In this document: positions 1-64,000 of the stretch, piece by piece | Position numbering within the stretch: position 1 is the first letter of the stretch | Layout: each line of letters opens with the position of its first letter | Origin: an uncultured Micrococcaceae bacterium | GTDB taxonomy: Bacteria > Actinomycetota > Actinomycetes > Actinomycetales > Micrococcaceae | Assembly: GCA_947502645.1 (NCBI GenBank) | Contig: CANNAD010000003.1 | Coordinates: forward strand, 118,622 to 182,621 | Direction of reading: 5' to 3' | Length of the DNA stretch: 64,000 bases | Notes under the pieces: model-generated | Seen by the model: the letters and a program-made list of their open reading frames with translations, nothing else | Database searches by the model: none | What the model was told of the DNA's origin: nothing | Program-made: the position numbers and the translations under genes

Positions 1-567
1 CGTAGCGAGCGTGTTGTCCACGATGAGCGGCACCCCTGACTCGTGCGCAACCGCACTGACGCCCTCAATGTTGAGGACATCCTGCCTCGGGTTCGAAATG
101 CTCTCACCGAAGAACAGCTTGGTGTTCGGCCGAACGGCTGCCCTCCACTGGTCCAGGTTGTCCGGGTCCTCCACGAACGTCGTTTCAATCCCGAACTTCC
201 GCAGCGTGTTCTTGAACAGGTTGTGCGTTCCGCCGTACAGGCTCGGGCTCGCCACAATGTGGTCCCCGGCCTCGGCAATATTCAGGACAGAGAACGTGGT
301 GGCGGCCTGTCCCGAAGCCAGCAGCAACGCACCGACGCCGCCCTCTAGGTTTGCGATGCGGTTCTCTACCGCGTCCTGCGTCGGGTTGCCGATCCGGGTG
401 TAGATCGGTTCCAGTTCGGCCAGCGCGAAACGATCGCCGGCGCTCTTTGCGCTCGGAAAGACGAACGACGTCGTCTGGTAGATGGGCAGTGCGCGTGCGC
501 CGGAGACGGCGTCCGCGGTTTGTCCTGCGTGGATCTGACGGGTTTCAAAGGACCAGTGATTGGACAT
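1..567 (-). CDS. metY: O-acetylhomoserine aminocarboxypropyltransferase (MetY), 5' part
   Basis: Encodes the first 189 residues of a PLP-dependent Cys/Met-metabolism enzyme; the 3' end lies outside the window. MetY makes homocysteine from O-acetyl-L-homoserine and sulfide in the cytoplasm. The N-terminus MSNHWSFETRQIHAGQ, followed by GARALPIYQTTSFVF, IYTRIGNPTQDAVE, LASGQAATTFSVLNIAEAGD and SLYGGTYNLF, fits the MetY branch rather than cystathionine gamma-synthase. The start ATG (565-567) has a GGGAGC ribosome site just upstream on the minus strand. The PLP lysine lies beyond the visible part. A SAM-IV type riboswitch about 90 bp upstream supports the methionine-pathway assignment. MetX, the usual partner gene, would be expected just outside the window. 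Confidence 0.93.
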   Translation of the reverse strand, partial: MSNHWSFETRQIHAGQTADAVSGARALPIYQTTSFVFPSAKSAGDRFALAELEPIYTRIGNPTQDAVENRIANLEGGVGALLLASGQAATTFSVLNIAEAGDHIVASPSLYGGTHNLFKNTLRKFGIETTFVEDPDNLDQWRAAVRPNTKLFFGESISNPRQDVLNIEGVSAVAHESGVPLIVDNTLAT

Positions 568-654
568 GGTGCTCCCTGTGTTTTGGGTGCACGGACGGAC
601 CGGCTGTGCGGTGTTTCGTCTGTGACCTGCGCTTGCGCCGCACCAATTGATGCG

Positions 655-760
655 GAGCCTGGTCTTCACCCGGGGCACCCCACCGCGGTTGGAGGGTTGC
701 CGGCCAGCAAGCCGGGGCAGGCGGCTTCTCATCGAAGCCTTCGCTGGCGCTCATGACCTG
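655..760 (-). ncRNA. SAM-IV type riboswitch in the metY leader
   Basis: Read on the minus strand, the leader begins GGTCATGAGCGCCAGCG. It continues through CCCCGGCTTGCTGGCCGGCA, ACCCTCCAACCGCGGTGGGG and TGCCCCGGGTGAAGACCAGG. This block closely matches my memory of the SAM-IV aptamer found upstream of actinobacterial methionine genes. The GGTC at the start pairs with GACC near the end to close the multistem junction. A small extra hairpin (GGCTTC-GATGA-GAAGCC) sits in the first variable arm. It ends about 90 nt before the metY start, and there is no obvious intrinsic terminator, so control at translation initiation is possible. Boundaries are approximate. Confidence 0.88.
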
Positions 761-828
761 CTCATACAGTGACCGACGGCGGTTGAGCGCGGCAACAATG
801 TGACGGTCCATTACAAATCCAACAGTTT

Positions 829-840
829 GGTTAGGTAACC
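829..840. promoter_or_regulatory. Palindrome between metY and the glyoxalase-like gene
   Basis: The sequence GGTTA-GG-TAACC is a perfect inverted repeat with a 2-bp centre. It lies in the 313-bp divergent gap (568-880) between metY and the VOC gene, upstream of the riboswitch. It could be an operator for either gene; the binding protein is unknown. Apart from this repeat and the riboswitch I see only unassigned promoter sequence in the gap. Confidence 0.35.
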
Positions 841-880
841 CTTAGTCGAGACCAACATCACAAAGTGCCAAAATGAAGCC

Positions 881-1522
881 ATGCGCCTGGACCATGTTTC
901 TTATGCCTGCGGACCCGACGGCCTGACGGCCACAGCCGAGCGACTTTCAGCCGCTCTCGGCATGGAATTCGTCAAGGGAGGTGTGCACCCGCGCTTCGGC
1001 ACCCGGAACATCATTTTCCCGCTGACGAACCACCAGTATCTGGAAGTTGTTGAGGTGCTGGACCATCCTGCGTCCGACAAGGCGCCCTTTGGCCAGGCCG
1101 TTCGTGCACGCTCCGAGGCTGGCGGCGGCTGGATGGGCTGGTGCGTGGCCGTCGATGACCTGGCACCCTTCGAAGAGCGGCTCGGCCGCAGCTCCGTCCC
1201 CGGAAACCGCAAATTCCCTGACGGCCAGGAACTGACCTGGCAGCAGATCGGCATCAAGGGCCTCATCGCAGATCCGCAGGTTCCCTACATGCTCCGCTGG
1301 GATGACGGAGTTGACGGACTTCACCCCTCGAATGCCTTTGTCTCCGACGTCGAACTCGACGCCCTCACCATTGCCGGTTCCGCGGACCGCGTGGCCGATT
1401 GGTTGGGCAACCCGGTGGAAAGCCTGCTCGACGACGTCGACGTCAAGTGGACCGCACCCAACGGAACGCCCGGCATCATGAGCGTGGAGTTCAAGACCGC
1501 CAGCGGCACAGTAGTCATCTAG
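881..1522 (+). CDS. Glyoxalase-like (VOC) domain protein
   Basis: A 213-residue cytosolic protein starting MRLDHVSYACGPDGL. This is the typical opening of the glyoxalase-like (vicinal oxygen chelate) fold, with a first metal-ligand-type His at residue 4. The first half contains a beta-alpha-beta unit and the segment PLTNHQYLEVVEVLDHP, with the usual Glu in LEVVEV. The C-terminal half (about 150-213) is a second, more diverged module ending in a beta strand. The family often appears in actinobacterial genomes without an assigned substrate. The ATG at 881 has only a weak upstream purine stretch (GAAG). It is divergent from metY and converges on the CPBP gene 20 bp downstream. Substrate unknown. 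Confidence 0.8.
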   Translation: MRLDHVSYACGPDGLTATAERLSAALGMEFVKGGVHPRFGTRNIIFPLTNHQYLEVVEVLDHPASDKAPFGQAVRARSEAGGGWMGWCVAVDDLAPFEERLGRSSVPGNRKFPDGQELTWQQIGIKGLIADPQVPYMLRWDDGVDGLHPSNAFVSDVELDALTIAGSADRVADWLGNPVESLLDDVDVKWTAPNGTPGIMSVEFKTASGTVVI

Positions 1523-1542
1523 GGCCCTGTTCAGCGGGTCAG

Positions 1543-2316
1543 TCAGTTGCCGATCCCGATGGCTGCACCGAACAGCGCGAAGCCCACGAACCCGGCGATG
1601 TCCAACATCGCATGGGCCACGACAAACGGCATGACGCGCTTCACCCTGGTGTAGATCCACCCAAAGATCAGGCCCATGATGACGTTCCCGACAAAGGGAC
1701 CAATGCCCTGATACGCGTGGTAACTCCCCCGGATGAGCGCGCTGAGAACAATGATCGACCAGATGTTCCAGCCCAGCGCGCGCAGACGCTCGAACAGGTA
1801 CCCGATCATGATGACTTCTTCGACGACGGCGTGGCGCAGCGCGGACAGGATCAGGACCGGAACTGTCCACCAATAGGAGTCCAGGGCGGCCGGCACTATT
1901 GCTGTCGTGAGCCCGAGCGCGCGCCCAGCAGCATAAATACCCAGCGTTCCCGCGCCCAGAACGGCAGCCAGAGCGAAGCCCAGTCCGAAATCGACGAACG
2001 GGCGCTGGAAGGTAAACCCTATGCGTTTGAAAGCGCTCACGCCGTGCCCGGAGAGCAAAAACAGAACCAACGCCACCGGTACCAGCGCGAACATGATGTC
2101 CAGCAGCTGATACGTCAGGTCAAACCATTGGCGGTCATCCAGAACAGGGTTGAGGGTGGTGGTCTGGCCCTTGAGCGGTGCCTGTGAGAGTTTGTCCAGA
2201 AGCTGCACAATCGAGTACACCGCGGATTGTCCCAGTGAGAGGCCCAGGACAATCACGATTTCGGCCCTCAGCCGGCTGCGGTCACGACCTTTGACAGTGC
2301 TCTCTGGGTGCATCAT
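1543..2316 (-). CDS. CPBP family intramembrane metalloprotease
   Basis: A 257-residue polytopic membrane protein with about seven or eight hydrophobic segments. The CPBP (Abi/CAAX-protease-like) signatures are visible in order: a Glu-Glu motif in AVVEEVIMIGYLFERL, a His motif in GSYHAYQGIGPF, and a final His in AHAMLDI. In classical members the first motif is EExxxR; here Ile takes the place of Arg, as I believe it does in an actinobacterial subgroup. The gene starts 12 bp after hutI on the same strand, so it may be co-transcribed with the hut operon, although no link to histidine use is apparent. Tandem ATGs at 2316 and 2313 are both possible starts. Function unknown; these proteases are often linked to maturation or immunity of secreted peptides. 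Confidence 0.82.
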   Translation of the reverse strand: MMHPESTVKGRDRSRLRAEIVIVLGLSLGQSAVYSIVQLLDKLSQAPLKGQTTTLNPVLDDRQWFDLTYQLLDIMFALVPVALVLFLLSGHGVSAFKRIGFTFQRPFVDFGLGFALAAVLGAGTLGIYAAGRALGLTTAIVPAALDSYWWTVPVLILSALRHAVVEEVIMIGYLFERLRALGWNIWSIIVLSALIRGSYHAYQGIGPFVGNVIMGLIFGWIYTRVKRVMPFVVAHAMLDIAGFVGFALFGAAIGIGN

Positions 2317-2328
2317 TCCATCCTGCCA

Positions 2329-3543
2329 CTAGACGATACGCTCACCAGCGCGCCAGACAGCCTGGGTGAGAGGCATGCCGGGCCGGTACGCGAGATGTGT
2401 GGCCGACGGCGCGTTCAGCATCTGCAGATCTGCCCGGTGCCCGACAGCGAGCGATCCCACGGCTCGCTTCCCCTCCGTATCCTGACCGACGTGCTTTCCC
2501 AGGGACAGCGCTCCGCCGAACGTCGCCGCCCGGACAGCTTCCCCGACGCTGAGCCCCATCTGCAGCACCGCCGTCGTCACGCAGTAATTCATGGAGGACG
2601 TGTAGGAGGTACCGGGATTGCAGTTGGAGGCCAGGGCAACCTGCACCCCAGCGTCCAGCAGGCGACGTGCCGGAGCGAGCGGCTGACGCGTGGACAGGTC
2701 GCAGGCCGGCAGACAGGTGGCCACCGTCCCCTGGCTGCGCGCATCGGCAGGACCATTCCACGCGGCCCATGAGCCGGCGAGCGCCTCGACGTCGTCGTCG
2801 TCCAGGTAGTTGACGTGGTCCACGCTGGCGGCGCCGAATTCGACGGCGAGTCGGACTCCCGGCCCCGTACCGAGCTGGTTGCCGTGCACGCGCAGTCCGA
2901 GCCCGGCGTCGCGGGCGGCGGTGAGGACTCGGCGGGATTGTTCTTCGGTGAAGGCGCCCCGTTCGCAGAAGACATCGGCCCATTGGACATAGGGGCGGAC
3001 GGCATTGAGCATGGGGCCGCACACGAGGTCCGTGTACTCGTCCGGATCCATGCCGGCTGGAACCAGGTGCGCGCCGAGGTAGGTCACCTGATCGGCGACG
3101 CCGGAGGCGATGCGCGCGCTGCGGGTTTCATGTTCGACGTCGAGCCCGTACCCGGTTTTGGTTTCAAGGTAGGTGGTTCCACCTGCTGCGGCTTCTGCCA
3201 CCCGCCCCAGCAGCAGCCGGGTCAGGTCATAGTCCGAGGCCTCGCGGGTGGCTCCGGTGGTGACGGCGATGCCGCCGGCCGCGTAGGACTCCCCGGCCAT
3301 GCGGGCCTCGAACTCGGCGGTGCGGTCGCCTGCGAACACCAGGTGTGTGTGCGAGTCCACCCATCCGGGCAGGACCGCACGGCCATCGGCGTCGATCTGT
3401 TGGTCCGCTGCCGGTGCTGCCGCGGTGTCGCCGATCCACGAAATCCGTTCACCCTCCAGCACGACGGCGGCGCCGTGGAGGACCCGACGTTCCAGATCCT
3501 GGGTCATCAGTTCACCGATGTTGGTGATGAGCGTGCTGGTCAT
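2329..3543 (-). CDS. hutI: Imidazolonepropionase (HutI)
   Basis: A 404-residue amidohydrolase that opens imidazolone-5-propionate to N-formimidoyl-L-glutamate, step three of histidine degradation. Visible signatures are the metal site DSHTHLVFAGDRTAEF (about residues 65-80), KTGYGLD, and VHGNQLG with a metal His. The late motif reads ALASNCNPGTSYTSSM. In characterised HutI proteins this position is an Asp metal ligand (TDxNPG); here it is Asn307. I chose the ATG at 3543 (MTSTLITNIG) because it overlaps the hutF stop by 4 bp and fits family length; an upstream in-frame extension lies inside hutF and is not homologous. It is the last hut gene of the unit, followed by the CPBP gene. Confidence 0.95.
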   Translation of the reverse strand: MTSTLITNIGELMTQDLERRVLHGAAVVLEGERISWIGDTAAAPAADQQIDADGRAVLPGWVDSHTHLVFAGDRTAEFEARMAGESYAAGGIAVTTGATREASDYDLTRLLLGRVAEAAAGGTTYLETKTGYGLDVEHETRSARIASGVADQVTYLGAHLVPAGMDPDEYTDLVCGPMLNAVRPYVQWADVFCERGAFTEEQSRRVLTAARDAGLGLRVHGNQLGTGPGVRLAVEFGAASVDHVNYLDDDDVEALAGSWAAWNGPADARSQGTVATCLPACDLSTRQPLAPARRLLDAGVQVALASNCNPGTSYTSSMNYCVTTAVLQMGLSVGEAVRAATFGGALSLGKHVGQDTEGKRAVGSLAVGHRADLQMLNAPSATHLAYRPGMPLTQAVWRAGERIV

Positions 3544-4925
3544 CGGGTTCCCTCCTGTGGGGTTTTCGTGGCGGCGTTGTCCACGGCGGCGATTGCTTCG
3601 ACCAGCAGGGCGCCGGGATCGCCCAGTTCGGTGTGTTGTTCGTTGTGGGCCAGAATGCGGCCGCCAACGATGACGTTCTTCACGTCCTGGGCCGTGGCGC
3701 TCAGCGCGAGTTGGCCGGCTCTTGACCCGGCGGTGCGGATGCTGGCGGGCTCCACCGTCATGAGGTCGCACACCATCCCCACCGCCAGGCCCGGAGCTTC
3801 CCGGAACTGCGCGTGGGAACCGGCGTCGGATGCTGCGTGGTGCAGATCTGCCGGCGTGAAGTGGCCGCGCTCCCCCGAACCGAGACGCTCACCATGTTCG
3901 AGGCCACGCATTTCGAGCCACGGGTCGACGACGGCGTGCTGGTCAGTGCCCAGAGCGATGGTGGCGCCGGCAGCGCGGAGGCGTGCAGCCGGTCCGATGC
4001 CATCTGCGAGGTCCGCCTCAGTGGTGGGGCACATGACGACGGTGGCGCCGGCAGCGCCAAGAACACGGATGTCCTCGTCCGTGAGGTGGGTGGCATGCAC
4101 CGCCGACAGCCGGTTGCTGATCAGCCCGTATTTATGCAGCAGCATGGTCGGTGTAAGACCCGTCGCCTGCACGCAGGCCTCGTTCTCGGCGGGCTGCTCG
4201 GAGAGGTGAACGTGCAGGGGAATGTCCTGCGGCAAGTCATTGGCGATCACCGCGAGATCCGCTTCCGGAACACCGCGCACCGAGTGGAGGGCTGCTCCAA
4301 TGCTGACTTGCGAAGGGTCAAAGTCCGCGGCGAACGCTTCACGGAGAGACGCCAAACGGCTCAACCACGCGTGCACATCAGAATCACCAAAACGTGTTTG
4401 TTCCGCACTGAGCGGGGCATCGAACCCACCCGCGAGGTAGCAGGTGTCCAGGAGCGTCAGCCGGATACCCGCGGCAATGGCCGCCCTGGCGAGCGCGCGT
4501 TCCATGGCGTGGGCGTCGTCGTACGCCTGCCCGTCCGGCTGATGGTGGACGTAGTGAAACTCAGCAACCGACGTCCATCCCGCAACCACCATCTCCGCGA
4601 AGACGGCGGTGGCCAGCTCCTCATACAGCTCCGGTGTCAGTGCCCCGGCCGCCGCATACATCTGCTCCCGCCACGTCCAGAAGCTACCCACCCCCATGTT
4701 GTGGGTGCGGCCGCGCAGGATCCGGTGGAAGGCGTGGGAGTGGGCGTTCGATGCGGCCGGGAACGTCACACCGCCCAGTTCAACGTCACCCGCTCTGCGA
4801 GCAGCGCCGGTCTCGACGGCGGCAACCAACCCGGCGTCGTCCACCTCCACGCGCACCTGATCGACGACGGCGCCGCCCACCCAGGCCCGCTCACACCAGA
4901 ACGACGACGCCGGACCGCCCGTCAT
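3540..4925 (-). CDS. hutF: Formimidoylglutamate deiminase (HutF)
   Basis: A 461-residue amidohydrolase-superfamily enzyme that converts N-formimidoyl-L-glutamate to N-formyl-L-glutamate and ammonia. Recognisable blocks are PAASNAHSHAFHRILRG (metal HxH, about residues 58-74), SFWTWREQMY, VAEFHYVHHQPDG, PLHVHLSEQPAENE (metal His), and LGTDQHAVVDPWLEMR (metal Asp). These order and spacings are those of HutF rather than of guanine or S-adenosylhomocysteine deaminases. The ATG overlaps the stop of the upstream M20 gene by 4 bp (ATGA), and its own stop overlaps hutI by 4 bp, indicating coupled translation. Its presence commits the pathway to the formylglutamate route, which needs a deformylase; see the M20 gene upstream. 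Confidence 0.95.
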   Translation of the reverse strand: MTGGPASSFWCERAWVGGAVVDQVRVEVDDAGLVAAVETGAARRAGDVELGGVTFPAASNAHSHAFHRILRGRTHNMGVGSFWTWREQMYAAAGALTPELYEELATAVFAEMVVAGWTSVAEFHYVHHQPDGQAYDDAHAMERALARAAIAAGIRLTLLDTCYLAGGFDAPLSAEQTRFGDSDVHAWLSRLASLREAFAADFDPSQVSIGAALHSVRGVPEADLAVIANDLPQDIPLHVHLSEQPAENEACVQATGLTPTMLLHKYGLISNRLSAVHATHLTDEDIRVLGAAGATVVMCPTTEADLADGIGPAARLRAAGATIALGTDQHAVVDPWLEMRGLEHGERLGSGERGHFTPADLHHAASDAGSHAQFREAPGLAVGMVCDLMTVEPASIRTAGSRAGQLALSATAQDVKNVIVGGRILAHNEQHTELGDPGALLVEAIAAVDNAATKTPQEGTR

Positions 4926-6196
4926 AGGAGGTCCTGCAGGGCGTCAACGAGCGCATCAACGCCAAGCCTGGCGTCGTCGTCCTCGACGTATTCTTCGGGA
5001 GAATGACTGATCCCAGAAGGGTTCCGGACGAACAGCATGCCGGTCGGTACGCTCGCCGCCAGCACCCCGGCGTCGTGCCCTGCACCGGTGGCGAGGACCG
5101 GCGCACCAGGAACCGTGCGGGCCGTGGACTGCTCGAGCGAGCGTTGCAGCGCCGAATCAAAGTGGACCGTGCCCGAGTAGGACTCCTCGGTCAGCTGCAC
5201 AGTGCACCCCTCCAGTGCGGCAACCTTCTGCGCCTGACCGTGAATCTTCTCCACGAGCATCGCCGTGACCGCATCATCAGGATGGCGGACGTCCATCCAC
5301 ACATCCACGCGTGAGGCAATGACGTTCGTACCGCCCGGGACAGGTTCAACCCGTCCAATCGTGGCGCGCGCATCCGATTGCGCGGCTGCCGTCTTGCGGA
5401 CAGCGAGCACCAACTGCGCAGCAGCGACCATGGGGTCCGCGCGGTCGCTCATCAGCGTGGTGCCAGCGTGGTTGCCCTGACCGGAGATACTGAACCGCCA
5501 CCGGCCATGACCCAGAATGGAACTGGCGACGGCGACCGCCGGGCCACGCCCCGCATGATCCGTGAACTCCTCGGTATTCAGCCCCCGACCCTGCTCCACG
5601 TGAAGCTCCACGAAGTCCCCGATCCGGGCGAGCACCTGCTCATCACGCCCCATGAGATCCGGATTGAGCCCATTGGCCCGGGCAATATCAGCAAACGTAT
5701 TGCCGTCCGCGTCCCGCAGGGACAGCGCCTTCTCCGGTTCGATCGCGCCCGCCAGAAGCCGGGAGCCCAGACACGCGACACCGAACCGAGAGCCCTCCTC
5801 CTCCGGGAACACCGCGACGGCGAGCGCCCGGTTACGCTGCAGGCTGCCGTCCTGCTCCCGGGACTTCAGCACGTCGACGGCGGCGAGCGCACTGGCAACC
5901 CCGAGCGGGCCGTCGAACGCCCCGCCACCGGGAACGGAGTCCAGGTGCGAGCCCGTGACGAGCGCGCCGCGACGGGTCTGCTCGAGTGAGCGGCCGTCGT
6001 CGGGCATGTCCCACCACGCCCAGAGGATTCCATTGTGGTCCTGTTCCACGGCGAGCCCGCGCTGTTGTGCTTCTATGGTGAACCATTCGCGCAGGTCCAG
6101 TTCGGCGCTCGAGTAAACGGGCCGCGAGTATCCCCCGCGGCGTTCGTCACGCCCGGTGTCCTCGATCGCGGTCATGAGGTTGTTGACCGTGTTCAT
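4922..6196 (-). CDS. M20 family amidohydrolase (allantoate/N-carbamoyl type) in the hut operon
   Basis: A 424-residue dizinc M20 hydrolase of the allantoate amidohydrolase / N-carbamoyl-L-amino-acid hydrolase type. Metal-site motifs are present: GSHLDSVPGGGAFDGPLG (His and Asp), FPEEEGSRFG (Glu-Glu), VELHVEQG (His) and ATGAGHDAG (His). The dimerisation domain lies in the middle (FSISGQGNHAGTT). The ATG at 6196 has a strong AAAGGAG site. It sits between hutU and hutF, overlapping hutF by 4 bp, and no N-formylglutamate deformylase (hutG) is in the window. I infer that it may remove the formyl group from N-formylglutamate, or otherwise finish histidine breakdown, rather than act on allantoate. 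The family call is firm; the substrate is inference. Confidence 0.88.
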   Translation of the reverse strand: MNTVNNLMTAIEDTGRDERRGGYSRPVYSSAELDLREWFTIEAQQRGLAVEQDHNGILWAWWDMPDDGRSLEQTRRGALVTGSHLDSVPGGGAFDGPLGVASALAAVDVLKSREQDGSLQRNRALAVAVFPEEEGSRFGVACLGSRLLAGAIEPEKALSLRDADGNTFADIARANGLNPDLMGRDEQVLARIGDFVELHVEQGRGLNTEEFTDHAGRGPAVAVASSILGHGRWRFSISGQGNHAGTTLMSDRADPMVAAAQLVLAVRKTAAAQSDARATIGRVEPVPGGTNVIASRVDVWMDVRHPDDAVTAMLVEKIHGQAQKVAALEGCTVQLTEESYSGTVHFDSALQRSLEQSTARTVPGAPVLATGAGHDAGVLAASVPTGMLFVRNPSGISHSPEEYVEDDDARLGVDALVDALQDLL

Positions 6197-6230
6197 GTTG
6201 CTCCTTTCGTGTGACCCGCCCGCAGGAATT

Positions 6231-6264
6231 GTTGGAATACGCCGGATTGGCGTCTTATTCCAAC
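6231..6264. promoter_or_regulatory. Long inverted repeat between hutU and the M20 gene
   Basis: Arms GTTGGAATA (6231-6239) and TATTCCAAC (6256-6264) are perfect complements, and inner CGCC/GGCG arms extend the hairpin around the loop GGATT, leaving a 3-nt bulge. It lies in the 84-bp gap between the hutU stop and the M20 start, the only sizeable gap within the hut unit. There is no U-tract, so an operator, an mRNA-processing or stabilising hairpin, or an attenuator are all possible. Confidence 0.6.
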
Positions 6265-6280
6265 GAAAACTGCGGAGGTG

Positions 6281-7975
6281 TCAGGAAGATTCGCTCATGG
6301 GTGTGCGGACGCCGCGTTCGGCTGCGACGTCGGCGGCCCGCTGATAACCGGCGTCGACGTGGCGGATGACGCCCATCCCCGGGTCATTGGTGAGGAGCCT
6401 CTCGAGTTTCTGTGCCGCGAGTTCGGTTCCATCGGCCACCGAGACCTGCCCGGCGTGAATGGAACGGCCGATGCCCACACCCCCACCGTGGTGCAGCGAG
6501 ACCCAGGTGGCACCCGAGGACGTGTTCAGCATGGCGTTCAGCAGCGGCCAGTCGGCAATGGCGTCTGAGCCGTCCTTCATGGACTCGGTCTCACGGTACG
6601 GCGAGGCCACGGAGCCGGAGTCCAGGTGATCGCGCCCGATGACGATGGGGGCAGACACCTTGCCCTCGGCTACCAGCTGGTTGAACAGCAGGCCCGCCTT
6701 CTGGCGCTCGCCGTAACCCAGCCAGCAGATGCGGGCCGGCAGACCCTCAAATTCCACGTGCTCGGCTGCTGCGTCGATCCAGCGGTGCAGGTGCTTGTTC
6801 TCCGGGAAGAGTTCCTTGATCGCCTGATCCGTGACCGCAATGTCAGCGGGATCACCGGACAGGGCCACCCAGCGGAAGGGGCCCATTCCCTCACAGAACA
6901 GGGGGCGGATGTAGGCGGGAACAAAGCCGGGGAATTCGAACGCCCTGGCATAGCCGCCATGGCGGGCCTCGTCGCGGATCGAGTTCCCGTAGTCAAATAC
7001 CTCAGCCCCGGCATCCTGGAACTCCACCATCGCCTGGACCTGGCGGGCCATCGACTCACGGGCTTTCTTGGTGAAGCCCTCCGGGTCAGCCTTCGCTTCA
7101 GCCTCCCACTGTTCAGGGGTGAACTCTGTGGGCAGGTAGCTGAGCGGATCGTGGGCGGAGGTCTGGTCGGTGACAATATCCACGGTGATCTCACCAGCCT
7201 TGTGGCGGCGCAGCAGTTCCTCAAAGACTTCGGCTGCGTTACCGACGAGGCCCACGGACAGGGCCCGCTTCTCTTCCTTGGCTGCCACGACCTTGGCGAC
7301 GGCGGCGTCCAGATCCGTTTCCACCTCATCCAGGTAGCGCTTGCCGGCACGACGGCGAAGGCGCGTCTCATCGACGTCGACAATCAGAACTGCACCACCA
7401 TTGAGCGTTACCGCCAGCGGCTGCGCCCCGCCCATTCCGCCGCAACCACCGGTCAGGGTCAACGTGCCTGCGAGGGTTGCGTTCTCGTCGTCGAACAGTT
7501 TGCGCGCAATAGCGGCGAAGGTCTCAAAGGTTCCCTGCAGAATGCCCTGCGTTCCGATGTAGATCCAGGACCCGGCGGTCATCTGCCCGTACATCATCAG
7601 GCCTTCGGCCTCGAGCTTGCGGAACTCGGGCCAGTTGGCCCAGTCCCCCACCAGGTTCGAGTTCGCGATGAGAACACGCGGAGCCCATTCATGCGTCCGG
7701 AATACGCCGACGGGCTTGCCGGACTGCACCAGCAGCGTCTCATCATCCTCAAGGGTTTCCAGTGTCTTCACGATGGCGTCGAACGCCTCCCAGCTGCGGG
7801 CAGCGCGTCCCGTGCCGCCGTAAACCACCAGATCCTCCGGGCGCTCAGCCACCTCAGGGTCAAGGTTGTTCATGAGCATGCGCATCGGAGCTTCCGTCTG
7901 CCACGACCGGGCTGTGAGGTCCGTCCCGCGGGCTGCCCGGATGCTGCGTGAGGGATCGTGCTGGGTGAAGCTCAT
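6281..7975 (-). CDS. hutU: Urocanate hydratase (HutU)
   Basis: A 564-residue cytosolic enzyme that hydrates urocanate to 4-imidazolone-5-propionate using tightly bound NAD+ as an electrophile. Family blocks are clear: [20 protein letters not shown] and [10 protein letters not shown] near the N-terminus, [11 protein letters not shown], the glycine-rich NAD-site segment [20 protein letters not shown], and [17 protein letters not shown] and [17 protein letters not shown] near the C-terminus. The conserved Cys segment [12 protein letters not shown] is intact. The ATG at 7975 follows AAGGAG. It lies 34 bp after the IclR-type regulator gene on the same strand and heads the structural genes of the minus-strand hut unit. 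Confidence 0.97.
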
Positions 7976-8009
7976 ACTGTCTCCTTGATCAATGATGTAG
8001 CGGCGCAGT

Positions 8010-8687
8010 TCACGCCGCAGGCCTATCGGAAAGAATGGTGCTGGCCTCCGCGGCTAGCAGCGCGCCAATGCGGTGGGCTTCGTCGTCGGATACCCGGTAG
8101 CTTGGCGCAACCACGCTCAACGCTGCAACGATCTGGCCGCCCACAAGAACAGGTGCGGCAACCGCTGTGACGTCTGGTTCCACGCCGTTGCTGACCACCA
8201 CGTAACCCGCCGCCGGGGTTTCGCCACGCAGGACCTGCCCGGCGGCAGTGCCGCGGAGTTCAATGCTGCGGCCCACCCAACTCGTGTGCCGTACCGAGTG
8301 GGTCCCCTCCTGAACCGCGATATAGATGCCATGACCGGCGTTCGGACCGCCCGACGCCGGTACGTTCAGGTACGCCGACTCACCGGTTTCAGCGACCAGC
8401 CGCTTCATCGCCTCAGCCGCGAGCGGCACCAGCGACTCGTGGCTCAACGCCAGGGCGCCGAGCTGGACAATGCGCATTCCGGCCCGGTAGCCGTCGTCGT
8501 CCTTGCGAACAAAACCAGAGGTTTCCATGGTCCGCAGCAGCCGCAACGCGGTCGACGCCGAGAGCCCGGCTTCGCGGGCAGCATCTGTCAACGAGACCGC
8601 CCCGCCGTCGCACACCACACCCAGAAGGTCCAGTGCGCGCTCCACAGTTCGGGTAGAAGTATCCGCGCGGACTGCATTTTCTGCCAC
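8010..8687 (-). CDS. IclR family transcriptional regulator of the hut genes
   Basis: A 225-residue regulator with an N-terminal winged helix-turn-helix ([19 protein letters not shown], then [19 protein letters not shown]) and a C-terminal IclR effector domain (about residues 75-220, including [19 protein letters not shown] and [10 protein letters not shown]). I prefer the GTG at 8687 because GGAGGG lies 8 nt upstream; an in-frame ATG at 8711 has no visible ribosome site. It precedes hutU on the same strand and is divergent from hutH. The TTTCA-N5-TGAAA palindrome in the shared gap is a plausible binding site. By position it should control both hut transcripts, with urocanate or histidine as the likely signal (inference). 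Confidence 0.9.
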
Positions 8688-8727
8688 GTCTAAGGCCCTC
8701 CACTCTTGCATGTGCAGCGAATTTGTA

Positions 8728-8742
8728 TTTCACTTATTGAAA
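8728..8742. promoter_or_regulatory. IclR-type operator palindrome between hut regulator and hutH
   Basis: TTTCA (8728-8732), spacer CTTAT, TGAAA (8738-8742): a perfect inverted repeat of the size and AT-rich type bound by IclR-family proteins. It is 46 bp before the hutH GTG and 40 bp before the regulator GTG, so one dimer site could govern both directions. Assignment to the adjacent regulator is inference. Confidence 0.6.
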
Positions 8743-8788
8743 CTTGCTTTTCACCACTTGGCAACACCAACGACAGGACGAGGTTTCC

Positions 8789-10348
8789 GTGGAGCAGAAA
8801 ATTACCGTTGGCACCGGCGCACTCTCACCCGAGGAGGTCGTTGCCGTTGCACGTCACGGAGCGCAGCTTGAACTCAGCGCCGAGTCACTGAAAGCCATTG
8901 AGGATTCCCGGGCAACGATTGACGCCCTCGTCGACGACAACAAGCCCCACTACGGAGTCTCTACCGGCTTCGGCGCACTGGCCACCAAACACATCCCCGT
9001 TGAACTCCGCTCCCAGCTGCAGCGGTCCCTGATCCGCAGCCACGCGGCGTCGTCGGGGGCGGAAGTAGACCGTGAAGTGGTTCGCGGCCTCATGCTCAAC
9101 CGCCTCTCCACGATGGCCACCGGCCGCACCGGCGTCCGCCCCGTCGTCGCGCAGACCTACGCCGGCATCCTCAACGCGGGCATCACGCCCGTGGTCGGCG
9201 AATACGGGTCCCTGGGCTGCTCCGGCGACCTCGCTCCCCTGTCCCACTGCGCGCTGGCGCTGATGGGTGAAGGCGAAGTGCGCAACTCTGCCGGAGAACT
9301 GGTTTCGGCAGCAGAAGCTCTCGCCGCCGCCGGCCTCGAGCCGGTCGAACTGCGCGAAAAGGAAGGCCTCGCCCTGATCAACGGCACCGACGGCATGCTC
9401 GGAATGCTGATCCTCGCCAGTGCCGATCTCCACAAGCTGCTGCGCACAGCGGACCTCTCCGCCGCCATGAGCGTTGAGGGTCTGCTCGGAACTGATTCGG
9501 TCTTTGCCGAAGACATCCACGCACTGCGCCCTCATCCGGGACAGATCGCTTCAGCCGCGAATATCCGGAACATCCTGGCCGGTTCGCCGCTGATTGAGGC
9601 GCAGAAGACCGGCAACGCGTTCACCCGGGTGCAGGACGCCTACTCGCTCCGGTGCGCTCCACAGGTCCATGGCGCGGCACGTTCCACGCTGGCCCATGTA
9701 CAGTCCGTTGCCTCGATTGAACTGGGCTCGGCCATCGACAACCCGGTGGTCACTGTTGACGGACGGGTGGAATCCAACGGAAACTTCCACGGCGCACCCG
9801 TTGGGTATGCCCTCGACTTCCTGGCCATCGCCGTCGCCGACGTCGCCTCCATGAGCGAGCGCCGCACCGACCGCTTCCTGGACCACGCACGCAACCATGG
9901 ACTGAACGCATTCCTTGCCGACGATCCCGGTGTTGACTCCGGCCACATGATCGCCCAGTACACGCAGGCCAGCATCGTGTCCGAATTGAAGCGCCTCGCA
10001 AACCCGGCGTCGGTGGACTCCATCCCGAGCTCGGCCATGCAGGAAGACCACGTGTCCATGGGCTGGGCCGCTGGCCTGAAGCTGCGCAAGGCCATCGACG
10101 GACTGACCCGGGTACTCGCTATCGAACTGCTCACCAACGCACGCGCACTGGACATGCGCGACGGCGGCGTCGAAACTTCGCGGAGCGCCCTTGCCATCAC
10201 CGCTGTTCGGCGGGAAATCCGCAAGGTCGTGGAGGGGCCGGCAACGGACCGCTACCTCGCACCGGAAATCGAAGCCGTGCGGGTACTGGTGGACAACGGC
10301 TCACTGCTGACTGCGGCTGAATCCGCTCTCGGGGCTCCGCTGGCTTAG
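8789..10348 (+). CDS. hutH: Histidine ammonia-lyase (HutH)
   Basis: A 519-residue lyase that deaminates L-histidine to urocanate, the entry step of the pathway. The start is the GTG at 8789 (VEQKITVGTG) with GGACGAGG 5 nt upstream; an in-frame ATG 45 bp earlier lies in the promoter and operator region. Conserved blocks: YGVSTGFGALATKHI, EYGSLGCSGDLAPLSH, GTDGMLG, QDAYSLRCAPQVHG, DNPVVTVDG, HGAPVGYALDF. The electrophilic MIO group forms from three residues that are Ala-Ser-Gly in most HALs; here they are Cys144-Ser145-Gly146, a variant I recall in actinobacterial enzymes. Transcribed away from the rest of the hut genes, probably under the shared IclR operator. Confidence 0.97.
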   Translation: MEQKITVGTGALSPEEVVAVARHGAQLELSAESLKAIEDSRATIDALVDDNKPHYGVSTGFGALATKHIPVELRSQLQRSLIRSHAASSGAEVDREVVRGLMLNRLSTMATGRTGVRPVVAQTYAGILNAGITPVVGEYGSLGCSGDLAPLSHCALALMGEGEVRNSAGELVSAAEALAAAGLEPVELREKEGLALINGTDGMLGMLILASADLHKLLRTADLSAAMSVEGLLGTDSVFAEDIHALRPHPGQIASAANIRNILAGSPLIEAQKTGNAFTRVQDAYSLRCAPQVHGAARSTLAHVQSVASIELGSAIDNPVVTVDGRVESNGNFHGAPVGYALDFLAIAVADVASMSERRTDRFLDHARNHGLNAFLADDPGVDSGHMIAQYTQASIVSELKRLANPASVDSIPSSAMQEDHVSMGWAAGLKLRKAIDGLTRVLAIELLTNARALDMRDGGVETSRSALAITAVRREIRKVVEGPATDRYLAPEIEAVRVLVDNGSLLTAAESALGAPLA

Positions 10349-10355
10349 GGACCGG

Positions 10356-10955
10356 TTAGCCGGCTTTGGTGTCCTTCACCGCGTAAAGCGTCCACGCCGT
10401 CAGCAACAGTACGACGGCGACTGCGCCTGCCAGCGCACTTTCCGTCGGGTGCTGCAACAGTGCCCATGCTTTCGGCTGTGCGTCCCCCTGCGTGCCGTAG
10501 ATCATGCTGATACCAAGCACTGGAAGTCCTACCATCCAGGACCATACCGGTGGTAGGGCTATCGACGTGATCGTGGCGACGGCCAGGAGAATGGCGACGT
10601 TTCGTAAGGCCACCACTGCCCCCTCCCCAGTGCTTCCGAAGACGAAGATGGCGGTGGCGAGAGTCAGCACCACGTATACCGCCGCCCACCACAATGCACG
10701 TGCAGTGACCAGACGCCAACGGAAACTCTCAACGAGGGGGTCGGGGCGTTGGAAGCACAGCCCAGCCATCATCGCGGGTACCCCCGCGGCGAGCGGAGTG
10801 ACGTTGACCAGAATTCCGATCCGGAAGGGCACACCGACACTTTGCCTTGGAACCAGCAACCCAATCAGCACAGAGAGAAGTGTCAGGACAGCGAGCCACC
10901 ACAGCCCCCTACGCGATCTGACGAAGAGTAATGGACCCCAGCTGGGCGGCATCAT
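10356..10955 (-). CDS. Membrane protein of the ABC export cassette
   Basis: A 199-residue protein with about six predicted transmembrane segments (for example LAVLTLLSVLIGLLV, ALWWAAVYVVLTLATAIFVF, AGAVAVVLLLTAWTLYAV). I find no recognisable domain. The ATG at 10955 is favoured because GAGAAG lies 9 nt upstream; an in-frame TTG at 10961 is too close to that site. It starts 13 bp after the 394-residue membrane protein gene and is the last gene of the four-gene minus-strand cassette (secreted protein, ATPase, two membrane proteins). Most likely a second permease subunit or an immunity-type membrane protein (inference). It converges with hutH, leaving only 7 bp between stops. Confidence 0.65.
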   Translation of the reverse strand: MMPPSWGPLLFVRSRRGLWWLAVLTLLSVLIGLLVPRQSVGVPFRIGILVNVTPLAAGVPAMMAGLCFQRPDPLVESFRWRLVTARALWWAAVYVVLTLATAIFVFGSTGEGAVVALRNVAILLAVATITSIALPPVWSWMVGLPVLGISMIYGTQGDAQPKAWALLQHPTESALAGAVAVVLLLTAWTLYAVKDTKAG

Positions 10956-10968
10956 GATCAATTACTTC

Positions 10969-12153
10969 TCATAAAGTGCAAGGGCCGGAAATGTCGTTGA
11001 GGGCCGCAATGGCTTCCTGTTCCGAGAGGACCGGCTCGTCCGGTGGCAGGGGAACCGTCGAATCGATCTGCGCCGCGATGTAGAAGGCGAGAGCTGACCG
11101 CTTCTCATCGGTCCAACCATCCAAATGGCATGTGTCCAGCCACTGCACATACGCCATGGATACATTGCTGGCGTCCACGTATGGCGCTTCCCAGTGTGAA
11201 GGGACAACGAGGCTGGCGCGGTCCTCAGCGATGCCGCCAATCCCCAATACCTGCACCGGCGTGGCCTGGACTCCCAATGACCTGAGTACCTCAACCGTTT
11301 TCTCCGCAGCATCGCGAACATAGGACAGTGAATCAGGGTACTCCTCGGCAACGCAAACTTCCGGATCACCGCTGTCGCACACCATGGGAACGGATGCCGG
11401 GACCAGAGTTTCCGTGCCGTAGCTTTGCAGATGCACCCACGATCCAATGGCCACAGCTCCTGCTGCGCCCAATGCCAGGAGCCGTAGGCCGACACGCTTT
11501 TGGAGCGCGAAAACGGTCAAGCACACCGCCGCAACGGCGAGGAACCATACAGATTGGGCCCATAGAACGTCGGTGCGGTACTCATACCCCACCAAGGCGT
11601 GGGTAGCGCCGCCGACAATGAACATGGTTCCGGGACTGAGCAGCGCGAACGCTGGCACAACGTAGAGGGCCACGCCCAGCAGGGGCGGTACTGCGAGAAC
11701 CGGAATCCACCATCCCAGGGCCATCCCCACACTGACTGCGGCCAGGAGCAAGAGAAATACAGGTAGCACTAGCTCAACAGCCAGAGGACCAATCTGGCCG
11801 TGTTCGACCGCGGCTGTAGCCCAGCACATAATCACCCCGCTCAGGTGCGCGAGCGACACCCAGACCCACATCGCAAACCCTCTGACAGCATGAACCCGCC
11901 ACGACTTCACTCCGTCCTGATTGAACAGTTCCATCACACCGCGCCGCCTCATGTGTATGGATTCCGCCGATGCCGTAGCCGCTACAATCGGGACGATCAG
12001 TACGGTGACTGCACCGGACCACGATGACGTCCATAACCAGTCCACGGCGTAAGCGGCGTCCCGGGCGAGCGCGTTCATCACTTCGAGAATCACTAGGAGC
12101 GGAAGGACGTAGAGTCCCGCACTTCTCCTCAGAGCAATCGCCAGGATGCGCAT
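10969..12153 (-). CDS. ABC-2-like permease with an extracytoplasmic C-terminal domain
   Basis: A 394-residue integral membrane protein. About eight hydrophobic segments span residues 1-245 (including VLIVPIVAATA, LAVELVLPVFLLLLAAVSVG and LLALGAAGAVAIGSWV). They are followed by a roughly 150-residue soluble domain that should lie outside the membrane. That domain carries four cysteines in CDSGDPEVC, DTCHL and GPCTL, suggesting disulfides. The ATG at 12153 is 2 bp after the stop of the ATPase gene, so translation is probably coupled. With the ATPase it would form the transport part of an exporter. No family-level match is evident to me beyond ABC-2-like topology; the Cys-containing tail could handle the secreted partner protein. 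Confidence 0.68.
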   Translation of the reverse strand: MRILAIALRRSAGLYVLPLLVILEVMNALARDAAYAVDWLWTSSWSGAVTVLIVPIVAATASAESIHMRRRGVMELFNQDGVKSWRVHAVRGFAMWVWVSLAHLSGVIMCWATAAVEHGQIGPLAVELVLPVFLLLLAAVSVGMALGWWIPVLAVPPLLGVALYVVPAFALLSPGTMFIVGGATHALVGYEYRTDVLWAQSVWFLAVAAVCLTVFALQKRVGLRLLALGAAGAVAIGSWVHLQSYGTETLVPASVPMVCDSGDPEVCVAEEYPDSLSYVRDAAEKTVEVLRSLGVQATPVQVLGIGGIAEDRASLVVPSHWEAPYVDASNVSMAYVQWLDTCHLDGWTDEKRSALAFYIAAQIDSTVPLPPDEPVLSEQEAIAALNDISGPCTL

Positions 12154-12155
12154 GA

Positions 12156-12923
12156 TCAACCAATAACGGTCAGGTAGGCCCGTTCAAGGGGCGTCGACCC
12201 CTCGTTGCTTGTCTGTGGAAGCGCAAGGAGACGACCCAGTGATCCATCAAAAGCCAAACGCCCGGCGTCGAGGACGGACACCCAGTCAGCGATCGTTTCC
12301 ACATCCGACACCAGGTGCGTAACGACCACCACTGTTCGTTCATTGCCCAGGGCCCCAAGGAGGGAACGGAGCTGAACACGTTGTTTTGGGTCCAGGCCGG
12401 CGCTGGGTTCATCAAGAATCAGAATTCCCGGTTTGTGCACTAGGCCCTGCGCGATCATGGCCCGTTGGAACATGCCTCCGGAAAGTTGCGAAAGTCTAAT
12501 GTCCGCGACCTCGGACAGGGACAGTTCCGCGATCGCCGCTTTCGTTGCGTCTGCACGGGTCTTCCGCGAGACGCCATGCCACCACGCCGAATATGTGACA
12601 AGCTCACAGACCGTGAAATGCCCGGGCCAACCGGGGTTCTGCGGCACATAACCTACATTCTGGGTCAGCAGATTCCCCAACTTTACATGTCCACTCCTGG
12701 GCCGCAGTGACCCCGTAAGGATCCGGGTCAGCGTCGTTTTCCCCGATCCGTTCGGCCCGAGCAGCGCCACCACTCCCTGGGGCCACGCAAAGGTGATGTT
12801 CTTCAGAGCGTGGCGATGGGAACGGTATGAATAACTCAGATCCGTGACTTCGACCGCTGATTCCGCGGCTCCACACAGCTCGCCCACGCTTCCCCTTACC
12901 ACCCCAAATTCACTCTCAACCAC
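12156..12923 (-). CDS. ABC transporter ATP-binding protein
   Basis: A 255-residue nucleotide-binding subunit. Walker A is LLGPNGSGKTTLTRIL (about residues 55-70), Q-loop VGYVPQNPGW, signature LSQLSGGMFQRAMIAQ, Walker B GILILDEPSAGLD, and switch His in VVVVTHLVSDVE. All residues needed for ATP hydrolysis are present. The single-domain layout and the DEPSAGLD motif are typical of drug, peptide or ABC-2 exporters. The GTG start lies 7 bp after the stop of the secreted-protein gene. It is followed directly by the two membrane protein genes, so it powers this cassette. Confidence 0.9.
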   Translation of the reverse strand: MVESEFGVVRGSVGELCGAAESAVEVTDLSYSYRSHRHALKNITFAWPQGVVALLGPNGSGKTTLTRILTGSLRPRSGHVKLGNLLTQNVGYVPQNPGWPGHFTVCELVTYSAWWHGVSRKTRADATKAAIAELSLSEVADIRLSQLSGGMFQRAMIAQGLVHKPGILILDEPSAGLDPKQRVQLRSLLGALGNERTVVVVTHLVSDVETIADWVSVLDAGRLAFDGSLGRLLALPQTSNEGSTPLERAYLTVIG

Positions 12924-12930
12924 TACGAAA

Positions 12931-13398
12931 CTAATCCGAAGTTAATCGAGAGGTGCTGGCGCAACTATCCGGCGCCCACGCCACGTCGATACAGACACCG
13001 GCATACGTCCCATATTGACCAGTCCTATTTGTTAATCCAGTCGATACGTGCAGAAGCCGTTGACCCTGTGCAGGAGTGATGCGAATGGACTGTTTCGTTG
13101 CGACATGTTGCCATTGCCAATACTTAAGTTTGGTTACTGGGTTATAGCCCGTGTACGTATACTGATAGAAGGTTCCTTTCGAATAGGCGGAATGCCCATC
13201 GTTATACCTGTCTCTCGTATAGGTATTCACGTTATGCGTCGCATTTGTTGATGCATAAGCGACGCTACCAAATCCGCTTGCCCTTGCGATTCCGTCCCTA
13301 TATGCAGTAATTGTGCCAAAGCTATGAGCCGATGCCGGGGAAATGGCACCAAGTGCCATGACGAGGGAGATAGAAATTATAGAGACTTTGCGATTCAT
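12931..13398 (-). CDS. Small secreted protein of unknown function, first gene of an ABC cassette
   Basis: A 155-residue preprotein with a clear signal peptide (MNRKVSIISISLVMALGAIS, then PASA, cleavage likely after ASA at residue 24). The mature part is about 130 residues, rich in Tyr, Thr, Ser and Gly, with a tryptophan-containing segment LKYWQWQHV and only two cysteines near the C-terminus (VCIDVAWAPDSCAS), which could form a loop. I do not recognise a domain. The DNA is clearly AT-richer than its surroundings. It is the first gene before an ATPase and two membrane proteins, has its own strong promoter, and an excellent GGGGGA ribosome site. A bacteriocin-like or other exported protein served by the transporter is possible, but this is inference. 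Confidence 0.7.
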   Translation of the reverse strand: MNRKVSIISISLVMALGAISPASAHSFGTITAYRDGIARASGFGSVAYASTNATHNVNTYTRDRYNDGHSAYSKGTFYQYTYTGYNPVTKLKYWQWQHVATKQSIRITPAQGQRLLHVSTGLTNRTGQYGTYAGVCIDVAWAPDSCASTSRLTSD

Positions 13399-13451
13399 TG
13401 TAATTCCCCCGATGTATTTATGACTAGATTCTGAAGTCCGTTAGTTCATCA

Positions 13452-13480
13452 ATAATCACCTAGGTTCCTGGCCGAGTCAA
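13452..13480 (-). promoter_or_regulatory. Sigma-70-type promoter for the secreted-protein cassette
   Basis: On the minus strand TTGACT (13475-13480) is followed after 17 bp by GATTAT (13452-13457). The predicted leader before the ATG at 13398 is about 45-50 nt. The whole 133-bp gap upstream of the gene is AT-rich compared with the surrounding genome. Confidence 0.6.
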
Positions 13481-13531
13481 GACTTTAACCCGACCAAAAT
13501 TCCCATTCCACGATACTTTCATTATCCCAGG

Positions 13532-14578
13532 TCAGGACGGCAGCAGTTCCGGAACCGGCGGCCGGGTTCCGGCCATAATTCCGGCAGCGAGTTCAGCGAT
13601 GCCCGACGACGTCTGGAACCCGTAACCACCTTGCCCGGCAAGCCAGAAGAACCCCTTCGCTTCGGGATCGAATCCGACAACCGGAATCCCGACTGCATTC
13701 TGGGTCCTGAGGCCTGTCCACGCTCGCTTCACGTCGGTGATCCCCAGCGTAGTCAACGCGTTGATCCTCGAGACGAGCGCCTCGATTTCGGCCGGATTGG
13801 GCTGTGCATCCTCGGGAACGCTCGGAACCGACTCTGCCGGCGAAATCAGCACGTCCGCACCTTCGCGACGGAAATAGAAACTGTCATCCGCTGCCGCGAC
13901 CATGGGCGCTCCGACGTCGGGCACGCTCGCAGCACGCGCGACGGCGGCGCTCCTGCGATACGGCCGCAAACCCTGGATCCCCACACCGGCAATGACAGCC
14001 AAGCTATCCGCCCAGGCCCCAGCAGCATTGACCACAGTTCCAGCCTGAATGGCGTGAGGACCGGCCCCTACGCTCCAGCCACTACCCAGCTGCTGGGCTG
14101 TGTGGACGCCGGCACCGGTGAGGATCTGCGCACCGGCGGCTTCCGCGCGAGAACGGTGATACTCCAGCAAGGCGTCGGTATCCACACCCACCGACGAATG
14201 GTCAATCCCGGCTGCCTCGAACGCATCAGGACGAAGTTCCGGATTCAGTGTCAGCGCCTCCGCATGACTAAGCCACTGCATATCGCCACTGAAGCGGGCC
14301 TCGACGTCGTCGTGCGTTCCCACCAGCATGAAACTGCGTGGCGTCATAACGGCAGGTAGCTGCTCGCGCAGCACATCCAACGTCCGCCGGGTCAGCTCCT
14401 GCACCACAGGCGGACCATAACTGGGGATCAGTTGCCGGGCCGAGCGCGACGACGTGTGGTAGCCCAGACGCTGCTCCGCCTCCACCAGGACCACGCTGCA
14501 GTCTGGTGCCAGCTCGGAGGCCAGCGATAGCCCGGCAATCCCGCCGCCGACAATGAGGACATCACAGTTCAGGCTCAT
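13532..14578 (-). CDS. FAD-dependent amino-acid oxidoreductase (DAO family)
   Basis: A 348-residue flavoprotein. The N-terminal Rossmann segment CDVLIVGGGIAGLSLA, followed by the acidic VVLVEAE, binds FAD. Further DAO-family blocks are GYHTSSRSARQL, VVNAAGAWADSLA (about residues 180-195) and the C-terminal FFWLAGQGGYGFQTSSGIAE. Such enzymes oxidise glycine, D-amino acids or N-methyl amino acids to imino acids. The gene lies 21 bp after kbl on the same strand, so it probably belongs to the tdh-kbl transcript, suggesting a role in the glycine/threonine branch. Exact substrate unknown. The ATG at 14578 lacks a strong ribosome site, consistent with coupling to kbl. Confidence 0.85.
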   Translation of the reverse strand: MSLNCDVLIVGGGIAGLSLASELAPDCSVVLVEAEQRLGYHTSSRSARQLIPSYGPPVVQELTRRTLDVLREQLPAVMTPRSFMLVGTHDDVEARFSGDMQWLSHAEALTLNPELRPDAFEAAGIDHSSVGVDTDALLEYHRSRAEAAGAQILTGAGVHTAQQLGSGWSVGAGPHAIQAGTVVNAAGAWADSLAVIAGVGIQGLRPYRRSAAVARAASVPDVGAPMVAAADDSFYFRREGADVLISPAESVPSVPEDAQPNPAEIEALVSRINALTTLGITDVKRAWTGLRTQNAVGIPVVGFDPEAKGFFWLAGQGGYGFQTSSGIAELAAGIMAGTRPPVPELLPS

Positions 14579-14599
14579 GACGTCATGCTACCGCCGAAC

Positions 14600-15796
14600 T
14601 CAGGACGCTACAGCAGCCCGCGAATCAACGAATGCCTTCACACAGGCCTCGATGTCCTCAGGGTTATGCGCCGCGGAGAGCTGCACACGGATGCGCGCCT
14701 GCTCCTTCGGAACCACCGGGTAGCTGAACGCCGTGACGTAGACGCCGCGCTCCAGCATCTGGTCGGCGACCTTGCCCGCCAAAGCGGCGTCGCCAAACAT
14801 CACCGGGATAATCGCGTGTTCGCCCTCGAGCAGGTCAAAACCTTCGTCCGCCATACGACGGCGGAACAGTGCCGCGTTCTCGAACAATGTGGCCCGCAGG
14901 TCTGCGCTGTTCTCCACCAGGTCCAGCGCTTGCAGGGTGGCGGCGACAATGGCAGGGGCCAACGAGTTGGAGAACAGGTACGGACGAGCCCGCTGCCGCA
15001 GCATGGCCACAATCTCCGCACGTCCCGCAACATAACCGCCGGACGCACCGCCAAGCGCCTTGCCGAATGTACCCGTGTAAATATCCACGCGGTCTGAGAC
15101 ACCGGCATGCTCGGGCGTTCCCGCGCCGGTCTCCCCCATGAATCCCACGGCGTGGGAATCATCCACCATGACGAGGGCATCGTACTTCTCGGCCAGATCG
15201 CAGATTGCTTCCAGAGGGGCCAGGAAACCATCCATGGAGAACACGCCATCAGTGACAATAATGCGACGCCGGGCATCCGAGGATTCCTTCAAACGGTCCT
15301 CAAGTTCAGCCATGTCCCTGTTGGCATAGCGAAGACGGCGGGCCTTGCACAACCGGATTCCATCGATGATCGAGGCGTGGTTGAGCGCATCCGAAATGAC
15401 GGCGTCCTCAGCCGTGAACAAAGACTCAAAAACCCCGCCATTGGCATCGAAGCAGGAGGAGAACAAAATGGTGTCCTCGGTGCCCAGGAACGACGAGACA
15501 CGCTTTTCAAGCTCCAGGTGCAGATCCTGAGTGCCGCAGATGAACCGCACTGATGCCATACCGAAACCGCGCTCATCAAGGGCCCGCTTCGCCGTCGCAA
15601 TGATCTCCGGATGATCCGCGAGACCAAGATAATTATTGGCGCAGAAGTTCAGGACGGGCTTCCCCTCCTGGCCCAGTGCACCAGCGGTGATGCGGTTGGA
15701 CTGCGGCGAATCAATGCGGCGCTCGTGCTTGAACAGGCCCGCTGCCTTGATGTCTTCCAGCTCGGCACTGAGCTGTTCCTTCATGGTGCTGTACAT
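14600..15796 (-). CDS. kbl: 2-amino-3-ketobutyrate CoA ligase (Kbl)
   Basis: A 398-residue alpha-oxoamine synthase that cleaves 2-amino-3-oxobutyrate with CoA to glycine and acetyl-CoA, the second step after threonine dehydrogenase. Blocks seen: [70 protein letters not shown] with the PLP-contacting Asp and His, and the PLP lysine in [16 protein letters not shown] (about residue 243). The C-terminal [20 protein letters not shown] is typical of Kbl. Length and motifs match the family. It lies 9 bp downstream of tdh in the same orientation, forming the standard tdh-kbl operon. Confidence 0.96.
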
Positions 15797-15805
15797 ACAA
15801 ACTCC

Positions 15806-16852
15806 TTAGATTTCAGTCCAGTCGAGGACAACCTTGCCGCCGGACCCCGAACGCGCCGCGGCGAACCCCTCTTCCCACTGGGCCGCAGGAAGTTTGTCCG
15901 TGATAACACTGGAAATGGACCGGTGCAGTTCCTTGTTCGACTGCAGCATGGCGCTCATGGCATACCAGGTCTCGTACATTTCGCGACCATAAATACCCTT
16001 CAGAGTGAGCATATGAGTCACCATTTTGCCCCAGTCGATGGTGATCTGCTCACTGGGCAGCCCCAGCATGGCGATACGACCGCCGTGGTTCATATTCTCG
16101 ATCATCTCGGGCAGGGCCGTGGGGTGGCCGGACATCTCCATGCCGACGTCGAATCCTTCCAGCATTCCCAGCTGCTGCTGGGCCTCATGCACACGAGTTG
16201 TCGAAACGTCGATCGCCAGATCAACACCGAGGTTTCGAGCCAATTCCAGACGGGGCGCCGACACATCAGTGATGGCAATGTGGCGGGCGCCAGCGTGACG
16301 TGCGACGGCGATGGCCATCAGTCCGATGGGCCCGGCACCGGTGATCAGGACGTCCTCCCCCACCAGCGGGAAACTCAACGCGGTATGGACCGCGTTACCG
16401 AACGGGTCAAAGATGGCACCAAGTTCCGGGGTAATCCCGGCGTCGTGATGGACCCACACGTTGGTTTCAGGGATGGTCACGTACTCGGCGAATGCGCCGT
16501 CACGCTGGACCCCGACCGACACAGTCCGGATGCACATCTGGCGACGCCCGGCACGGCAGTTACGGCAGTTTCCGCACACAATGTGGCCCTCACCGGAAAC
16601 GCGATCTCCCACCTTCACGTCATGGACGCCGTCGCCGAGCTCCACCACTTCACCATAAAACTCGTGACCGGCAATCAGCGGCGCCTCGATCATGCTCTGC
16701 GCCCACGAGTCCCAGGACTGGATGTGGAGGTCGGTTCCGCAGATACCGGTGGTCATGACTCGGATCAACACGTCGCCAAAACCGGGTTTCGGTTGAGGGC
16801 GGTCTACCAACTCGAAGCCGGGGTGTGCCCCGGACTTGAAGAGTGCTTTCAC
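15806..16852 (-). CDS. tdh: L-threonine 3-dehydrogenase (Tdh)
   Basis: A 348-residue zinc-dependent medium-chain dehydrogenase that oxidises L-threonine to 2-amino-3-ketobutyrate with NAD+. Catalytic zinc motif [27 protein letters not shown], the structural zinc cysteines in [15 protein letters not shown], and the NAD-binding glycines in [20 protein letters not shown] are all present. The GTG at 16852 (VKALFKSG) is the start: GGAAGGAAC lies just upstream and the length matches Tdh. An in-frame open stretch further upstream has no homology to the family and runs through the hairpins behind gatB. Operon with kbl. Confidence 0.95.
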
Positions 16853-16927
16853 TGCAGTGTTCCTTCCGCACTGGATGCCCCGGGATGCCGCGGCCGTTAC
16901 GTCATTCTTGCCGAGATCACCCTTTGA

Positions 16928-16963
16928 CGTCGAGATCACCCCCTGTAGAGGGTGATCTCGACG
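16928..16963. repeat. 14-bp-arm hairpin between gatB and tdh
   Basis: Arms CGTCGAGATCACCC (16928-16941) and GGGTGATCTCGACG (16950-16963) are perfectly complementary around an 8-nt loop. A third copy of the core, CGAGATCACCC, lies at 16912-16922. The element sits in the 136-bp gap between the gatB stop and the tdh start, both on the minus strand. It could be a terminator or insulator, a regulator site, or a REP-like intergenic repeat. Confidence 0.65.
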
Positions 16964-16965
16964 GG

Positions 16966-16990
16966 AAACCCTGACTTCGGCCAGGGGTTT
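16966..16990 (-). terminator. Hairpin at the end of gatB
   Basis: AAACCCTG (16966-16973) pairs with CAGGGGTTT (16982-16990) with one bulged base. On the minus strand the hairpin starts within the gatB stop codon and is directly followed by the longer 14-bp-arm hairpin. There is no clean U-tract beyond the TTT of the stem, so termination efficiency is uncertain. Confidence 0.5.
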
Positions 16991-18491
16991 AGGCGTTGAC
17001 TTCTAGCCGTTCCAGAATCAGTTCCCGCACGCGGCCGGCGTCTGCCTGGCCACGGGTAGCTTTCATGACCCCGCCGACAATGGCACCGACGGCCTGGACC
17101 TTGCCGCCGCGGATCTTGTCCGCAACATCCGGCTGCGCTGCCAGAGCCGCATCGATTGCCTCCAGCAGAGGACCGTCGTCGGACACCACCGCCAGCCCAC
17201 GCTGCTCGATGACCTCCTCAGGCGTACCCTCGCCGGCGAGCACACCGTCAAGAACTTCGCGGGAGAGCTTGTCATTGATCTTGCCGGCCTCGATGAGCGC
17301 ATTGATCGCCACAATCATGGCTGGCGTGACGCCCACGTCCACGGGGTCGACGTCGGCCACCTTGGCACGGCGGGAAATCTCACCCATCCACCACTTACGG
17401 GCAACAGAGGCGGAAACTCCAGCGGCAATGGTCTCCTCAACCGCTTCCAGCACGCCAGCGTTGACCACGTCGCGGAACTCGGCATCCGAATAGCCCCAGT
17501 CCGTCTTCAACCGTTTGCGACGCTCTGCCGGGGGCTCCGGCAGACGGCTGCGCAGCTCCTCGATCCACTCCGTAGTGGTGACCATGGGCACCAGATCCGG
17601 CTCCGGGAAGTAGCGGTAATCATCGGCGTCGGACTTGGGACGTCCGGATGTGGTGGTCCGTGTGTCCTCATGCCAGTGGCGGGTCTCCTGGATGATCGCC
17701 TGACCGGAGTTGAGGACACCGGCCTGCCGCTCGATCTCGAACCGCACAGCGTGGTCTACCGCACGCAGCGAGTTCACGTTCTTCGTTTCGGTGCGCGTTC
17801 CGAACTTTTCCTGTCCGTGAGGCCGCAGCGAAACATTCGCATCACAGCGGACGTTACCGCGCTCCATGCGGGCATCGGACACACCGAGGTTCTTCACGAT
17901 CTCCCGGATAGCGGCAACGTAGGCCTTGGCCAGTTCAGGGGCTCGGCTTCCCGCACCCTCGATGGGCTTGGTGACGATTTCCACCAACGGAACACCGGCA
18001 CGGTTGTAGTCGACCAGCGAGAAGTCAGCGCCCTGGATGCGGCCCGCGGCCCCGCCCATGTGAGTGAGCTTGCCGGCGTCCTCCTCCATGTGGGCCCGTT
18101 CAATCTCCACGGTGAAGACCGTTCCATCCTCCAGCTCAATGTCGATCGAACCGTCAAAAGCAATGGGGTCCTCATACTGGGAGGTCTGGAAGTTCTTCGG
18201 CGTATCCGGGTAGAAATACTGCTTCCGGGCGAAAGTGCAGGACGGCGCGATCTTGCAGCCAAGCGCGAGCCCGATCAGGATCGAATACTCCACCGCCGTC
18301 TTGTTGACCGCGGGCAGGACGCCGGGCAGCCCAAGGCAGACGGGCGTCACGTTGGTGTTGGGGTCATCGCCGAACGCATTCGGCGCCGAGGAGAACATCT
18401 TGGTTTTGGTGTTCAATTCCACGTGAACTTCAAACCCGAGGACTGGGTCGTACTGTTCCATGGCCTTCTCGAAGGGGACCAGCTCTGTCAT
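16989..18491 (-). CDS. gatB: Aspartyl/glutamyl-tRNA amidotransferase subunit B (GatB)
   Basis: A 500-residue subunit of the GatCAB complex, which converts Glu-tRNA(Gln) and, in many bacteria, Asp-tRNA(Asn) to the amidated forms. GatB does the tRNA binding and the ATP-dependent activation. Family blocks: [96 protein letters not shown] and [14 protein letters not shown]. The C-terminal YqeY-like tail (about 400-500) ends [16 protein letters not shown]. The ATG at 18491 overlaps the gatA stop by one base (TAATG). It closes the gatC-gatA-gatB operon. Confidence 0.97.
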
Positions 18492-20023
18492 TAGTGTGTA
18501 CCTCCGGAAGTGGGGACGTTCGTGAGCTCCTGCAAGGCTGGCGCCTGATCCAGCAGTGGACCGCCCCACGTCTTCTCAAGCAGCTTTTCAAGAGCCGCAC
18601 CAGCACTGTAGAGCCGGGCATCCTGACGCACCGGCGCGAGGAACTGGATGCCGACCGGCAGTCCGTCCGACAGCCCGCCGGGAACAGTGATCCCTGGGAT
18701 CCCGGCAAGGTTCGCGGGAATCGTGGCGATGTCATTGAGGTACATGGCCAGCGGATCGTCCAGCTTCTCACCGAGCTTGAACGCTGTATTCGGCGAGGTG
18801 GGCGAGATGAGAACATCGGCCTGTTCGAAAGCCGCATCAAAATCGCGCTGGATCAGAGTGCGGACCTTCTGCGCCGAACCGTAATAGGCGTCGTAGTAGC
18901 CGGCGCTGAGTGCGTACGTTCCCAGGATGATGCGGCGTTTGACTTCCTCACCGAACCCGGCAGCGCGGGTAGCTCCCATGACACGCTCAATGGTCAGGGG
19001 TCCCTCAGCCGGCAGTTCACGGGCACCGAACCGCACGCCGTCGTACTTGGCAAGGTTCGACGACGCCTCCGAAGGCATGATCAGGTAGTACGCCCCGAGG
19101 GCGTACTGGAAGCTGGGGCAGGAAACCTCCACAATTTCTGCGCCGGCCTCGCGCAGAAGGTCCAGCGATTCGTTGAAGCGCGCCTGGACGCCCTCCTGAT
19201 ATCCCTCTCCCTGCAGTTCCTTGATGACACCGATCTTCATCCCGGCAACATTGCCGTTCCGCGCAGCCTCGGCCAGCGCCCCCACGGGGTCCTCGAGAGA
19301 GGTTGAATCTGCGGGATCGTGCCCGCCGATGACTTCCTGCAGCAGCGCCGAATCCAGAACAGAACGTGAAACGGGACCGATCTGGTCCAGGGAGGAGGCC
19401 ATGGCGATCGCTCCGTAGCGGGAGACACCGCCGTACGTTGGCTTGACGCCAACAGTTCCGGTCACCGCTCCGGGCTGACGGATAGAACCGCCAGTGTCGG
19501 TACCCAACGCCAGCGGCGCCTCAAAAGCGGCGACGGCGGCAGCCGAACCGCCACCGGAGCCACCCGGGATGTGGTCCAGGTCCCACGGATTGCGTGTGGG
19601 CCCGAACGCGGAGTGCTCCGTGGAGGAACCCATCGCGAATTCGTCCAGGTTGGTTTTGCCGAGAATCGGCATTTTGGCCGCACGCAGCCGTTGAACCACT
19701 GTTGCGTCATAGGGGCTCATCCAGCCCTCGAGCATTTTGGAGCCGGCTGTGGTGGGCTGGCCCTTCGTGACGATGAGGTCCTTGACGGCGATGGGCACGC
19801 CGGCCAGCGGGTGCAGTTCCTCGCCGGCGGCACGGGCACGGTCAACCTCCGCAGCGACGGCGAGTGCCTCTTCGGTGTTGACGTGCAGGAAGGCGTTGAG
19901 GGAGCCGTCGACAGCAGCGATCCGGTCCAGGTGGGCTTGGGTGACCTCTACTGCGGTGACTTCCCCTGCGGCAAGTTTTTCAGCGAGCACTGCTGCTGTG
20001 TGGCGCGTTAGTTCTGATGACAT
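18491..20023 (-). CDS. gatA: Aspartyl/glutamyl-tRNA amidotransferase subunit A (GatA)
   Basis: A 510-residue glutaminase subunit of the amidase-signature family, supplying ammonia to GatB. The catalytic Lys is in [14 protein letters not shown], and the glycine/serine-rich signature with the cis-Ser and nucleophilic Ser is in [20 protein letters not shown] and [17 protein letters not shown]. The DNA-level start is the ATG at 20023 ([13 protein letters not shown]), 4 bp after the gatC stop, whose terminal GGAG serves as ribosome site. Length and motif order are normal for GatA. Confidence 0.97.
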
Positions 20024-20027
20024 GGGA

Positions 20028-20324
20028 TTACTCCTGATCCAGGATCGCGGGAACCTTGAAACGGCCCTCAGCCGAGTCCGGAGCGCCCGACAGTGCCTCA
20101 TCGACGGTCAGGGTTTCCCCGACGACGTCTTCGCGGAACACGTTGTTCAGAGGAATGGGGTGTGATGTGGCAGGAACATCCGGGCCGGCGGCTTCACTGA
20201 CGGACTTGACGGCGTCCATAATGACGCCGAGTTCTCCGGCCATTTTGTCCAGTTCCTCAGCGTTCATCTCAATGTGCGCCAACCGCGCCAAATGCGCGAC
20301 GTCCTGACGGTCGATAGCAGACAT
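20028..20324 (-). CDS. gatC: Aspartyl/glutamyl-tRNA amidotransferase subunit C (GatC)
   Basis: A 98-residue scaffold subunit that wraps around GatA and stabilises the GatCAB complex. It opens [20 protein letters not shown] and ends with [15 protein letters not shown] and GRFKVPAIL, the hallmark blocks of GatC (LARLxxI...RxD...FxVP). The ATG follows GGGGAG. It is the first gene of the gatC-gatA-gatB operon. Confidence 0.95.
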
Positions 20325-20385
20325 GCAACTCCCCTGCAGATGGTTTGGGTTTCAGTACCTAAGTCTACGACGGCGCGCCGGGCTC

Positions 20386-20883
20386 TCAGACGGCGTAACG
20401 GTAGACGACGAGCTCGATGGAGGTTCCGGGGACGTTCCAGTCGCGTTCCGGGACGCGGGTGAAGTTGAGCTTCCGGTATAGGGCGTGGGCGCTTTCCCAC
20501 GTTTTTCCGGTGGTGAGGCTGACGGCGTTGACGCCGTCGAGCTCGCGGGCGTGGTCAATGATGGCCTCGACCAGTGCGCGTCCTGCTCCGCTTCGCTGTA
20601 CTTCGGGGTCCACCACGAGCATGCGGAATTCCAGTTCGTCCTCATGGGCGATGTCGGCGTAGCGGTCCCCTGCCCGGGCCAGGGTTACGGAAGCGATGAT
20701 GCGGCCGTCCCGTTCGGCAACCCAGATGGGCGCATGTTCGGCGCGGTGTGCGGCGTCGCGGATCTGGACCAGGTACGGGTGTTCCGCGGTTTCGAAATAG
20801 CCTGCATGGAGGTAGGCCTGTACGGTGATGCGGCCAATGGTCTCGTAGTCGCCATCGGTTGCTGGACGGATATTCAAGGGCAC
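20386..20883 (-). CDS. GNAT family N-acetyltransferase
   Basis: A 165-residue single-domain acetyltransferase. The acetyl-CoA binding motif A is FRMLVVDPEVQRSGAGRALV (about residues 87-106, Q/RxxGxG/A), preceded by WVAERDGRIIASVTLAR and followed by AVSLTTGKTWESAHALYRKL with the usual late Tyr. The GTG at 20883 has GGAAGAG upstream. It lies 53 bp downstream of the ligA stop on the same strand, so it may be read from the ligA transcript. The substrate cannot be inferred from sequence; small-molecule amines or protein N-termini are both possible. Confidence 0.88.
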   Translation of the reverse strand: MPLNIRPATDGDYETIGRITVQAYLHAGYFETAEHPYLVQIRDAAHRAEHAPIWVAERDGRIIASVTLARAGDRYADIAHEDELEFRMLVVDPEVQRSGAGRALVEAIIDHARELDGVNAVSLTTGKTWESAHALYRKLNFTRVPERDWNVPGTSIELVVYRYAV

Positions 20884-20936
20884 GTGGGCGCTCTTCCATG
20901 GTGGTTCGGGTTGGAGCGGACCGGCACTGTTGGCGC

Positions 20937-23174
<2,238 letters not shown>

Positions 23175-23242
23175 CTACATCTGACCGAGTCTGGTGGGCT
23201 TGGCGCAGGAGTATCCGGGTATCAGCAATTGAGGAGCACTGA

Positions 23243-23485
23243 GTGTCGACACTGTCAGAAACCAAGAGAGGCAACCTGGCACTCTTCGGGTTGATCGCGG
23301 CCGTGCTGCTGCCGCCCGCGGGCATCGTGATTTGTCACATCGCACTGTCACAATCACGCCAGCCAGCGAGCGGTTCGTCCCGTGGGATGGCAATAGCGGG
23401 CCTCATCGTCGGGTACGTGCTCACTGTCGCCTACGTCTTCTTCTTGGTCGCAGCCACGATGATGGTCGCAGCGCTCGAGGCCTGA
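23243..23485 (+). CDS. DUF4190-like small membrane protein
   Basis: An 80-residue protein with two transmembrane helices (LALFGLIAAVLLPPAGIVIC and GMAIAGLIVGYVLTVAYVFF) joined by a short loop. The segment GIVICHIALSQ is the GxxxGhxAL-type block of DUF4190 proteins. Start GTG at 23243 with GAGGAG about 8 nt upstream. Divergent from ligA, and convergent with the WXG100 gene and its terminator. Function unknown; members are thought to be accessory membrane proteins. Confidence 0.8.
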   Translation: MSTLSETKRGNLALFGLIAAVLLPPAGIVICHIALSQSRQPASGSSRGMAIAGLIVGYVLTVAYVFFLVAATMMVAALEA

Positions 23486-23546
23486 CGGCGGCTGCCGTCC
23501 ACCCCTGCCAGAAGATCAGAACAACGAGCTGAGTTAAACGCGGAAA

Positions 23547-23572
23547 GGGCCCGCAGCCATGCTGCGGACCCT
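23547..23572 (-). terminator. Terminator after the WXG100 gene
   Basis: Minus-strand hairpin GGGTCCGCAGC-ATG-GCTGCGGGCCC followed by TTTCC. The 7-bp core GCCGCAGC-type stem is extended by outer GGG/CCC pairing. It lies about 20 bp beyond the WXG100 stop and probably ends the long type VII-like transcript; it may also act on the convergent plus-strand gene. Confidence 0.7.
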
Positions 23573-23591
23573 CCTGCTGGTACAACCCGGA

Positions 23592-23858
23592 CTATGCGCC
23601 GGAAGTCTGTTCCTGCTGCTGCTTGTTCTTCATCACGATCTTGGAAACTTCGCTGAGCTTGTTGGCAATCTGCGTCAACGAGCTGCGGTGGCCTTCCCAG
23701 TCGCTACGGAAGTTCTTGGCATCCGGACCTTCCCAAGCGGTCTGGTTCAGCTGTGCCGTCAGGGTCTTGACCAGGGAGTTGATTTCCTGCTCGCCCTTGT
23801 TGAGCTGCTGGCTGAGCTGAGCCATCTGTTCCGGGTTGTTACCGTGAGTAATCGCCAT
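23592..23858 (-). CDS. WXG100 family (ESAT-6-like) secreted protein
   Basis: An 88-residue helical-hairpin protein of the WXG100 family, the small substrates exported by type VII systems. The turn motif is QTAWEGPDAKNF (WEG, near residue 42), flanked by two amphipathic helices. Helix 1 contains QLSQQLNKGEQEINSLVKTL; helix 2 contains SLTQIANKLSEVSKIVM. The tail is short, KNKQQQEQTSGA, with no clear YxxxD/E export signal. I chose the ATG at 23858, which has AAAGGTGG upstream; a GTG 12 bp earlier overlaps that site. It is the only WXG100 gene here and lies 142 bp beyond the eccC stop on the same strand, followed by a terminator. A homodimer is likely. Confidence 0.93.
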   Translation of the reverse strand: MAITHGNNPEQMAQLSQQLNKGEQEINSLVKTLTAQLNQTAWEGPDAKNFRSDWEGHRSSLTQIANKLSEVSKIVMKNKQQQEQTSGA

Positions 23859-24000
23859 AACGATCGCCACCTTTCGGTCCGCCGGCTGGCTTTTCCAACC
23901 GCGCTTCTAGTAAAGAATCTATCCCCGCCCGCCCTGCGTCGTCGATGGGCAGCCCTACCCATATAGGCCTCCCCATGCAGTTCTCCCCATGCACGCAGGC

Positions 24001-27000
24001 TCAGATGGACGTCGTCGCCACCTGCAGTTTGACGGCCTTCCCTCTCCCGATGATGTACCCGCGACCGGGCACAAAGAGTGGATTGACCCTGCCTACGGAG
24101 GTGTTGAGCAGCGTGTCCGAATCCAGCTCACCAGGATTGAGCATCAGCCCGCGGCGGCCCGATTTGAACGCGCCCGCGAGCGTCCACGCGCTCGACCACG
24201 TGGACGTCTCTGCTTCGCCCACGACCCACTGATTGGCCTTCACCGCCTGACCTACAAGCGCATTGAGATCCATTTCCGCGCCGGTGTCGGTGAACTCGGT
24301 CAGGCCCTCAATGAAGTAGGCGGCGCCGTCCCCCGGTAGATCCGTGTATTCCTTGACCCGGTCGAGAGCCTCCTCAACCGCATCCGTTCCGGCATACGCC
24401 TCATCCCAGACCGGCAGCGAAGCAATACCCGAGGAACGCGATCCCAGGTAGATGCGTTTCGTCCCCGGAGAGCAGGCCTTGAGCGCCGCCGCCATCGTCA
24501 CCAGAGCGACCGTACGGCCGGATCCCGGCGGACCAGTGAGCATAAACGCACCGGTTGCGGCCACGGAGGCCGGTTCCAGGTTGAAATCGTCCACACCGAT
24601 CACCGGGTGGCCCGGCTCGCCCACCGGCAGAACATCCAGGTTGATCGAATCCGGGAGACTGAGGACGCCAGGAGCCTCCGGGACGTCACGACGGACCATG
24701 GCGACACGCAATTTTCGCACCTCGCGCGCCTGCACGGCGAGGTTGGCGTTACCCCCGAGGATAGCCATCTGCATTTCCTGTTTGCCGATCAGCCCCCGGC
24801 CGGGAGGTGAGGAACCGTTCAGGACGTCGTCGGGCTGGTCCAGCATCAGGTAGTCATCCGGCTTGGCCATCCGCAGCGTCACACGGCACTGGACGGTGGC
24901 GGACAGCGACGCCGAGATGGCGTTGGGCCTGTCACCGGCCACAACAATGTGAACACCCATGGGGCGGCCATCCGTGGCGATCTGTTCCAGCACGTCCATA
25001 TGGTTGGTCCCGCTCCGGAACTCGTACTTCTCGCGGAAAGCACCGATACCGTCCACGAGGATCAGGATGCGCGGTTCGTCGGGCTTGTCCGCTGCCTGAC
25101 GGTACTCGCCGATGGTTGAGGCCTTGACCGCCGCGAAGGTGTCCGCGCGCTCGTCGATCACGCCCTTGATGTACCGGAGCAGCCTGCCGATCCGTTCGTC
25201 GTCGTCGCCGTCCAGAATGGCACCGACGTGGGGAAGTTCCTCCAGCATCTGCAGACCGTTGGACGCGCAGTCGATTCCATAGACCTGGATCGGCCCGCCC
25301 CTCACGGTCGCCGCCGCGGCAACAGCCACGGTCCGGAGGACGGCGGACTTTCCCGAGCCCGACGCCCCGACGACAGCCATGTTCCCCTGCGCGTCCGGTT
25401 CGTAGAAGACTGTGGGCTGGTCCTGATGGGCAGGATCATCCACGACGCCCAGCAGGAGTTTCTCATCGGTACGGGGGTTCGGAAGCTTCGCCAGATCGTA
25501 GGTGTCCGCCAGCTCTTCGAGCCACGGTTTCCTGGGCTGCTTGATGCCAAGCTCGACGGCGGCCATGGACACGTTCTCCACGATCCGGGCGATGTCGTTT
25601 GGTCCCCCGGGCTCGTCATGACTGGCCGCGACAAGCTGTGGTTCCCACTGCTGACCCGAACCGAAGTTCATTTCAACGATGTCGATCCGCGGCCGGGGCG
25701 GCGTCTTGGTTGTCCACCCGCCAGCGTACCCGGTCTGGAAACCCTGGATGCGGCCAGGACCTGTTTTCGCTGCCCCACGGCCGGGAATTCCCGGGCTGAA
25801 ATAGGCGGCCATCTTGTCCCCGAGAATGTCCTCGGAATCATCCGCATCGGCCATCCGCAGGGCAATGCGCATATTGGTGTTGGCCCGCAGGTTGTCCTTG
25901 ATGACGCCGGAGGGACGCTGGGTGGCCAGAATCAGGTGCAGTCCGAGCGAGCGTCCACGGGCGGCAACGTCAACCACGCCGTCCACGAACTCCGGCACCT
26001 CGTTGGCCAGAGCGGCAAACTCATCGACGACGATCACCAGCGACGGCGGCGTGTCCGGATCCGCTTCGCGCTCCATGGCGAGCTGGTCCTTGGCCTTCTT
26101 ACGGTTGAGCAGGTGTTCGCGGTAGTGAAGTTCTGCCCGAAGGGATGTCAGCGCACGCCGGACGAGGTGCGGAGACAGGTCCGTCACCAGCCCTACCGTG
26201 TGCGGAAGCTGGACGCAGTCCGCGAACGCGGCGCCGCCCTTGTAGTCCACGAACAGGAACGTCAGGCGGTCCGGGCTGTACGCCGAGGCCATTCCGAGCA
26301 CCCAGGACTGCAGGAACTCTGATTTTCCGGCACCGGTGGTACCGCCGACCAACGCGTGCGGACCTTCCGTCTTCAGGTCCAGGTACATGGGTTCCACACC
26401 GCGCGAGCCGACTAGCGCCCGCAGGGATCCCTGATGTTTCCGGTTTGCTACCGCAGTGGAGGCCACGGAATTGTTCTCGTGCCAGCGGTCTGCCACATGA
26501 GCGGTGGTCTCGATGATGCCGTGACCGGCGAGGGTGACGTAGGACACCGCGCGCGGGAGGTCGGAATCGTCCGCAACCGGCTGCCCGACGTCGGTAACCG
26601 GTGCGAGCATGCGGGCCAGCTGACCGGCCACTGCCACATCGACGCTTTCGCAACTGACCGGGTAGGTCAGCTCTCCGATACGGACCTGACCGGTGGTGGT
26701 GCCATTCTCACCGTCCACGCTCATGAAGTCCCTGCAGCAGGCGGGCAATGAGGCGACAGTGGTCGCAACCCACACCACATGGACGCCGACGTCGGCCCCC
26801 AGTTCAGCCATGCGCGTCAGCCGGGCGCGGTCAACGCTCACGTCATCTTCAACGACGACCAGCACCGACGGAATCACCGGCGTCGGAACTTTCGGCCCTT
26901 CGCCGGCCGGAGCCTTGCCACGGAGCCCGGACCGGGATTCGATACTGCGTCCGCGCGATTCAATGAGGTCTTCCAGCCGTGAGAGCAGCGCGGCCGATGA

Positions 27001-28434
27001 TGCGGGGCCAGCGGCGAGGTGATCGCCATCGAGCGGGCTGTGCACGGAACCAGCGTGCGGCAGCCACTGCAGCCACTCCCAGCGCTGTCGTGACTCCACA
27101 CTTGTCATGGACGTCACCACCAGCTCCGCCGGTGAATGCAGTCCCACGAGCTGGACCACCAGACCGCGGGCGACGTCGTCGACATCGCCGCGGGGACCAG
27201 CAATACCGAGCGCGCCGGACGCGCGCAGCTGGGACACAATGGGGACGTCGTGGATCACCCGGAAGGTTTCGGCGGTCGTGCTGATCCGCTCCATGTACTC
27301 GGGAACGGTGTCATTGCTGCTGGGCGCTTCGATGGGAGTGCGTGAGGGTGCCGTACCCAAACCGAAACGGACGCTGAGGAACCCTTCATGTTCGGGACGG
27401 TGCGTCCACAACAGGGGACCCAGTTTGTAGATGGCGTCAACGGTTTCGGAGACCGACGGCGCCTCCGCCAACCGCACCGCGCGCTCGAGTTTCTGCAGCT
27501 TCTCCATGTCCTGGTTGAAGAAGTCCATGGCCCCCTCGAACTGTGCCACGGCCTCCTGAAACGCGATCTTTGCCTGACGCCGCTGATCCATGTACATCCC
27601 CACGTACATCAGGGGCATCATCAGCATGAAGATCATGGCGAACAGGCTCTGGGTGACCGCGAACATGACCCCACCCATGAGCAGGGGTACGAACATCATC
27701 ACGAGCGGAAAGTGCTGCTTCTGGGGACGCTTGGGACCCTCGGGCAGCTGCCGTGACTGGACGGGGAAATTGCGGATAACCCGTGGAGAGCGGTTGAACT
27801 CCACCAACGGGTTGGTACTGGACATCGCGCCGGAACGGCTCAGGGCGACAACGCTGATAACGGTATCGCCGAGGGTGATTTCGTCCGAGGACGTCAGTGC
27901 GACCCGGCTGATCCGGGTCCCTCCCATCAGCAGCCCGTTGGCGGACCCGGTATCAACGATCTCGATGGATTCACCAATGTTGATCCGCGCATGACGTTTG
28001 GACATCATCGGGTCATCGAAGCGGATATCTGCGCTGCGGTCCCGCCCCAGATAACTGGCCCCGGCCGGAAGGGAGAACTCTTTTCCGGCGTCCGGACCAG
28101 CAACAACCCGAAGGGTAGCCACGGCTGGACCACGATCCTGACCGGGAACATTGAACTGGTCGCTGACCTGACTGATGGTGACCGTGGACCCGGGCCTCAG
28201 GCCCGACTCAAACAAGCTGATGTCCGCGTCCAGGGTGCGGCCCCGCATCCCGCCGGCAACATAGGCCTCGTCAACGGTCAGGGACAGCTTTCCCGGCACG
28301 GACGTGGCAGTTCGGCCCGGATCCGCGGTGTAGAGCTCGCGCGCTACGTCCCCCACAGTTGCCAGGCCGTCAACGGTGACAGCGAGGTCCTTGGGTTCCT
28401 GCGGTTCCCGACGGAGCGTCAGGCGAATTTTCAT
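24001..28434 (-). CDS. EccC/EssC-type FtsK/SpoIIIE ATPase of a type VII-like system
   Basis: A 1477-residue membrane-bound motor. Residues 1-95 look like a ubiquitin-like beta-grasp domain (TVDGLATVGDVARELYT, then SLFESGLRPGSTVTISQV). An FHA domain follows (about 105-198: SYLGRDRSADIRFDD, SKRHARI, DTGSANGLLM). Two membrane helices lie near 240-285. Three FtsK-like ATPase domains come next: Walker A1 GGTTGAGKSEFLQSW (near 700) with Walker B LVIVVDEFAAL; A2 VGASGSGKSAVLRTV (near 1028) with VDGIGAF lacking the acidic pair; A3 TGPPGSGRTVAL (near 1306) with Arg for Lys. Only domain 1 looks catalytically complete, as in other EccC/EssC proteins. Its ATG overlaps the upstream FHA gene by 4 bp. No EccB, EccD or EccE is nearby. 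Confidence 0.93.
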   Translation of the reverse strand: MKIRLTLRREPQEPKDLAVTVDGLATVGDVARELYTADPGRTATSVPGKLSLTVDEAYVAGGMRGRTLDADISLFESGLRPGSTVTISQVSDQFNVPGQDRGPAVATLRVVAGPDAGKEFSLPAGASYLGRDRSADIRFDDPMMSKRHARINIGESIEIVDTGSANGLLMGGTRISRVALTSSDEITLGDTVISVVALSRSGAMSSTNPLVEFNRSPRVIRNFPVQSRQLPEGPKRPQKQHFPLVMMFVPLLMGGVMFAVTQSLFAMIFMLMMPLMYVGMYMDQRRQAKIAFQEAVAQFEGAMDFFNQDMEKLQKLERAVRLAEAPSVSETVDAIYKLGPLLWTHRPEHEGFLSVRFGLGTAPSRTPIEAPSSNDTVPEYMERISTTAETFRVIHDVPIVSQLRASGALGIAGPRGDVDDVARGLVVQLVGLHSPAELVVTSMTSVESRQRWEWLQWLPHAGSVHSPLDGDHLAAGPASSAALLSRLEDLIESRGRSIESRSGLRGKAPAGEGPKVPTPVIPSVLVVVEDDVSVDRARLTRMAELGADVGVHVVWVATTVASLPACCRDFMSVDGENGTTTGQVRIGELTYPVSCESVDVAVAGQLARMLAPVTDVGQPVADDSDLPRAVSYVTLAGHGIIETTAHVADRWHENNSVASTAVANRKHQGSLRALVGSRGVEPMYLDLKTEGPHALVGGTTGAGKSEFLQSWVLGMASAYSPDRLTFLFVDYKGGAAFADCVQLPHTVGLVTDLSPHLVRRALTSLRAELHYREHLLNRKKAKDQLAMEREADPDTPPSLVIVVDEFAALANEVPEFVDGVVDVAARGRSLGLHLILATQRPSGVIKDNLRANTNMRIALRMADADDSEDILGDKMAAYFSPGIPGRGAAKTGPGRIQGFQTGYAGGWTTKTPPRPRIDIVEMNFGSGQQWEPQLVAASHDEPGGPNDIARIVENVSMAAVELGIKQPRKPWLEELADTYDLAKLPNPRTDEKLLLGVVDDPAHQDQPTVFYEPDAQGNMAVVGASGSGKSAVLRTVAVAAAATVRGGPIQVYGIDCASNGLQMLEELPHVGAILDGDDDERIGRLLRYIKGVIDERADTFAAVKASTIGEYRQAADKPDEPRILILVDGIGAFREKYEFRSGTNHMDVLEQIATDGRPMGVHIVVAGDRPNAISASLSATVQCRVTLRMAKPDDYLMLDQPDDVLNGSSPPGRGLIGKQEMQMAILGGNANLAVQAREVRKLRVAMVRRDVPEAPGVLSLPDSINLDVLPVGEPGHPVIGVDDFNLEPASVAATGAFMLTGPPGSGRTVALVTMAAALKACSPGTKRIYLGSRSSGIASLPVWDEAYAGTDAVEEALDRVKEYTDLPGDGAAYFIEGLTEFTDTGAEMDLNALVGQAVKANQWVVGEAETSTWSSAWTLAGAFKSGRRGLMLNPGELDSDTLLNTSVGRVNPLFVPGRGYIIGRGKAVKLQVATTSI

Positions 28435-29135
28435 CCTTCGTCTTTGCCCTTCATGGTCTCCAGCAGGTGGAGGTCATCGGCGGTGATCAGCTGCGACGTC
28501 ACCGCGTGCTCGACCAGACGTGCCCGTCTGTTGGTCGCGAGTTTTCCGCCGCCTCCGCGCAGGCCTGCCACGCCGACCCTGTCCAGCTTGTCGCAGACAT
28601 TGTCCAGTTTCCGGTTGAATCGGGTCAGTGCCCACCCAAGCCGCTTCGCTGCGGCTGCGGACGACGGGATCGAGGTGAATCCCGTGCCGTCACGCTGGAG
28701 CATCGGCTCAGCCAACGACACAATGAGCGCCTTCTGTGAATCCGTGAACTGGACCGGCCCAATGGTGGTCTCGCCGCCGTCGTCGTTGTCGGGGCTTTCC
28801 TGCCTGAAAGCAGGAGTCTTCAGATGGACGTCAAACTCATACGTTGTAGGGCCCGCGGTAAACACCACTCTGGTCTGGCCGAACACCAACGGAATCCGGG
28901 AACCCGGGGCAACCCACGCCTGCATTCCGCCTGAGACATCAGCGACGGTCGCGGAAAGCATCGACCCCACGTTGGTGAGCCACCAGATACCATTCTGGCG
29001 TTCGACCTGAAGAAACTTGCGGTGCAGGTACGGGTTGTCGTCGACTTCCAGATCGCCTTCGCGACCGATGTCGAAGACAGTGCCCTCCTGCGGTTCGTAC
29101 CATTCCCCGCAGTAGTCAATGGCCAGGTCCCCCAT
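28431..29135 (-). CDS. FHA-domain protein with a C-terminal winged-helix-like part
   Basis: A 234-residue cytosolic protein. Residues about 15-105 resemble a diverged FHA fold (TVFDIGREGDLEVDDNPYLH, FLQVERQNGIWWLTNVGS, PLVFGQTRVVF). The C-terminal part (about 128-230) has FTDSQKALIVSLAEPML and AAKRLGWALTRFNRKLDNVC, which reads like a helix-turn-helix of the winged type. It lies 53 bp after the kinase gene and overlaps eccC by 4 bp, so it is likely made in step with the ATPase. A phospho-dependent adaptor between the kinase and the EccC FHA domain is a reasonable guess. The ATG at 29135 is followed by MGDLAIDYCGEWYEP. Confidence 0.8.
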   Translation of the reverse strand: MGDLAIDYCGEWYEPQEGTVFDIGREGDLEVDDNPYLHRKFLQVERQNGIWWLTNVGSMLSATVADVSGGMQAWVAPGSRIPLVFGQTRVVFTAGPTTYEFDVHLKTPAFRQESPDNDDGGETTIGPVQFTDSQKALIVSLAEPMLQRDGTGFTSIPSSAAAAKRLGWALTRFNRKLDNVCDKLDRVGVAGLRGGGGKLATNRRARLVEHAVTSQLITADDLHLLETMKGKDEG

Positions 29136-29188
29136 GGCTCACCCCTTCTTCCATGCCGCGTGCTGCGGACTCTCGATTTGAACCCGAC

Positions 29189-30826
29189 CTAGAGACACTT
29201 TGGTGCCGGTTCGGATGCTGTGCCGTTGCGCCGCGTGATCTGAACTTCAATGCAGGTCTGGCCGTCCGCACTCTTCCGTACCTGGGCACGTGCTGTGTCC
29301 GTTCTGATCCATTTCCCCGAGTCCGTGACAGAAACTGTCCGGTACCGGTAGATGTCCCCTTCGCGCGGGTCAGGGTTCTTCCATGTGAACAGTACCGAAC
29401 CATCCTGCTGACTCTTCGCTTTGAGCTCTTCTGCAGGCGGAACGTTACCTTCAAGACCCACAAGTGGATCCGATGGGTCCTGCGCAAAGGCTGTGGTTGT
29501 CTCCGGTGCCGGCTCACCCTGGCCGTTGATGACGGCGATGACACCGACGACGACGGCGGCTGCCGCAGCGGCGGAGGCGACAGCGATCAGCGCCGGGCTG
29601 CGTTTCTTCCGGACAGGATCGTCATGTTCGGCAGCGGCGGCTGGCTGCTCCGGACGGTTGATCGTGGTGTCCATCCGTACGGAGTCAGACTCCGCATCGC
29701 CGCGCATGACGGTCCGCTCAGCCCAGCCGTCGTCCGGCAGGACCGGCGGCAGACCGGGCCTGGAGACCGACTCTCTGGCTGCAGGCTGGACCGGAACCGC
29801 GGATGAGCCGCCAAGATCGGGCGCTGCCCGATCCGGAAAGTGTGCTTTGGGAAACGTGGGCGCGAACGTCGTCGACTCCGGGTCGATCGACGTGATCCGC
29901 CGCACCCGGGTCAGGTCCTCGTCGTCGTCGTCGCGATCCTCAAGCTGGGGGCCGTCGTCGAGCACCTCGAACGGTGTGACAGACATGCCGGACTCGGTCT
30001 GGATTCTCTGCAGCGCCAGGGCAAAGGCATGAGCCGAGGAATACCTGGACTCCGGTGCCTTGGCCATGGCCGTGGAAAGCGCCAGTTCCAGCGACTCAGG
30101 AACGTCGTCGCGGCCCGTGTTCTGCAGCGGCATGGTCGCAATGCGGTCCATCAGAGCCCGCTGCGAGTTGTCCATCCCGGGGAACACGAACGGTGATCGT
30201 CCGGCCAGCAACGTATAGATGGTGGCGCCCAGAGCCCAGACGTCGATCCTGATACCGTCCGCGCCGCCGCCACGGAACGCCTCCGGCGGAGACCACGGGA
30301 TGGACATGCCGTGATCATCATCCATCGCCGAATCGGTGGTCCCGGAAATACCGAAATCCGTCAGCGCCGGTCGATTGTAATCAGTGACCAGGATGTTCGC
30401 GGGCTTAATGTCACGATGGACGATGCCGGCGCGATGGGCTGATTCAACGGCGGATGCCACCTGGATACCGATGGTGAGGGCCTCGGCAACACTGAGCCGC
30501 GCCTTGCGGTAGCGCGCGTCCAGACTTGGTCGCGAGCAGTACTCCATGGCCAGGTATGAGTGCCCGTCCTCGGTCACTTCGGCCTGGAAGATCGTGACGA
30601 TGTAGGGGTGCGAGGACAGCTGGGCCATGAGGTTGGCCTCGGACTCAAAGGCCTTCCGCGCGCCTTCTGTCCGCAGATCCGAAATCAACACCTTGACGGC
30701 CACCCGACGGCGCGGCCTGTCCTGTTCGTACAGGTAGACGTCCGCGAACCCGCCGGAACCCAGCAGACTGACGTACTGGAAGCCAGGGATCCGCGGCGGC
30801 GGGGCAGCTGAGCGTTTTGGGCTCAT
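29189..30826 (-). CDS. Membrane Ser/Thr protein kinase (PknB-like)
   Basis: A 545-residue receptor-like kinase. The kinase domain covers about 10-275: glycine loop LLGSGGFADVYLYEQ, Lys45 in VAVKVLI, catalytic loop GIVHRDIKPANILVTDYN (Asp near 139), DFGISGT, a PPE motif in SPPEAFRGGG, and VWALGATIYTLLAG. A disordered, acidic linker (about 300-415) contains the Thr motif ERTVMRGDAES. One transmembrane helix (ALIAVASAAAAAAVVVGVIA, about 415-437) is followed by an outer FN3-like domain (SVLFTWKNPDPREGDIYRY) with two cysteines. The ATG at 30826 overlaps the upstream FHA gene stop by 4 bp; more upstream in-frame sequence lies inside that gene. It presumably phosphorylates neighbouring FHA-system proteins. 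Confidence 0.93.
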   Translation of the reverse strand: MSPKRSAAPPPRIPGFQYVSLLGSGGFADVYLYEQDRPRRRVAVKVLISDLRTEGARKAFESEANLMAQLSSHPYIVTIFQAEVTEDGHSYLAMEYCSRPSLDARYRKARLSVAEALTIGIQVASAVESAHRAGIVHRDIKPANILVTDYNRPALTDFGISGTTDSAMDDDHGMSIPWSPPEAFRGGGADGIRIDVWALGATIYTLLAGRSPFVFPGMDNSQRALMDRIATMPLQNTGRDDVPESLELALSTAMAKAPESRYSSAHAFALALQRIQTESGMSVTPFEVLDDGPQLEDRDDDDEDLTRVRRITSIDPESTTFAPTFPKAHFPDRAAPDLGGSSAVPVQPAARESVSRPGLPPVLPDDGWAERTVMRGDAESDSVRMDTTINRPEQPAAAAEHDDPVRKKRSPALIAVASAAAAAAVVVGVIAVINGQGEPAPETTTAFAQDPSDPLVGLEGNVPPAEELKAKSQQDGSVLFTWKNPDPREGDIYRYRTVSVTDSGKWIRTDTARAQVRKSADGQTCIEVQITRRNGTASEPAPKCL

Positions 30827-32433
30827 CGTAGATCCTCGAACCGCAGCGAGACGTCCTGGCCAAGCTGCGCGATATCCCCGTCGAGCAGGATCGCCATTTC
30901 TCCCTCGCCGAGCCGCCGCGGAGGCTGACCCACACGGATGAGCACGGTGCCGTTGGTGGCGCGCAGATCGCACAGCATGACATGCCAGCCCTCCAGACGG
31001 ACCTCGACATGGCAGCGCGAGATGTCACCGGATTCACTGTTGACCTGCACCAGCCGCGGCATCACGCTTCCCTGCACGCGGGACACAGATGGTTGACGCC
31101 CGACGATCAGCGAGGTTTCCAGCTCATAAACGTCTCCGGTGGATAGCCGCATCCGGCCAAGGCTGGGGCGGCGTACCTGCTGCGTATCGCCGCTGACCGG
31201 CAGTTCGCACACGCTGCACAGCGACACGGTCGGCGCATTGGCGTGACCCTGCGGACATAGCCGGGCCAGGACCGTCGGCCCGGCGGTCGCGCGGGATTCA
31301 GCCCGGTCAGCGGACTGCAGCGATGCGCTCTTGTCCTGCGCGGTCGGGAGGTCGCTCCGCATCACCGTTTCGCCGTCGTGATCACCCAACAGGTCCGACG
31401 CCGGAACAGCGGGCTCATTCTTCGGCTGAGGGGACGGCGCGTCCTCCGGAGGGGCCGCATCCGGGCTGCGTGCCCACGGAACGGAGTCGATCAGACCGGT
31501 GGACAAAGCCGCAACGGGGGCCGCAGCTCCTGGTGCCGCCGAAGCCGCAGGAGGTCCAGCATCATCTGGTTCGGCGGCGGACTCAGGCTCCCACGTCGGG
31601 GCGATAGTGCCCTCGTCCTCGGCGCCCTGGCCATCGTCGGATGCCTCGGCACCAGATTCGTCGGCGTCCTCGTCTTCGTCCACGCGAACTGCAGCGTCTT
31701 CCACCCGGCGCATGACCGTCTGGTCCCACAGGTGGTCATAACCCGACGTGCTCTCCGTGACGGACTGCTCGGCGACCTCTTCGGGTACAGGCTCTACAGC
31801 TGGTTCTTCCGGCGCGGCCTCTTCGGCTGGCTCTTCCCGTGCAGGCTCTTCGTCTGACTCTTCCGGCGTCGGCGCAAAAAGGCCGGGGTGAATTGTTTCC
31901 TCTCCGGCGTCGATATCCGTTGCCGCTTCGGTGAGCGTGGCCGCCGTTGAGTCCACGCCCTCATCGGAACTGGCACTGGCGCCTGTACTTGCGCCTGTCA
32001 CGGCAGCTGAGGCCATGACGATGCCGGCCTCCAGCGGCAACATATTCTGACCCACAGCCGACGACGCCGGCGCTGCAGTGCTGAGGGTCCAGCTCTCCTG
32101 TGAATCGAGGATCCGTTCACTCCACGTGGTGACACCCTGCCCGGAGACGTGGCTCTCGGTCCTGCCGTCGCTGGCGGTGAGCTGGAGTTCGCCCCTGAGC
32201 AGAACATGCAAACCCTCGGCGAAACAGACGACGGCGAAGGGCGGCACCCCTGCCAGCCCGTTGGCCAGATTCCCGGACAGAGCATTGAAGACCCGCTCAA
32301 CCCCGGAGCCGGTGGCGAGCACATCCCAGACCCGCTCGATCAGGGCACGCTCGGTATCCTGCGGAAGGAAGACGACGGTCTGCGTACGGGCGAGGCAGTA
32401 CCAGTTACCGGGGGCGTAGGAGATGCTGTTCAT
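30823..32433 (-). CDS. Zinc-ribbon and FHA-domain regulatory protein
   Basis: A 536-residue cytosolic protein. The N-terminal 120 residues form an unassigned globular domain (WYCLARTQTVVFLPQDTERA, PFAVVCFAEGLHVLLRG). A long low-complexity, acidic Glu/Asp/Ala/Pro region follows (about 150-380). It carries two nearly identical Thr motifs, WDQTVMRRVED and DGETVMRSDLP, that look like kinase target sites. A zinc ribbon (CPQGHANAPTVSLCSVC, about 398-415) precedes a C-terminal FHA domain (SLIVGRQPSVSRV, SRCHVEVRLEGWHVM, LRATNGTVL). The start overlaps the PP2C stop by one base (TGATG) and its stop overlaps the kinase start by 4 bp. Probably a phosphothreonine-dependent hub of the kinase module. Confidence 0.88.
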   Translation of the reverse strand: MNSISYAPGNWYCLARTQTVVFLPQDTERALIERVWDVLATGSGVERVFNALSGNLANGLAGVPPFAVVCFAEGLHVLLRGELQLTASDGRTESHVSGQGVTTWSERILDSQESWTLSTAAPASSAVGQNMLPLEAGIVMASAAVTGASTGASASSDEGVDSTAATLTEAATDIDAGEETIHPGLFAPTPEESDEEPAREEPAEEAAPEEPAVEPVPEEVAEQSVTESTSGYDHLWDQTVMRRVEDAAVRVDEDEDADESGAEASDDGQGAEDEGTIAPTWEPESAAEPDDAGPPAASAAPGAAAPVAALSTGLIDSVPWARSPDAAPPEDAPSPQPKNEPAVPASDLLGDHDGETVMRSDLPTAQDKSASLQSADRAESRATAGPTVLARLCPQGHANAPTVSLCSVCELPVSGDTQQVRRPSLGRMRLSTGDVYELETSLIVGRQPSVSRVQGSVMPRLVQVNSESGDISRCHVEVRLEGWHVMLCDLRATNGTVLIRVGQPPRRLGEGEMAILLDGDIAQLGQDVSLRFEDLR

Positions 32434-33326
32434 CAGCGGCTCCCACAGTCATCGGCAGCGGATTCGTCCCCTCCGGGCTGGTCGGCGGAGGATACCTTCG
32501 GCGTCGACTGCGTTTTGGGCATGGTGTCCTCCGAATCGTTGTCCGTCCTGGCGGTGATCGACGGGTCGCCGTCGATTCCCGTGGCGTCAATGACGATAAC
32601 GGTCACATTGTCGCGGGCCCCGGACCTCAGGGCCGCCTCGATGAGGGAATCCGTGGCGGTCTGGGGGTCGCCGATGTTGCTCAGCAGATCGCGGATATGC
32701 TCGTGGCTGACTTCACCGGTCAGACCGTCCGAGCAGACCATGATGCGGTCGCCCTCTTCAACCGGCATGAGCCAGAAATCGGGTTCTGTTTCGCTGCCGG
32801 TGCCGAGCGCGCGGGTCACCACGTGCCGACGCGGATGGATCTGCGCCTCAGCCTGCGTGATCTGGCCCATGTCCACCAGCTCCTGCACCTCGGAGTGGTC
32901 CACGCTTACTTGCTCAAATACGCCCTGACTGAGGCGATACGCCCGGGAGTCTCCCACATTGAAGAAGAGCCAGTACGGGCTTTCGGATTCCTCGACGAGG
33001 ATGACGCCGGAAACGGTGGTCCCTGCCCGTCCGCCCGTGGCCTCACGGATCTGCTCGTCCGCCAGACGCAGCAGTTCATGGAGCTCAGCGGCAGAGAACT
33101 GCGGGAGACGCGTTCCCACAACGGGGCTGTCCCGCAGGGTGCGCACGCAGATTCCGCTCGCGATCTCGCCAGCCTCGTGTCCGCCCATACCGTCTGCGAC
33201 GGCGAACAACGGGTCAGAGGCAATGAGGGAATCCTCGTTGAGCTCGCGTTTGAGGCCCCGATCGGAGCCGTAACCATAGGTCAGCGAAGGTACCCGGCGC
33301 CCTGAGGACTGCGCTTCAACGCTCAT
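32433..33326 (-). CDS. PP2C-type Ser/Thr phosphatase
   Basis: A 297-residue metal-dependent phosphatase that should reverse the action of the nearby kinase. Motifs: SDRGLKRELNEDSLIASDP (metal Asp), FAVADGMGGHEAGEIAS, GTTVSGVILVE, FFNVGDSRAYRLSQG, DRIMVCSDGLTGEVS and SGARDNVTVIVIDA (last metal Asp). The catalytic domain ends near residue 245 and is followed by a hydrophilic tail of about 50 residues. There is no membrane segment, so it acts in the cytosol. It overlaps the RDD-FHA gene by 4 bp upstream and the zinc-ribbon FHA gene by 1 bp downstream. Confidence 0.95.
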   Translation of the reverse strand: MSVEAQSSGRRVPSLTYGYGSDRGLKRELNEDSLIASDPLFAVADGMGGHEAGEIASGICVRTLRDSPVVGTRLPQFSAAELHELLRLADEQIREATGGRAGTTVSGVILVEESESPYWLFFNVGDSRAYRLSQGVFEQVSVDHSEVQELVDMGQITQAEAQIHPRRHVVTRALGTGSETEPDFWLMPVEEGDRIMVCSDGLTGEVSHEHIRDLLSNIGDPQTATDSLIEAALRSGARDNVTVIVIDATGIDGDPSITARTDNDSEDTMPKTQSTPKVSSADQPGGDESAADDCGSR

Positions 33327-34699
33327 ACCTGGCCCACCACGAAACTGCGGTCTCCGAAATGCACTGTTGAACCTGCCTCAGCCATGAGTGTTTGCCCTCC
33401 GGGCACTTGAGTCCGTTTGCCGTCGACACCGCTGATAGCCGTCCCGTTGGTTGAATTTCGATCGGTGACCCAGACACCGCGCCCATCTCGTCTGAGATGC
33501 AGGTGCGTCTTGGACACTGAGCGCCCCTGATCAGCCACTGCAATCAGCTGACCAACGGTCTCTCCGACCTGGTTGGACGGGTTACGGCCAATGAGCGCCT
33601 CCGATGCCAGTTCGACGTCGTCTCCGTCGTCGAACACCAGAACAAGCGTGCTGGCAGCAGGTCCTTTCGAGGATACACGCGTCGCCTCGACGTCGTCGTC
33701 AGCGCTTTCCTGCGCAACGTCCTGCACTACGGGGCTGGCTGCGGCCGGTTCTGGGGTCTTCGCTGCCTCGGGCTGCGGTACTGCAACCGGCTCCGGCGGA
33801 CCGAATCCAGGAACGCTGCTGATGACGGAGGTCGACGTCGGGGCGCTGCCGGTCTTCGAACGATCTGGCACGCGTTCGGGCCCGCGTTCCGGTGCTGTAG
33901 TGAACGGCGGTGGGTCCGGCGTCGTCACACTCTCGGCTACTGCAGGCTGTGGTGGTCGGGGGCTACCGCCCGTGCGGTTCACGTCTCCACTGGCAACGGG
34001 CGAGCTGACGCCCCGTAACGGTGGTGCGGGCTGTTGCTGCGGCGCGAACGACGCCGGCCCTTCCGCTCCCCCGGTTGTCAACGGATTCCTGCCGTTACGG
34101 ACGTCGAAGACAAGGGTGCGGGCGATACGGTCATGCCAGCCCTGACGTTTGCTGTTGGGGTCCCAGACATTGGAGATCATGATCAGGAAAAACCCGATGA
34201 CCGGGACAATGCCGCTGAGACCGATGACCAGATTCCGGACAAAGATGGATCCCCAGCCCGCAGGAAGGCCCTTCTCATTGGCCGTCCTGATTCCCATGGC
34301 CAGATTGCCGATGGTCTTGCCGGCCTTCGCTTCCCAACCCCACATCCAGATCCAGTACGCCAGCGTCAGGAGCGTGCCGATGCCCGACAGAACCAGGAAC
34401 AGCGTGAGGTCCACGGTGGCATAGGCGGCAGAGGTCTGTGTGGTGGAGATCGAGGAAACACCGATCCCCATGAAGACGGTCAGGACCAGCGTCGGCGGCA
34501 CTGAATCCATGATCTTGGCCAATAGCCGCTTACCCGCTGACGCGTTGCCCAGTACCTGATTCATCCGTGCATCACCTTCCTGTTCAGCGGGGATCATGGC
34601 CATGCTTCCACGCCGCGGCAGCTGCATACCACAAGCAACACAGTACGGTGCCGTTGCAGCAACTGTAGTACGGCACCTCGGGCACTCAATCTCAGGCAC
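33323..34699 (-). CDS. Zinc-ribbon, RDD membrane and FHA-domain fusion protein
   Basis: A 458-residue protein. It begins with a short zinc ribbon (VPEIECPRCRTTV, then YCVACG). An RDD-type membrane domain follows (about 60-210: AGKRLLAKIMDSVPPTLVL, KAGKTIGNLAMGIRT, WDPNSKRQGWHDRIARTLVF) with four hydrophobic segments. A Pro/Ser-rich linker (about 220-350) contains DDDVEATRVSSKG, a kinase-site-like motif. The C-terminal FHA domain (about 355-455) has EALIGRNPSNQ, SVSKTHLHLRRDGRGVWVTD, RNSTNGTAI. I chose the GTG at 34699: its G overlaps the last base of the transglutaminase stop (TAGTG) and the zinc ribbon starts right there. It probably anchors phospho-signalling at the membrane for the EccC system. 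Confidence 0.88.
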   Translation of the reverse strand: MPEIECPRCRTTVAATAPYCVACGMQLPRRGSMAMIPAEQEGDARMNQVLGNASAGKRLLAKIMDSVPPTLVLTVFMGIGVSSISTTQTSAAYATVDLTLFLVLSGIGTLLTLAYWIWMWGWEAKAGKTIGNLAMGIRTANEKGLPAGWGSIFVRNLVIGLSGIVPVIGFFLIMISNVWDPNSKRQGWHDRIARTLVFDVRNGRNPLTTGGAEGPASFAPQQQPAPPLRGVSSPVASGDVNRTGGSPRPPQPAVAESVTTPDPPPFTTAPERGPERVPDRSKTGSAPTSTSVISSVPGFGPPEPVAVPQPEAAKTPEPAAASPVVQDVAQESADDDVEATRVSSKGPAASTLVLVFDDGDDVELASEALIGRNPSNQVGETVGQLIAVADQGRSVSKTHLHLRRDGRGVWVTDRNSTNGTAISGVDGKRTQVPGGQTLMAEAGSTVHFGDRSFVVGQV

Positions 34700-37056
34700 T
34701 ACCGTTGACCCTTCTGAAACAGCGAACGCGGAGAGAACTTGGCGCGCTGGCGCTTCCAGAACCCCACGGTGCCATTCATCTCCTTCAACGACGATTCGAC
34801 CTGTTCCCAGAATTCGCGCACTTCCGCCTCGGTCGGCTCCCGGGAACCAAAGATTCCGGCATCCGCACGATGGGCCAGGGCCGTTGTGGTCTGGCTGCTC
34901 TTCGGGAAGGACTCCTGCAGGCTCCGAGCGCTCTCCCGCCGGGTGGCCTTCGTGTTGACGCTTGCACCCATATCCGTGGCGAGGCTCAGAATTTCTTTCC
35001 AACCGCCGCCGACCCGTTGGGAGGGCATGCCCTCACGCGCCCGCTTCTTCCGGCGTCGGACCTTCAGCAGAAGGATCAGCAGCAGCGGGAGCAACAGGAT
35101 TCCGACGGGAATCAGGGCAATACCGATCAATCGCAGCAACGGACCCCAGATCGACCAGAAGTCTTCCTCTTTCTTCTCCGCATCCTGCGGTTCCGGAGCG
35201 GAATCCGGCGGCAGCTCGGCCGGTTCCTGAGGCGGTGGCGGCGGCTGCAGAACCTGGGGTTTGGGCGTTGATTTGGGCTGCTGCTGCGGTGGGATCGGTT
35301 CGTTGTCCTCGTCCGGAGTTGGGTCAAACGGAACCCATCCGGCGTCGTCGAAGGCAACTTCCACCCATGCATGAACGTCCTCGCCCTTGATGGCGATCCT
35401 GCCCTCAGGGTTCTTCACTTCGTCCCAGTCCGGGTAGAAGCCCATCACCACGCGGGCCGGTATGTTCAGTTTCCTGGCCATCAACGCCATGGCAACCGCG
35501 TACTGCTCGTCATCGCCGACCATCTGTTCGGCATCCAGAAGGGTGGTCATGCGCTTGGCGCCGTGACCGGGAAGCGAGGGAGGTTCGCCGTCCTTACCGT
35601 TGCTGAAGTAGCCCTGCGAGTGCAGCACCTGCTGCAGCCGGCGCACACGTTCAATGGGTTTGGATGCGGCACCGACGTATTCTGCTGCCTTGCTCGCGAT
35701 GATGGGCGGTTCGTTCTCCACACGCGGCAGGTTCAATCCCGCAAAGTCGTACTGCGCCAGCTGTTCATCGGTGGGATAGTCGGGGAAGGTCACGTTGACC
35801 TGATAACTGTCACCTTCCTGTAGCCCGATCGTGGACAGTGCTGTCCGTGCGTCGTCGTTGTAGTACAGGGCCTTTTCCAGGGAGCTTTCGCGCGGACCTG
35901 CCAGGGCTACCCCTTCCAGGGCGCCGCCCGAGGGCAGCCACACGCCGTCGTACTCCTTGATGGTGATGTCCAGGGTTGCGCTGGTGCCATCTTCTGAACG
36001 GTTGGTGCCGCCGAGTTGCTGCGCATCCCCCACCCGGGCAAAGTTCCCGGCCGCCTGCGGGTTCACGTTGTACACCACGCCGTTGTAGGCGTCGAGTGCT
36101 GCAAGGCGGATCCGTTGGCCCTCGGGCAGGCCGTCCACGGTGAACAGCGTTTTGTCGTCGTTGGTCTTTACGTACTGCCGGAAATCCATGAGCGGGCTGG
36201 GATAGTCAAACAATTCCACGGGAGGTACGACGACGTCGCGCAGCACCTGCCGCTGGCCGTTGACTGTCAGCAGCGGGACGGCAAGGACGGTCACAGCGGT
36301 GGCGCCGGCTACCATAGCGGCGCCGTAGCCAAGCCGGCGGTACTTTCCGCGCCGGGCAGTGCTGGCATCGCTGGATGCAGGGTTGGCTGAGACGCTGGTG
36401 CCGTTGTCGGTTCTGGCGATGTCGCGGCGGTAGGCCAGCCAGGCGACCATGGCCACGATGAGGAGGATGCCGCGCAGTTCCGGGAAACTGGCCCGGTTGG
36501 TGCCGAAGACGATGCTCGCGGCGAACAGGGCCACTACGGGTATCAGCACCCAGTACGGGGTGCGTACCCGCCAGGCCAGGACGCCGGCGACGACGGATGT
36601 CAGGAGTGCGCTGAGGAAGGGAACGATCAGCATTCCGCGCGATATGCCCACCGGTGCCGCGACGGTCAGGATGTCCTTCCACGAGGTCACCACACCGAGG
36701 ATGAGGACCCTCAGTGATTCCAGGGTGGGCAGGAAGCCAAGGAGGGATTCCGACGGCGCGGCCAGCGCGTTGCCCAGGAGCAGATATGTGCCCAGCACGA
36801 TTCCAGCGGTGCTCCACAGGCCAAGCCGGAACCGGGCCGAAGCCCACGCGATCGCGAGACCGAGCACGATGCCGCCGAATCCGGCGAGCAGGTAGTGCGG
36901 ATCAGATCCGAAGGCTGGCCCGAAGCCAAGCACCCCGAGTCCGAGAACCAGGAACAGGACGCCGGTGTCCACCAGACGCTGTCTGCCGTTGGCGGTTTTT
37001 CCTGCGCGGGTGGCACGCCGGCTGGTCTGTTGTTCCGTGGCGGGGCCGGCGCTCAT
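34699..37056 (-). CDS. Transglutaminase-like membrane protein with Asp at the nucleophile position
   Basis: A 785-residue membrane protein of the TgpA/DUF3488-transglutaminase type. About seven helices lie in residues 25-270 (VLFLVLGLGVLGFG, MLIVPFLSALLTSVVAGVLA). A large outer region carries a transglutaminase-like core, then a Pro-rich linker (KSTPKPQVLQPPPPPQEP), one more helix near 650-670, and a cytoplasmic tail with WKEILSLATDMGA. In the core, MVGDDEQYAVAMALMARKL aligns with the family's GxCxxFA block, so the catalytic Cys is Asp516. His562 (VHAWVEV) and Asp578 (FDPTPDED) of the triad remain. GPARVV-type context (IPARVVMGF) is intact. It is coupled with DUF58 (4-bp overlap) and RDD-FHA (1 bp). 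A binding or scaffold role is likely, not crosslinking. Confidence 0.88.
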   Translation of the reverse strand: MSAGPATEQQTSRRATRAGKTANGRQRLVDTGVLFLVLGLGVLGFGPAFGSDPHYLLAGFGGIVLGLAIAWASARFRLGLWSTAGIVLGTYLLLGNALAAPSESLLGFLPTLESLRVLILGVVTSWKDILTVAAPVGISRGMLIVPFLSALLTSVVAGVLAWRVRTPYWVLIPVVALFAASIVFGTNRASFPELRGILLIVAMVAWLAYRRDIARTDNGTSVSANPASSDASTARRGKYRRLGYGAAMVAGATAVTVLAVPLLTVNGQRQVLRDVVVPPVELFDYPSPLMDFRQYVKTNDDKTLFTVDGLPEGQRIRLAALDAYNGVVYNVNPQAAGNFARVGDAQQLGGTNRSEDGTSATLDITIKEYDGVWLPSGGALEGVALAGPRESSLEKALYYNDDARTALSTIGLQEGDSYQVNVTFPDYPTDEQLAQYDFAGLNLPRVENEPPIIASKAAEYVGAASKPIERVRRLQQVLHSQGYFSNGKDGEPPSLPGHGAKRMTTLLDAEQMVGDDEQYAVAMALMARKLNIPARVVMGFYPDWDEVKNPEGRIAIKGEDVHAWVEVAFDDAGWVPFDPTPDEDNEPIPPQQQPKSTPKPQVLQPPPPPQEPAELPPDSAPEPQDAEKKEEDFWSIWGPLLRLIGIALIPVGILLLPLLLILLLKVRRRKKRAREGMPSQRVGGGWKEILSLATDMGASVNTKATRRESARSLQESFPKSSQTTTALAHRADAGIFGSREPTEAEVREFWEQVESSLKEMNGTVGFWKRQRAKFSPRSLFQKGQR

Positions 37057-38336
37057 GCTGCTGCCTTCCGCAGGATCAGGGCAAGATCATCGAGCTCGCC
37101 GAGGGAGAGCACTGTCAGATCACCGATGCTGGCGCGTGCTGGTTCCTGTCCACTTTTGCAGCGGATAGCGATACAGCGGATACCGGGAGGCACCGAAGCG
37201 GCGGCGCTGCGCAGCTGGCCGGGAGTCACCAACGGACCAAGAACAAAAAACACGACAGAGGCGTTCGGTACGGCATCAGCCGTTGTCCGCGCAAGGTCAA
37301 CCGCCGTGGTGCGACCGGTGTGTCCGTCCACCCGGGTGAGTTCATCGAGCAGGTTCCTGCCGGTCTCGGAGCGCAGCGGGCCGGCCTGCGTGAGCACGTT
37401 GAGGTTGCGTTGTTCCCGGATGGCCTGGAGCCCAATGGATCCCGCCACTGACACGGCCAGCTCAAATTCCGCGGCGTCGTCGTACTCCGCAGCCTGTGTG
37501 GACAATGCGACGGCGAGGTGGGAGCGGCGCGTCTCCTCGAACTGGCGGACCATAAGTTTGTTGGTGCGGGCTGTCGTTTTCCAGTGGATGTGCCGCCTGT
37601 CATCGCCGGGAACGTAGTCACGCAGGGCGTGGAAGGAGACATCGGCGCTGGAGAGTTCGCGGGTTGGCAGGCCTTCGAGGTCCTTGATGAAACCTGCTGC
37701 CGAGCCCGCCAGGGGCGTGGTGCGCGGGTGCACGAAAAGGTCCGTCGGCTCCGTCCAGGTGACCTGGCGCCGCATGAGGCTCAGTGGGTCTGAACGGACG
37801 GAGCGAACAGGGCCCACGACGATGACGGCCCGGCGTTGGGTGGGAATGGTGAACAGATCCTCGTGGACCTGCTCCGGCTTCATGCGCGGCAGGTGAAAGA
37901 TAGCGGTGGCGTTACCCACCGGCAGCTCAAGCGACGCCGGCAGCAGCGCTTTGTTGGACGTGTTGGACACGGACACACTACCCACAGCTTGGTCTCCCAC
38001 TGCTACGCGGGTACGGGCAAGGTCCAGTTCCACACCGTAGGAAGACCGGCCGATGATGAAGAACACGGCCAGGACCAGCAGTGCTGTGCCGATAACGGCG
38101 GCAGCGACAGCTTCCTGCCAGGTGAAGACAAGGCCAGGGACGCCAAGAATGACGACGACGGCGATCACTATCCAGCCCAGTGGGCTGACGACGGCGATGG
38201 GCGGCTGGATATGCCGGGACCAGAGGCTGGAGACCCGGGTCCGTGCGGGCTGCAGGTATTCCCGTGCAGCACCGGCGCCCTCGGCCCACAGGGACGAGGG
38301 GTGGAACCGGCGTCGGGTATCCGTTGAGGTACTCAT
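37053..38336 (-). CDS. DUF58 domain protein
   Basis: A 427-residue membrane-anchored protein. Two helices lie near 45-95 (SPLGWIVIAVVVILGVPGLV and AVIGTALLVLAVFFIIG). A beta-rich segment follows, then the DUF58 motif SFHALRDYVPGDDRRHIHWK (about 232-251). A von Willebrand A-like part comes after it (SHLAVALSTQ, DDAAEFELAVSVAGSIG). DUF58 proteins almost always sit between MoxR and a transglutaminase-like protein, as here, and are thought to work with the MoxR AAA+ ATPase in assembling or activating complexes. The gene starts 17 bp after moxR and overlaps the transglutaminase gene by 4 bp (ATGA). Confidence 0.92.
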   Translation of the reverse strand: MSTSTDTRRRFHPSSLWAEGAGAAREYLQPARTRVSSLWSRHIQPPIAVVSPLGWIVIAVVVILGVPGLVFTWQEAVAAAVIGTALLVLAVFFIIGRSSYGVELDLARTRVAVGDQAVGSVSVSNTSNKALLPASLELPVGNATAIFHLPRMKPEQVHEDLFTIPTQRRAVIVVGPVRSVRSDPLSLMRRQVTWTEPTDLFVHPRTTPLAGSAAGFIKDLEGLPTRELSSADVSFHALRDYVPGDDRRHIHWKTTARTNKLMVRQFEETRRSHLAVALSTQAAEYDDAAEFELAVSVAGSIGLQAIREQRNLNVLTQAGPLRSETGRNLLDELTRVDGHTGRTTAVDLARTTADAVPNASVVFFVLGPLVTPGQLRSAAASVPPGIRCIAIRCKSGQEPARASIGDLTVLSLGELDDLALILRKAAA

Positions 38337-38353
38337 GTGTTGGTGTGTGCAGC

Positions 38354-39325
38354 CTAGACGGTTGCGCGCTGCTGCGGTGCTGAAACGTCCGCCAGGATTC
38401 TCTTGAGGACAGCTTCAGGGGTGGCACCGGCGAATTCGGCTTCGGGATCCATGACAAACCGGTGGGTCCACACGTAGGGGGCAAGTTCCTTGACATCGTC
38501 CGGAAGAACGTAGTTGCGGTCCTGACTGGCCGCCCATACTTTCGCTGCACGGACCATGGCCAGGGCGCCGCGGACGCTGACGCCGAGCCGGGTCTCGGGG
38601 GCGTTGCGGGTTTCTTCGGTGAGCCGTGAAATGTATTCGAGAATCGCCGGGTCCACGTGGGTGGTGGCTGCGAGGTCCGCCATGTCGTTGACGGCCTGCG
38701 TGGTGATGATCGGTGTCAGTGCCAGGGAGCGGTCGCGGGTTGCCGCTCCGCCAAGAAGTTCCACCGTGGATGCGTGATCCGGGTAGCCGATGTGCGTTTT
38801 GATGAGGAAGCGGTCCAGCTGCGCCTCCGGAAGCCGGTATGTTCCGGCCTGCTCGATCGGGTTCTGTGTGGCGATGACCATGAAGGGGCGCGGGTTGGAG
38901 TGGGTCACACCGTCCACAGTGACCCGGGACTCTTCCATGACTTCCAGCAGTGCGGACTGCGTTTTCGGGGAGGCACGGTTGATTTCATCGGCGAGCACAA
39001 TATTCGCGAAGACGGGACCCTTGTGGAACTCGAAAACCTGGGTTTTCTGGTCATAGACGGTGATGCCGGTGACGTCCGAGGGCAAGAGGTCTGGTGTGAA
39101 CTGGATGCGGGAGTGTGAGCCCTGGACGGTAGCTGCGAGGGAACGCGCCAGCATGGTTTTACCGGTGCCGGGGGCGTCCTCCAGCAGGACATGGCTATCG
39201 GTGAGCATGGCGGTGAGCATCAGACGAACTACCCGTGGCTTCCCGAGAATCGCCTGCCCAACGTTGCCCACCAGCTTGTCAAAGGTTCCGGCAAACCAGG
39301 TAGCCTGCTCAGCGGTCATCGCCAT
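38354..39325 (-). CDS. MoxR family AAA+ ATPase
   Basis: A 323-residue AAA+ chaperone-like ATPase. Walker A LLEDAPGTGKTMLARSLA (about residues 53-70), Walker B NIVLADEINRASPKTQSALL (about 109-128), sensor-1 MVIATQNPIEQAGTYRLPEA, arginine-finger region LDRFLIKTHIGYPD, and a C-terminal lid (SRLTEETRNAPETRLGVSVR). MoxR proteins use ATP to remodel or mature partner proteins, typically with DUF58/VWA factors. The ATG at 39325 has GAAGGAAC upstream. It is located directly after the two giant surface-protein genes and before DUF58, making it the first catalytic component of this locus. Confidence 0.94.
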   Translation of the reverse strand: MAMTAEQATWFAGTFDKLVGNVGQAILGKPRVVRLMLTAMLTDSHVLLEDAPGTGKTMLARSLAATVQGSHSRIQFTPDLLPSDVTGITVYDQKTQVFEFHKGPVFANIVLADEINRASPKTQSALLEVMEESRVTVDGVTHSNPRPFMVIATQNPIEQAGTYRLPEAQLDRFLIKTHIGYPDHASTVELLGGAATRDRSLALTPIITTQAVNDMADLAATTHVDPAILEYISRLTEETRNAPETRLGVSVRGALAMVRAAKVWAASQDRNYVLPDDVKELAPYVWTHRFVMDPEAEFAGATPEAVLKRILADVSAPQQRATV

Positions 39326-39433
39326 GGTGTCTGTTCCTTCTGTCTGTGATGCGGCCGGACTCGCGCCCGGACCGCAATAGGGCCTTGATTATCTTAGCGA
39401 GTAAAGGGGTACGGCTCGATGGGTAGTTGTCTC

Positions 39434-42400
39434 CTACCAGCTGACATGGTTCGACTCCCAAGTGCGGCCGTCGCCCGTTGACACCCTGAAGAAGTACGGA
39501 CCCCAGTTGGGGTTGTGGTTGCTGGAGTCCTCGCGCTCGATCAGGCAGGCATCACCGATCTCGGCGCCACCACGCGAGTTGGTCTTGGTCACGTAGTTAC
39601 TGCCGAACTGGCCTGTGTTCTCGGTGTAGCAGCGGAAGATGACGGTGGTACTGGGTGGAAGGAGCTCGCCGATCATCAGGAAATAATTGCACCTGCCATC
39701 ACCACACACCGGTTCGCCATCTGCATTCTCGTTGTCAATGACGGGAGTATCGGCACCTTGCCGGAGGGTCAGTTCCGGCGATGCCGAACGGTCCGACGCC
39801 GTGAACGTCCGGCAATCACCGCCACCGCGGCAGACCTCGATCCGGACGTTGTGCCGGTCTTCAGGCTGGTTCCCACCAGTCCAGGAACCTGAGTTCGACA
39901 CAGATTTTCCGTCCACGGTCACGTTGACGGTGGCGCCACCCGGCTTCCCATTGGCATACGCAGAACCGTTCTTTTCCCACGTGAACGTCACGTTGAAACC
40001 GTTGACTGAGCTCCGGATATTCGAGGCATCCCGGATGGGGCCGAACGGTGTCACTGCATTCGAGGCAGCACTGGCGGGCCCGGGCCCAGCTTCGTTGCGT
40101 GCGCGGACCCGGAAGGAGTGTGAGTTTCCATTGGACAACCCATTCACCGCACTGCCAGGGCCGCCAAAGCCCTGCCAACTACCACCGTTGACACTGACCT
40201 GGTAACTGCTGATGGCACTGCCGTTGGAGGCGGGAGCACCGAAGTCCAGTTTCACTCGGCCGTCCTCGCCCGTGGCCTTCGCCGTTACCTGCCCCACACC
40301 ACCGGGGATGCCGAAGGGAACAACCGCACCGGACTGGGCGCTCGCAGCGGAGGCGCCCGCCTTATTCTGTGCGATGACGGCAAAGCGGTAATTGGAGCTC
40401 TTGTTCAACCCGGTCAGGGTGAGCCCGTTACTGCCTGCCTCGACGCTGCGCGACTGGGCAGAATCCAGGCTCCCATCCCGGTAGACCCGCAGATCGTACT
40501 TCTGGATCGGCGCACCATTATTTGCCGGTGCCTTCCAGGACACCACAATGGAACCGCCATTGACCGCATCCGTATTGCGGTCCGCGCGCGGAGCCAACGG
40601 CGTCGCTGGTGGGCCAGCCGGGGTTTCTGCAGCAGAGACGGGGCTCCAGTCAGAGGGCTCGGAGGCATCGTTAACAGCCTGAACCCGGATCTGGTACGCC
40701 GTACCATTACTCAGGCCCGCCCAGGTCAAGCTGGTCCCGGTGACCCCGGTCTTCTGGGTCACGCCGTTCGCTGGCGCAGGCGAGATCTCCAGATTGTAGG
40801 CCTTCACCGGCGACCCCTTGGATTCGGGTACATTCCAGCTGACATCGAGCTTGCTGTCACCGAACTTCAGGATCGGTGCTGCCGGTGCTTCCGGACGCAC
40901 ATCGGGCCGGGCAACGGCCGACGGCGGCGAGGGCTCGGACTCGCCCATTGCGTTGACCGCCACGACGGTAAAGGTGTATTCCACATTGTTGGTCAGGCCA
41001 GTGAGTTGGCACGTCGTGGAAGCACACTGTTGACTGAAGTTCGCTGCCGTAACCGTGTATCCGGTGATGGCCGAACCATTGTTCGCCGGCGGATCCCAGG
41101 AGAGCACCACCAGTTGGTCTCCGGTCCGCTCCACCACGGGAGTCAGCGGCGCATCGGGTGTGGACTTGACCGTCAGAAGAACCTGTCCGTCCACTTCACG
41201 TGCGGGATCGCCGGTGCGGTCCTGCACCCGGTAGGTCACGGTCATGGTGCCCACAAAGTCCTCGGCCGGAGTGACCTCCAGGGAGGACCCGTTCACAGAT
41301 GCGGATCCCTGACCAGTGCTCGTGACAGCCGAGATGATCTGCAGCGGTTCATCAGGGAACGGATTGACGTCGTTTTCCAGCACGTTCACCGTTACCGGCT
41401 GCCCCGATTCGGCTTCCGGCACGACGTCGTCGTTCGCTACAGGCAATGGACGATCGGTGGCCAGGACAATGATGTCCACCACCGCGGTCACGGGTTCATT
41501 GCTGCCGTCTGAAACGGACACCGTCACCGATCCGGCGTTGCCCTTTTCGGCGTCGGCATCAGCTTCGGCGCTCAGCACACTACCGTTCAGGGATACCCGC
41601 ACCCCATCAACGGTGGAGTCGGCAACGGAGAACTCAAGGTTCGGGACGTCTTCCGGGTTGGGGTCCGACGCCGCCTGCCGCAAATCCAGCGTGGCCGCCG
41701 CTTCACCCTGGGCTGCCTCGAGCGTATTGCCAGCGAGAGTGGGCGGAAGGTTCTCCTCAGGATCCGGCAGGACAGTGATGCCCACGCTCAGAGTCGATTT
41801 CAGGCCGTCGGGATCGTCGGGCCCCGAACCATCCGTGACCTCAAAAACCACCGAAGCGGGACCAGAAAAACCGTCCTCCGAAGTGAAGACCATGGTGTTC
41901 GCATCACTGACAGAAACCTGTCCGCCCACGGCGGTGACGCCGTCGGCCTCGGTCAGACGCGGCGTACGCCCGTTGCGGACCGTCACCAGATCATCGAGCT
42001 CCAGGGTGAGTTCTTCCCCGGATTGCACCTCCAGCGGAGGGAAATCCTTCAGGGTGGGATGCGGCTCCGCGGAACCGGGAATCATCATGAACGCGGTTGA
42101 GCTCAGCCCGTCCCTGTCCGTGAGCGTGTACGGAATGATCTGCGCTTTGGCTGTCAGCTGGACAACAGCAGTGCCATCTTCTCCCAGCGTCACGCCACCC
42201 GGGTTGCCGGGGAGGCTGGCCGTCACATCCGCAACCACGCCGTCCGGATCCTCATCGTTCTTCAGGAACGGTACGGTGACCTCCGTCTTGCCGACGGTTT
42301 CCGGAAACGGGAAGCGGTCATCGCGGGCAATGGGCGCCAGCAGCGGCGCGTCGGGACGCGCTTCGACGGTCAGCGTGGCCGTGTCAGTCCCGCCGCGTTC

Positions 42401-45400
42401 ATCGGAAGCCGTATAGCGGACCACGGTGTGGCCGGGAATTTCCGGTGCCGTCACCAGTACTTTCCCATCCTCCACACGAACGGGAACCTCTCCGATGGCT
42501 TCTGCCCCGCCGGGGGCGAAGACCACGCGGTCGCCGTCGGCGTCGGTGTCATTCCTGAGGACATCCACAGCGACCGTGCGGCCGGGGCGGACGATCGTGG
42601 AATCGTCGAGCGCAACCGGAGGCTGGTTGTTGTTGGCTTTCGGCGCAATCCCCACGGATATGGTGGCCGTGGAGCGGACACCGAGACGATCCGCCACAAC
42701 ATAACTGAACGTATCCGTTCCGCCGGTGTTTCCGCTGGCCCTGTAATCAATGTACGAAGCTCCCACGGTGGCGGTGCCCTTCGTGGGCGACTGCTCAATG
42801 CCGATCAGGGTCACGGAGTCGCCGTCGGGATCAATGCTGTTCAACGGAACAGCAATGCGGGTGCTCTGCCCCTCAAAAACCCGCCCGGTGAGGCTCTTGG
42901 GCTGCGGTGGAGAATTGTCCTCCACATCCAGTGGCTTGATATGGATGGTCACCTGGGCGGAAGACTCCTGCCCGTCCGGCCCGGCTACCGCGTAGATCGC
43001 ACGCACAGATTTCGCTTCGGTACCGGCACGGAAGCGCAGTTCCTCACCGGACATCGCCAGGAGGCCGTCGGCATCGTCCACCGTTTCCACCAGTTCCGGC
43101 AACAGGGTGATGGGCGCGCCGTTGGGATGTTCGTCGTTCGCCAGGACCGGGATATTGACGACGTCGTTGACGCGAACCGTGACCTCGTCCGGATTGGCGC
43201 GTGGAGGCTGCAGCTTCGCAGGCCGTGGGACAGGCACAATGGACACTTCCCCCACGGAACTTTCCAGTCCGTTGGAGACGGTGTACTTCACCACCGTCGG
43301 CGCCGCGAGGCCCCGAGTATCCGTAATCCGCAGGACGCTGTGATCCACCACGGATACGGTGATGGCCTTCTCGCCCGGCTGCGTCACGGACTGGACCACG
43401 AGCACTCCCCCGGCAGGGTCTGCATCATTGGCCAGTACGTCCACCAGCGCCTCCCCGCCAGCAGGCAGCAAGGCCATGTCATGGACCGCGACCGGGGCGC
43501 CGTCGTCTGCATTCGCCGCCTCAACATCTACCCGGATCAGCCCCGTAGCGCTGGCCGGTCCGTTACTGACCAGATACGTGAGGTAATAGGTGCCCACAGC
43601 TGCGGAACGGAACGTGATGGTTCCAACGTCCGCGTTCATGGTGACCGTGGCATCCTCCACCTGGTCAACCTGGGCCAGCCGCAGCCGGGCGTCCGTAGGG
43701 CTCGTGTCATTCTTCAGCGGCGATATGGTGGCGTCTTCGCCAGCGCTGATCCGCACGTGGTCGGCGTTGGCTACCGGCGGAAGCTTCCCGGCCGGCTCCA
43801 CCTTGAAGGTCATGTTCGACGTCGTTCGTTCACGACCGTCCGAAACGGTCACCGCCACGGTTTTCTCGCCGAGGCTCAAGCCAACATCCTGGAATGTCAG
43901 AACGCCATCGGCCCGGGTACGGACAATGTCCTGTTTGTTCTCCACGGCGGCGCCCACCAGCTGAAGCGGATCACCGTCCGGATCAACCCAGTCAGTCAGA
44001 ATGTTCTGGGTGATTTCCCCGCCCTGCTCAACCGTGATGACGGATTTACGCTCCTGCACGGGCGACTGGTTGCTCTCGGCGTCGACAACCTTCAACCGCA
44101 CACGCGCGGTGTCCTCACCGCCACGGCCGTCGTCGACCGTATAGGTGATGGTCTCGGAACCACTCGCATCCGGCGGGACAACGATCTGCAGACCCGTCCT
44201 GTTATAGATGGACTGAACCGTCCCGATCCCTGGCTGGCTCCCCTCCAGCGTGGCCGTCAGCAGGTCGCCGTCAGGATCCGAATCATTGAAAAGTATGGGC
44301 AACACAGTGGTGCGGCCCGGCCTGACACCGAAATCGTCATCCTCGGCCACAGGCTGGCGGTTGTCCTTGGTGCGGTCCGGCAGCGCGGTCTCCCGGCTGA
44401 CCTCGTTCGACTCTTCCTCGGAGTTTTTGTCGTCCTCGCCGGGGGGCGGAATCAGATCATCCCAGTTGTCCACCACCTGCATCTGGTCGGTCACCAACCA
44501 GATACTTCCACCGGACATGTCATTGAGGACGACGACGTCCCGGTTCACCCGGAAGGTCAGTTCCGACTGCGCCCCCAGAGACGGAATCGGCTCATTTCTG
44601 TCCTGTGCGGAATCCGTACACGAGCGAATATAGGTTCGGCTACCCACCCATGCGGAATGCACACACTGGCCCACAACCGCAGGCGCCGCCGGCTGTCCTC
44701 CGCCGGGAGCCTCGATCCGGCGTACATCACCGCTATCCAACGACACCGTGAACAGTGCGTCCGCTCCCGCAACTGCTGTACGCGCCGAGTCCACGGTGGT
44801 GCTCAGCTGCAGTGTCAGGTCGGTGCCCTCAAGTTCGACGACGGCCTCACCGGGCAGATAAAGCCTGCCAGCCTCGGCATCAAGCACCACGGGCATCTCG
44901 CCGGCGGCCGCTATCTGAAGTTCGTCGGCCTGTTCGAAGTCCCTCAACCGGCTGCTCGAGGCTTCGGCATACGTTCCGTCGTCGTCGCGCGTGAACGTGG
45001 TCAGATGACCGGTCTCGGGGGAAACAGAGAATATGGTGTCATCGTGCCCAACTGCCGTGACCAGACCTTTGGTGTCCTTGATCAGGGGGTCAGCACTCTC
45101 AGCGGAAAATGAAGCAAGCGCGTCAGGGGCAACAGCCCAGAGCGAGCCTGAGATTGGATCAGTGATGGCGACCATATCTGTGCCGAGGTCAACATCCGAG
45201 CCGCCCGGGATCCCTGTCGGCTGGCTCTGGCTCACCGTCGCTACATCCACGGTGCTGATACCGGACTGGTCCTGGTCCGTCATGAACACAGTGGCGCCGT
45301 CCTGAATGACGTCGAAAGAATTGGCTTTCGCCACGAAACCGCCGTCGAGCACCTTGGACTCATAGTTGAGGTGCCCCACCATGCCGGCAGCGTTGTTGGT

Positions 45401-45541
45401 CACCCAGACACCGCCGTCGTGCAGTTCCAGCTCAGCGGTTTTGAAACCCGGGTACAGGACAGCCCCGGTCACCGCGACACTCGCAGCAACACCGAAAGCA
45501 AGCGCCGAGACCGTGCGCGACCTGCCCCATGTGAACTTCAT
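39434..45541 (-). CDS. Giant Ig-like/FN3 repeat surface protein, copy 1
   Basis: A 2035-residue protein. A signal-anchor helix (SALAFGVAASVAVTGAVLYP) is followed by a beta-propeller-like region (about 35-360, with GGVWVTNNAAGMVGHLNY and VVVLNDMSGGSIWLVTDQMQ) and an acidic linker (GEDDKNSEEESNE). Eleven Ig/cadherin-like repeats (about 395-1460) carry Ca-binding-like motifs such as FNDSDPDGDLL and RNDTDADGD. Five FN3-like repeats follow (about 1464-1920). The last 100 residues form a distinct four-Cys domain (VCGDGRCNYFLMIGE, ending in TWESNHVSW). I use the ATG at 45541 rather than the TTG 6 bp earlier. It is collinear with the adjacent copy 2 except for this C-terminal tip. Probably surface-exposed; export route and role unknown. 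Confidence 0.88.
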   Translation of the reverse strand: MKFTWGRSRTVSALAFGVAASVAVTGAVLYPGFKTAELELHDGGVWVTNNAAGMVGHLNYESKVLDGGFVAKANSFDVIQDGATVFMTDQDQSGISTVDVATVSQSQPTGIPGGSDVDLGTDMVAITDPISGSLWAVAPDALASFSAESADPLIKDTKGLVTAVGHDDTIFSVSPETGHLTTFTRDDDGTYAEASSSRLRDFEQADELQIAAAGEMPVVLDAEAGRLYLPGEAVVELEGTDLTLQLSTTVDSARTAVAGADALFTVSLDSGDVRRIEAPGGGQPAAPAVVGQCVHSAWVGSRTYIRSCTDSAQDRNEPIPSLGAQSELTFRVNRDVVVLNDMSGGSIWLVTDQMQVVDNWDDLIPPPGEDDKNSEEESNEVSRETALPDRTKDNRQPVAEDDDFGVRPGRTTVLPILFNDSDPDGDLLTATLEGSQPGIGTVQSIYNRTGLQIVVPPDASGSETITYTVDDGRGGEDTARVRLKVVDAESNQSPVQERKSVITVEQGGEITQNILTDWVDPDGDPLQLVGAAVENKQDIVRTRADGVLTFQDVGLSLGEKTVAVTVSDGRERTTSNMTFKVEPAGKLPPVANADHVRISAGEDATISPLKNDTSPTDARLRLAQVDQVEDATVTMNADVGTITFRSAAVGTYYLTYLVSNGPASATGLIRVDVEAANADDGAPVAVHDMALLPAGGEALVDVLANDADPAGGVLVVQSVTQPGEKAITVSVVDHSVLRITDTRGLAAPTVVKYTVSNGLESSVGEVSIVPVPRPAKLQPPRANPDEVTVRVNDVVNIPVLANDEHPNGAPITLLPELVETVDDADGLLAMSGEELRFRAGTEAKSVRAIYAVAGPDGQESSAQVTIHIKPLDVEDNSPPQPKSLTGRVFEGQSTRIAVPLNSIDPDGDSVTLIGIEQSPTKGTATVGASYIDYRASGNTGGTDTFSYVVADRLGVRSTATISVGIAPKANNNQPPVALDDSTIVRPGRTVAVDVLRNDTDADGDRVVFAPGGAEAIGEVPVRVEDGKVLVTAPEIPGHTVVRYTASDERGGTDTATLTVEARPDAPLLAPIARDDRFPFPETVGKTEVTVPFLKNDEDPDGVVADVTASLPGNPGGVTLGEDGTAVVQLTAKAQIIPYTLTDRDGLSSTAFMMIPGSAEPHPTLKDFPPLEVQSGEELTLELDDLVTVRNGRTPRLTEADGVTAVGGQVSVSDANTMVFTSEDGFSGPASVVFEVTDGSGPDDPDGLKSTLSVGITVLPDPEENLPPTLAGNTLEAAQGEAAATLDLRQAASDPNPEDVPNLEFSVADSTVDGVRVSLNGSVLSAEADADAEKGNAGSVTVSVSDGSNEPVTAVVDIIVLATDRPLPVANDDVVPEAESGQPVTVNVLENDVNPFPDEPLQIISAVTSTGQGSASVNGSSLEVTPAEDFVGTMTVTYRVQDRTGDPAREVDGQVLLTVKSTPDAPLTPVVERTGDQLVVLSWDPPANNGSAITGYTVTAANFSQQCASTTCQLTGLTNNVEYTFTVVAVNAMGESEPSPPSAVARPDVRPEAPAAPILKFGDSKLDVSWNVPESKGSPVKAYNLEISPAPANGVTQKTGVTGTSLTWAGLSNGTAYQIRVQAVNDASEPSDWSPVSAAETPAGPPATPLAPRADRNTDAVNGGSIVVSWKAPANNGAPIQKYDLRVYRDGSLDSAQSRSVEAGSNGLTLTGLNKSSNYRFAVIAQNKAGASAASAQSGAVVPFGIPGGVGQVTAKATGEDGRVKLDFGAPASNGSAISSYQVSVNGGSWQGFGGPGSAVNGLSNGNSHSFRVRARNEAGPGPASAASNAVTPFGPIRDASNIRSSVNGFNVTFTWEKNGSAYANGKPGGATVNVTVDGKSVSNSGSWTGGNQPEDRHNVRIEVCRGGGDCRTFTASDRSASPELTLRQGADTPVIDNENADGEPVCGDGRCNYFLMIGELLPPSTTVIFRCYTENTGQFGSNYVTKTNSRGGAEIGDACLIEREDSSNHNPNWGPYFFRVSTGDGRTWESNHVSW

Positions 45542-45613
45542 CCCCAAGAATGCCCCTCAGCAACATCTACCTGGACCGCGGACGGCGGACCGGCACCAGT
45601 CTATCCGCTGGAG

Positions 45614-48600
45614 TCAACAGCGAGGCATGCCAGTCGGCTTACTTCCGTACAGGTTGGCTTGCGTACCAGCTTCCCGGACATGCAGGCCCTTGACGATGAG
45701 ACCGTTGTTGATGCCCCGCGTACCGGCAACCTGTTTGTACCACAGGCCGCTTCCCGAACTGACAAAGCAGGATGCGGTGATGGAGTTGCCCGGGTAGGTC
45801 CAGTGATCGCCCTTGCAGTTGCCCGGGCCGCCATAGTTGTTGCTGCTGAAGTCCGGGGATTCCATGCACGACCTGGTGGTCAGATCAGTCCGACCGCCGC
45901 CGACAACAAGATCCCATCGAGTCTGCGGAGGCTTGGGAGCTGCCCCTGCCTGACCGCTGATGACCCTGCCTTCCGAGCACTGGCCCGTGACGTCGCAGGT
46001 CTGGAATTCGAGAGAGACGGACTTTCCATAATCATCGGCCGGGAAATCTGCCTTTCCGGACATCCCTCCGTTCCTCCATTCCTTGGTCGGAGCCACGTGG
46101 CGGTAGCGAACATAAGCTACTGCCCGACCATTCGACGCGGGTGCGGACCAGGTGAAGTACACGCGCTTATTACCGCGTTCGCTTGTGCCCGAGGAGGCAT
46201 TGGGCGCATGCGGCCGCCCATAGGGAGTGACCGCATTCGAGGCACCGCTGGGAGCCCCGTTCATGCTGGCACCGTCGCTGTTGACCACAGCGCGCAGCGT
46301 CGCAGTAACCCTGCTGCCGTTGGCGAAACCGGACACGGTGTCGCCCGAGTTGACGCCGCGCCAGCCGCCGCCGTTGAAGCTGGCCTGGTAGCTGACCTCT
46401 CCGGCCCGTGCCCCATTGCGCTGTGCTGCGGTGAGCGGGCTGAACGTGATGGTTACGCTTTGACCGGTACCACCGGTGTTGGTCTCCCGCAGCTGCGCCG
46501 GAGCAGGTGAAGCCGGTGATCCAACAGCGCGCCGTGGTGCAGACTGTGCTCCAAAGACGCTCCAGCCAGCCTTGTTTTTGGCGCGGACATCATAGGTGTA
46601 TCCCTGCTCGGAATTCGGAACCGTGATGGTTTGCTCGGAGACGCCGACCACGGGCAGGGTGCGCCGCAACGTGTTGCCCACATACTCGCGCACTTCGTAC
46701 GCCGTGACCTCTGCCCCGTTGTCCGCTACGTCATTCCAGTCCACCTTCAACTGGCTCTGTGCACCAACGGACTCCACACGCTGCGTGGTGGGCGCGGCGG
46801 GAACGTCCGGTATTCCCGCAGGAATCTCCGCGGCCGAATAGTCGCTCCAGTCGGAGGGATCCGGAGCCTTGTTGTGAGCCTGCACCCGCACCTTGTATGC
46901 CGTGCCGTTCTGCAGACCGGTCCACGTCAATGCCGTACCCGTTGCTGTCTTCTGGCTGGCACCGTTGCGCGGCGCAGGAGAGATCTGCAGAGTGTACTTC
47001 TCCACCGGCGAACCCTCGTTCTTCGGCGGAGTCCACTGCACGTCCAGTTCCCCGTCCCCGAACGTCAGGACCGGAGGCTGAGGCTGCTCGGGTTTCGCGT
47101 CCGGCCTGGCCGTGGCTGATTCCGGCGACGGATCAGACGTTCCGTGTTCGTTGACCGCGGCCACCCGAAAAATGTACTCGGTGTTGTTGGTCAGACCAGT
47201 GAGCGTGCAGGTGGTCGTGGTGCAGTCCTGGCTGAATCCACGATTACTGGTGACCTGGTAGGAGGTAATCGGCGAACCATTGCTGGCCGGCGGATCCCAG
47301 GCCAGCACCACGGTCTGGTTACGGACGCTCTCCACCGCAGGAGTGCTCGGCACACCGGGCTTACCCTCCACGGTCAGCAGGATCTGTGCGGACACCTGCC
47401 GGGAGCCCTCACCGGTTTTGTCCTTCACCGTGTAGGTAACGCTCATACTTCCAACGAAGTCCGAGGCAGGGGTAACAACGATCCGGTCGCCGTCCTGTGA
47501 GGCAGTACCGTTGCCGTCAGCGACCACGCGGACGATTTCCAGCGGCGAGTCCGGGAACGGATTCACGTCATTGGCCAGCACATCCACGGGGACAGACTTG
47601 CCCTGAACGGCCTCCGGGACCGTGTCATCGTTGGCAACCGGCAGCGGCCGCGACGAGGCCAGGACACTCAGATCAATCGAGGAAAGCACTTTTTCACTTC
47701 GTCCGTCCGTCACCGATACGGACAGCCGGCCGGTCGTACCGACGGGGGCATCCGAAGCGGCCTCAATGCTCAACGTGGAACCCTGCAGCGAGCCGGTGAA
47801 TCCGGGCGGCACAGCCCCCTCCAACGCAAACTTCAACCGGTCGACGTCGTCGGGGTTTGGATCATCGGCGAGCGCACGCAGGTCAAGTGAGGCGGCAGGT
47901 TCGGCTTTGGCCACCTCGAGCGACCCGGACGTGAACGTTGGCGGGAAGTTGCGGTCCTTGTCCGGGATGACGTTGGTGAGGACGGTCAGTGTGGACTTCA
48001 GGCCCTCGGGGTCATCCGGTCCGGAGCCATCGGTCACCTCGAAGGTGATGGATCCGATGCCTTCATAGTCGATGTCGGCCTGGTAGCTCAGCGTGTTTTC
48101 GTCGGCAACCCAATCCTGGCTGGATGTTCCGATGGCAGAAACGTTTTCCTGGACCGTGAGGCGCGGAGTGCGGCCCTCACGCACCCGGACGTAATCGGCC
48201 AGGTCAAGGGTGAGTTCCTTGCCGGCAGCGACGTCGATGGGGCCCTTTTCGGTCAGCACGGGGTGCTGTTGTCCGCGGCCCGGTACCCAGATCAGCGCTG
48301 TTCCCAGGCCGCCGTCGATGTCCTCGACGGTGTAGGGGATGGCTCGCGGAGTGTCAGTGAGTTCCACCTTCACGACGCCGTCGGCGACGCTTACGCCCTC
48401 GTATTTTGCGGAGTTCACGGTGACGGTAAGGTCTTCGGCGACGCCGTCGGGATCTTCATCGTTCTCCAGTACGGGAACGTCTACAGCTTCGCGGCCCATG
48501 GTTTCGGCCGGTTCCACCCGGTCATCCTTCGCGATGGGTGCAAGGAGTGGGGCGTTCTGGTCCACGATGACCCGGATGTTGCCGACGGCGTCCGCACCGC

Positions 48601-51600
48601 GGCTGTCTTTGACGGTGTAACGCACGTTGTAGGTGCCGCCCTGTTCCGGTGCGGTGAACAGCACCCGTCCCTTGACGACCTCGGGATTCATGGTCTCGGG
48701 GGTGGCTGAGACGCCGTCTCCAGTCAGGGAAATGGCATCTCCATCAGGGTCGGAGTCGTTGCGCAGGGCATCCACGGCGATGGACCGCCCGGGGCGAAGT
48801 TCCACTCCGTCATCCACGGTGACCGGTTTCTGGTTCCGCTCAGCCAGCGGCGCAATCCCTACCTGGACGGTGGCGGTTGCCACGGCGCCGAGTCGGTCCC
48901 GCACCGCGTAGGTGAAGGAGTCCGTGCCGCCGGCCGCGGCGGATGCGGTGTAGTCGATGTAGTCCGGGCCCGCTACGGCGGCACCGAGCTCGGGAGCCTG
49001 ATCGATGCCGGTCAGGGAAACGGAGTCTCCGTCTGCGTCCAGACCGGAGAGCGGTACGGGAATCCGTACGGTAGATCCGGCAATGACGCGTGCTTCAACA
49101 TTTCTCGGTGTTGGCGGCGTGTTCCGTTCGTCCTGGGGACGAATGGTAATCCGGACTTCGGCTGAATCTTTCTGACCTGAGCTATCCACTACCTCGTAGA
49201 TCGCATACACGGTTTTCGCGGTGTCGCCTGCGACGAAGCGGAGGGTGTTCTCGGAGACGAACAGCTGCCCGTCCTCTGGTGCCACATCCTGTGCGATGAC
49301 CGGATTGAGGGTCAGTTCATCCCCGTTGGGGTGCGTGTCATTTTCGAGCACAGGGATGTTGACGACGTCCCCGCTCCTGACGATCGCTGTATCCGGTTCG
49401 GCCCGTGGCGGAAGAACTTCATCCGGCGCTTCAATGGACAGGACGTTGACTTCACCGGTCGCTGAGGCCTGACCATTGGAGACCGTGTATTTTACGGTCT
49501 CCTGGCCTTTAAGGCCGCCAACATCATGGATGCGGAGGACATTGTGCTCCAGAATGGCTACCTTCAACGGGGAGCCGGCTGCAACCTCGACCGACTGAAC
49601 CACGAGGATTCCGCCAGCTGGGTCTGAGTCATTGGCCAGAACGTCCACCAGGACGTCCCCGTGCCCAGGTAGCAGCGCAACATCGCGGACCGCGATGGGC
49701 GATCCCTCATCGCTGTCGGATTCAGCATCCACCCGGATGAGGCCGCTGGCACTCTTGGGACCGTTGGTGGCCAGATACTCGATGTAGTACGTGCCCGCCT
49801 TGGCCGGCGTGAACTTGATGGTTCCGGTCTCGTAGTCAGGAACGGCTTTCGCGTCTCCCGTGAACGTGACTTTTGCCAGTCTCAGCTCGCCGCCCGTGGC
49901 ATCAATGTCGTTGCTCAGCGGCGATATTTCGGTCTGCTGGCCAACGGTTGAGGTCACGTGGTCAAAGTTGACCACGGGCGGCAGAACCCCTGCTGCCCGA
50001 ACGTCCATGGTGACCACGCCCGACGTCGACTCCCGCCCATCGGAGACCTCGATGCGGACTTCCTTGGGCCCGAGCGATTTGCCGATGTCGCGGAAGGTCA
50101 GCATGCCGTCATACCGGCTGCGCACCTGGTCTCCGACATCTGTGGGCTCAGCACCTACGAGGAAGAGGTCGTCGCCGTCCGGATCCGTCCAGTTGCTGAG
50201 GATGTTCTGACTGACGCTTTTGCCCTCCTCCACCAGAATGGTGGTGGCCCGCTTGGGCTTGGGAGCCTCGTTGCTCTCGGCGTCCTTGATCTGGACGGTT
50301 GCCGTGGCTGTGGCCTTGCCGCCGCGGCCGTCGCCCACCTCATAGGTGAACTGCTGGCGGCCTGCAGCGGCGTCCTCGGGCACCACGACCTGCAGTCCCC
50401 CGCCGTCATAGACGGGCTGAACACTCAGCCCCTCAGGCGCATCGCCCGAGAGCCGGGCCTTCAGCAGGTCGCCGTCGGGATCCGTGTCATTGTCCAGAAT
50501 CGTCAGAATGGTGGTCTGTCCGGCACGGGCCCCGAAAGAATCATCCTCAGCTACTGGAGGACGGTTCTCCTTGGTCCTGTCCGGGAGCGTAGTCACCAGG
50601 GACTCGTTGGCCGATTCATCCTCTTCATCATCGGCTTCGTCCTGCGGGGGCATGATGTCCCCCCAGTTGTTCACCAACATCATGTTCTGGTTGACCAGCC
50701 AGATATCCCCGGCGTTCATGTCATTGAGAACGACGACGTCCCGGTTCACCCGAAATACCAGGTCCGCATTCCCGCCAATACCTTTGATCTCTTCCGAGCG
50801 GTCATGGGAATCATCCGCGCAGTCACGGATATACCGGGCGCTGGACCAGGCTGCGTAGATGCAGTCACCCTGCTGAACCGGGGCGGCCGGCTGGCCGGGC
50901 ACCTCGATGTCGGTGATGACCGGCTCTCCGCCGTCGAGCGGCTGTTTGATGAGCCCCTTCGTGGTGGCGATGGCCACATGATCAGAGGCTGTCCCGCTCT
51001 GCTGAAGGCGCGCGTCCCGGGAGTTCTCCACGGTGACGGACTTCCCGTCCGGAAGGATCAGGACACCGGATTCGCTGTCGAAGACCACGGGAAGGTTTCC
51101 GACGGCGGCAATCTGCGCGTCACCGAAGTCTGACAACGCCTCCGCCGTTGTGACCGAAGGCTCCGGTACGCTGCCGTCAGCGGCCACAGCAAAGGAAAGT
51201 ATGGATGATGTCGCCGGGTCCGCGATCAGTACCGTATCCGTGGAGGAAACAGCGGCGACTGCCCCGGGGGACTCCTTGATAACCGGCTTCTGCGACTTGC
51301 CGCTGAAACCCCCGAGCTCATCAGCTTTCGTGATCCACACCGTGCCAGTGGCATTTTCCGTGATCGCCACGATCTGCGAACCCAGCGCAATATCGGCCGT
51401 GCCTGGCAACTGGGTCTCCGTGCCACGCACCACGTTGGCAATATCCACCGGGGAGACCATGGACTGGTCCGTGTTCAGGTTCAGCACGGTGCGGCCCGCC
51501 TGCGCCACATCGAAACCATCGCTATTGGCTGTGTAGCCGCCGTCAATCAACTGTGACTGGTAATTGAGGTGGCCCACCATGCCGAGGTTCTGGTTGGTGA

Positions 51601-51760
51601 CCCACACGCCGCCGTCGTTCAGCTCCACGTCCGCGGTAGCAAAACCAGGATAGAGAACGGCACCGGCAACAAGCGCGACAGACAGCACGGAGACACCGGC
51701 GGTGGTGACGGCACGACGGCGTCTGCGAAGCGTAGGCAGAAGGTGGCTGAAAAACTTCAC
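45614..51760 (-). CDS. Giant Ig-like/FN3 repeat surface protein, copy 2
   Basis: A 2048-residue paralogue of the next gene, 72 bp upstream of it. Same order: N-terminal anchor (RAVTTAGVSVLSVALVAGAV), propeller-like region with GGVWVTNQNLGMVGHLNYQS and VVLNDMNAGDIWLVNQNMM, and acidic linker (DEADDEEDESANES). Then eleven Ig/cadherin-like repeats (about 400-1460, e.g. DNDTDPDGDLLKA), five FN3-like repeats, and a C-terminal Cys-containing tip. The tip (about 1950-2048; RSCMESPDFSSNNYGG, ASCFVSSGSGLWYKQVAGT) differs from copy 1 and resembles an SH3-like module. I chose the GTG at 51760 (VKFFSHLLPTL) because it aligns with MKFTWGRS of copy 1; 28 further upstream in-frame codons cover the promoter region. 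Probably first gene of the main transcript. Confidence 0.87.
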   Translation of the reverse strand: MKFFSHLLPTLRRRRRAVTTAGVSVLSVALVAGAVLYPGFATADVELNDGGVWVTNQNLGMVGHLNYQSQLIDGGYTANSDGFDVAQAGRTVLNLNTDQSMVSPVDIANVVRGTETQLPGTADIALGSQIVAITENATGTVWITKADELGGFSGKSQKPVIKESPGAVAAVSSTDTVLIADPATSSILSFAVAADGSVPEPSVTTAEALSDFGDAQIAAVGNLPVVFDSESGVLILPDGKSVTVENSRDARLQQSGTASDHVAIATTKGLIKQPLDGGEPVITDIEVPGQPAAPVQQGDCIYAAWSSARYIRDCADDSHDRSEEIKGIGGNADLVFRVNRDVVVLNDMNAGDIWLVNQNMMLVNNWGDIMPPQDEADDEEDESANESLVTTLPDRTKENRPPVAEDDSFGARAGQTTILTILDNDTDPDGDLLKARLSGDAPEGLSVQPVYDGGGLQVVVPEDAAAGRQQFTYEVGDGRGGKATATATVQIKDAESNEAPKPKRATTILVEEGKSVSQNILSNWTDPDGDDLFLVGAEPTDVGDQVRSRYDGMLTFRDIGKSLGPKEVRIEVSDGRESTSGVVTMDVRAAGVLPPVVNFDHVTSTVGQQTEISPLSNDIDATGGELRLAKVTFTGDAKAVPDYETGTIKFTPAKAGTYYIEYLATNGPKSASGLIRVDAESDSDEGSPIAVRDVALLPGHGDVLVDVLANDSDPAGGILVVQSVEVAAGSPLKVAILEHNVLRIHDVGGLKGQETVKYTVSNGQASATGEVNVLSIEAPDEVLPPRAEPDTAIVRSGDVVNIPVLENDTHPNGDELTLNPVIAQDVAPEDGQLFVSENTLRFVAGDTAKTVYAIYEVVDSSGQKDSAEVRITIRPQDERNTPPTPRNVEARVIAGSTVRIPVPLSGLDADGDSVSLTGIDQAPELGAAVAGPDYIDYTASAAAGGTDSFTYAVRDRLGAVATATVQVGIAPLAERNQKPVTVDDGVELRPGRSIAVDALRNDSDPDGDAISLTGDGVSATPETMNPEVVKGRVLFTAPEQGGTYNVRYTVKDSRGADAVGNIRVIVDQNAPLLAPIAKDDRVEPAETMGREAVDVPVLENDEDPDGVAEDLTVTVNSAKYEGVSVADGVVKVELTDTPRAIPYTVEDIDGGLGTALIWVPGRGQQHPVLTEKGPIDVAAGKELTLDLADYVRVREGRTPRLTVQENVSAIGTSSQDWVADENTLSYQADIDYEGIGSITFEVTDGSGPDDPEGLKSTLTVLTNVIPDKDRNFPPTFTSGSLEVAKAEPAASLDLRALADDPNPDDVDRLKFALEGAVPPGFTGSLQGSTLSIEAASDAPVGTTGRLSVSVTDGRSEKVLSSIDLSVLASSRPLPVANDDTVPEAVQGKSVPVDVLANDVNPFPDSPLEIVRVVADGNGTASQDGDRIVVTPASDFVGSMSVTYTVKDKTGEGSRQVSAQILLTVEGKPGVPSTPAVESVRNQTVVLAWDPPASNGSPITSYQVTSNRGFSQDCTTTTCTLTGLTNNTEYIFRVAAVNEHGTSDPSPESATARPDAKPEQPQPPVLTFGDGELDVQWTPPKNEGSPVEKYTLQISPAPRNGASQKTATGTALTWTGLQNGTAYKVRVQAHNKAPDPSDWSDYSAAEIPAGIPDVPAAPTTQRVESVGAQSQLKVDWNDVADNGAEVTAYEVREYVGNTLRRTLPVVGVSEQTITVPNSEQGYTYDVRAKNKAGWSVFGAQSAPRRAVGSPASPAPAQLRETNTGGTGQSVTITFSPLTAAQRNGARAGEVSYQASFNGGGWRGVNSGDTVSGFANGSRVTATLRAVVNSDGASMNGAPSGASNAVTPYGRPHAPNASSGTSERGNKRVYFTWSAPASNGRAVAYVRYRHVAPTKEWRNGGMSGKADFPADDYGKSVSLEFQTCDVTGQCSEGRVISGQAGAAPKPPQTRWDLVVGGGRTDLTTRSCMESPDFSSNNYGGPGNCKGDHWTYPGNSITASCFVSSGSGLWYKQVAGTRGINNGLIVKGLHVREAGTQANLYGSKPTGMPRC

Positions 51761-51809
51761 GGCGGAAATCCAGGCGGTTCGAGGGACGGTAACGGGACCG
51801 GATAAGTCC

Positions 51810-51840
51810 TCTATAAGAGTGCCACGCCCCGTCAATCCAA
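51810..51840 (-). promoter_or_regulatory. Possible promoter of the giant-protein/type VII-like locus
   Basis: The 127-bp gap between the cyclase stop and the GTG of copy 2 holds TATAGA (51810-51815, minus strand). Upstream TTGGAT is 19 bp away and TTGACG 14 bp away, neither at ideal spacing. It is the best promoter-like sequence in the gap, but the assignment is weak. Confidence 0.35.
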
Positions 51841-51887
51841 CCAAGCGCCAGACATGGGCAGAACTCTCCCATGCGGCACGAGCAGAC

Positions 51888-53021
51888 TCAGTCCACGATC
51901 AGTCCGGAACCTTTTCCCTGATACACAGTGACCGGGTAGATTTCACCGAACCCGCGCACACTCTTCGCCTCACCGGCAACCAGCACGAACCTGTCATTAT
52001 CCTGCAGCGTCACCGCCGTGGAAGCGTCCACAAGCACCGTCCCCGGCTCTGCCAATGCCGTCAGCCGTGCCGCCAGATTCACCGTAGGACCGTAAATGTC
52101 ACCGAGCCTGGACAGGATCCTTCCCCACACCATCGACACCCGAGCTGAGGGCAGCACTTCATCGTCGGTGAAAGCCTTCGCCAGCGCCAGAGAGATCTCG
52201 GCACCCTCAGCAGGAGTATCGGCAATATAGAGCACTTCATCGCCGATCGTTTTCACCAGCCGCCCGCCACCGACCGCAATGATTTCCGCGCACTTGTTCT
52301 CGAAACGCTGCACCAGCTGAGCCAGCGTCTTCTCGTTCATCTGCCGGGACAGGCTCGTGTAGGAGACCAGATCCGCGAACCCAACCGCCCGGGCCAACGG
52401 CAGCGGGGCGTCGTCGTCGGGCGTGGACGGAACATCGCCTTCCATGACCAGACCGGCCTCGGCCCGCAAGGCAAGCCGCTGCACTGCAGCGTTCAGCTGC
52501 CGTCTCCACGCGTAGACGAGCGTCTTCTCCAACGGTTCAATCAGCGCTGGCAGCCCCGCCACCAGACGTTTACGGGCGTCCGCATCTGTGAGCTGGTACT
52601 GCGACACGAGTTCCTCCACGAGGGCCTCAACCTGCCACACCACCATCCGGTCCGTCATCTGCCCGATGGACCTCGCAACGGAGATGACAGCTTCCTCCGT
52701 GATCTGCTCCTCACGAACCATCCGCACGATGGTTGCCAGGGCTTCCTGGTCATTCGGAGTGAAAGCGACGTCGTCGTCCCCCAGATTCGGGAAACCCATG
52801 GCGCGCCAGAACTTGCGGGCCGACAACAGGGACACACCGGCCCCAGCAGCGACCTCACGACGCTTCAGCGTACGTTCGGCACCCAGCAGCTCAATCTCAA
52901 GGTCCCGGATGATGCGCCGGTTCGCACCCTCGGGCGACGGCGCGGCCTCCGACTCCTCCACGCGAGCGTCCCCGGCAGGATCCGACGGCTCTTCCGCTGC
53001 ATCACTACCGCCGGTCATCAT
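51888..53021 (-). CDS. Class III adenylate/guanylate cyclase with N-terminal regulatory domain
   Basis: A 377-residue soluble cyclase. Residues about 30-190 are an all-helical regulatory domain (LKRREVAAGAGVSLLSARKF, then VVWQVEALVEELVSQYQL) like that of mycobacterial Rv1264/Rv2212-type cyclases. The catalytic domain (about 205-370) has VGFADLVSYTSLSRQM (metal Asp), GGGRLVKTIGDEVLYIA (substrate Lys and second metal Asp) and GDIYGPTVNLAARLTA (Asn and Arg of the transition state), so it should be active as a homodimer. Two adjacent ATGs (53021, 53018) are possible. It overlaps the PH-domain gene by 17 bp and precedes the giant-protein genes, so a nucleotide signal may accompany surface-system expression (inference). 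Confidence 0.92.
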   Translation of the reverse strand: MMTGGSDAAEEPSDPAGDARVEESEAAPSPEGANRRIIRDLEIELLGAERTLKRREVAAGAGVSLLSARKFWRAMGFPNLGDDDVAFTPNDQEALATIVRMVREEQITEEAVISVARSIGQMTDRMVVWQVEALVEELVSQYQLTDADARKRLVAGLPALIEPLEKTLVYAWRRQLNAAVQRLALRAEAGLVMEGDVPSTPDDDAPLPLARAVGFADLVSYTSLSRQMNEKTLAQLVQRFENKCAEIIAVGGGRLVKTIGDEVLYIADTPAEGAEISLALAKAFTDDEVLPSARVSMVWGRILSRLGDIYGPTVNLAARLTALAEPGTVLVDASTAVTLQDNDRFVLVAGEAKSVRGFGEIYPVTVYQGKGSGLIVD

Positions 53022-53580
53022 CGGTCCATTCCGTCTCGCGTCCCAGTTCCAAGTCCATGTCTACACCATCAAACATCACGGTCATGGGAAGTTCCTCAAT
53101 GGCCCCGACAACATACTCCTTGAACGTGTGAATGTGCGGCACATCCCGGTACTGCACGCTGCGGTCACGGCCAAGATCCACCGTGAGCGTTCCGCCGCCG
53201 AACAGCCGGTCTGCCAACGACTGCGAGCTGTCCAGCTGGTAGATCCCCGGCAGCGGCAGGTCATGCTCACGCTGACTCAGGACTCCGCGCCTGAACACCA
53301 GACGACGGTTCGTCAGCACAAACCGCGTGGAGGACCACTTGAGCAGCGGATAGAGCACCCACCTCAAAAACATCAGCGCCAGCAGAATCAGGACGGTCGG
53401 CACAAGCGTGGGAAGCCAGGCAGCGAACTCGGGCGCATGACCGGTACGGCCAGCCCATCCCAGCCAGTAGGCCGCCGCTCCCGTGAGCATGAGCCCCAGC
53501 AGGACAGGCCACACAAGGTACCTGGACTGCGGCCGGGACGAGACAATGACGTGCTCTCCGGCGTGCAGGCGCAACCGCAT
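53005..53580 (-). CDS. PH-domain (bPH2) membrane protein
   Basis: A 191-residue protein with two N-terminal transmembrane helices (WPVLLGLMLTGAAAYWL and WLPTLVPTVLILLALMFLRW). A bacterial PH-like domain follows (about 82-165), with the typical pattern STRFVLTNRRLVFRRGVLSQ, a DLPL...I segment, and TLTVDLGRDRSVQYRDVPH. The tail is acidic (ETEWTDDDRR). The ATG at 53580 follows AGGAGGCAGGGG. Its 3' end overlaps the cyclase gene by 17 bp. Such proteins are common, probably membrane-associated scaffolds; no specific role is evident. Confidence 0.85.
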   Translation of the reverse strand: MRLRLHAGEHVIVSSRPQSRYLVWPVLLGLMLTGAAAYWLGWAGRTGHAPEFAAWLPTLVPTVLILLALMFLRWVLYPLLKWSSTRFVLTNRRLVFRRGVLSQREHDLPLPGIYQLDSSQSLADRLFGGGTLTVDLGRDRSVQYRDVPHIHTFKEYVVGAIEELPMTVMFDGVDMDLELGRETEWTDDDRR

Positions 53581-53629
53581 CCCCTGCCTCCTGCCCGGTA
53601 AAGTCGCGCTGCCTTTTGGCCAGCTATCC

Positions 53630-54529
53630 CTAGATTACCGGTGGCTGGGGCTCGGTCGGCCGCAGATGGACGACGTCGCCGGCAGAGACGGTATGCACAA
53701 CGTTGTGACTGTCCCGAATCTGAAGGCAACCGTCCCGGTCCAGGCCGGCCGCATACCCGAGGACGTGTTCACCGCTCGGAAGCTCCGCACGAACCTGCTG
53801 GCCGATGGTGTGCATGAAACCAGATACCTTCGCAGCCAGAGATGTTCCGTCCGCCCATGGCGTGAAAGCATCCCCACCGACGTCGCAGAAGCTGCGGTAA
53901 TGCCCGGCGAGCGCACGCAGGTAGGCCTTCAGGAGAATGTTTCGGTCGGTGGTCGCCGCGTACTCCAACAGCAGGGACGTAGCGCTGCTGACGGGCAGTT
54001 CGTCGTCGGTCAGGCACACATTCATGCCGGCCCCGACGACGACGGCCGGAGGCGTTCCGTCCGGACTCTGAACCATCTGCGCCAACAGGCCCGCAAGCTT
54101 GCGGCCGTCCACATGAACATCGTTGGGCCACTTGATGGTCGCCGGTATCTCCGCGTGCTCACGGACAGCTTCCACGAGCGAGAGCGCAGCCAGCAGGGAG
54201 AGCCACGAATAGCTGCGCGTCGGCAGCGGCATGGCATTAGCCCCTGCGGGACGCAGCAGGACACTGACAATGATCGAGCTGCGTTCCGGCGCCGTCCAGG
54301 TCCGCTCCATCCGACCCCGACCAGCAGTCTGCATTTCCGCGGTCAGCACACTCAGATCCGGCCAGAGCGCCGCCCCCTGAAGGGCATGATCCGCCAGATC
54401 CGTATTCGTGGACCCCGTTTCCTCCACCAGCTCAATGCGGGCAAACGGCCCCCGGGGAGCACAAAGGGCCGCAGTAAGCTCGCGCTCATTCAGGCTCGGA
54501 CGTTCCAGGTTGGAATAGCGGTGACTCAT
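53630..54529 (-). CDS. birA: Biotin--[acetyl-CoA-carboxylase] ligase (BirA)
   Basis: A 299-residue ligase that activates biotin to biotinyl-AMP and attaches it to the BCCP domain of acyl-CoA carboxylases. Key motifs: VEETGSTNTDL, the biotin/ATP loop QTAGRGRMERTW (about residues 67-78), TIKWPNDVHVDGRKLAGLL with the catalytic Lys, and VVVGAGMNV. The C-terminal domain holds DGCLQIRD. No N-terminal DNA-binding domain is present, so it is a monofunctional ligase without the repressor role known in E. coli. The neighbouring accD/accE and biotin carboxylase genes are its logical targets. ATG at 54529 close to a GAGGG site. Confidence 0.94.
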   Translation of the reverse strand: MSHRYSNLERPSLNERELTAALCAPRGPFARIELVEETGSTNTDLADHALQGAALWPDLSVLTAEMQTAGRGRMERTWTAPERSSIIVSVLLRPAGANAMPLPTRSYSWLSLLAALSLVEAVREHAEIPATIKWPNDVHVDGRKLAGLLAQMVQSPDGTPPAVVVGAGMNVCLTDDELPVSSATSLLLEYAATTDRNILLKAYLRALAGHYRSFCDVGGDAFTPWADGTSLAAKVSGFMHTIGQQVRAELPSGEHVLGYAAGLDRDGCLQIRDSHNVVHTVSAGDVVHLRPTEPQPPVI

Positions 54530-54551
54530 GCCCTCAATCCTAGGCCGGTGG

Positions 54552-55418
54552 CTACAGAAACATGTCGCGGATCAGCTGGTCCTCCGGGGCTCCAAGGCTG
54601 TAACCGGTGAAGTCACTGACACCTTCCTCAGCCAGCGCCTCTTCATCCGTGTAGAAATTTCCGGTACAGCCGCGCGGATCGCGGGTCAGGATGGCATGGG
54701 CAGCATCGGCGACGATTTCCGGTCCGCGCGCAGCCTGGACCATCTTCTTCCCGCCGGGCATGTTCCGGATCGCCGCCGTATCGATCAACGTGCACGGCCA
54801 CAACGAATTAACGGCGATCCCATCCGCACGCAGCTCTTCCGCCAGACCCAGCGTTGTCAGACTCATCCCGTATTTGGCCATGGTGTACGGAAGGTGGGAA
54901 CCCGCCCACTTAGGGTCCAGATTCAGGGGCGGAGACAGCGTCAGGATATGGGCCGACGTCGACTTCCTGAGGGCTTCAAGGGAGAACTTGGACAGCATGA
55001 GGGTGCCGCGGACGTTGATGTCCGCCATCAGGTCATAGCGCTTCATCGATACATCCGAGGTGGATGAGAGGTCGATGGCCGAGGCGTTGTTGACCACAAT
55101 GTCGATCCCGCCGAACTCCCTGACCGTGGCATCCACCGCTGCCGTGACGTCGTCGTCGTTTCGGACGTCTCCCACGATGGCGAGGGCCCGGCCGCCCGCC
55201 TCCTCGATGGCTGCAGCAGCAGTGTGGACGGTGCCCTCCAACGCGGGATGGGGTTCGGACGTCTTGGCCATGATGGCCACGTTGGCGCCGTCGCGGGCGG
55301 CACGCAGGGCGATCGCCAGCCCGATTCCACGGCTTCCGCCTGACATCAGGATGGTGCGTCCCTGGAGGGAACGCTCCGCATGGTTCGGGGTTGCTGAAGG
55401 CTGGTCTGCTGTAGTCAT
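54552..55418 (-). CDS. SDR family oxidoreductase (HSDL2-like)
   Basis: A 288-residue short-chain dehydrogenase. Cofactor motif ILMSGGSRGIGLAIALRAA (about residues 22-40), VGDVRNDDDV, VNNASAIDL (NNAG position), a Ser-containing strand ILTLSPPLNLDPKW, and the catalytic Tyr/Lys in PYTMAKYGMS. The SPPLNL segment followed by the GSHLPYTMAKYG block is typical of the HSDL2/hydroxysteroid-dehydrogenase-like branch, often found near acyl-CoA metabolic genes. Divergent from accD, with about 200 bp between; 22 bp upstream of birA on the same strand, so the two are probably co-transcribed. Substrate unknown. Confidence 0.87.
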   Translation of the reverse strand: MTTADQPSATPNHAERSLQGRTILMSGGSRGIGLAIALRAARDGANVAIMAKTSEPHPALEGTVHTAAAAIEEAGGRALAIVGDVRNDDDVTAAVDATVREFGGIDIVVNNASAIDLSSTSDVSMKRYDLMADINVRGTLMLSKFSLEALRKSTSAHILTLSPPLNLDPKWAGSHLPYTMAKYGMSLTTLGLAEELRADGIAVNSLWPCTLIDTAAIRNMPGGKKMVQAARGPEIVADAAHAILTRDPRGCTGNFYTDEEALAEEGVSDFTGYSLGAPEDQLIRDMFL

Positions 55419-55446
55419 GCCACCAGCCTAAACCAGAGACGCCAGC

Positions 55447-55466
55447 GATGTTACCCGCCAGTAACA
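55447..55466. promoter_or_regulatory. ATGTTAC-N6-GTAACAT palindrome in the SDR-accD divergent gap
   Basis: Seven-base perfect arms flank CCGCCA. The element is about 30 bp upstream of the SDR start and 150 bp upstream of accD, an arrangement typical of a TetR-, GntR- or similar dimer site. It does not resemble the TGTAG/CTACA elements in the same gap, so two different regulators may act here. Confidence 0.5.
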
Positions 55467-55497
55467 TTCATGCAAGCCCAATCACGAGGAGCCGACC

Positions 55498-55514
55498 TTG
55501 TAGGGTCCCTACAG
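55498..55514. promoter_or_regulatory. TGTAG-N5-CTACA operator-like site 1, upstream of accD
   Basis: TGTAGGG-T-CCCTACA is a perfect 15-bp palindrome within TTGTAG-GGTCC-CTACAG. It lies about 100 bp before the accD ATG. The arms and 5-bp spacing match sites at 55562 and 62881. Confidence 0.55.
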
Positions 55515-55561
55515 CCAATCCGCCACAAAGGGCTACTAGACTGAACAAGACACTGGGCCAG

Positions 55562-55578
55562 TTGTAGATAACCTACTT
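55562..55578. promoter_or_regulatory. TGTAG-N5-CTACA operator-like site 2, upstream of accD
   Basis: TTGTAG-ATAAC-CTACTT has one full arm and one arm with two mismatches to CTACAA. It sits 37 bp before the accD start, where it could block transcription start or elongation. Confidence 0.45.
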
Positions 55579-55614
55579 AAGCCCGAGGCCCAGCAACCGC
55601 GATCCGGAGTATTG

Positions 55615-57210
55615 ATGAGCAGCGAACAGGCGATTGACCTTTCCACCACGGCGGGAAGAATCGCCGATTTCCGGCAGCGGGAAGCAAACTCCCTCCAGCC
55701 ATCCGGCGCTGCCGCCATCGACAAACAGCACAGCCGCGGCAAAAACACAGCCCGCGAGCGCATCGAGATGCTCGTTGACCCCGAATCCTTCGTTGAATTC
55801 GACGCCCTCGCCGTCCACCGATCCACATCCTTCGGCATGGACAGCAAAAAGCCGCTCGGGGACGGCGTCGTCTCAGGTTATGCAACCGTGGATGGGCGCC
55901 TGATCGCCGTGTATTCGCAGGACTTCAGCGTCTATGGCGGATCGCTGAGCAAGGTCAACGGCGAAAAGATCGTCAAGGTCCAGGAGTTCGCGCTGCGCAA
56001 CGGTTGTCCCGTCGTCGGCATCAACGACGGCGGCGGCGCGCGGATCCAGGAGGGCGTGGCGTCGCTGGCCATGTTCGCGGATATCTTCCGCAACAACGTC
56101 CACGCGTCCGGCGTCGTTCCGCAGATCTCCCTCATCATGGGCCCCTGCGCTGGCGGCGCCGCCTACTCACCGGCGCTGACCGACTATGTGGTGATGGTGG
56201 ACAAGAGCTCCCACATGTTCATTACCGGCCCCGACGTCATCAAGACCGTCACCGGCGAGGACGTGGACATGGAAACCCTCGGCGGTGCCAGACAGCACAG
56301 CACCACCACAGGAACCTCCACCTACCTGGCGTCCGACGAGCACGACGCCGTCGAGTTCGTCCGCGAGCTGCTGGACTTCCTCCCGTCCAACAACCTCGCC
56401 GAAGCACCACCGGCAGAGTTTGAGGAAGAGCTCAACATCACCGATGAGGACCAGGCGCTGGACACCCTCATTCCGGATTCCGCCAACCAGCCGTATGACA
56501 TGCACAAAGTCATCGAGAACATCGCCGACGACGGCCACTTCCTGGAAATGCATGCCCTCTACGCACCGAACGTGGTGGTGGGTTACGCCCGGGTTGAGGG
56601 CCATACAGTGGGCATCGTGGCCAACCAGCCGATGCAGTTCGCCGGGACCCTGGACATCAGTGCTTCCGAGAAGGCCGCACGCTTTGTCCGTCACTGCGAT
56701 GCGTTCAATATCCCCATTGTGACGCTCGTGGATGTCCCGGGCTTCCTGCCGGGCAAGGACCAGGAGTTCAACGGAATCATTCGCCGGGGCGCGAAGCTGC
56801 TGTTCGCGTACGCTGAGGCAACCGTCCCCAAACTCACGGTCATCACACGCAAGGCCTACGGCGGAGCGTACATTGTCATGGGCTCGAAAAAGCTCGGTGC
56901 AGACATCAACCTGGCCTGGCCCACTGCACAGATCGGCGTCATGGGAGCTCAGGGCGCGGTCAACATCCTGTACCGCAGGGACCTCGCCGCTGCGGCGGAG
57001 AACGGCGAGGACGTCGAGCAGAAGCGGGCCGAGCTGGTCCGTCACTACGAAGACGAGCTCCTGAACCCCTACCAGGCCGCTGAACTTGGCTATATCGACG
57101 CCGTGATCGCCCCCTCCGACACCCGCGTCCAGATTGTTCGCGGGCTGCGGGCACTTCGCGAGAAACGCGCAGCACTGCCCGTCAAGAAGCACGGAAACAT
57201 TCCGCTGTGA
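55615..57210 (+). CDS. Acyl-CoA carboxylase beta subunit (carboxyltransferase; AccD/PccB type)
   Basis: A 531-residue carboxyltransferase that moves CO2 from biotinyl-BCCP to acetyl-CoA or propionyl-CoA, giving malonyl- or methylmalonyl-CoA. Blocks: [86 protein letters not shown], and the C-terminal [33 protein letters not shown]. These contain both oxyanion-hole glycine motifs. The ATG at 55615 has CCGGAG 5-6 nt upstream. It overlaps accE by 4 bp (GTGA). With the actinobacterial long-chain architecture, substrate preference between acetyl- and propionyl-CoA cannot be fixed from sequence. Confidence 0.95.
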
Positions 57211-57434
57211 CCGCCCCAGAGACGCCCGACCTCGGACCTGAACCACTCCTCACGGTGGTTTCCGGGCAGCCGACGCCAGAGGAACTGGCCGCGTTGACCG
57301 CCGTCGTCGCCAGCCTTGCTTCTGAGCCGGGGCAAAAGCCAGGGGCGGGCGAACAGCGGACCTGGGGCCGGCGCGAACTGGCCCGACGCCATCTTGTACC
57401 CGGCCGTGGGGCCTGGAAACGCGGAGCGCACTAG
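57207..57434 (+). CDS. Acyl-CoA carboxylase epsilon subunit
   Basis: A 75-residue subunit typical of actinobacterial acyl-CoA carboxylases, which stabilises and boosts the beta-subunit/alpha-subunit complex. The diagnostic opening is [19 protein letters not shown], in which LxVVxGxPTxEELAAL is the family signature, with a C-terminal W-containing basic patch ([20 protein letters not shown]). The GTG start overlaps the accD stop by 4 bp, so it is translationally coupled. Position and size leave little doubt despite the short length. Confidence 0.9.
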
Positions 57435-57511
57435 GTAACAATTCCTGCAATTCAGCACGTACGTTCTGCTGCGCATGGAATCACAGGGCACGTTACCGTT
57501 AGGCTTCGGGT

Positions 57512-59230
57512 GTGACCTATGAAACAGAAACGACGCCTCTGACCGACCTGACAGACGATTCAGCACGGCCAAAGACGGCCATCGACGCCGTTGCCGATGC
57601 TTACGCCGAATCCCTCCTGGAACTGGATCCCGGGTTTGCCACCAGCATGGGCATGTCCGGCCGCGAAACCGAATACCGCGATTACTCCCCCGCCGGTCAT
57701 GAGGCGATGGCAGAAATCACGAGCGAGACGCTCCGGAGACTCTCGGACCTTCATCCAAGCGACGACGTCGACGCCGTTACCCTCGACGCCATGCACGAAC
57801 GCCTCGGCCTCGAACTGGAAATCCACGAGAGCGGCCTGAACCTCGCGGACCTGAACAACATCGCCTGCCCCGCCCAGGAAATCCGGGCCATCTTTGACCT
57901 CATGCCCACGGACACCGTTGAACAGTGGGGCCACATCGCCGGGCGTCTGGCCAACGTGCAGGAAGCCATCGGCGGCTACATCACCTCGTTGCGCGAAGCC
58001 AGGGACCGCGGAATCGTCTCGGCGGCCCGGCAGGTCAAGATCGTGATCGAACAGACCCGCCGCTACGCAGCCGAAGACGGATACTTTGCCACCATGGTTG
58101 CCGGGGCAGCAGCCACCGAAGGCGAACTCAACGACGCCTCCAAGGCTGAACTCGCCTCAGGCGCAGAGGCAGCCCAGGCGGCCTACAACGGGCTTGCAGA
58201 GTTCCTCGAACAGGAACTGCTGCCCTCCGCACCGGAGAAAGACGCTGTCGGCCGCGAACACTACTCGCTCATGTCCCGCCGCTTCCTCGGCTCCGAGGTC
58301 AACCTCGAGGAGACCTACGCCTGGGGCGTCGAAGAGCTGGACCGGATCATCGCCGAACAGGAGCAGGTCGCCCACGAAATCAGCGAAGGCGCCACCGTTG
58401 AAGAGGCCATGAAGATCCTGAACGAGGATCCGGCCCGCCAGCTCAACAGCAAGGACGAGCTGCAGCAGTGGATGCAGAAGCTCTCGGACAAGGCCGTCGC
58501 AGACCTGGCCGGCGTCCACTTCGACATCCCGGACATCATGCGCACCATCGAGTGCATGATCGCCCCCACCGACGAAGGCGGTATCTACTACACGGGCCCG
58601 ACGGATGACTTCTCCCGCCCCGGCCGCATGTGGTGGTCCATCCCAGCCGGTGAGGAATCATTCACCACCTGGAACGAGACAAGCACCGTCTACCACGAGG
58701 GCGTTCCCGGGCACCACCTCCAGGTTGCCACCGCCACCTACCGCCGCGACATCCTCAACAACTGGCGGCGCAACATGTGCTGGACCTCCGGACACGGCGA
58801 AGGCTGGGCACTCTACGCCGAACGTCTCATGGAAGAACTGGGCTACCTCCAGGATCCAGGAGACCGCATGGGCATGCTCGACGCCCAGCGTATGCGAGCC
58901 GCACGCGTCGTCTTCGACATCGGCGTCCACCTGGAACTGGAAATCCCCGAGCGCTGGGGCTCCGGCACCTGGACCCCGGAGTCCGGCTACGACTTCCTAC
59001 GCAAGAACATTGCCATCAGCGAAGGTCAGCTCAAGTTCGAGTTCACCCGCTACCTCGGCTGGCCGGGACAGGCTCCGTCCTACAAGATCGGACAGCGCCT
59101 CTGGGAACAGATCCGCGACGAGCTCCGCGAACGCGAGGGCGACTCCTTCGATCTGAAGGCCTTCCACAACCGCGCACTGAACATGGGCTCTGTGGGACTG
59201 GACACACTGCGCCGGGCGCTTCTGGACTGA
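57512..59230 (+). CDS. DUF885 family zinc peptidase-like protein
   Basis: A 572-residue, mainly helical protein of the DUF885 family. Its metal site is VYHEGVPGHHLQVATAT, an HExxxHH motif near residue 395, with a likely third ligand in SGHGEGWALYAERLMEELG. No signal peptide is seen, so it is probably cytosolic. The family is considered to be carboxypeptidase-like, but few members have been tested. The GTG at 57512 is 77 bp after accE on the same strand. A strong terminator follows, so the transcript ends here. The substrate is unknown. Confidence 0.88.
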   Translation: MTYETETTPLTDLTDDSARPKTAIDAVADAYAESLLELDPGFATSMGMSGRETEYRDYSPAGHEAMAEITSETLRRLSDLHPSDDVDAVTLDAMHERLGLELEIHESGLNLADLNNIACPAQEIRAIFDLMPTDTVEQWGHIAGRLANVQEAIGGYITSLREARDRGIVSAARQVKIVIEQTRRYAAEDGYFATMVAGAAATEGELNDASKAELASGAEAAQAAYNGLAEFLEQELLPSAPEKDAVGREHYSLMSRRFLGSEVNLEETYAWGVEELDRIIAEQEQVAHEISEGATVEEAMKILNEDPARQLNSKDELQQWMQKLSDKAVADLAGVHFDIPDIMRTIECMIAPTDEGGIYYTGPTDDFSRPGRMWWSIPAGEESFTTWNETSTVYHEGVPGHHLQVATATYRRDILNNWRRNMCWTSGHGEGWALYAERLMEELGYLQDPGDRMGMLDAQRMRAARVVFDIGVHLELEIPERWGSGTWTPESGYDFLRKNIAISEGQLKFEFTRYLGWPGQAPSYKIGQRLWEQIRDELREREGDSFDLKAFHNRALNMGSVGLDTLRRALLD

Positions 59231-59252
59231 TCCAGACCCGCTCTGGAGCACA

Positions 59253-59300
59253 AAGCTGCGGGAATGACGGGGATTCGCCGTCGTTCCCGCAGCTTTTCTC
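59253..59300 (+). terminator. Strong intrinsic terminator after the DUF885 gene
   Basis: AAGCTGCGGGAATGACGG (from 59253) pairs with CCGTCGTTCCCGCAGCTT, an 18-19-bp stem with a single T-G wobble, followed by TTCTC. The hairpin is 23 bp after the DUF885 stop. Confidence 0.88.
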
Positions 59301-59380
59301 ATCTGCGCACGTACCGCCACCAGCGTAATATTTCTCAATCTTCAGTTTTTTTGCTACATGGAGACCTCTAGTGTTCTCGG

Positions 59381-60793
59381 GTGAGCACAGACATCAGCCC
59401 CCAGCCAAAGCGCAGGAATCTCCCCCGGTGGATGACTTCCTTCGGCCCCCAGATCATCGCCGGACTCCTCCTCGGCCTTGTCCTTGGCCTCATCGCCAAA
59501 TACACGGGACACACCTCCGAGACCCCGAACGCCCTAGGAACCACCCTCTCGACCATCGGTTCGAGCTACGTCACCCTGCTCAAGGCAGCAGTTGTCCCGC
59601 TCATCTTCACCGCCGTCGTCAGTTCCATCGCCAACCTGCGTGAAGTAACCAACGCCGCGCGTCTCGCCGGGCAGACGCTGCTCTGGTTCGGGATCACAGC
59701 GCTGATCGCCGTGAGCATCGGAATGGTGCTCGGCAGTGTGTTCAAGCCGGGAGCAAACTCCTCCGCAACGCCGCCAGAAGACTACACAGGCGGAACGGGC
59801 AGCTGGTGGGGCTTCCTCGAAGGGCTGATCCCCGCAAACTTCCTCGGTCTGGAAGCCTCAACGCGAGCCGCAGAAACCGGTGACCTCACCACTTCGCTGA
59901 GCTTCAACGTGCTCCAGGTTCTCGTGGTCGCAGCCGCCATCGGCATCGCTGCCCTGAAGGTCGGCCAGGCCGCCGAGCCCTTCCTCGTCCTCAACGCCTC
60001 CGCCCTCGCCGTCATCCAGAAAGTCCTCTGGTGGATCATCCGCCTGGCTCCGGTAGGAACCGTCGGACTCATCGGACGCGCTGTGGCTACCTACGGCTGG
60101 GACACCATCGGGTCCCTCGGCAAATTTACACTGGCCATCTACGTTGGCCTCGCCCTCGTCCTCTTCGTGGTCTACCCCATCCTGATCCGCGCACACGGGC
60201 TCTCCGTCAAGCAGTACTTCTCCGGCGCATGGCCCGCCATCCAGCTTGCGTTCGTCTCCCGCTCCTCCGTGGGCACCCTCCCCCTGACGCAGAGGATCAC
60301 AGAGCGCAACCTCGGTGTTCCCCGCGCCTACGCATCATTCGCGGTACCCCTCGGAGCAACCACCAAGATGGACGGCTGCGCTGCCATCTACCCGGCAATC
60401 TCCGCCATCTTCGTAGCCCAGTTCTTCGGCGTTGAACTCGAACTGGTCCACTACCTGCTCATCGCCATCGTGTCCGTGCTCGGCTCCGCAGCGACCGCCG
60501 GAACCACCGGCGCCGTCGTCATGCTCACCCTCACGCTCTCCACGCTGGGACTGCCGCTGGCCGGCGTCGGGCTGCTGCTCGCCGTCGACCCCATCCTGGA
60601 CATGGGACGGACCGCCGTGAACGTGGCCGGTCAGGCCCTCGTGCCCACGATCGTCGCCCGGCGCGAAGGGATCCTGGACCACGACCTCTACAACGCTGAA
60701 CGTAACGGTGACCCGTTCTCGGATGATTCCGTCACGGCCGAAGCCCCTGAACCAGCACTGGCTGGATCCGGCCTGGACACCCGAAACGTCTGA
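59381..60793 (+). CDS. Dicarboxylate/amino acid:cation symporter (DAACS)
   Basis: A 470-residue transporter of the glutamate/C4-dicarboxylate:Na+/H+ symporter family. About eight membrane helices are visible, including IIAGLLLGLVLGLIAKYTG near the N-terminus. Family blocks: LLKAAVVPLIFTAVVSSIA, AFVSRSSVGTLPLTQRITE (the SSxxTLP hairpin), and VPLGATTKMDGCAAIY, where the usual NMDGT reads KMDGC; the position facing the cation site is thus altered. GSAATAGTTGAVVMLTLTLS and VDPILDMGRTAVNVAG, with the substrate-site Asp and Asn, complete it. GTG at 59381. Flanked by terminators, so probably transcribed alone. Confidence 0.93.
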   Translation: MSTDISPQPKRRNLPRWMTSFGPQIIAGLLLGLVLGLIAKYTGHTSETPNALGTTLSTIGSSYVTLLKAAVVPLIFTAVVSSIANLREVTNAARLAGQTLLWFGITALIAVSIGMVLGSVFKPGANSSATPPEDYTGGTGSWWGFLEGLIPANFLGLEASTRAAETGDLTTSLSFNVLQVLVVAAAIGIAALKVGQAAEPFLVLNASALAVIQKVLWWIIRLAPVGTVGLIGRAVATYGWDTIGSLGKFTLAIYVGLALVLFVVYPILIRAHGLSVKQYFSGAWPAIQLAFVSRSSVGTLPLTQRITERNLGVPRAYASFAVPLGATTKMDGCAAIYPAISAIFVAQFFGVELELVHYLLIAIVSVLGSAATAGTTGAVVMLTLTLSTLGLPLAGVGLLLAVDPILDMGRTAVNVAGQALVPTIVARREGILDHDLYNAERNGDPFSDDSVTAEAPEPALAGSGLDTRNV

Positions 60794-60808
60794 TCCCACG
60801 ATCGCCGC

Positions 60809-60841
60809 AGGAGCCGCACACCACCACGGTGTGCGGCTCCT
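60809..60841 (+). terminator. Hairpin after the symporter gene
   Basis: AGGAGCCGCACACC pairs perfectly with GGTGTGCGGCTCCT around a 5-nt loop, 15 bp after the symporter stop. No T-tract follows, so it may be a terminator of the GC-rich, factor-assisted kind common in actinobacteria. Confidence 0.65.
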
Positions 60842-60879
60842 CGTCGTTGGGCAGGGGATCGTTTCGCTAGGCTGGAACC

Positions 60880-61551
60880 ATGACTGACTCCCCCATCCTG
60901 ATCCTCGCCTCAGCCTCCTCGGGGCGCGCGAAACTGCTCGCCGACGCCGGAATCGCCTTCGACGTGGTCGTGTCCGACGTCGACGAAACAGCAGCAGCTG
61001 CCGCCTACGGAAACCCGGAACCAGTCGAACTCGCACTGTTGCTCGCACGGGCGAAGGCTGAAGCGGTTGCCACCCGCGCCGAAACCGAAGGGTCCATCGT
61101 TCTCGGCTGCGACTCCGTCTTCGAACTCGACGGCGAAGCGTACGGGAAACCCTACGAACCCGAAATCGCCCGCGAACGCTGGCAGCACATGCGCGGCAAC
61201 ACCGGCACACTCCACACCGGTCACTGGCTCATCGACAACAGGGACACCACACCGGAAGCGCCTTCGGAGCCCGGGACTGATTCCGGTGCGCGTTCGGGGT
61301 CGGGCGCGACCATTGGAACCGTGACGTCGACCAGCGTCACCTTTGCGCAGGTGACGGATGAGGAAATCGCGGCCTACGTTGCCACGGGCGAGCCGTTGCT
61401 CTGTGCTGGCGGATTCACCATCGACGGGCGCGGCGGAGCGTTCGTCACCGAAGTCACCGGCAACCCACACGCCGTCGTCGGGCTCTCCATTTCCACGCTA
61501 AGAGACCTCCTGGGGAAGACGGGCCTGTCCATAACGGACCTCTGGGTCTAG
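60880..61551 (+). CDS. maf: Maf-family nucleoside triphosphate pyrophosphatase
   Basis: A 223-residue house-cleaning pyrophosphatase that hydrolyses non-canonical or excess (d)NTPs to NMPs. Motifs: LILASASSGRAKLLADAGIAFD (nucleotide-pocket S/T-x-R), VVSDVDE, ARAKAEAVA, VLGCDSVFELDGEAYGKP with the catalytic Asp, and ITGNPHAVVGLSISTLRDLL. An insertion of about 25 small and acidic residues (PEAPSEPGTDSGARSGSG) follows the THTGH segment and makes it a little longer than usual. The ATG at 60880 has AGGCTGGA upstream. Monocistronic by context. Confidence 0.93.
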   Translation: MTDSPILILASASSGRAKLLADAGIAFDVVVSDVDETAAAAAYGNPEPVELALLLARAKAEAVATRAETEGSIVLGCDSVFELDGEAYGKPYEPEIARERWQHMRGNTGTLHTGHWLIDNRDTTPEAPSEPGTDSGARSGSGATIGTVTSTSVTFAQVTDEEIAAYVATGEPLLCAGGFTIDGRGGAFVTEVTGNPHAVVGLSISTLRDLLGKTGLSITDLWV

Positions 61552-61588
61552 CTGGGCGCGGACGCCTCGCCCGCGCAGCTCGCCCGCG

Positions 61589-61658
61589 CCTAGCCCGCGC
61601 AGCACCTACCCTCTGCCCGCGCACCTAGCCCGCGCAGCACCCGCCCCCTGCCAGTCCT
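61589..61658. repeat. GC-rich 35-bp tandem repeat
   Basis: An 18-bp sequence, CCTAGCCCGCGCAGCACC, occurs exactly at 61589-61606 and 61624-61641, giving a 35-bp period. A degenerate copy precedes it (from 61565). The array lies between maf and the end of the DUF559-like gene and encodes the Ala/Arg/Gly-rich tail of that protein. Confidence 0.6.
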
Positions 61659-62531
61659 CACCCGCGCGCATGTCGGCCTTGTTGATCTTCACCTGAATCC
61701 ACCCCAGTTGAGCTGTCGTGTAATCGCGTTCATGGTCACGCCCCTGCTGGGCAGTGGTGAGGTGATGGGCGCCCTCGTACTCGATGCAGATCCGAAACAG
61801 CGCGTTGCCCAGGTCAGCCCAGATCTGCGGGTCGCCGGTTTCGTCGAGGATCGGAGTATTGGGCACAAATTCTGGGAGCCCCCAACGCTGCAGGATGAGG
61901 CGCAGACGAGTCTCCGGCGGTGAGTCAACGCCAACCCGCAGCAGCTTCAGCGCCCTTCGGGCCCGCGCCAACCCCGCCGTCGCCGACTTCCCGCCAATAT
62001 AGGCACTCAGCTCCTGCAGGGGAACTTTCGGTAGCCGACGTCGGCCGAAATTCCGTTGGTGCTCGCTCACCAGCTGGTCCCCAGCAACCACGAGCTCATC
62101 CAATGACAGTTGCGTGGCCAGATCCAACCAGGTCCGCTCCATCGAGGTCACCCGAAGTCCTTTCACCACCACGACCTCACCATCCTCCAGGGCAAGACGA
62201 TGCCCCACAATGTGTTTGCGCCGAGGAACCCCTTGCCCCGGTCCACGCGCGAGGTGAAGGCGAGGTTCGCCGTCGAGTTCCGGCGGCAGCACGAGCTTGT
62301 GCAGCCGTCCAGCCGTCCCGTGGCTGAAGACGCCGTCAGGGAGCAGCGACGCATAGGGCGGCAGCTGTCGGCCAGGTCGAAGACACCGTCCACCGGCACC
62401 CGGACCGAACGGCTCGGTGCTCTCAGGTCGCTGGCCCGGAGCCGGTCCCGCGTCGCGCCGTGCAGCATGGCGTGGTGGAGGACGAACGGTGCAGCCCCCA
62501 GCTCATCAGGAAGTGGTTTTGCGGCAGTCAC
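61606..62531 (-). pseudogene. DUF559/AbiEi-like endonuclease-domain gene with a frameshift
   Basis: The reading frame starts at the GTG at 62531 (VTAAKPLPDELGAAPFVLHH, then ASDLRAPSRSVRVPVDGVFD) and continues in another frame as LPPYASLLPDGVFSHGTAGR, then KLVLPPELDGEPRLHL, to a stop at 61606. The switch is near 62366, within GCCGACAGCTGCCGCC, where one missing base would restore DLAD(x)LPPY. The C-terminal part (ICIEYEGAHHLTTAQQGRDH, ERDYTTAQLGWIQVKI) is the nuclease-fold segment of DUF559-type proteins. The N-terminal part resembles the wing-helix half of AbiEi-like antitoxins. The C-terminus runs into a tandem repeat. Either a decayed gene, a sequencing error, or a programmed shift; the last seems least likely. 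Confidence 0.75.
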
Positions 62532-62710
62532 CCTTCTATTAGGGCAGAAGTCCTGAATCCGCGCGGAAGTTATCCACAGCTTGGGCTGCTAGCTGCGGGG
62601 TCTACTGGGCAGATCGCGTACCTGAACCGAGCTTGTTGTACAGATAACGGGCCTTGTCCGGCTACGAGAGCCCCTGATCTGTACTACAGGTGAGCGGGGC
62701 ACACGAACCA

Positions 62711-62850
62711 CGCACGACGACGTCGGGGCCTGCGAGGTAGGAGTGGCAGGCACCTGGAGACGCACGACGACGGCGGGACTGGGCCGGCGAGTAGGGGCGG
62801 GCGAGGCACCTGGACACGCACGACGATGGCGGGACCGCTGAGGCGAGGGG
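62711..62850. repeat. Degenerate tandem repeat with CGCACGACGA units
   Basis: The 10-mer CGCACGACGA occurs at 62711, 62761 and 62817. Each is followed by a GC-rich stretch with GGCGGG/GTCGGG, and copies two and three are preceded by GGCACCTGGA(G/C)A. Period is 50 and 56 bp. Non-coding by appearance. Confidence 0.6.
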
Positions 62851-62880
62851 CAGACGCCCGGACGGCCCAGCGGCAGGCGA

Positions 62881-62899
62881 TTTGTAGCAACTCTACAAA
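62881..62899. promoter_or_regulatory. TTTGTAG-N5-CTACAAA operator-like palindrome upstream of biotin carboxylase gene
   Basis: Perfect 7-bp arms around CAACT, 98 bp before the start codon at 62997. This is the best-conserved copy of the motif also found twice upstream of accD (55498, 55562), always with 5-bp spacing. Confidence 0.65.
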
Positions 62900-62996
62900 A
62901 TTATGGCCAATACCCCGCTGAAGCGGCATGGATCATGGGCGGAAACCACAAAGTCGCGCTAGGCTCCAGATGACACGAAGGAGCACAAGCACCCCC

Positions 62997-64000
62997 ATGA
63001 GCCAGAGCATGAGCCAGAGCAGCCCCGCTTCCATAACCAAGGTCCTGATCGCCAACCGCGGCGAGATCGCCGTCCGCGTTATCAGAGCAGCCCGAGACGA
63101 GGGGATCAGCTCCGTCGCCGTCTACGCTGAACCTGACCGTGACGCACTGCATGTTCGGCTTGCCGACGAAGCATACGCTCTCGGCGGGCAAACCGCTGCT
63201 GAGTCGTATCTGGTCATGGACAAGATTCTCGACGTCGCGGCCCGTTGCGGCGCTGATGCTATCCACCCCGGATACGGGTTCCTCTCCGAGAATGCGGAGT
63301 TCGCGCAGAAGGTCGCCGATGCCGGTCTGGTCTGGATCGGCCCCTCAGCGTCCGCTATCACGCAGCTCGGCGACAAGGTGCAGGCACGCCACATTGCAGA
63401 AAAAGTTGGCGCGCCGTTGGTCCCGGGTACCGCTGACCCCGTGGAGTCAGCTGCAGAGGTGACGGCTTTCGCGGACGAATTCGGTCTGCCGGTAGCGATC
63501 AAGGCAGCATTCGGCGGCGGCGGCCGCGGGATCAAGGTGGCACGGACCCGCGAAGAAATTCCGGAACTCTACGAATCTGCTGTCCGCGAAGCTACAGCGG
63601 CTTTCGGCCGCGGCGAGTGCTTCATTGAACGGTTCCTGGACGCACCGCGACACGTGGAAACCCAGTGCCTGGCAGACGCCCACGGCAATGTTGTGGTGGT
63701 TTCCACCCGCGACTGCTCGCTCCAGCGCCGCAATCAGAAACTGGTCGAGGAAGCTCCCGCACCGTTTCTCACGGAGGAACAGAACACGCGGCTCTACGAG
63801 GCCTCCAAAGCGATCCTGCGCGAAGCCGGCTACCAGGGTGCGGGCACCTGTGAGTTCCTGGTGGGTCAGGACGGCGTTATTTCATTCCTCGAGGTCAATA
63901 CCCGGCTGCAGGTGGAACATCCCGTTTCCGAAGAGGTCACGGGAATCGACCTGGTCCGGGAGCAGTTCCGGCTGGCCCGCGGCGAGGAGCTTGGATACGG
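62997..64000 (+). CDS. Acyl-CoA carboxylase alpha subunit (biotin carboxylase), 5' part
   Basis: An open frame from the ATG at 62997 to the window end, 334 residues with no stop. It encodes the biotin carboxylase part: [53 protein letters not shown] (ATP-grasp glycine loop), [35 protein letters not shown], and [20 protein letters not shown] with metal-binding Glu and Asn. In actinobacteria such a protein continues to a C-terminal biotin domain, expected beyond the window. AGGAG (62979-62983) lies 13 nt upstream. The N-terminus MSQSMSQSS comes from a 12-bp duplication. It would be biotinylated by the nearby BirA and work with AccD/AccE. Confidence 0.93.

Follow-up and report, generated by a model that had tools for sequence, protein, structure and literature searches.

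Giant stalk-like proteins with cassette-like C-terminal tips, encoded beside a type VII exporter in an uncultured Micrococcaceae bacterium

The window, a stretch of 64,000 nucleotides from an uncultured Micrococcaceae bacterium, encodes two giant tandem paralogues that are probably stalk proteins on the cell surface. In our sequence comparisons their C-terminal tips behave as cassettes on conserved shafts, which is the new element of this study. Tips were replaced far more often than shafts, and the original prediction of stalks carrying different tips is thus supported as far as sequence goes.

Two giant stalk genes and their neighbours

The two stalk genes adjoin a cluster of genes with putative roles in regulation, assembly and export, all on the same strand:

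23592..23870 (-) WXG100 protein, TsdA-like (Pfam PF06013, 32.2 bits)
24001..28434 (-) EccC/TsdC-type ATPase with FHA domain (Pfam; orthologue class)
28431..29135 (-) cluster gene for 234 aa, kept in relatives (no Pfam match at E ≤ 0.001)
29189..30823 (-) Ser/Thr kinase, pkb2/TsdD-like (Pfam; a hydrophobic segment and an additional C-terminal domain seen by eye; approximate start)
30823..32433 (-) FHA protein (Pfam)
32433..33326 (-) PP2C phosphatase (Pfam)
33323..34700 (-) RDD and FHA protein (Pfam; start uncertain, open frame to 35002)
34699..37056 (-) TgpA_N and transglutaminase-core protein, tgm (Pfam)
37053..38336 (-) DUF58 protein (Pfam)
38354..39325 (-) MoxR AAA+ ATPase (Pfam AAA_3, 213.9 bits)
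39434..45547 (-) copy 1 stalk gene, 2037 aa from TTG (ATG at 45541)
39437..39769 (-) copy 1 tip, putatively Ig-like Cys domain
39773..41155 (-) copy 1 FN3-like repeats (Pfam, 4 fn3 stretches; borders approximate)
41183..44368 (-) copy 1 Ig/cadherin-like repeats (Pfam, 11 Big_9 stretches; borders approximate)
44366..44452 (-) copy 1 acidic linker (by eye)
44432..45541 (-) copy 1 N-terminal domain, helix and propeller-like part (alignment; weak propeller matches)
45449..45511 (-) copy 1 putative membrane anchor helix, residues ~13-33 (hydropathy scan)
45614..51844 (-) copy 2 stalk gene, 2076 aa from TTG
45617..45949 (-) copy 2 tip, putatively SH3-like Cys domain
45965..47350 (-) copy 2 FN3-like repeats (Pfam, 3 fn3 stretches, and model; borders approximate)
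47375..50566 (-) copy 2 Ig/cadherin-like repeats (Pfam, 10 Big_9 stretches; borders approximate)
50564..50650 (-) copy 2 acidic linker (by eye)
50630..51715 (-) copy 2 N-terminal domain, helix and propeller-like part (alignment; weak propeller matches)
51650..51712 (-) copy 2 putative membrane anchor helix, residues ~45-65 (hydropathy scan)

Reading frames, Pfam and block identity confirmed the prediction of tandem giant paralogues with a common scaffold and divergent C-terminal ends. Both frames are open and uninterrupted, a genome search found exactly these two copies in the source genome, and the pair is present in both genomes of the genus. The upstream limit first given for copy 2, 51760, is a candidate internal GTG start, but the longer frame reaches 51844. 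The predicted eleven Ig and five FN3 repeats are right within the degeneracy of the repeats (Big_9 11 and 10, fn3 4 and 3 in copies 1 and 2, respectively), and in a model of the end of copy 2 an FN3 domain immediately precedes the tip. The two copies are 35-55% identical in the N-terminal domain and 44-62% from residue ~270 to ~1660; the values decrease to 29-42% from ~1660 to ~1845 and to 21-29% in the last ~190 residues.

The hydropathy scan recovered the predicted anchor helix in both proteins, one per stalk and at the N-terminus only (19-residue windows starting at 13 and 45). Of 122 stalk proteins scanned, 92 exceed the threshold for an N-terminal helix, in favour of anchored stalks; the 30 that do not exceed it count against this reading. 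Sub-threshold matches to virginiamycin B lyase and NHL families hint weakly at a propeller-like N-terminal domain, while searches of this domain and of the tips against solved structures and Pfam gave nothing convincing outside FN3. Two cysteines are invariant in the N-terminal domain (alignment of 22 rows) and four are invariant or near-invariant in each tip alignment, which would fit an extracytoplasmic place. MoxR was also considered as a member of the MoxR-vWA-propeller ternary systems; this assignment was dropped because bpMoxR scored 43.7 bits compared with 213.9 for AAA_3.

Tip replacement on conserved shafts

Close-pair alignments addressed the question of whether tips evolve faster than stalks. 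In 606 pairs with shafts at least 80% identical (77 of 94 rows, leaving out 3'-truncated rows and four short frames), mean identity was 82% in the N-terminal domain, where the low values include one row truncated at a contig end, 89% and 82% in Ig repeats, 85% in the first and 61% in the last FN3 repeat, and 41% in the tip. In 374 of these pairs the tips were less than 40% identical. When each shaft was compared with its nearest relative, 28 of the 91 shafts having a relative at least 80% identical carried a tip less than 45% identical to that of the nearest shaft, and half of these deviant tips (14) have a counterpart 80-94% identical on another shaft.

The same pattern is found in the DNA, where seven close pairs and the window's two genes were compared. 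In six of the seven pairs, identity is lowered across the final 0.2-0.85 kb and rises again within ~160 nt past the stop codon; in the seventh the record stops too early. The fall is graded in two DNA pairs (L042/L046 and L025/L029), and fast divergence might be mistaken for replacement in more distant pairs. Mapped onto the shaft tree, eleven tip classes (84 rows) require no fewer than 23 changes, compared with a minimum of 10 and with 50 or more in 100 shuffles, so that tips move, but not at random. Within the window's genus, copy 2 differs from its genus-mate in cassette fashion (tip 23% identical, rest of the protein 79-89%), while copy 1 does not. Its Ig-like tip belongs to one class in both species of the genus, and therefore turnover is not universal among tips; the tip of this class in genome G297 is 61% identical. 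Strains with near-identical shafts but different tips amount to natural swap experiments, and tip replacement offers a handle on function. One natural strain pair, L059 and L060, has shafts 99% identical.

Orphan or silent tip cassettes were not evident in 61 genomes of the family, searched with the SH3-like profile. Of its 22 matches, 21 lie in open frames of 1,684-2,440 residues, which is stalk size by length, with the N-terminal domain not verified frame by frame; the remaining match, at 27 bits, falls in an 866-aa frame with a stop.

The two tips of the window were not found to be one conserved fold. By profile comparison the last ~110 residues of copy 1 and copy 2 are unrelated (hhalign probability 2.9%), and their predicted beta strand patterns differ. 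The two paralogue clades carry different broad tip groups, a distribution that takes a single change on the shaft tree (114 rows, that is 122 minus five with other C-termini and three duplicates). Tips of this kind are absent from loci L136, L141, L142 and L143, whose ends are FN3-like or proline-rich. The copy 1 tip (model positions ~111-225) matched Ig constant domains with a VIA Z of about 8 over 89-91 residues at an rmsd of 3.0-3.2, although a common arrangement can by itself produce Z values of 7-8. The label SH3-like for the copy 2 tip is plausible but unproven: its predicted strand order is compatible with SH3b by eye, none of 25 members of the set matched SH3 in Pfam, SH3_3 was matched by one of 20 members of the Ig-like set (E 0.053), and the profile gave a hhalign probability of 0.7% against SH3b domains of the family. 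With the model of the copy 2 end, Foldseek and VIA matches were taken up by the FN3 domain and hence say hardly anything on the tip. A relation of this tip to antibody domains (best E 3.9e-05) was judged a chance match to the Cys-Trp pattern. Neither tip profile matched a known binding family in Pfam.

The stalks and the type VII exporter

We consider it probable that the proteins are phospho-regulated, membrane-anchored display stalks with exchangeable recognition tips. A single N-terminal helix would fix each stalk in the membrane, with a propeller-like base just outside, and some fifteen Ig and FN3 modules would take the C-terminus into or past the wall, where the Cys-containing end domain of ~100 residues would serve as recognition tip. 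The tip cassette may be swapped between lineages by homologous recombination in conserved flanks, namely the last FN3 repeats and the following gene, while the shaft stays. The paralogue lineages hold separate broad tip groups, putatively Ig-like in copy 1 and SH3-like in copy 2. Swapping might be favoured because it pays an exposed surface to be different, and we propose phage escape, recognition of partners or prey, or adhesion as possible gains. Gating of the module would fall to the kinase, PP2C and FHA proteins, and its assembly or remodelling to MoxR, DUF58 and transglutaminase; the TsdC/WXG100 exporter, where present, would use or depend on the module.

The original prediction also suggested that the stalks form a conduit for the EccC system. 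Under this reading, which appears rather unlikely to us, they would be TsdI-like structural parts of a type VII exporter, forming or lining the wall path for EccC/TsdC substrates. A precedent is the T7SSd protein TsdI, a giant Ig-like protein encoded beside FHA-EccC, a kinase and WXG100, for which an envelope-spanning role was proposed (Garrett et al. 2024, PMC11217815), the only paper on T7SSd and TsdI found in our literature search. The T7SSd set of FHA-bearing EccC (TsdC), WXG100 (TsdA) and Ser/Thr kinase (TsdD) is present in the window according to Pfam, and the stalks resemble TsdI in being giant Ig-like proteins with an N-terminal signal peptide or helix (Pfam, hydropathy). However, that paper describes a C-terminal membrane helix for the O. 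uli TsdI, and the hydropathy scan found none in 122 stalk proteins. The words MoxR, transglutaminase and fibronectin are absent from its main text.

The distribution bears on the conduit from both sides. Of 297 genomes of the order, 171 encode the shaft N-terminal domain (E ≤ 0.001), which excludes chance. The shaft accompanies TsdC-type EccC in 81 of 87 genomes, and EccC and WXG100 share the cluster with the stalks in the window, G297 and G041. In contrast, 90 of the 171 shaft genomes lack TsdC, and in G214, which has the stalk operon (with a shorter stalk frame, 1523 aa), neither WXG100 (E ≤ 0.01) nor EccC (E ≤ 1e-6) was matched. In G240 and G261 ligA occupies the expected EccC position, with EccC-like matches elsewhere in each genome. 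The same locus comparison gave no match at L149 and a single FHA fragment at L151. These absences are softened by a divergent EccC (27-29%) adjoining the operon in three of the TsdC-less genomes examined, G099, G281 and G038, and by some WXG100 in 28 of 29 TsdC-less genomes tested. The strong association with TsdC thus stands, but the operon also occurs without it, so that the data as a whole argue weakly for a conduit, which moreover would not explain why tips are swapped. Of the two parts, the giant stalk has the wider distribution, with the TsdC exporter as an optional partner.

Building on the display stalks, we speculate, while giving the idea little weight, that the tips form a recognition code: alleles common to several species, exchanged through recombination on the two conserved stalks, would determine with which nearby cells or phages a phospho-gated contact apparatus, in many species coupled to a type VII exporter, interacts.

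A related operon and possible ligand binding

The PFNA operon of Bifidobacterium contains pkb2, fn3, aaa-atp, duf58 and tgm together with prpC and fha, and its authors did not find orthologues elsewhere. Its core set of kinase, FN3 protein, MoxR, DUF58 and transglutaminase is complete in the window cluster (Pfam), and the FN3 protein resembles our stalks in its about 2,000 aa and its gene neighbours; its FN3 pair lies at 1494-1671 (PMC10688814). In the window the kinase stands at the far end, after the FHA genes, whereas the Figure 1 legend of that paper places pkb2 directly before fn3. The window further differs in two stalk copies, more FN3-like repeats, Cys tips and the attached EccC and WXG100. 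Type VII secretion is not mentioned in the PFNA papers examined, nor WXG100 or FtsK in PMC8430577. The window's cluster joins the PFNA operon with T7SSd, and none of the papers among the matches listed treats both. The mycobacterial moxR operon was already compared with PFNA in a review (PMC12067865); a treatment of the Arthrobacter FN3-MoxR-DUF58-transglutaminase cluster was not found in the literature search, nor was a description of tip swapping in giant adhesins.

A role of the stalks as adhesins, with tips that attach to ligands of a host or the environment in the way claimed for the Bifidobacterium FN3 protein and cytokines, seems quite improbable. Five genomes of one genus, presumably Bifidobacterium, encode a stalk homologue in the order kinase-stalk-MoxR-DUF58-TGM, with 32-33% identity from residue ~20-70 to ~1640-1700. 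According to PMC10688814, TNF-alpha was bound by a fragment of the FN3 domains and the C-terminal part, neither of which was enough alone. However, four PFNA-order stalks examined end in low-complexity tails with no such tips, so that the ligand is not necessarily common. The named stalk loci, moreover, are nearly all from Arthrobacter and relatives, which are mostly soil organisms.

It is highly improbable that the stalks are otherwise structural and that phages using their ends as receptor drive tip diversity, even if replacement is seen at one end of the stalk and YueB, a protein of the type VII system of Bacillus, is the receptor of phage SPP1 (PMC9600267). EsaA/YueB, in the same source, is a surface component of T7SSb with an elongated domain able to span peptidoglycan and a possible role in contact, and may be likened to the stalks as a functional analogy only.

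The stalk pair and its domains

The two tandem giant stalk paralogues, like every gene treated here in the window, lie on the minus strand:

51844-45614, minus strand: copy 2 stalk gene, 2076 aa
45547-39434, minus strand: copy 1 stalk gene, 2037 aa

In the order of transcription, copy 2 and copy 1 are followed by genes for MoxR, DUF58, a TgpA-type transglutaminase, RDD-FHA, PP2C, FHA, a Ser/Thr kinase, a conserved 234-aa protein, FHA-EccC and WXG100, and a search of the whole 2.67 Mb genome returned only these two stalk copies. Each protein carries a single hydrophobic helix, which is N-terminal. In Pfam searches the shaft of Ig/FN3 repeats comprised 11 Big_9 Ig and 4 fn3 stretches in copy 1, and 10 and 3, respectively, in copy 2. 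The copies share 44-62% identity from residue ~270 to ~1660 and 21-29% over the last ~190 residues.

The N-domain, consisting of the helix and the propeller-like part, is conserved across 22 aligned rows with two invariant cysteines. Searches of the PDB and Pfam for outside families gave only sub-threshold matches, headed in the PDB by virginiamycin B lyase and an NHL protein and including, among ten scattered ones in Pfam, NHL (3/22 rows) and Vgb lyase (2/22). Because virginiamycin B lyase and NHL proteins are both propellers, the N-domain is likely, judging by sequence, to be a propeller as well.

For the tips (the last ~110 residues), prediction gave an all-strand domain in copy 1 (mean pLDDT 83.2 over the 225-residue end), which aligned with Ig constant domains at a Z of about 8. 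The copy 2 model (mean pLDDT 84.7) has a different order of elements, with two long strands amid short ones, and by eye appears compatible with an SH3-like barrel. None of 25 copy 2-type tips matched SH3 families, and hhalign gave their profile a probability of 0.7% against SH3; one weak SH3_3 match (E 0.053) fell in the other, copy 1-type tip set. Profile comparison found no relation between the two tips (probability 2.9%).

Tip replacement on conserved shafts

Among 606 protein pairs with shaft identity of at least 80%, mean tip identity was 41%, and 374 pairs were below 40%. The change is visible in DNA. The loci of Arthrobacter sp. Leaf234 (L059) and A. bussei (L060) are 92-98% identical until about 0.5 kb before the stop, 28-63% across the tip, and again 93-100% from roughly 85-145 nt past the stop. 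Six of the seven pairs compared in this way showed a drop over the last 0.2-0.85 kb and recovery within about 160 nt past the stop, and the drop is gradual for L042/L046 and L025/L029. For the seventh pair, L056/L064, the sequence record stops too early for this comparison. Copy 2 has clear DNA edges to its counterpart in the window's genus, with 23% identity in the tip and 79-89% in the remainder, while the tips of copy 1 and its counterpart are of the same class (61%; remainder 83-93%).

A near shaft relative was available for 91 proteins; in 28 of them the tip is less than 45% identical to that of the relative, and for 14 of these 28 an 80-94% identical tip was found on a different shaft. 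The closest tip partners of the window pair are just 37% and 53% identical. Since 21 of the 22 places matched by the SH3-like tip profile across 61 family genomes lie in stalk-sized frames, the donors are probably alleles of other genomes rather than silent copies. We prefer the reading that a variable recognition tip would be displayed on a fixed stalk because it accounts together for a shaft that is conserved and an end that is replaced. In locus L116 (5257-18841), shaft identity between the tandem copies of one genome is 83%, and their tips, which fall into two classes, are 19% identical, apparently due to recent duplication and tip replacement.

A FastTree phylogeny of the Ig shaft (114 rows, several branches long) contains a copy 1 clade (12 rows, support 93), with Ig-like tips in ten rows and no tip group assigned to L053 and L121, and a copy 2 clade (81 rows, support 99), in which every row has an SH3-like group tip. 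Coded as SH3-like group versus all others, tips changed once on this tree, the groups being BLAST clusters rather than established folds. Tip turnover occurs within the tip groups. Eleven tip classes, cut at 50% identity and covering 84 rows, require at least 23 changes, compared with a minimum of 10 and with 50 or more in 100 shuffles. Both tandem copies of most Arthrobacter loci fall on the copy 2 side, and the second copies of L049, L053 and L108 on the copy 1 side; therefore, simple orthology does not hold between the window pair and the pair usual in Arthrobacter. Stalks without a Cys tip were excluded from the tip tree, namely L136, L141, L142 and L143, which end in FN3-like or Pro-rich sequence, and the PFNA-order stalks described below, which in the four examined end in a low-complexity tail.

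Distribution and known relatives

The N-domain family was present in 171 of 297 genomes of the order (E ≤ 0.001), and both genomes of the window's genus contain the stalk pair. Scanning named genomes gave 179 confirmed stretches, and the best 80, which were retained, resolve into 64 loci belonging with few exceptions to Arthrobacter and relatives; 30 of the 64 have a second N-domain ORF within the length-limited stretches around each. Cluster gene order is mostly kept across the 20 stretches compared, and L115 and L121 have a stalk without the usual neighbours. A Micrococcaceae-type stalk locus (L033) also occurs in a record titled Vibrio cholerae 35D, which is probably mislabelled or contaminated.

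Five genomes of 1.9-3.1 Mb from one genus, probably Bifidobacterium, have the order kinase-stalk-MoxR-DUF58-transglutaminase, with PP2C next in four of five within the stretch. This is the order of the bifidobacterial PFNA operon (pkb2, fn3, aaa-atp, duf58, tgm) as given in PMC8430577 and PMC10688814; these stalks are 32-33% identical to those of the window. Our data speak against two statements of the PFNA authors, namely that other organisms yielded no orthologues (PMC6803598) and that FN3 is exclusive to bifidobacteria (PMC8430577). In L137 (5812-12396) the stalk ORF continues in frame and stop-free into MoxR (2194 aa), owing either to gene fusion or to an error in sequencing; the stalk frames of four other genomes from its genus stop near or before the MoxR match.

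Link to type VII secretion

The T7SSd system includes the giant Ig-like protein TsdI, for which a role as conduit or in target recognition was suggested (PMC11217815). Similarly, the window has an FHA-EccC, WXG100, a kinase and a giant Ig protein, but its stalks lack the C-terminal membrane helix described for TsdI. With TsdC-type (FHA-bearing) EccC called at E ≤ 1e-60, a cut-off placed where the listed scores show a break, 81 genomes have stalk and TsdC, 90 stalk only, 6 TsdC only and 120 neither, close relatives being counted separately and thus not independent. WXG100 was present in 28 of 29 genomes checked from the 90 with stalk only. In genome G214 no WXG100 was found, yet the operon is kept, with a shorter stalk frame (1523 aa). 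A divergent EccC (27-29%) adjoins the operon in G099, G281 and G038, and ligA follows it directly in G240 and G261, both with EccC-like matches elsewhere in the genome. Thus, the stalk module is linked with, yet not tied to, type VII secretion. Three loci from genomes without TsdC (L146, L147, L148) have a divergent EccC next to the stalk operon, and in two of them it is encoded on the opposite strand, as if one exporter had been replaced by another.

One part of FHA-EccC precedes the FHA domain:

28123-28434, minus strand: first ~90 residues of FHA-EccC, conserved in L107, L109, L120 and L125

By eye its sequence looks ubiquitin-like; no Pfam family matched, and the best match was a redesigned ubiquitin, weak at E 0.011. 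Should this hold, the ATPase would carry as a fusion the ubiquitin-like part that T7SSd is reported to lack. Outside the window, the same genome encodes a second EccC-like FtsK protein (contig C1, 16654-17298, in a 1308-aa frame) and a second WXG100 (contig C3, 514050-514304), which together may form a conventional type VII system separate from this one.
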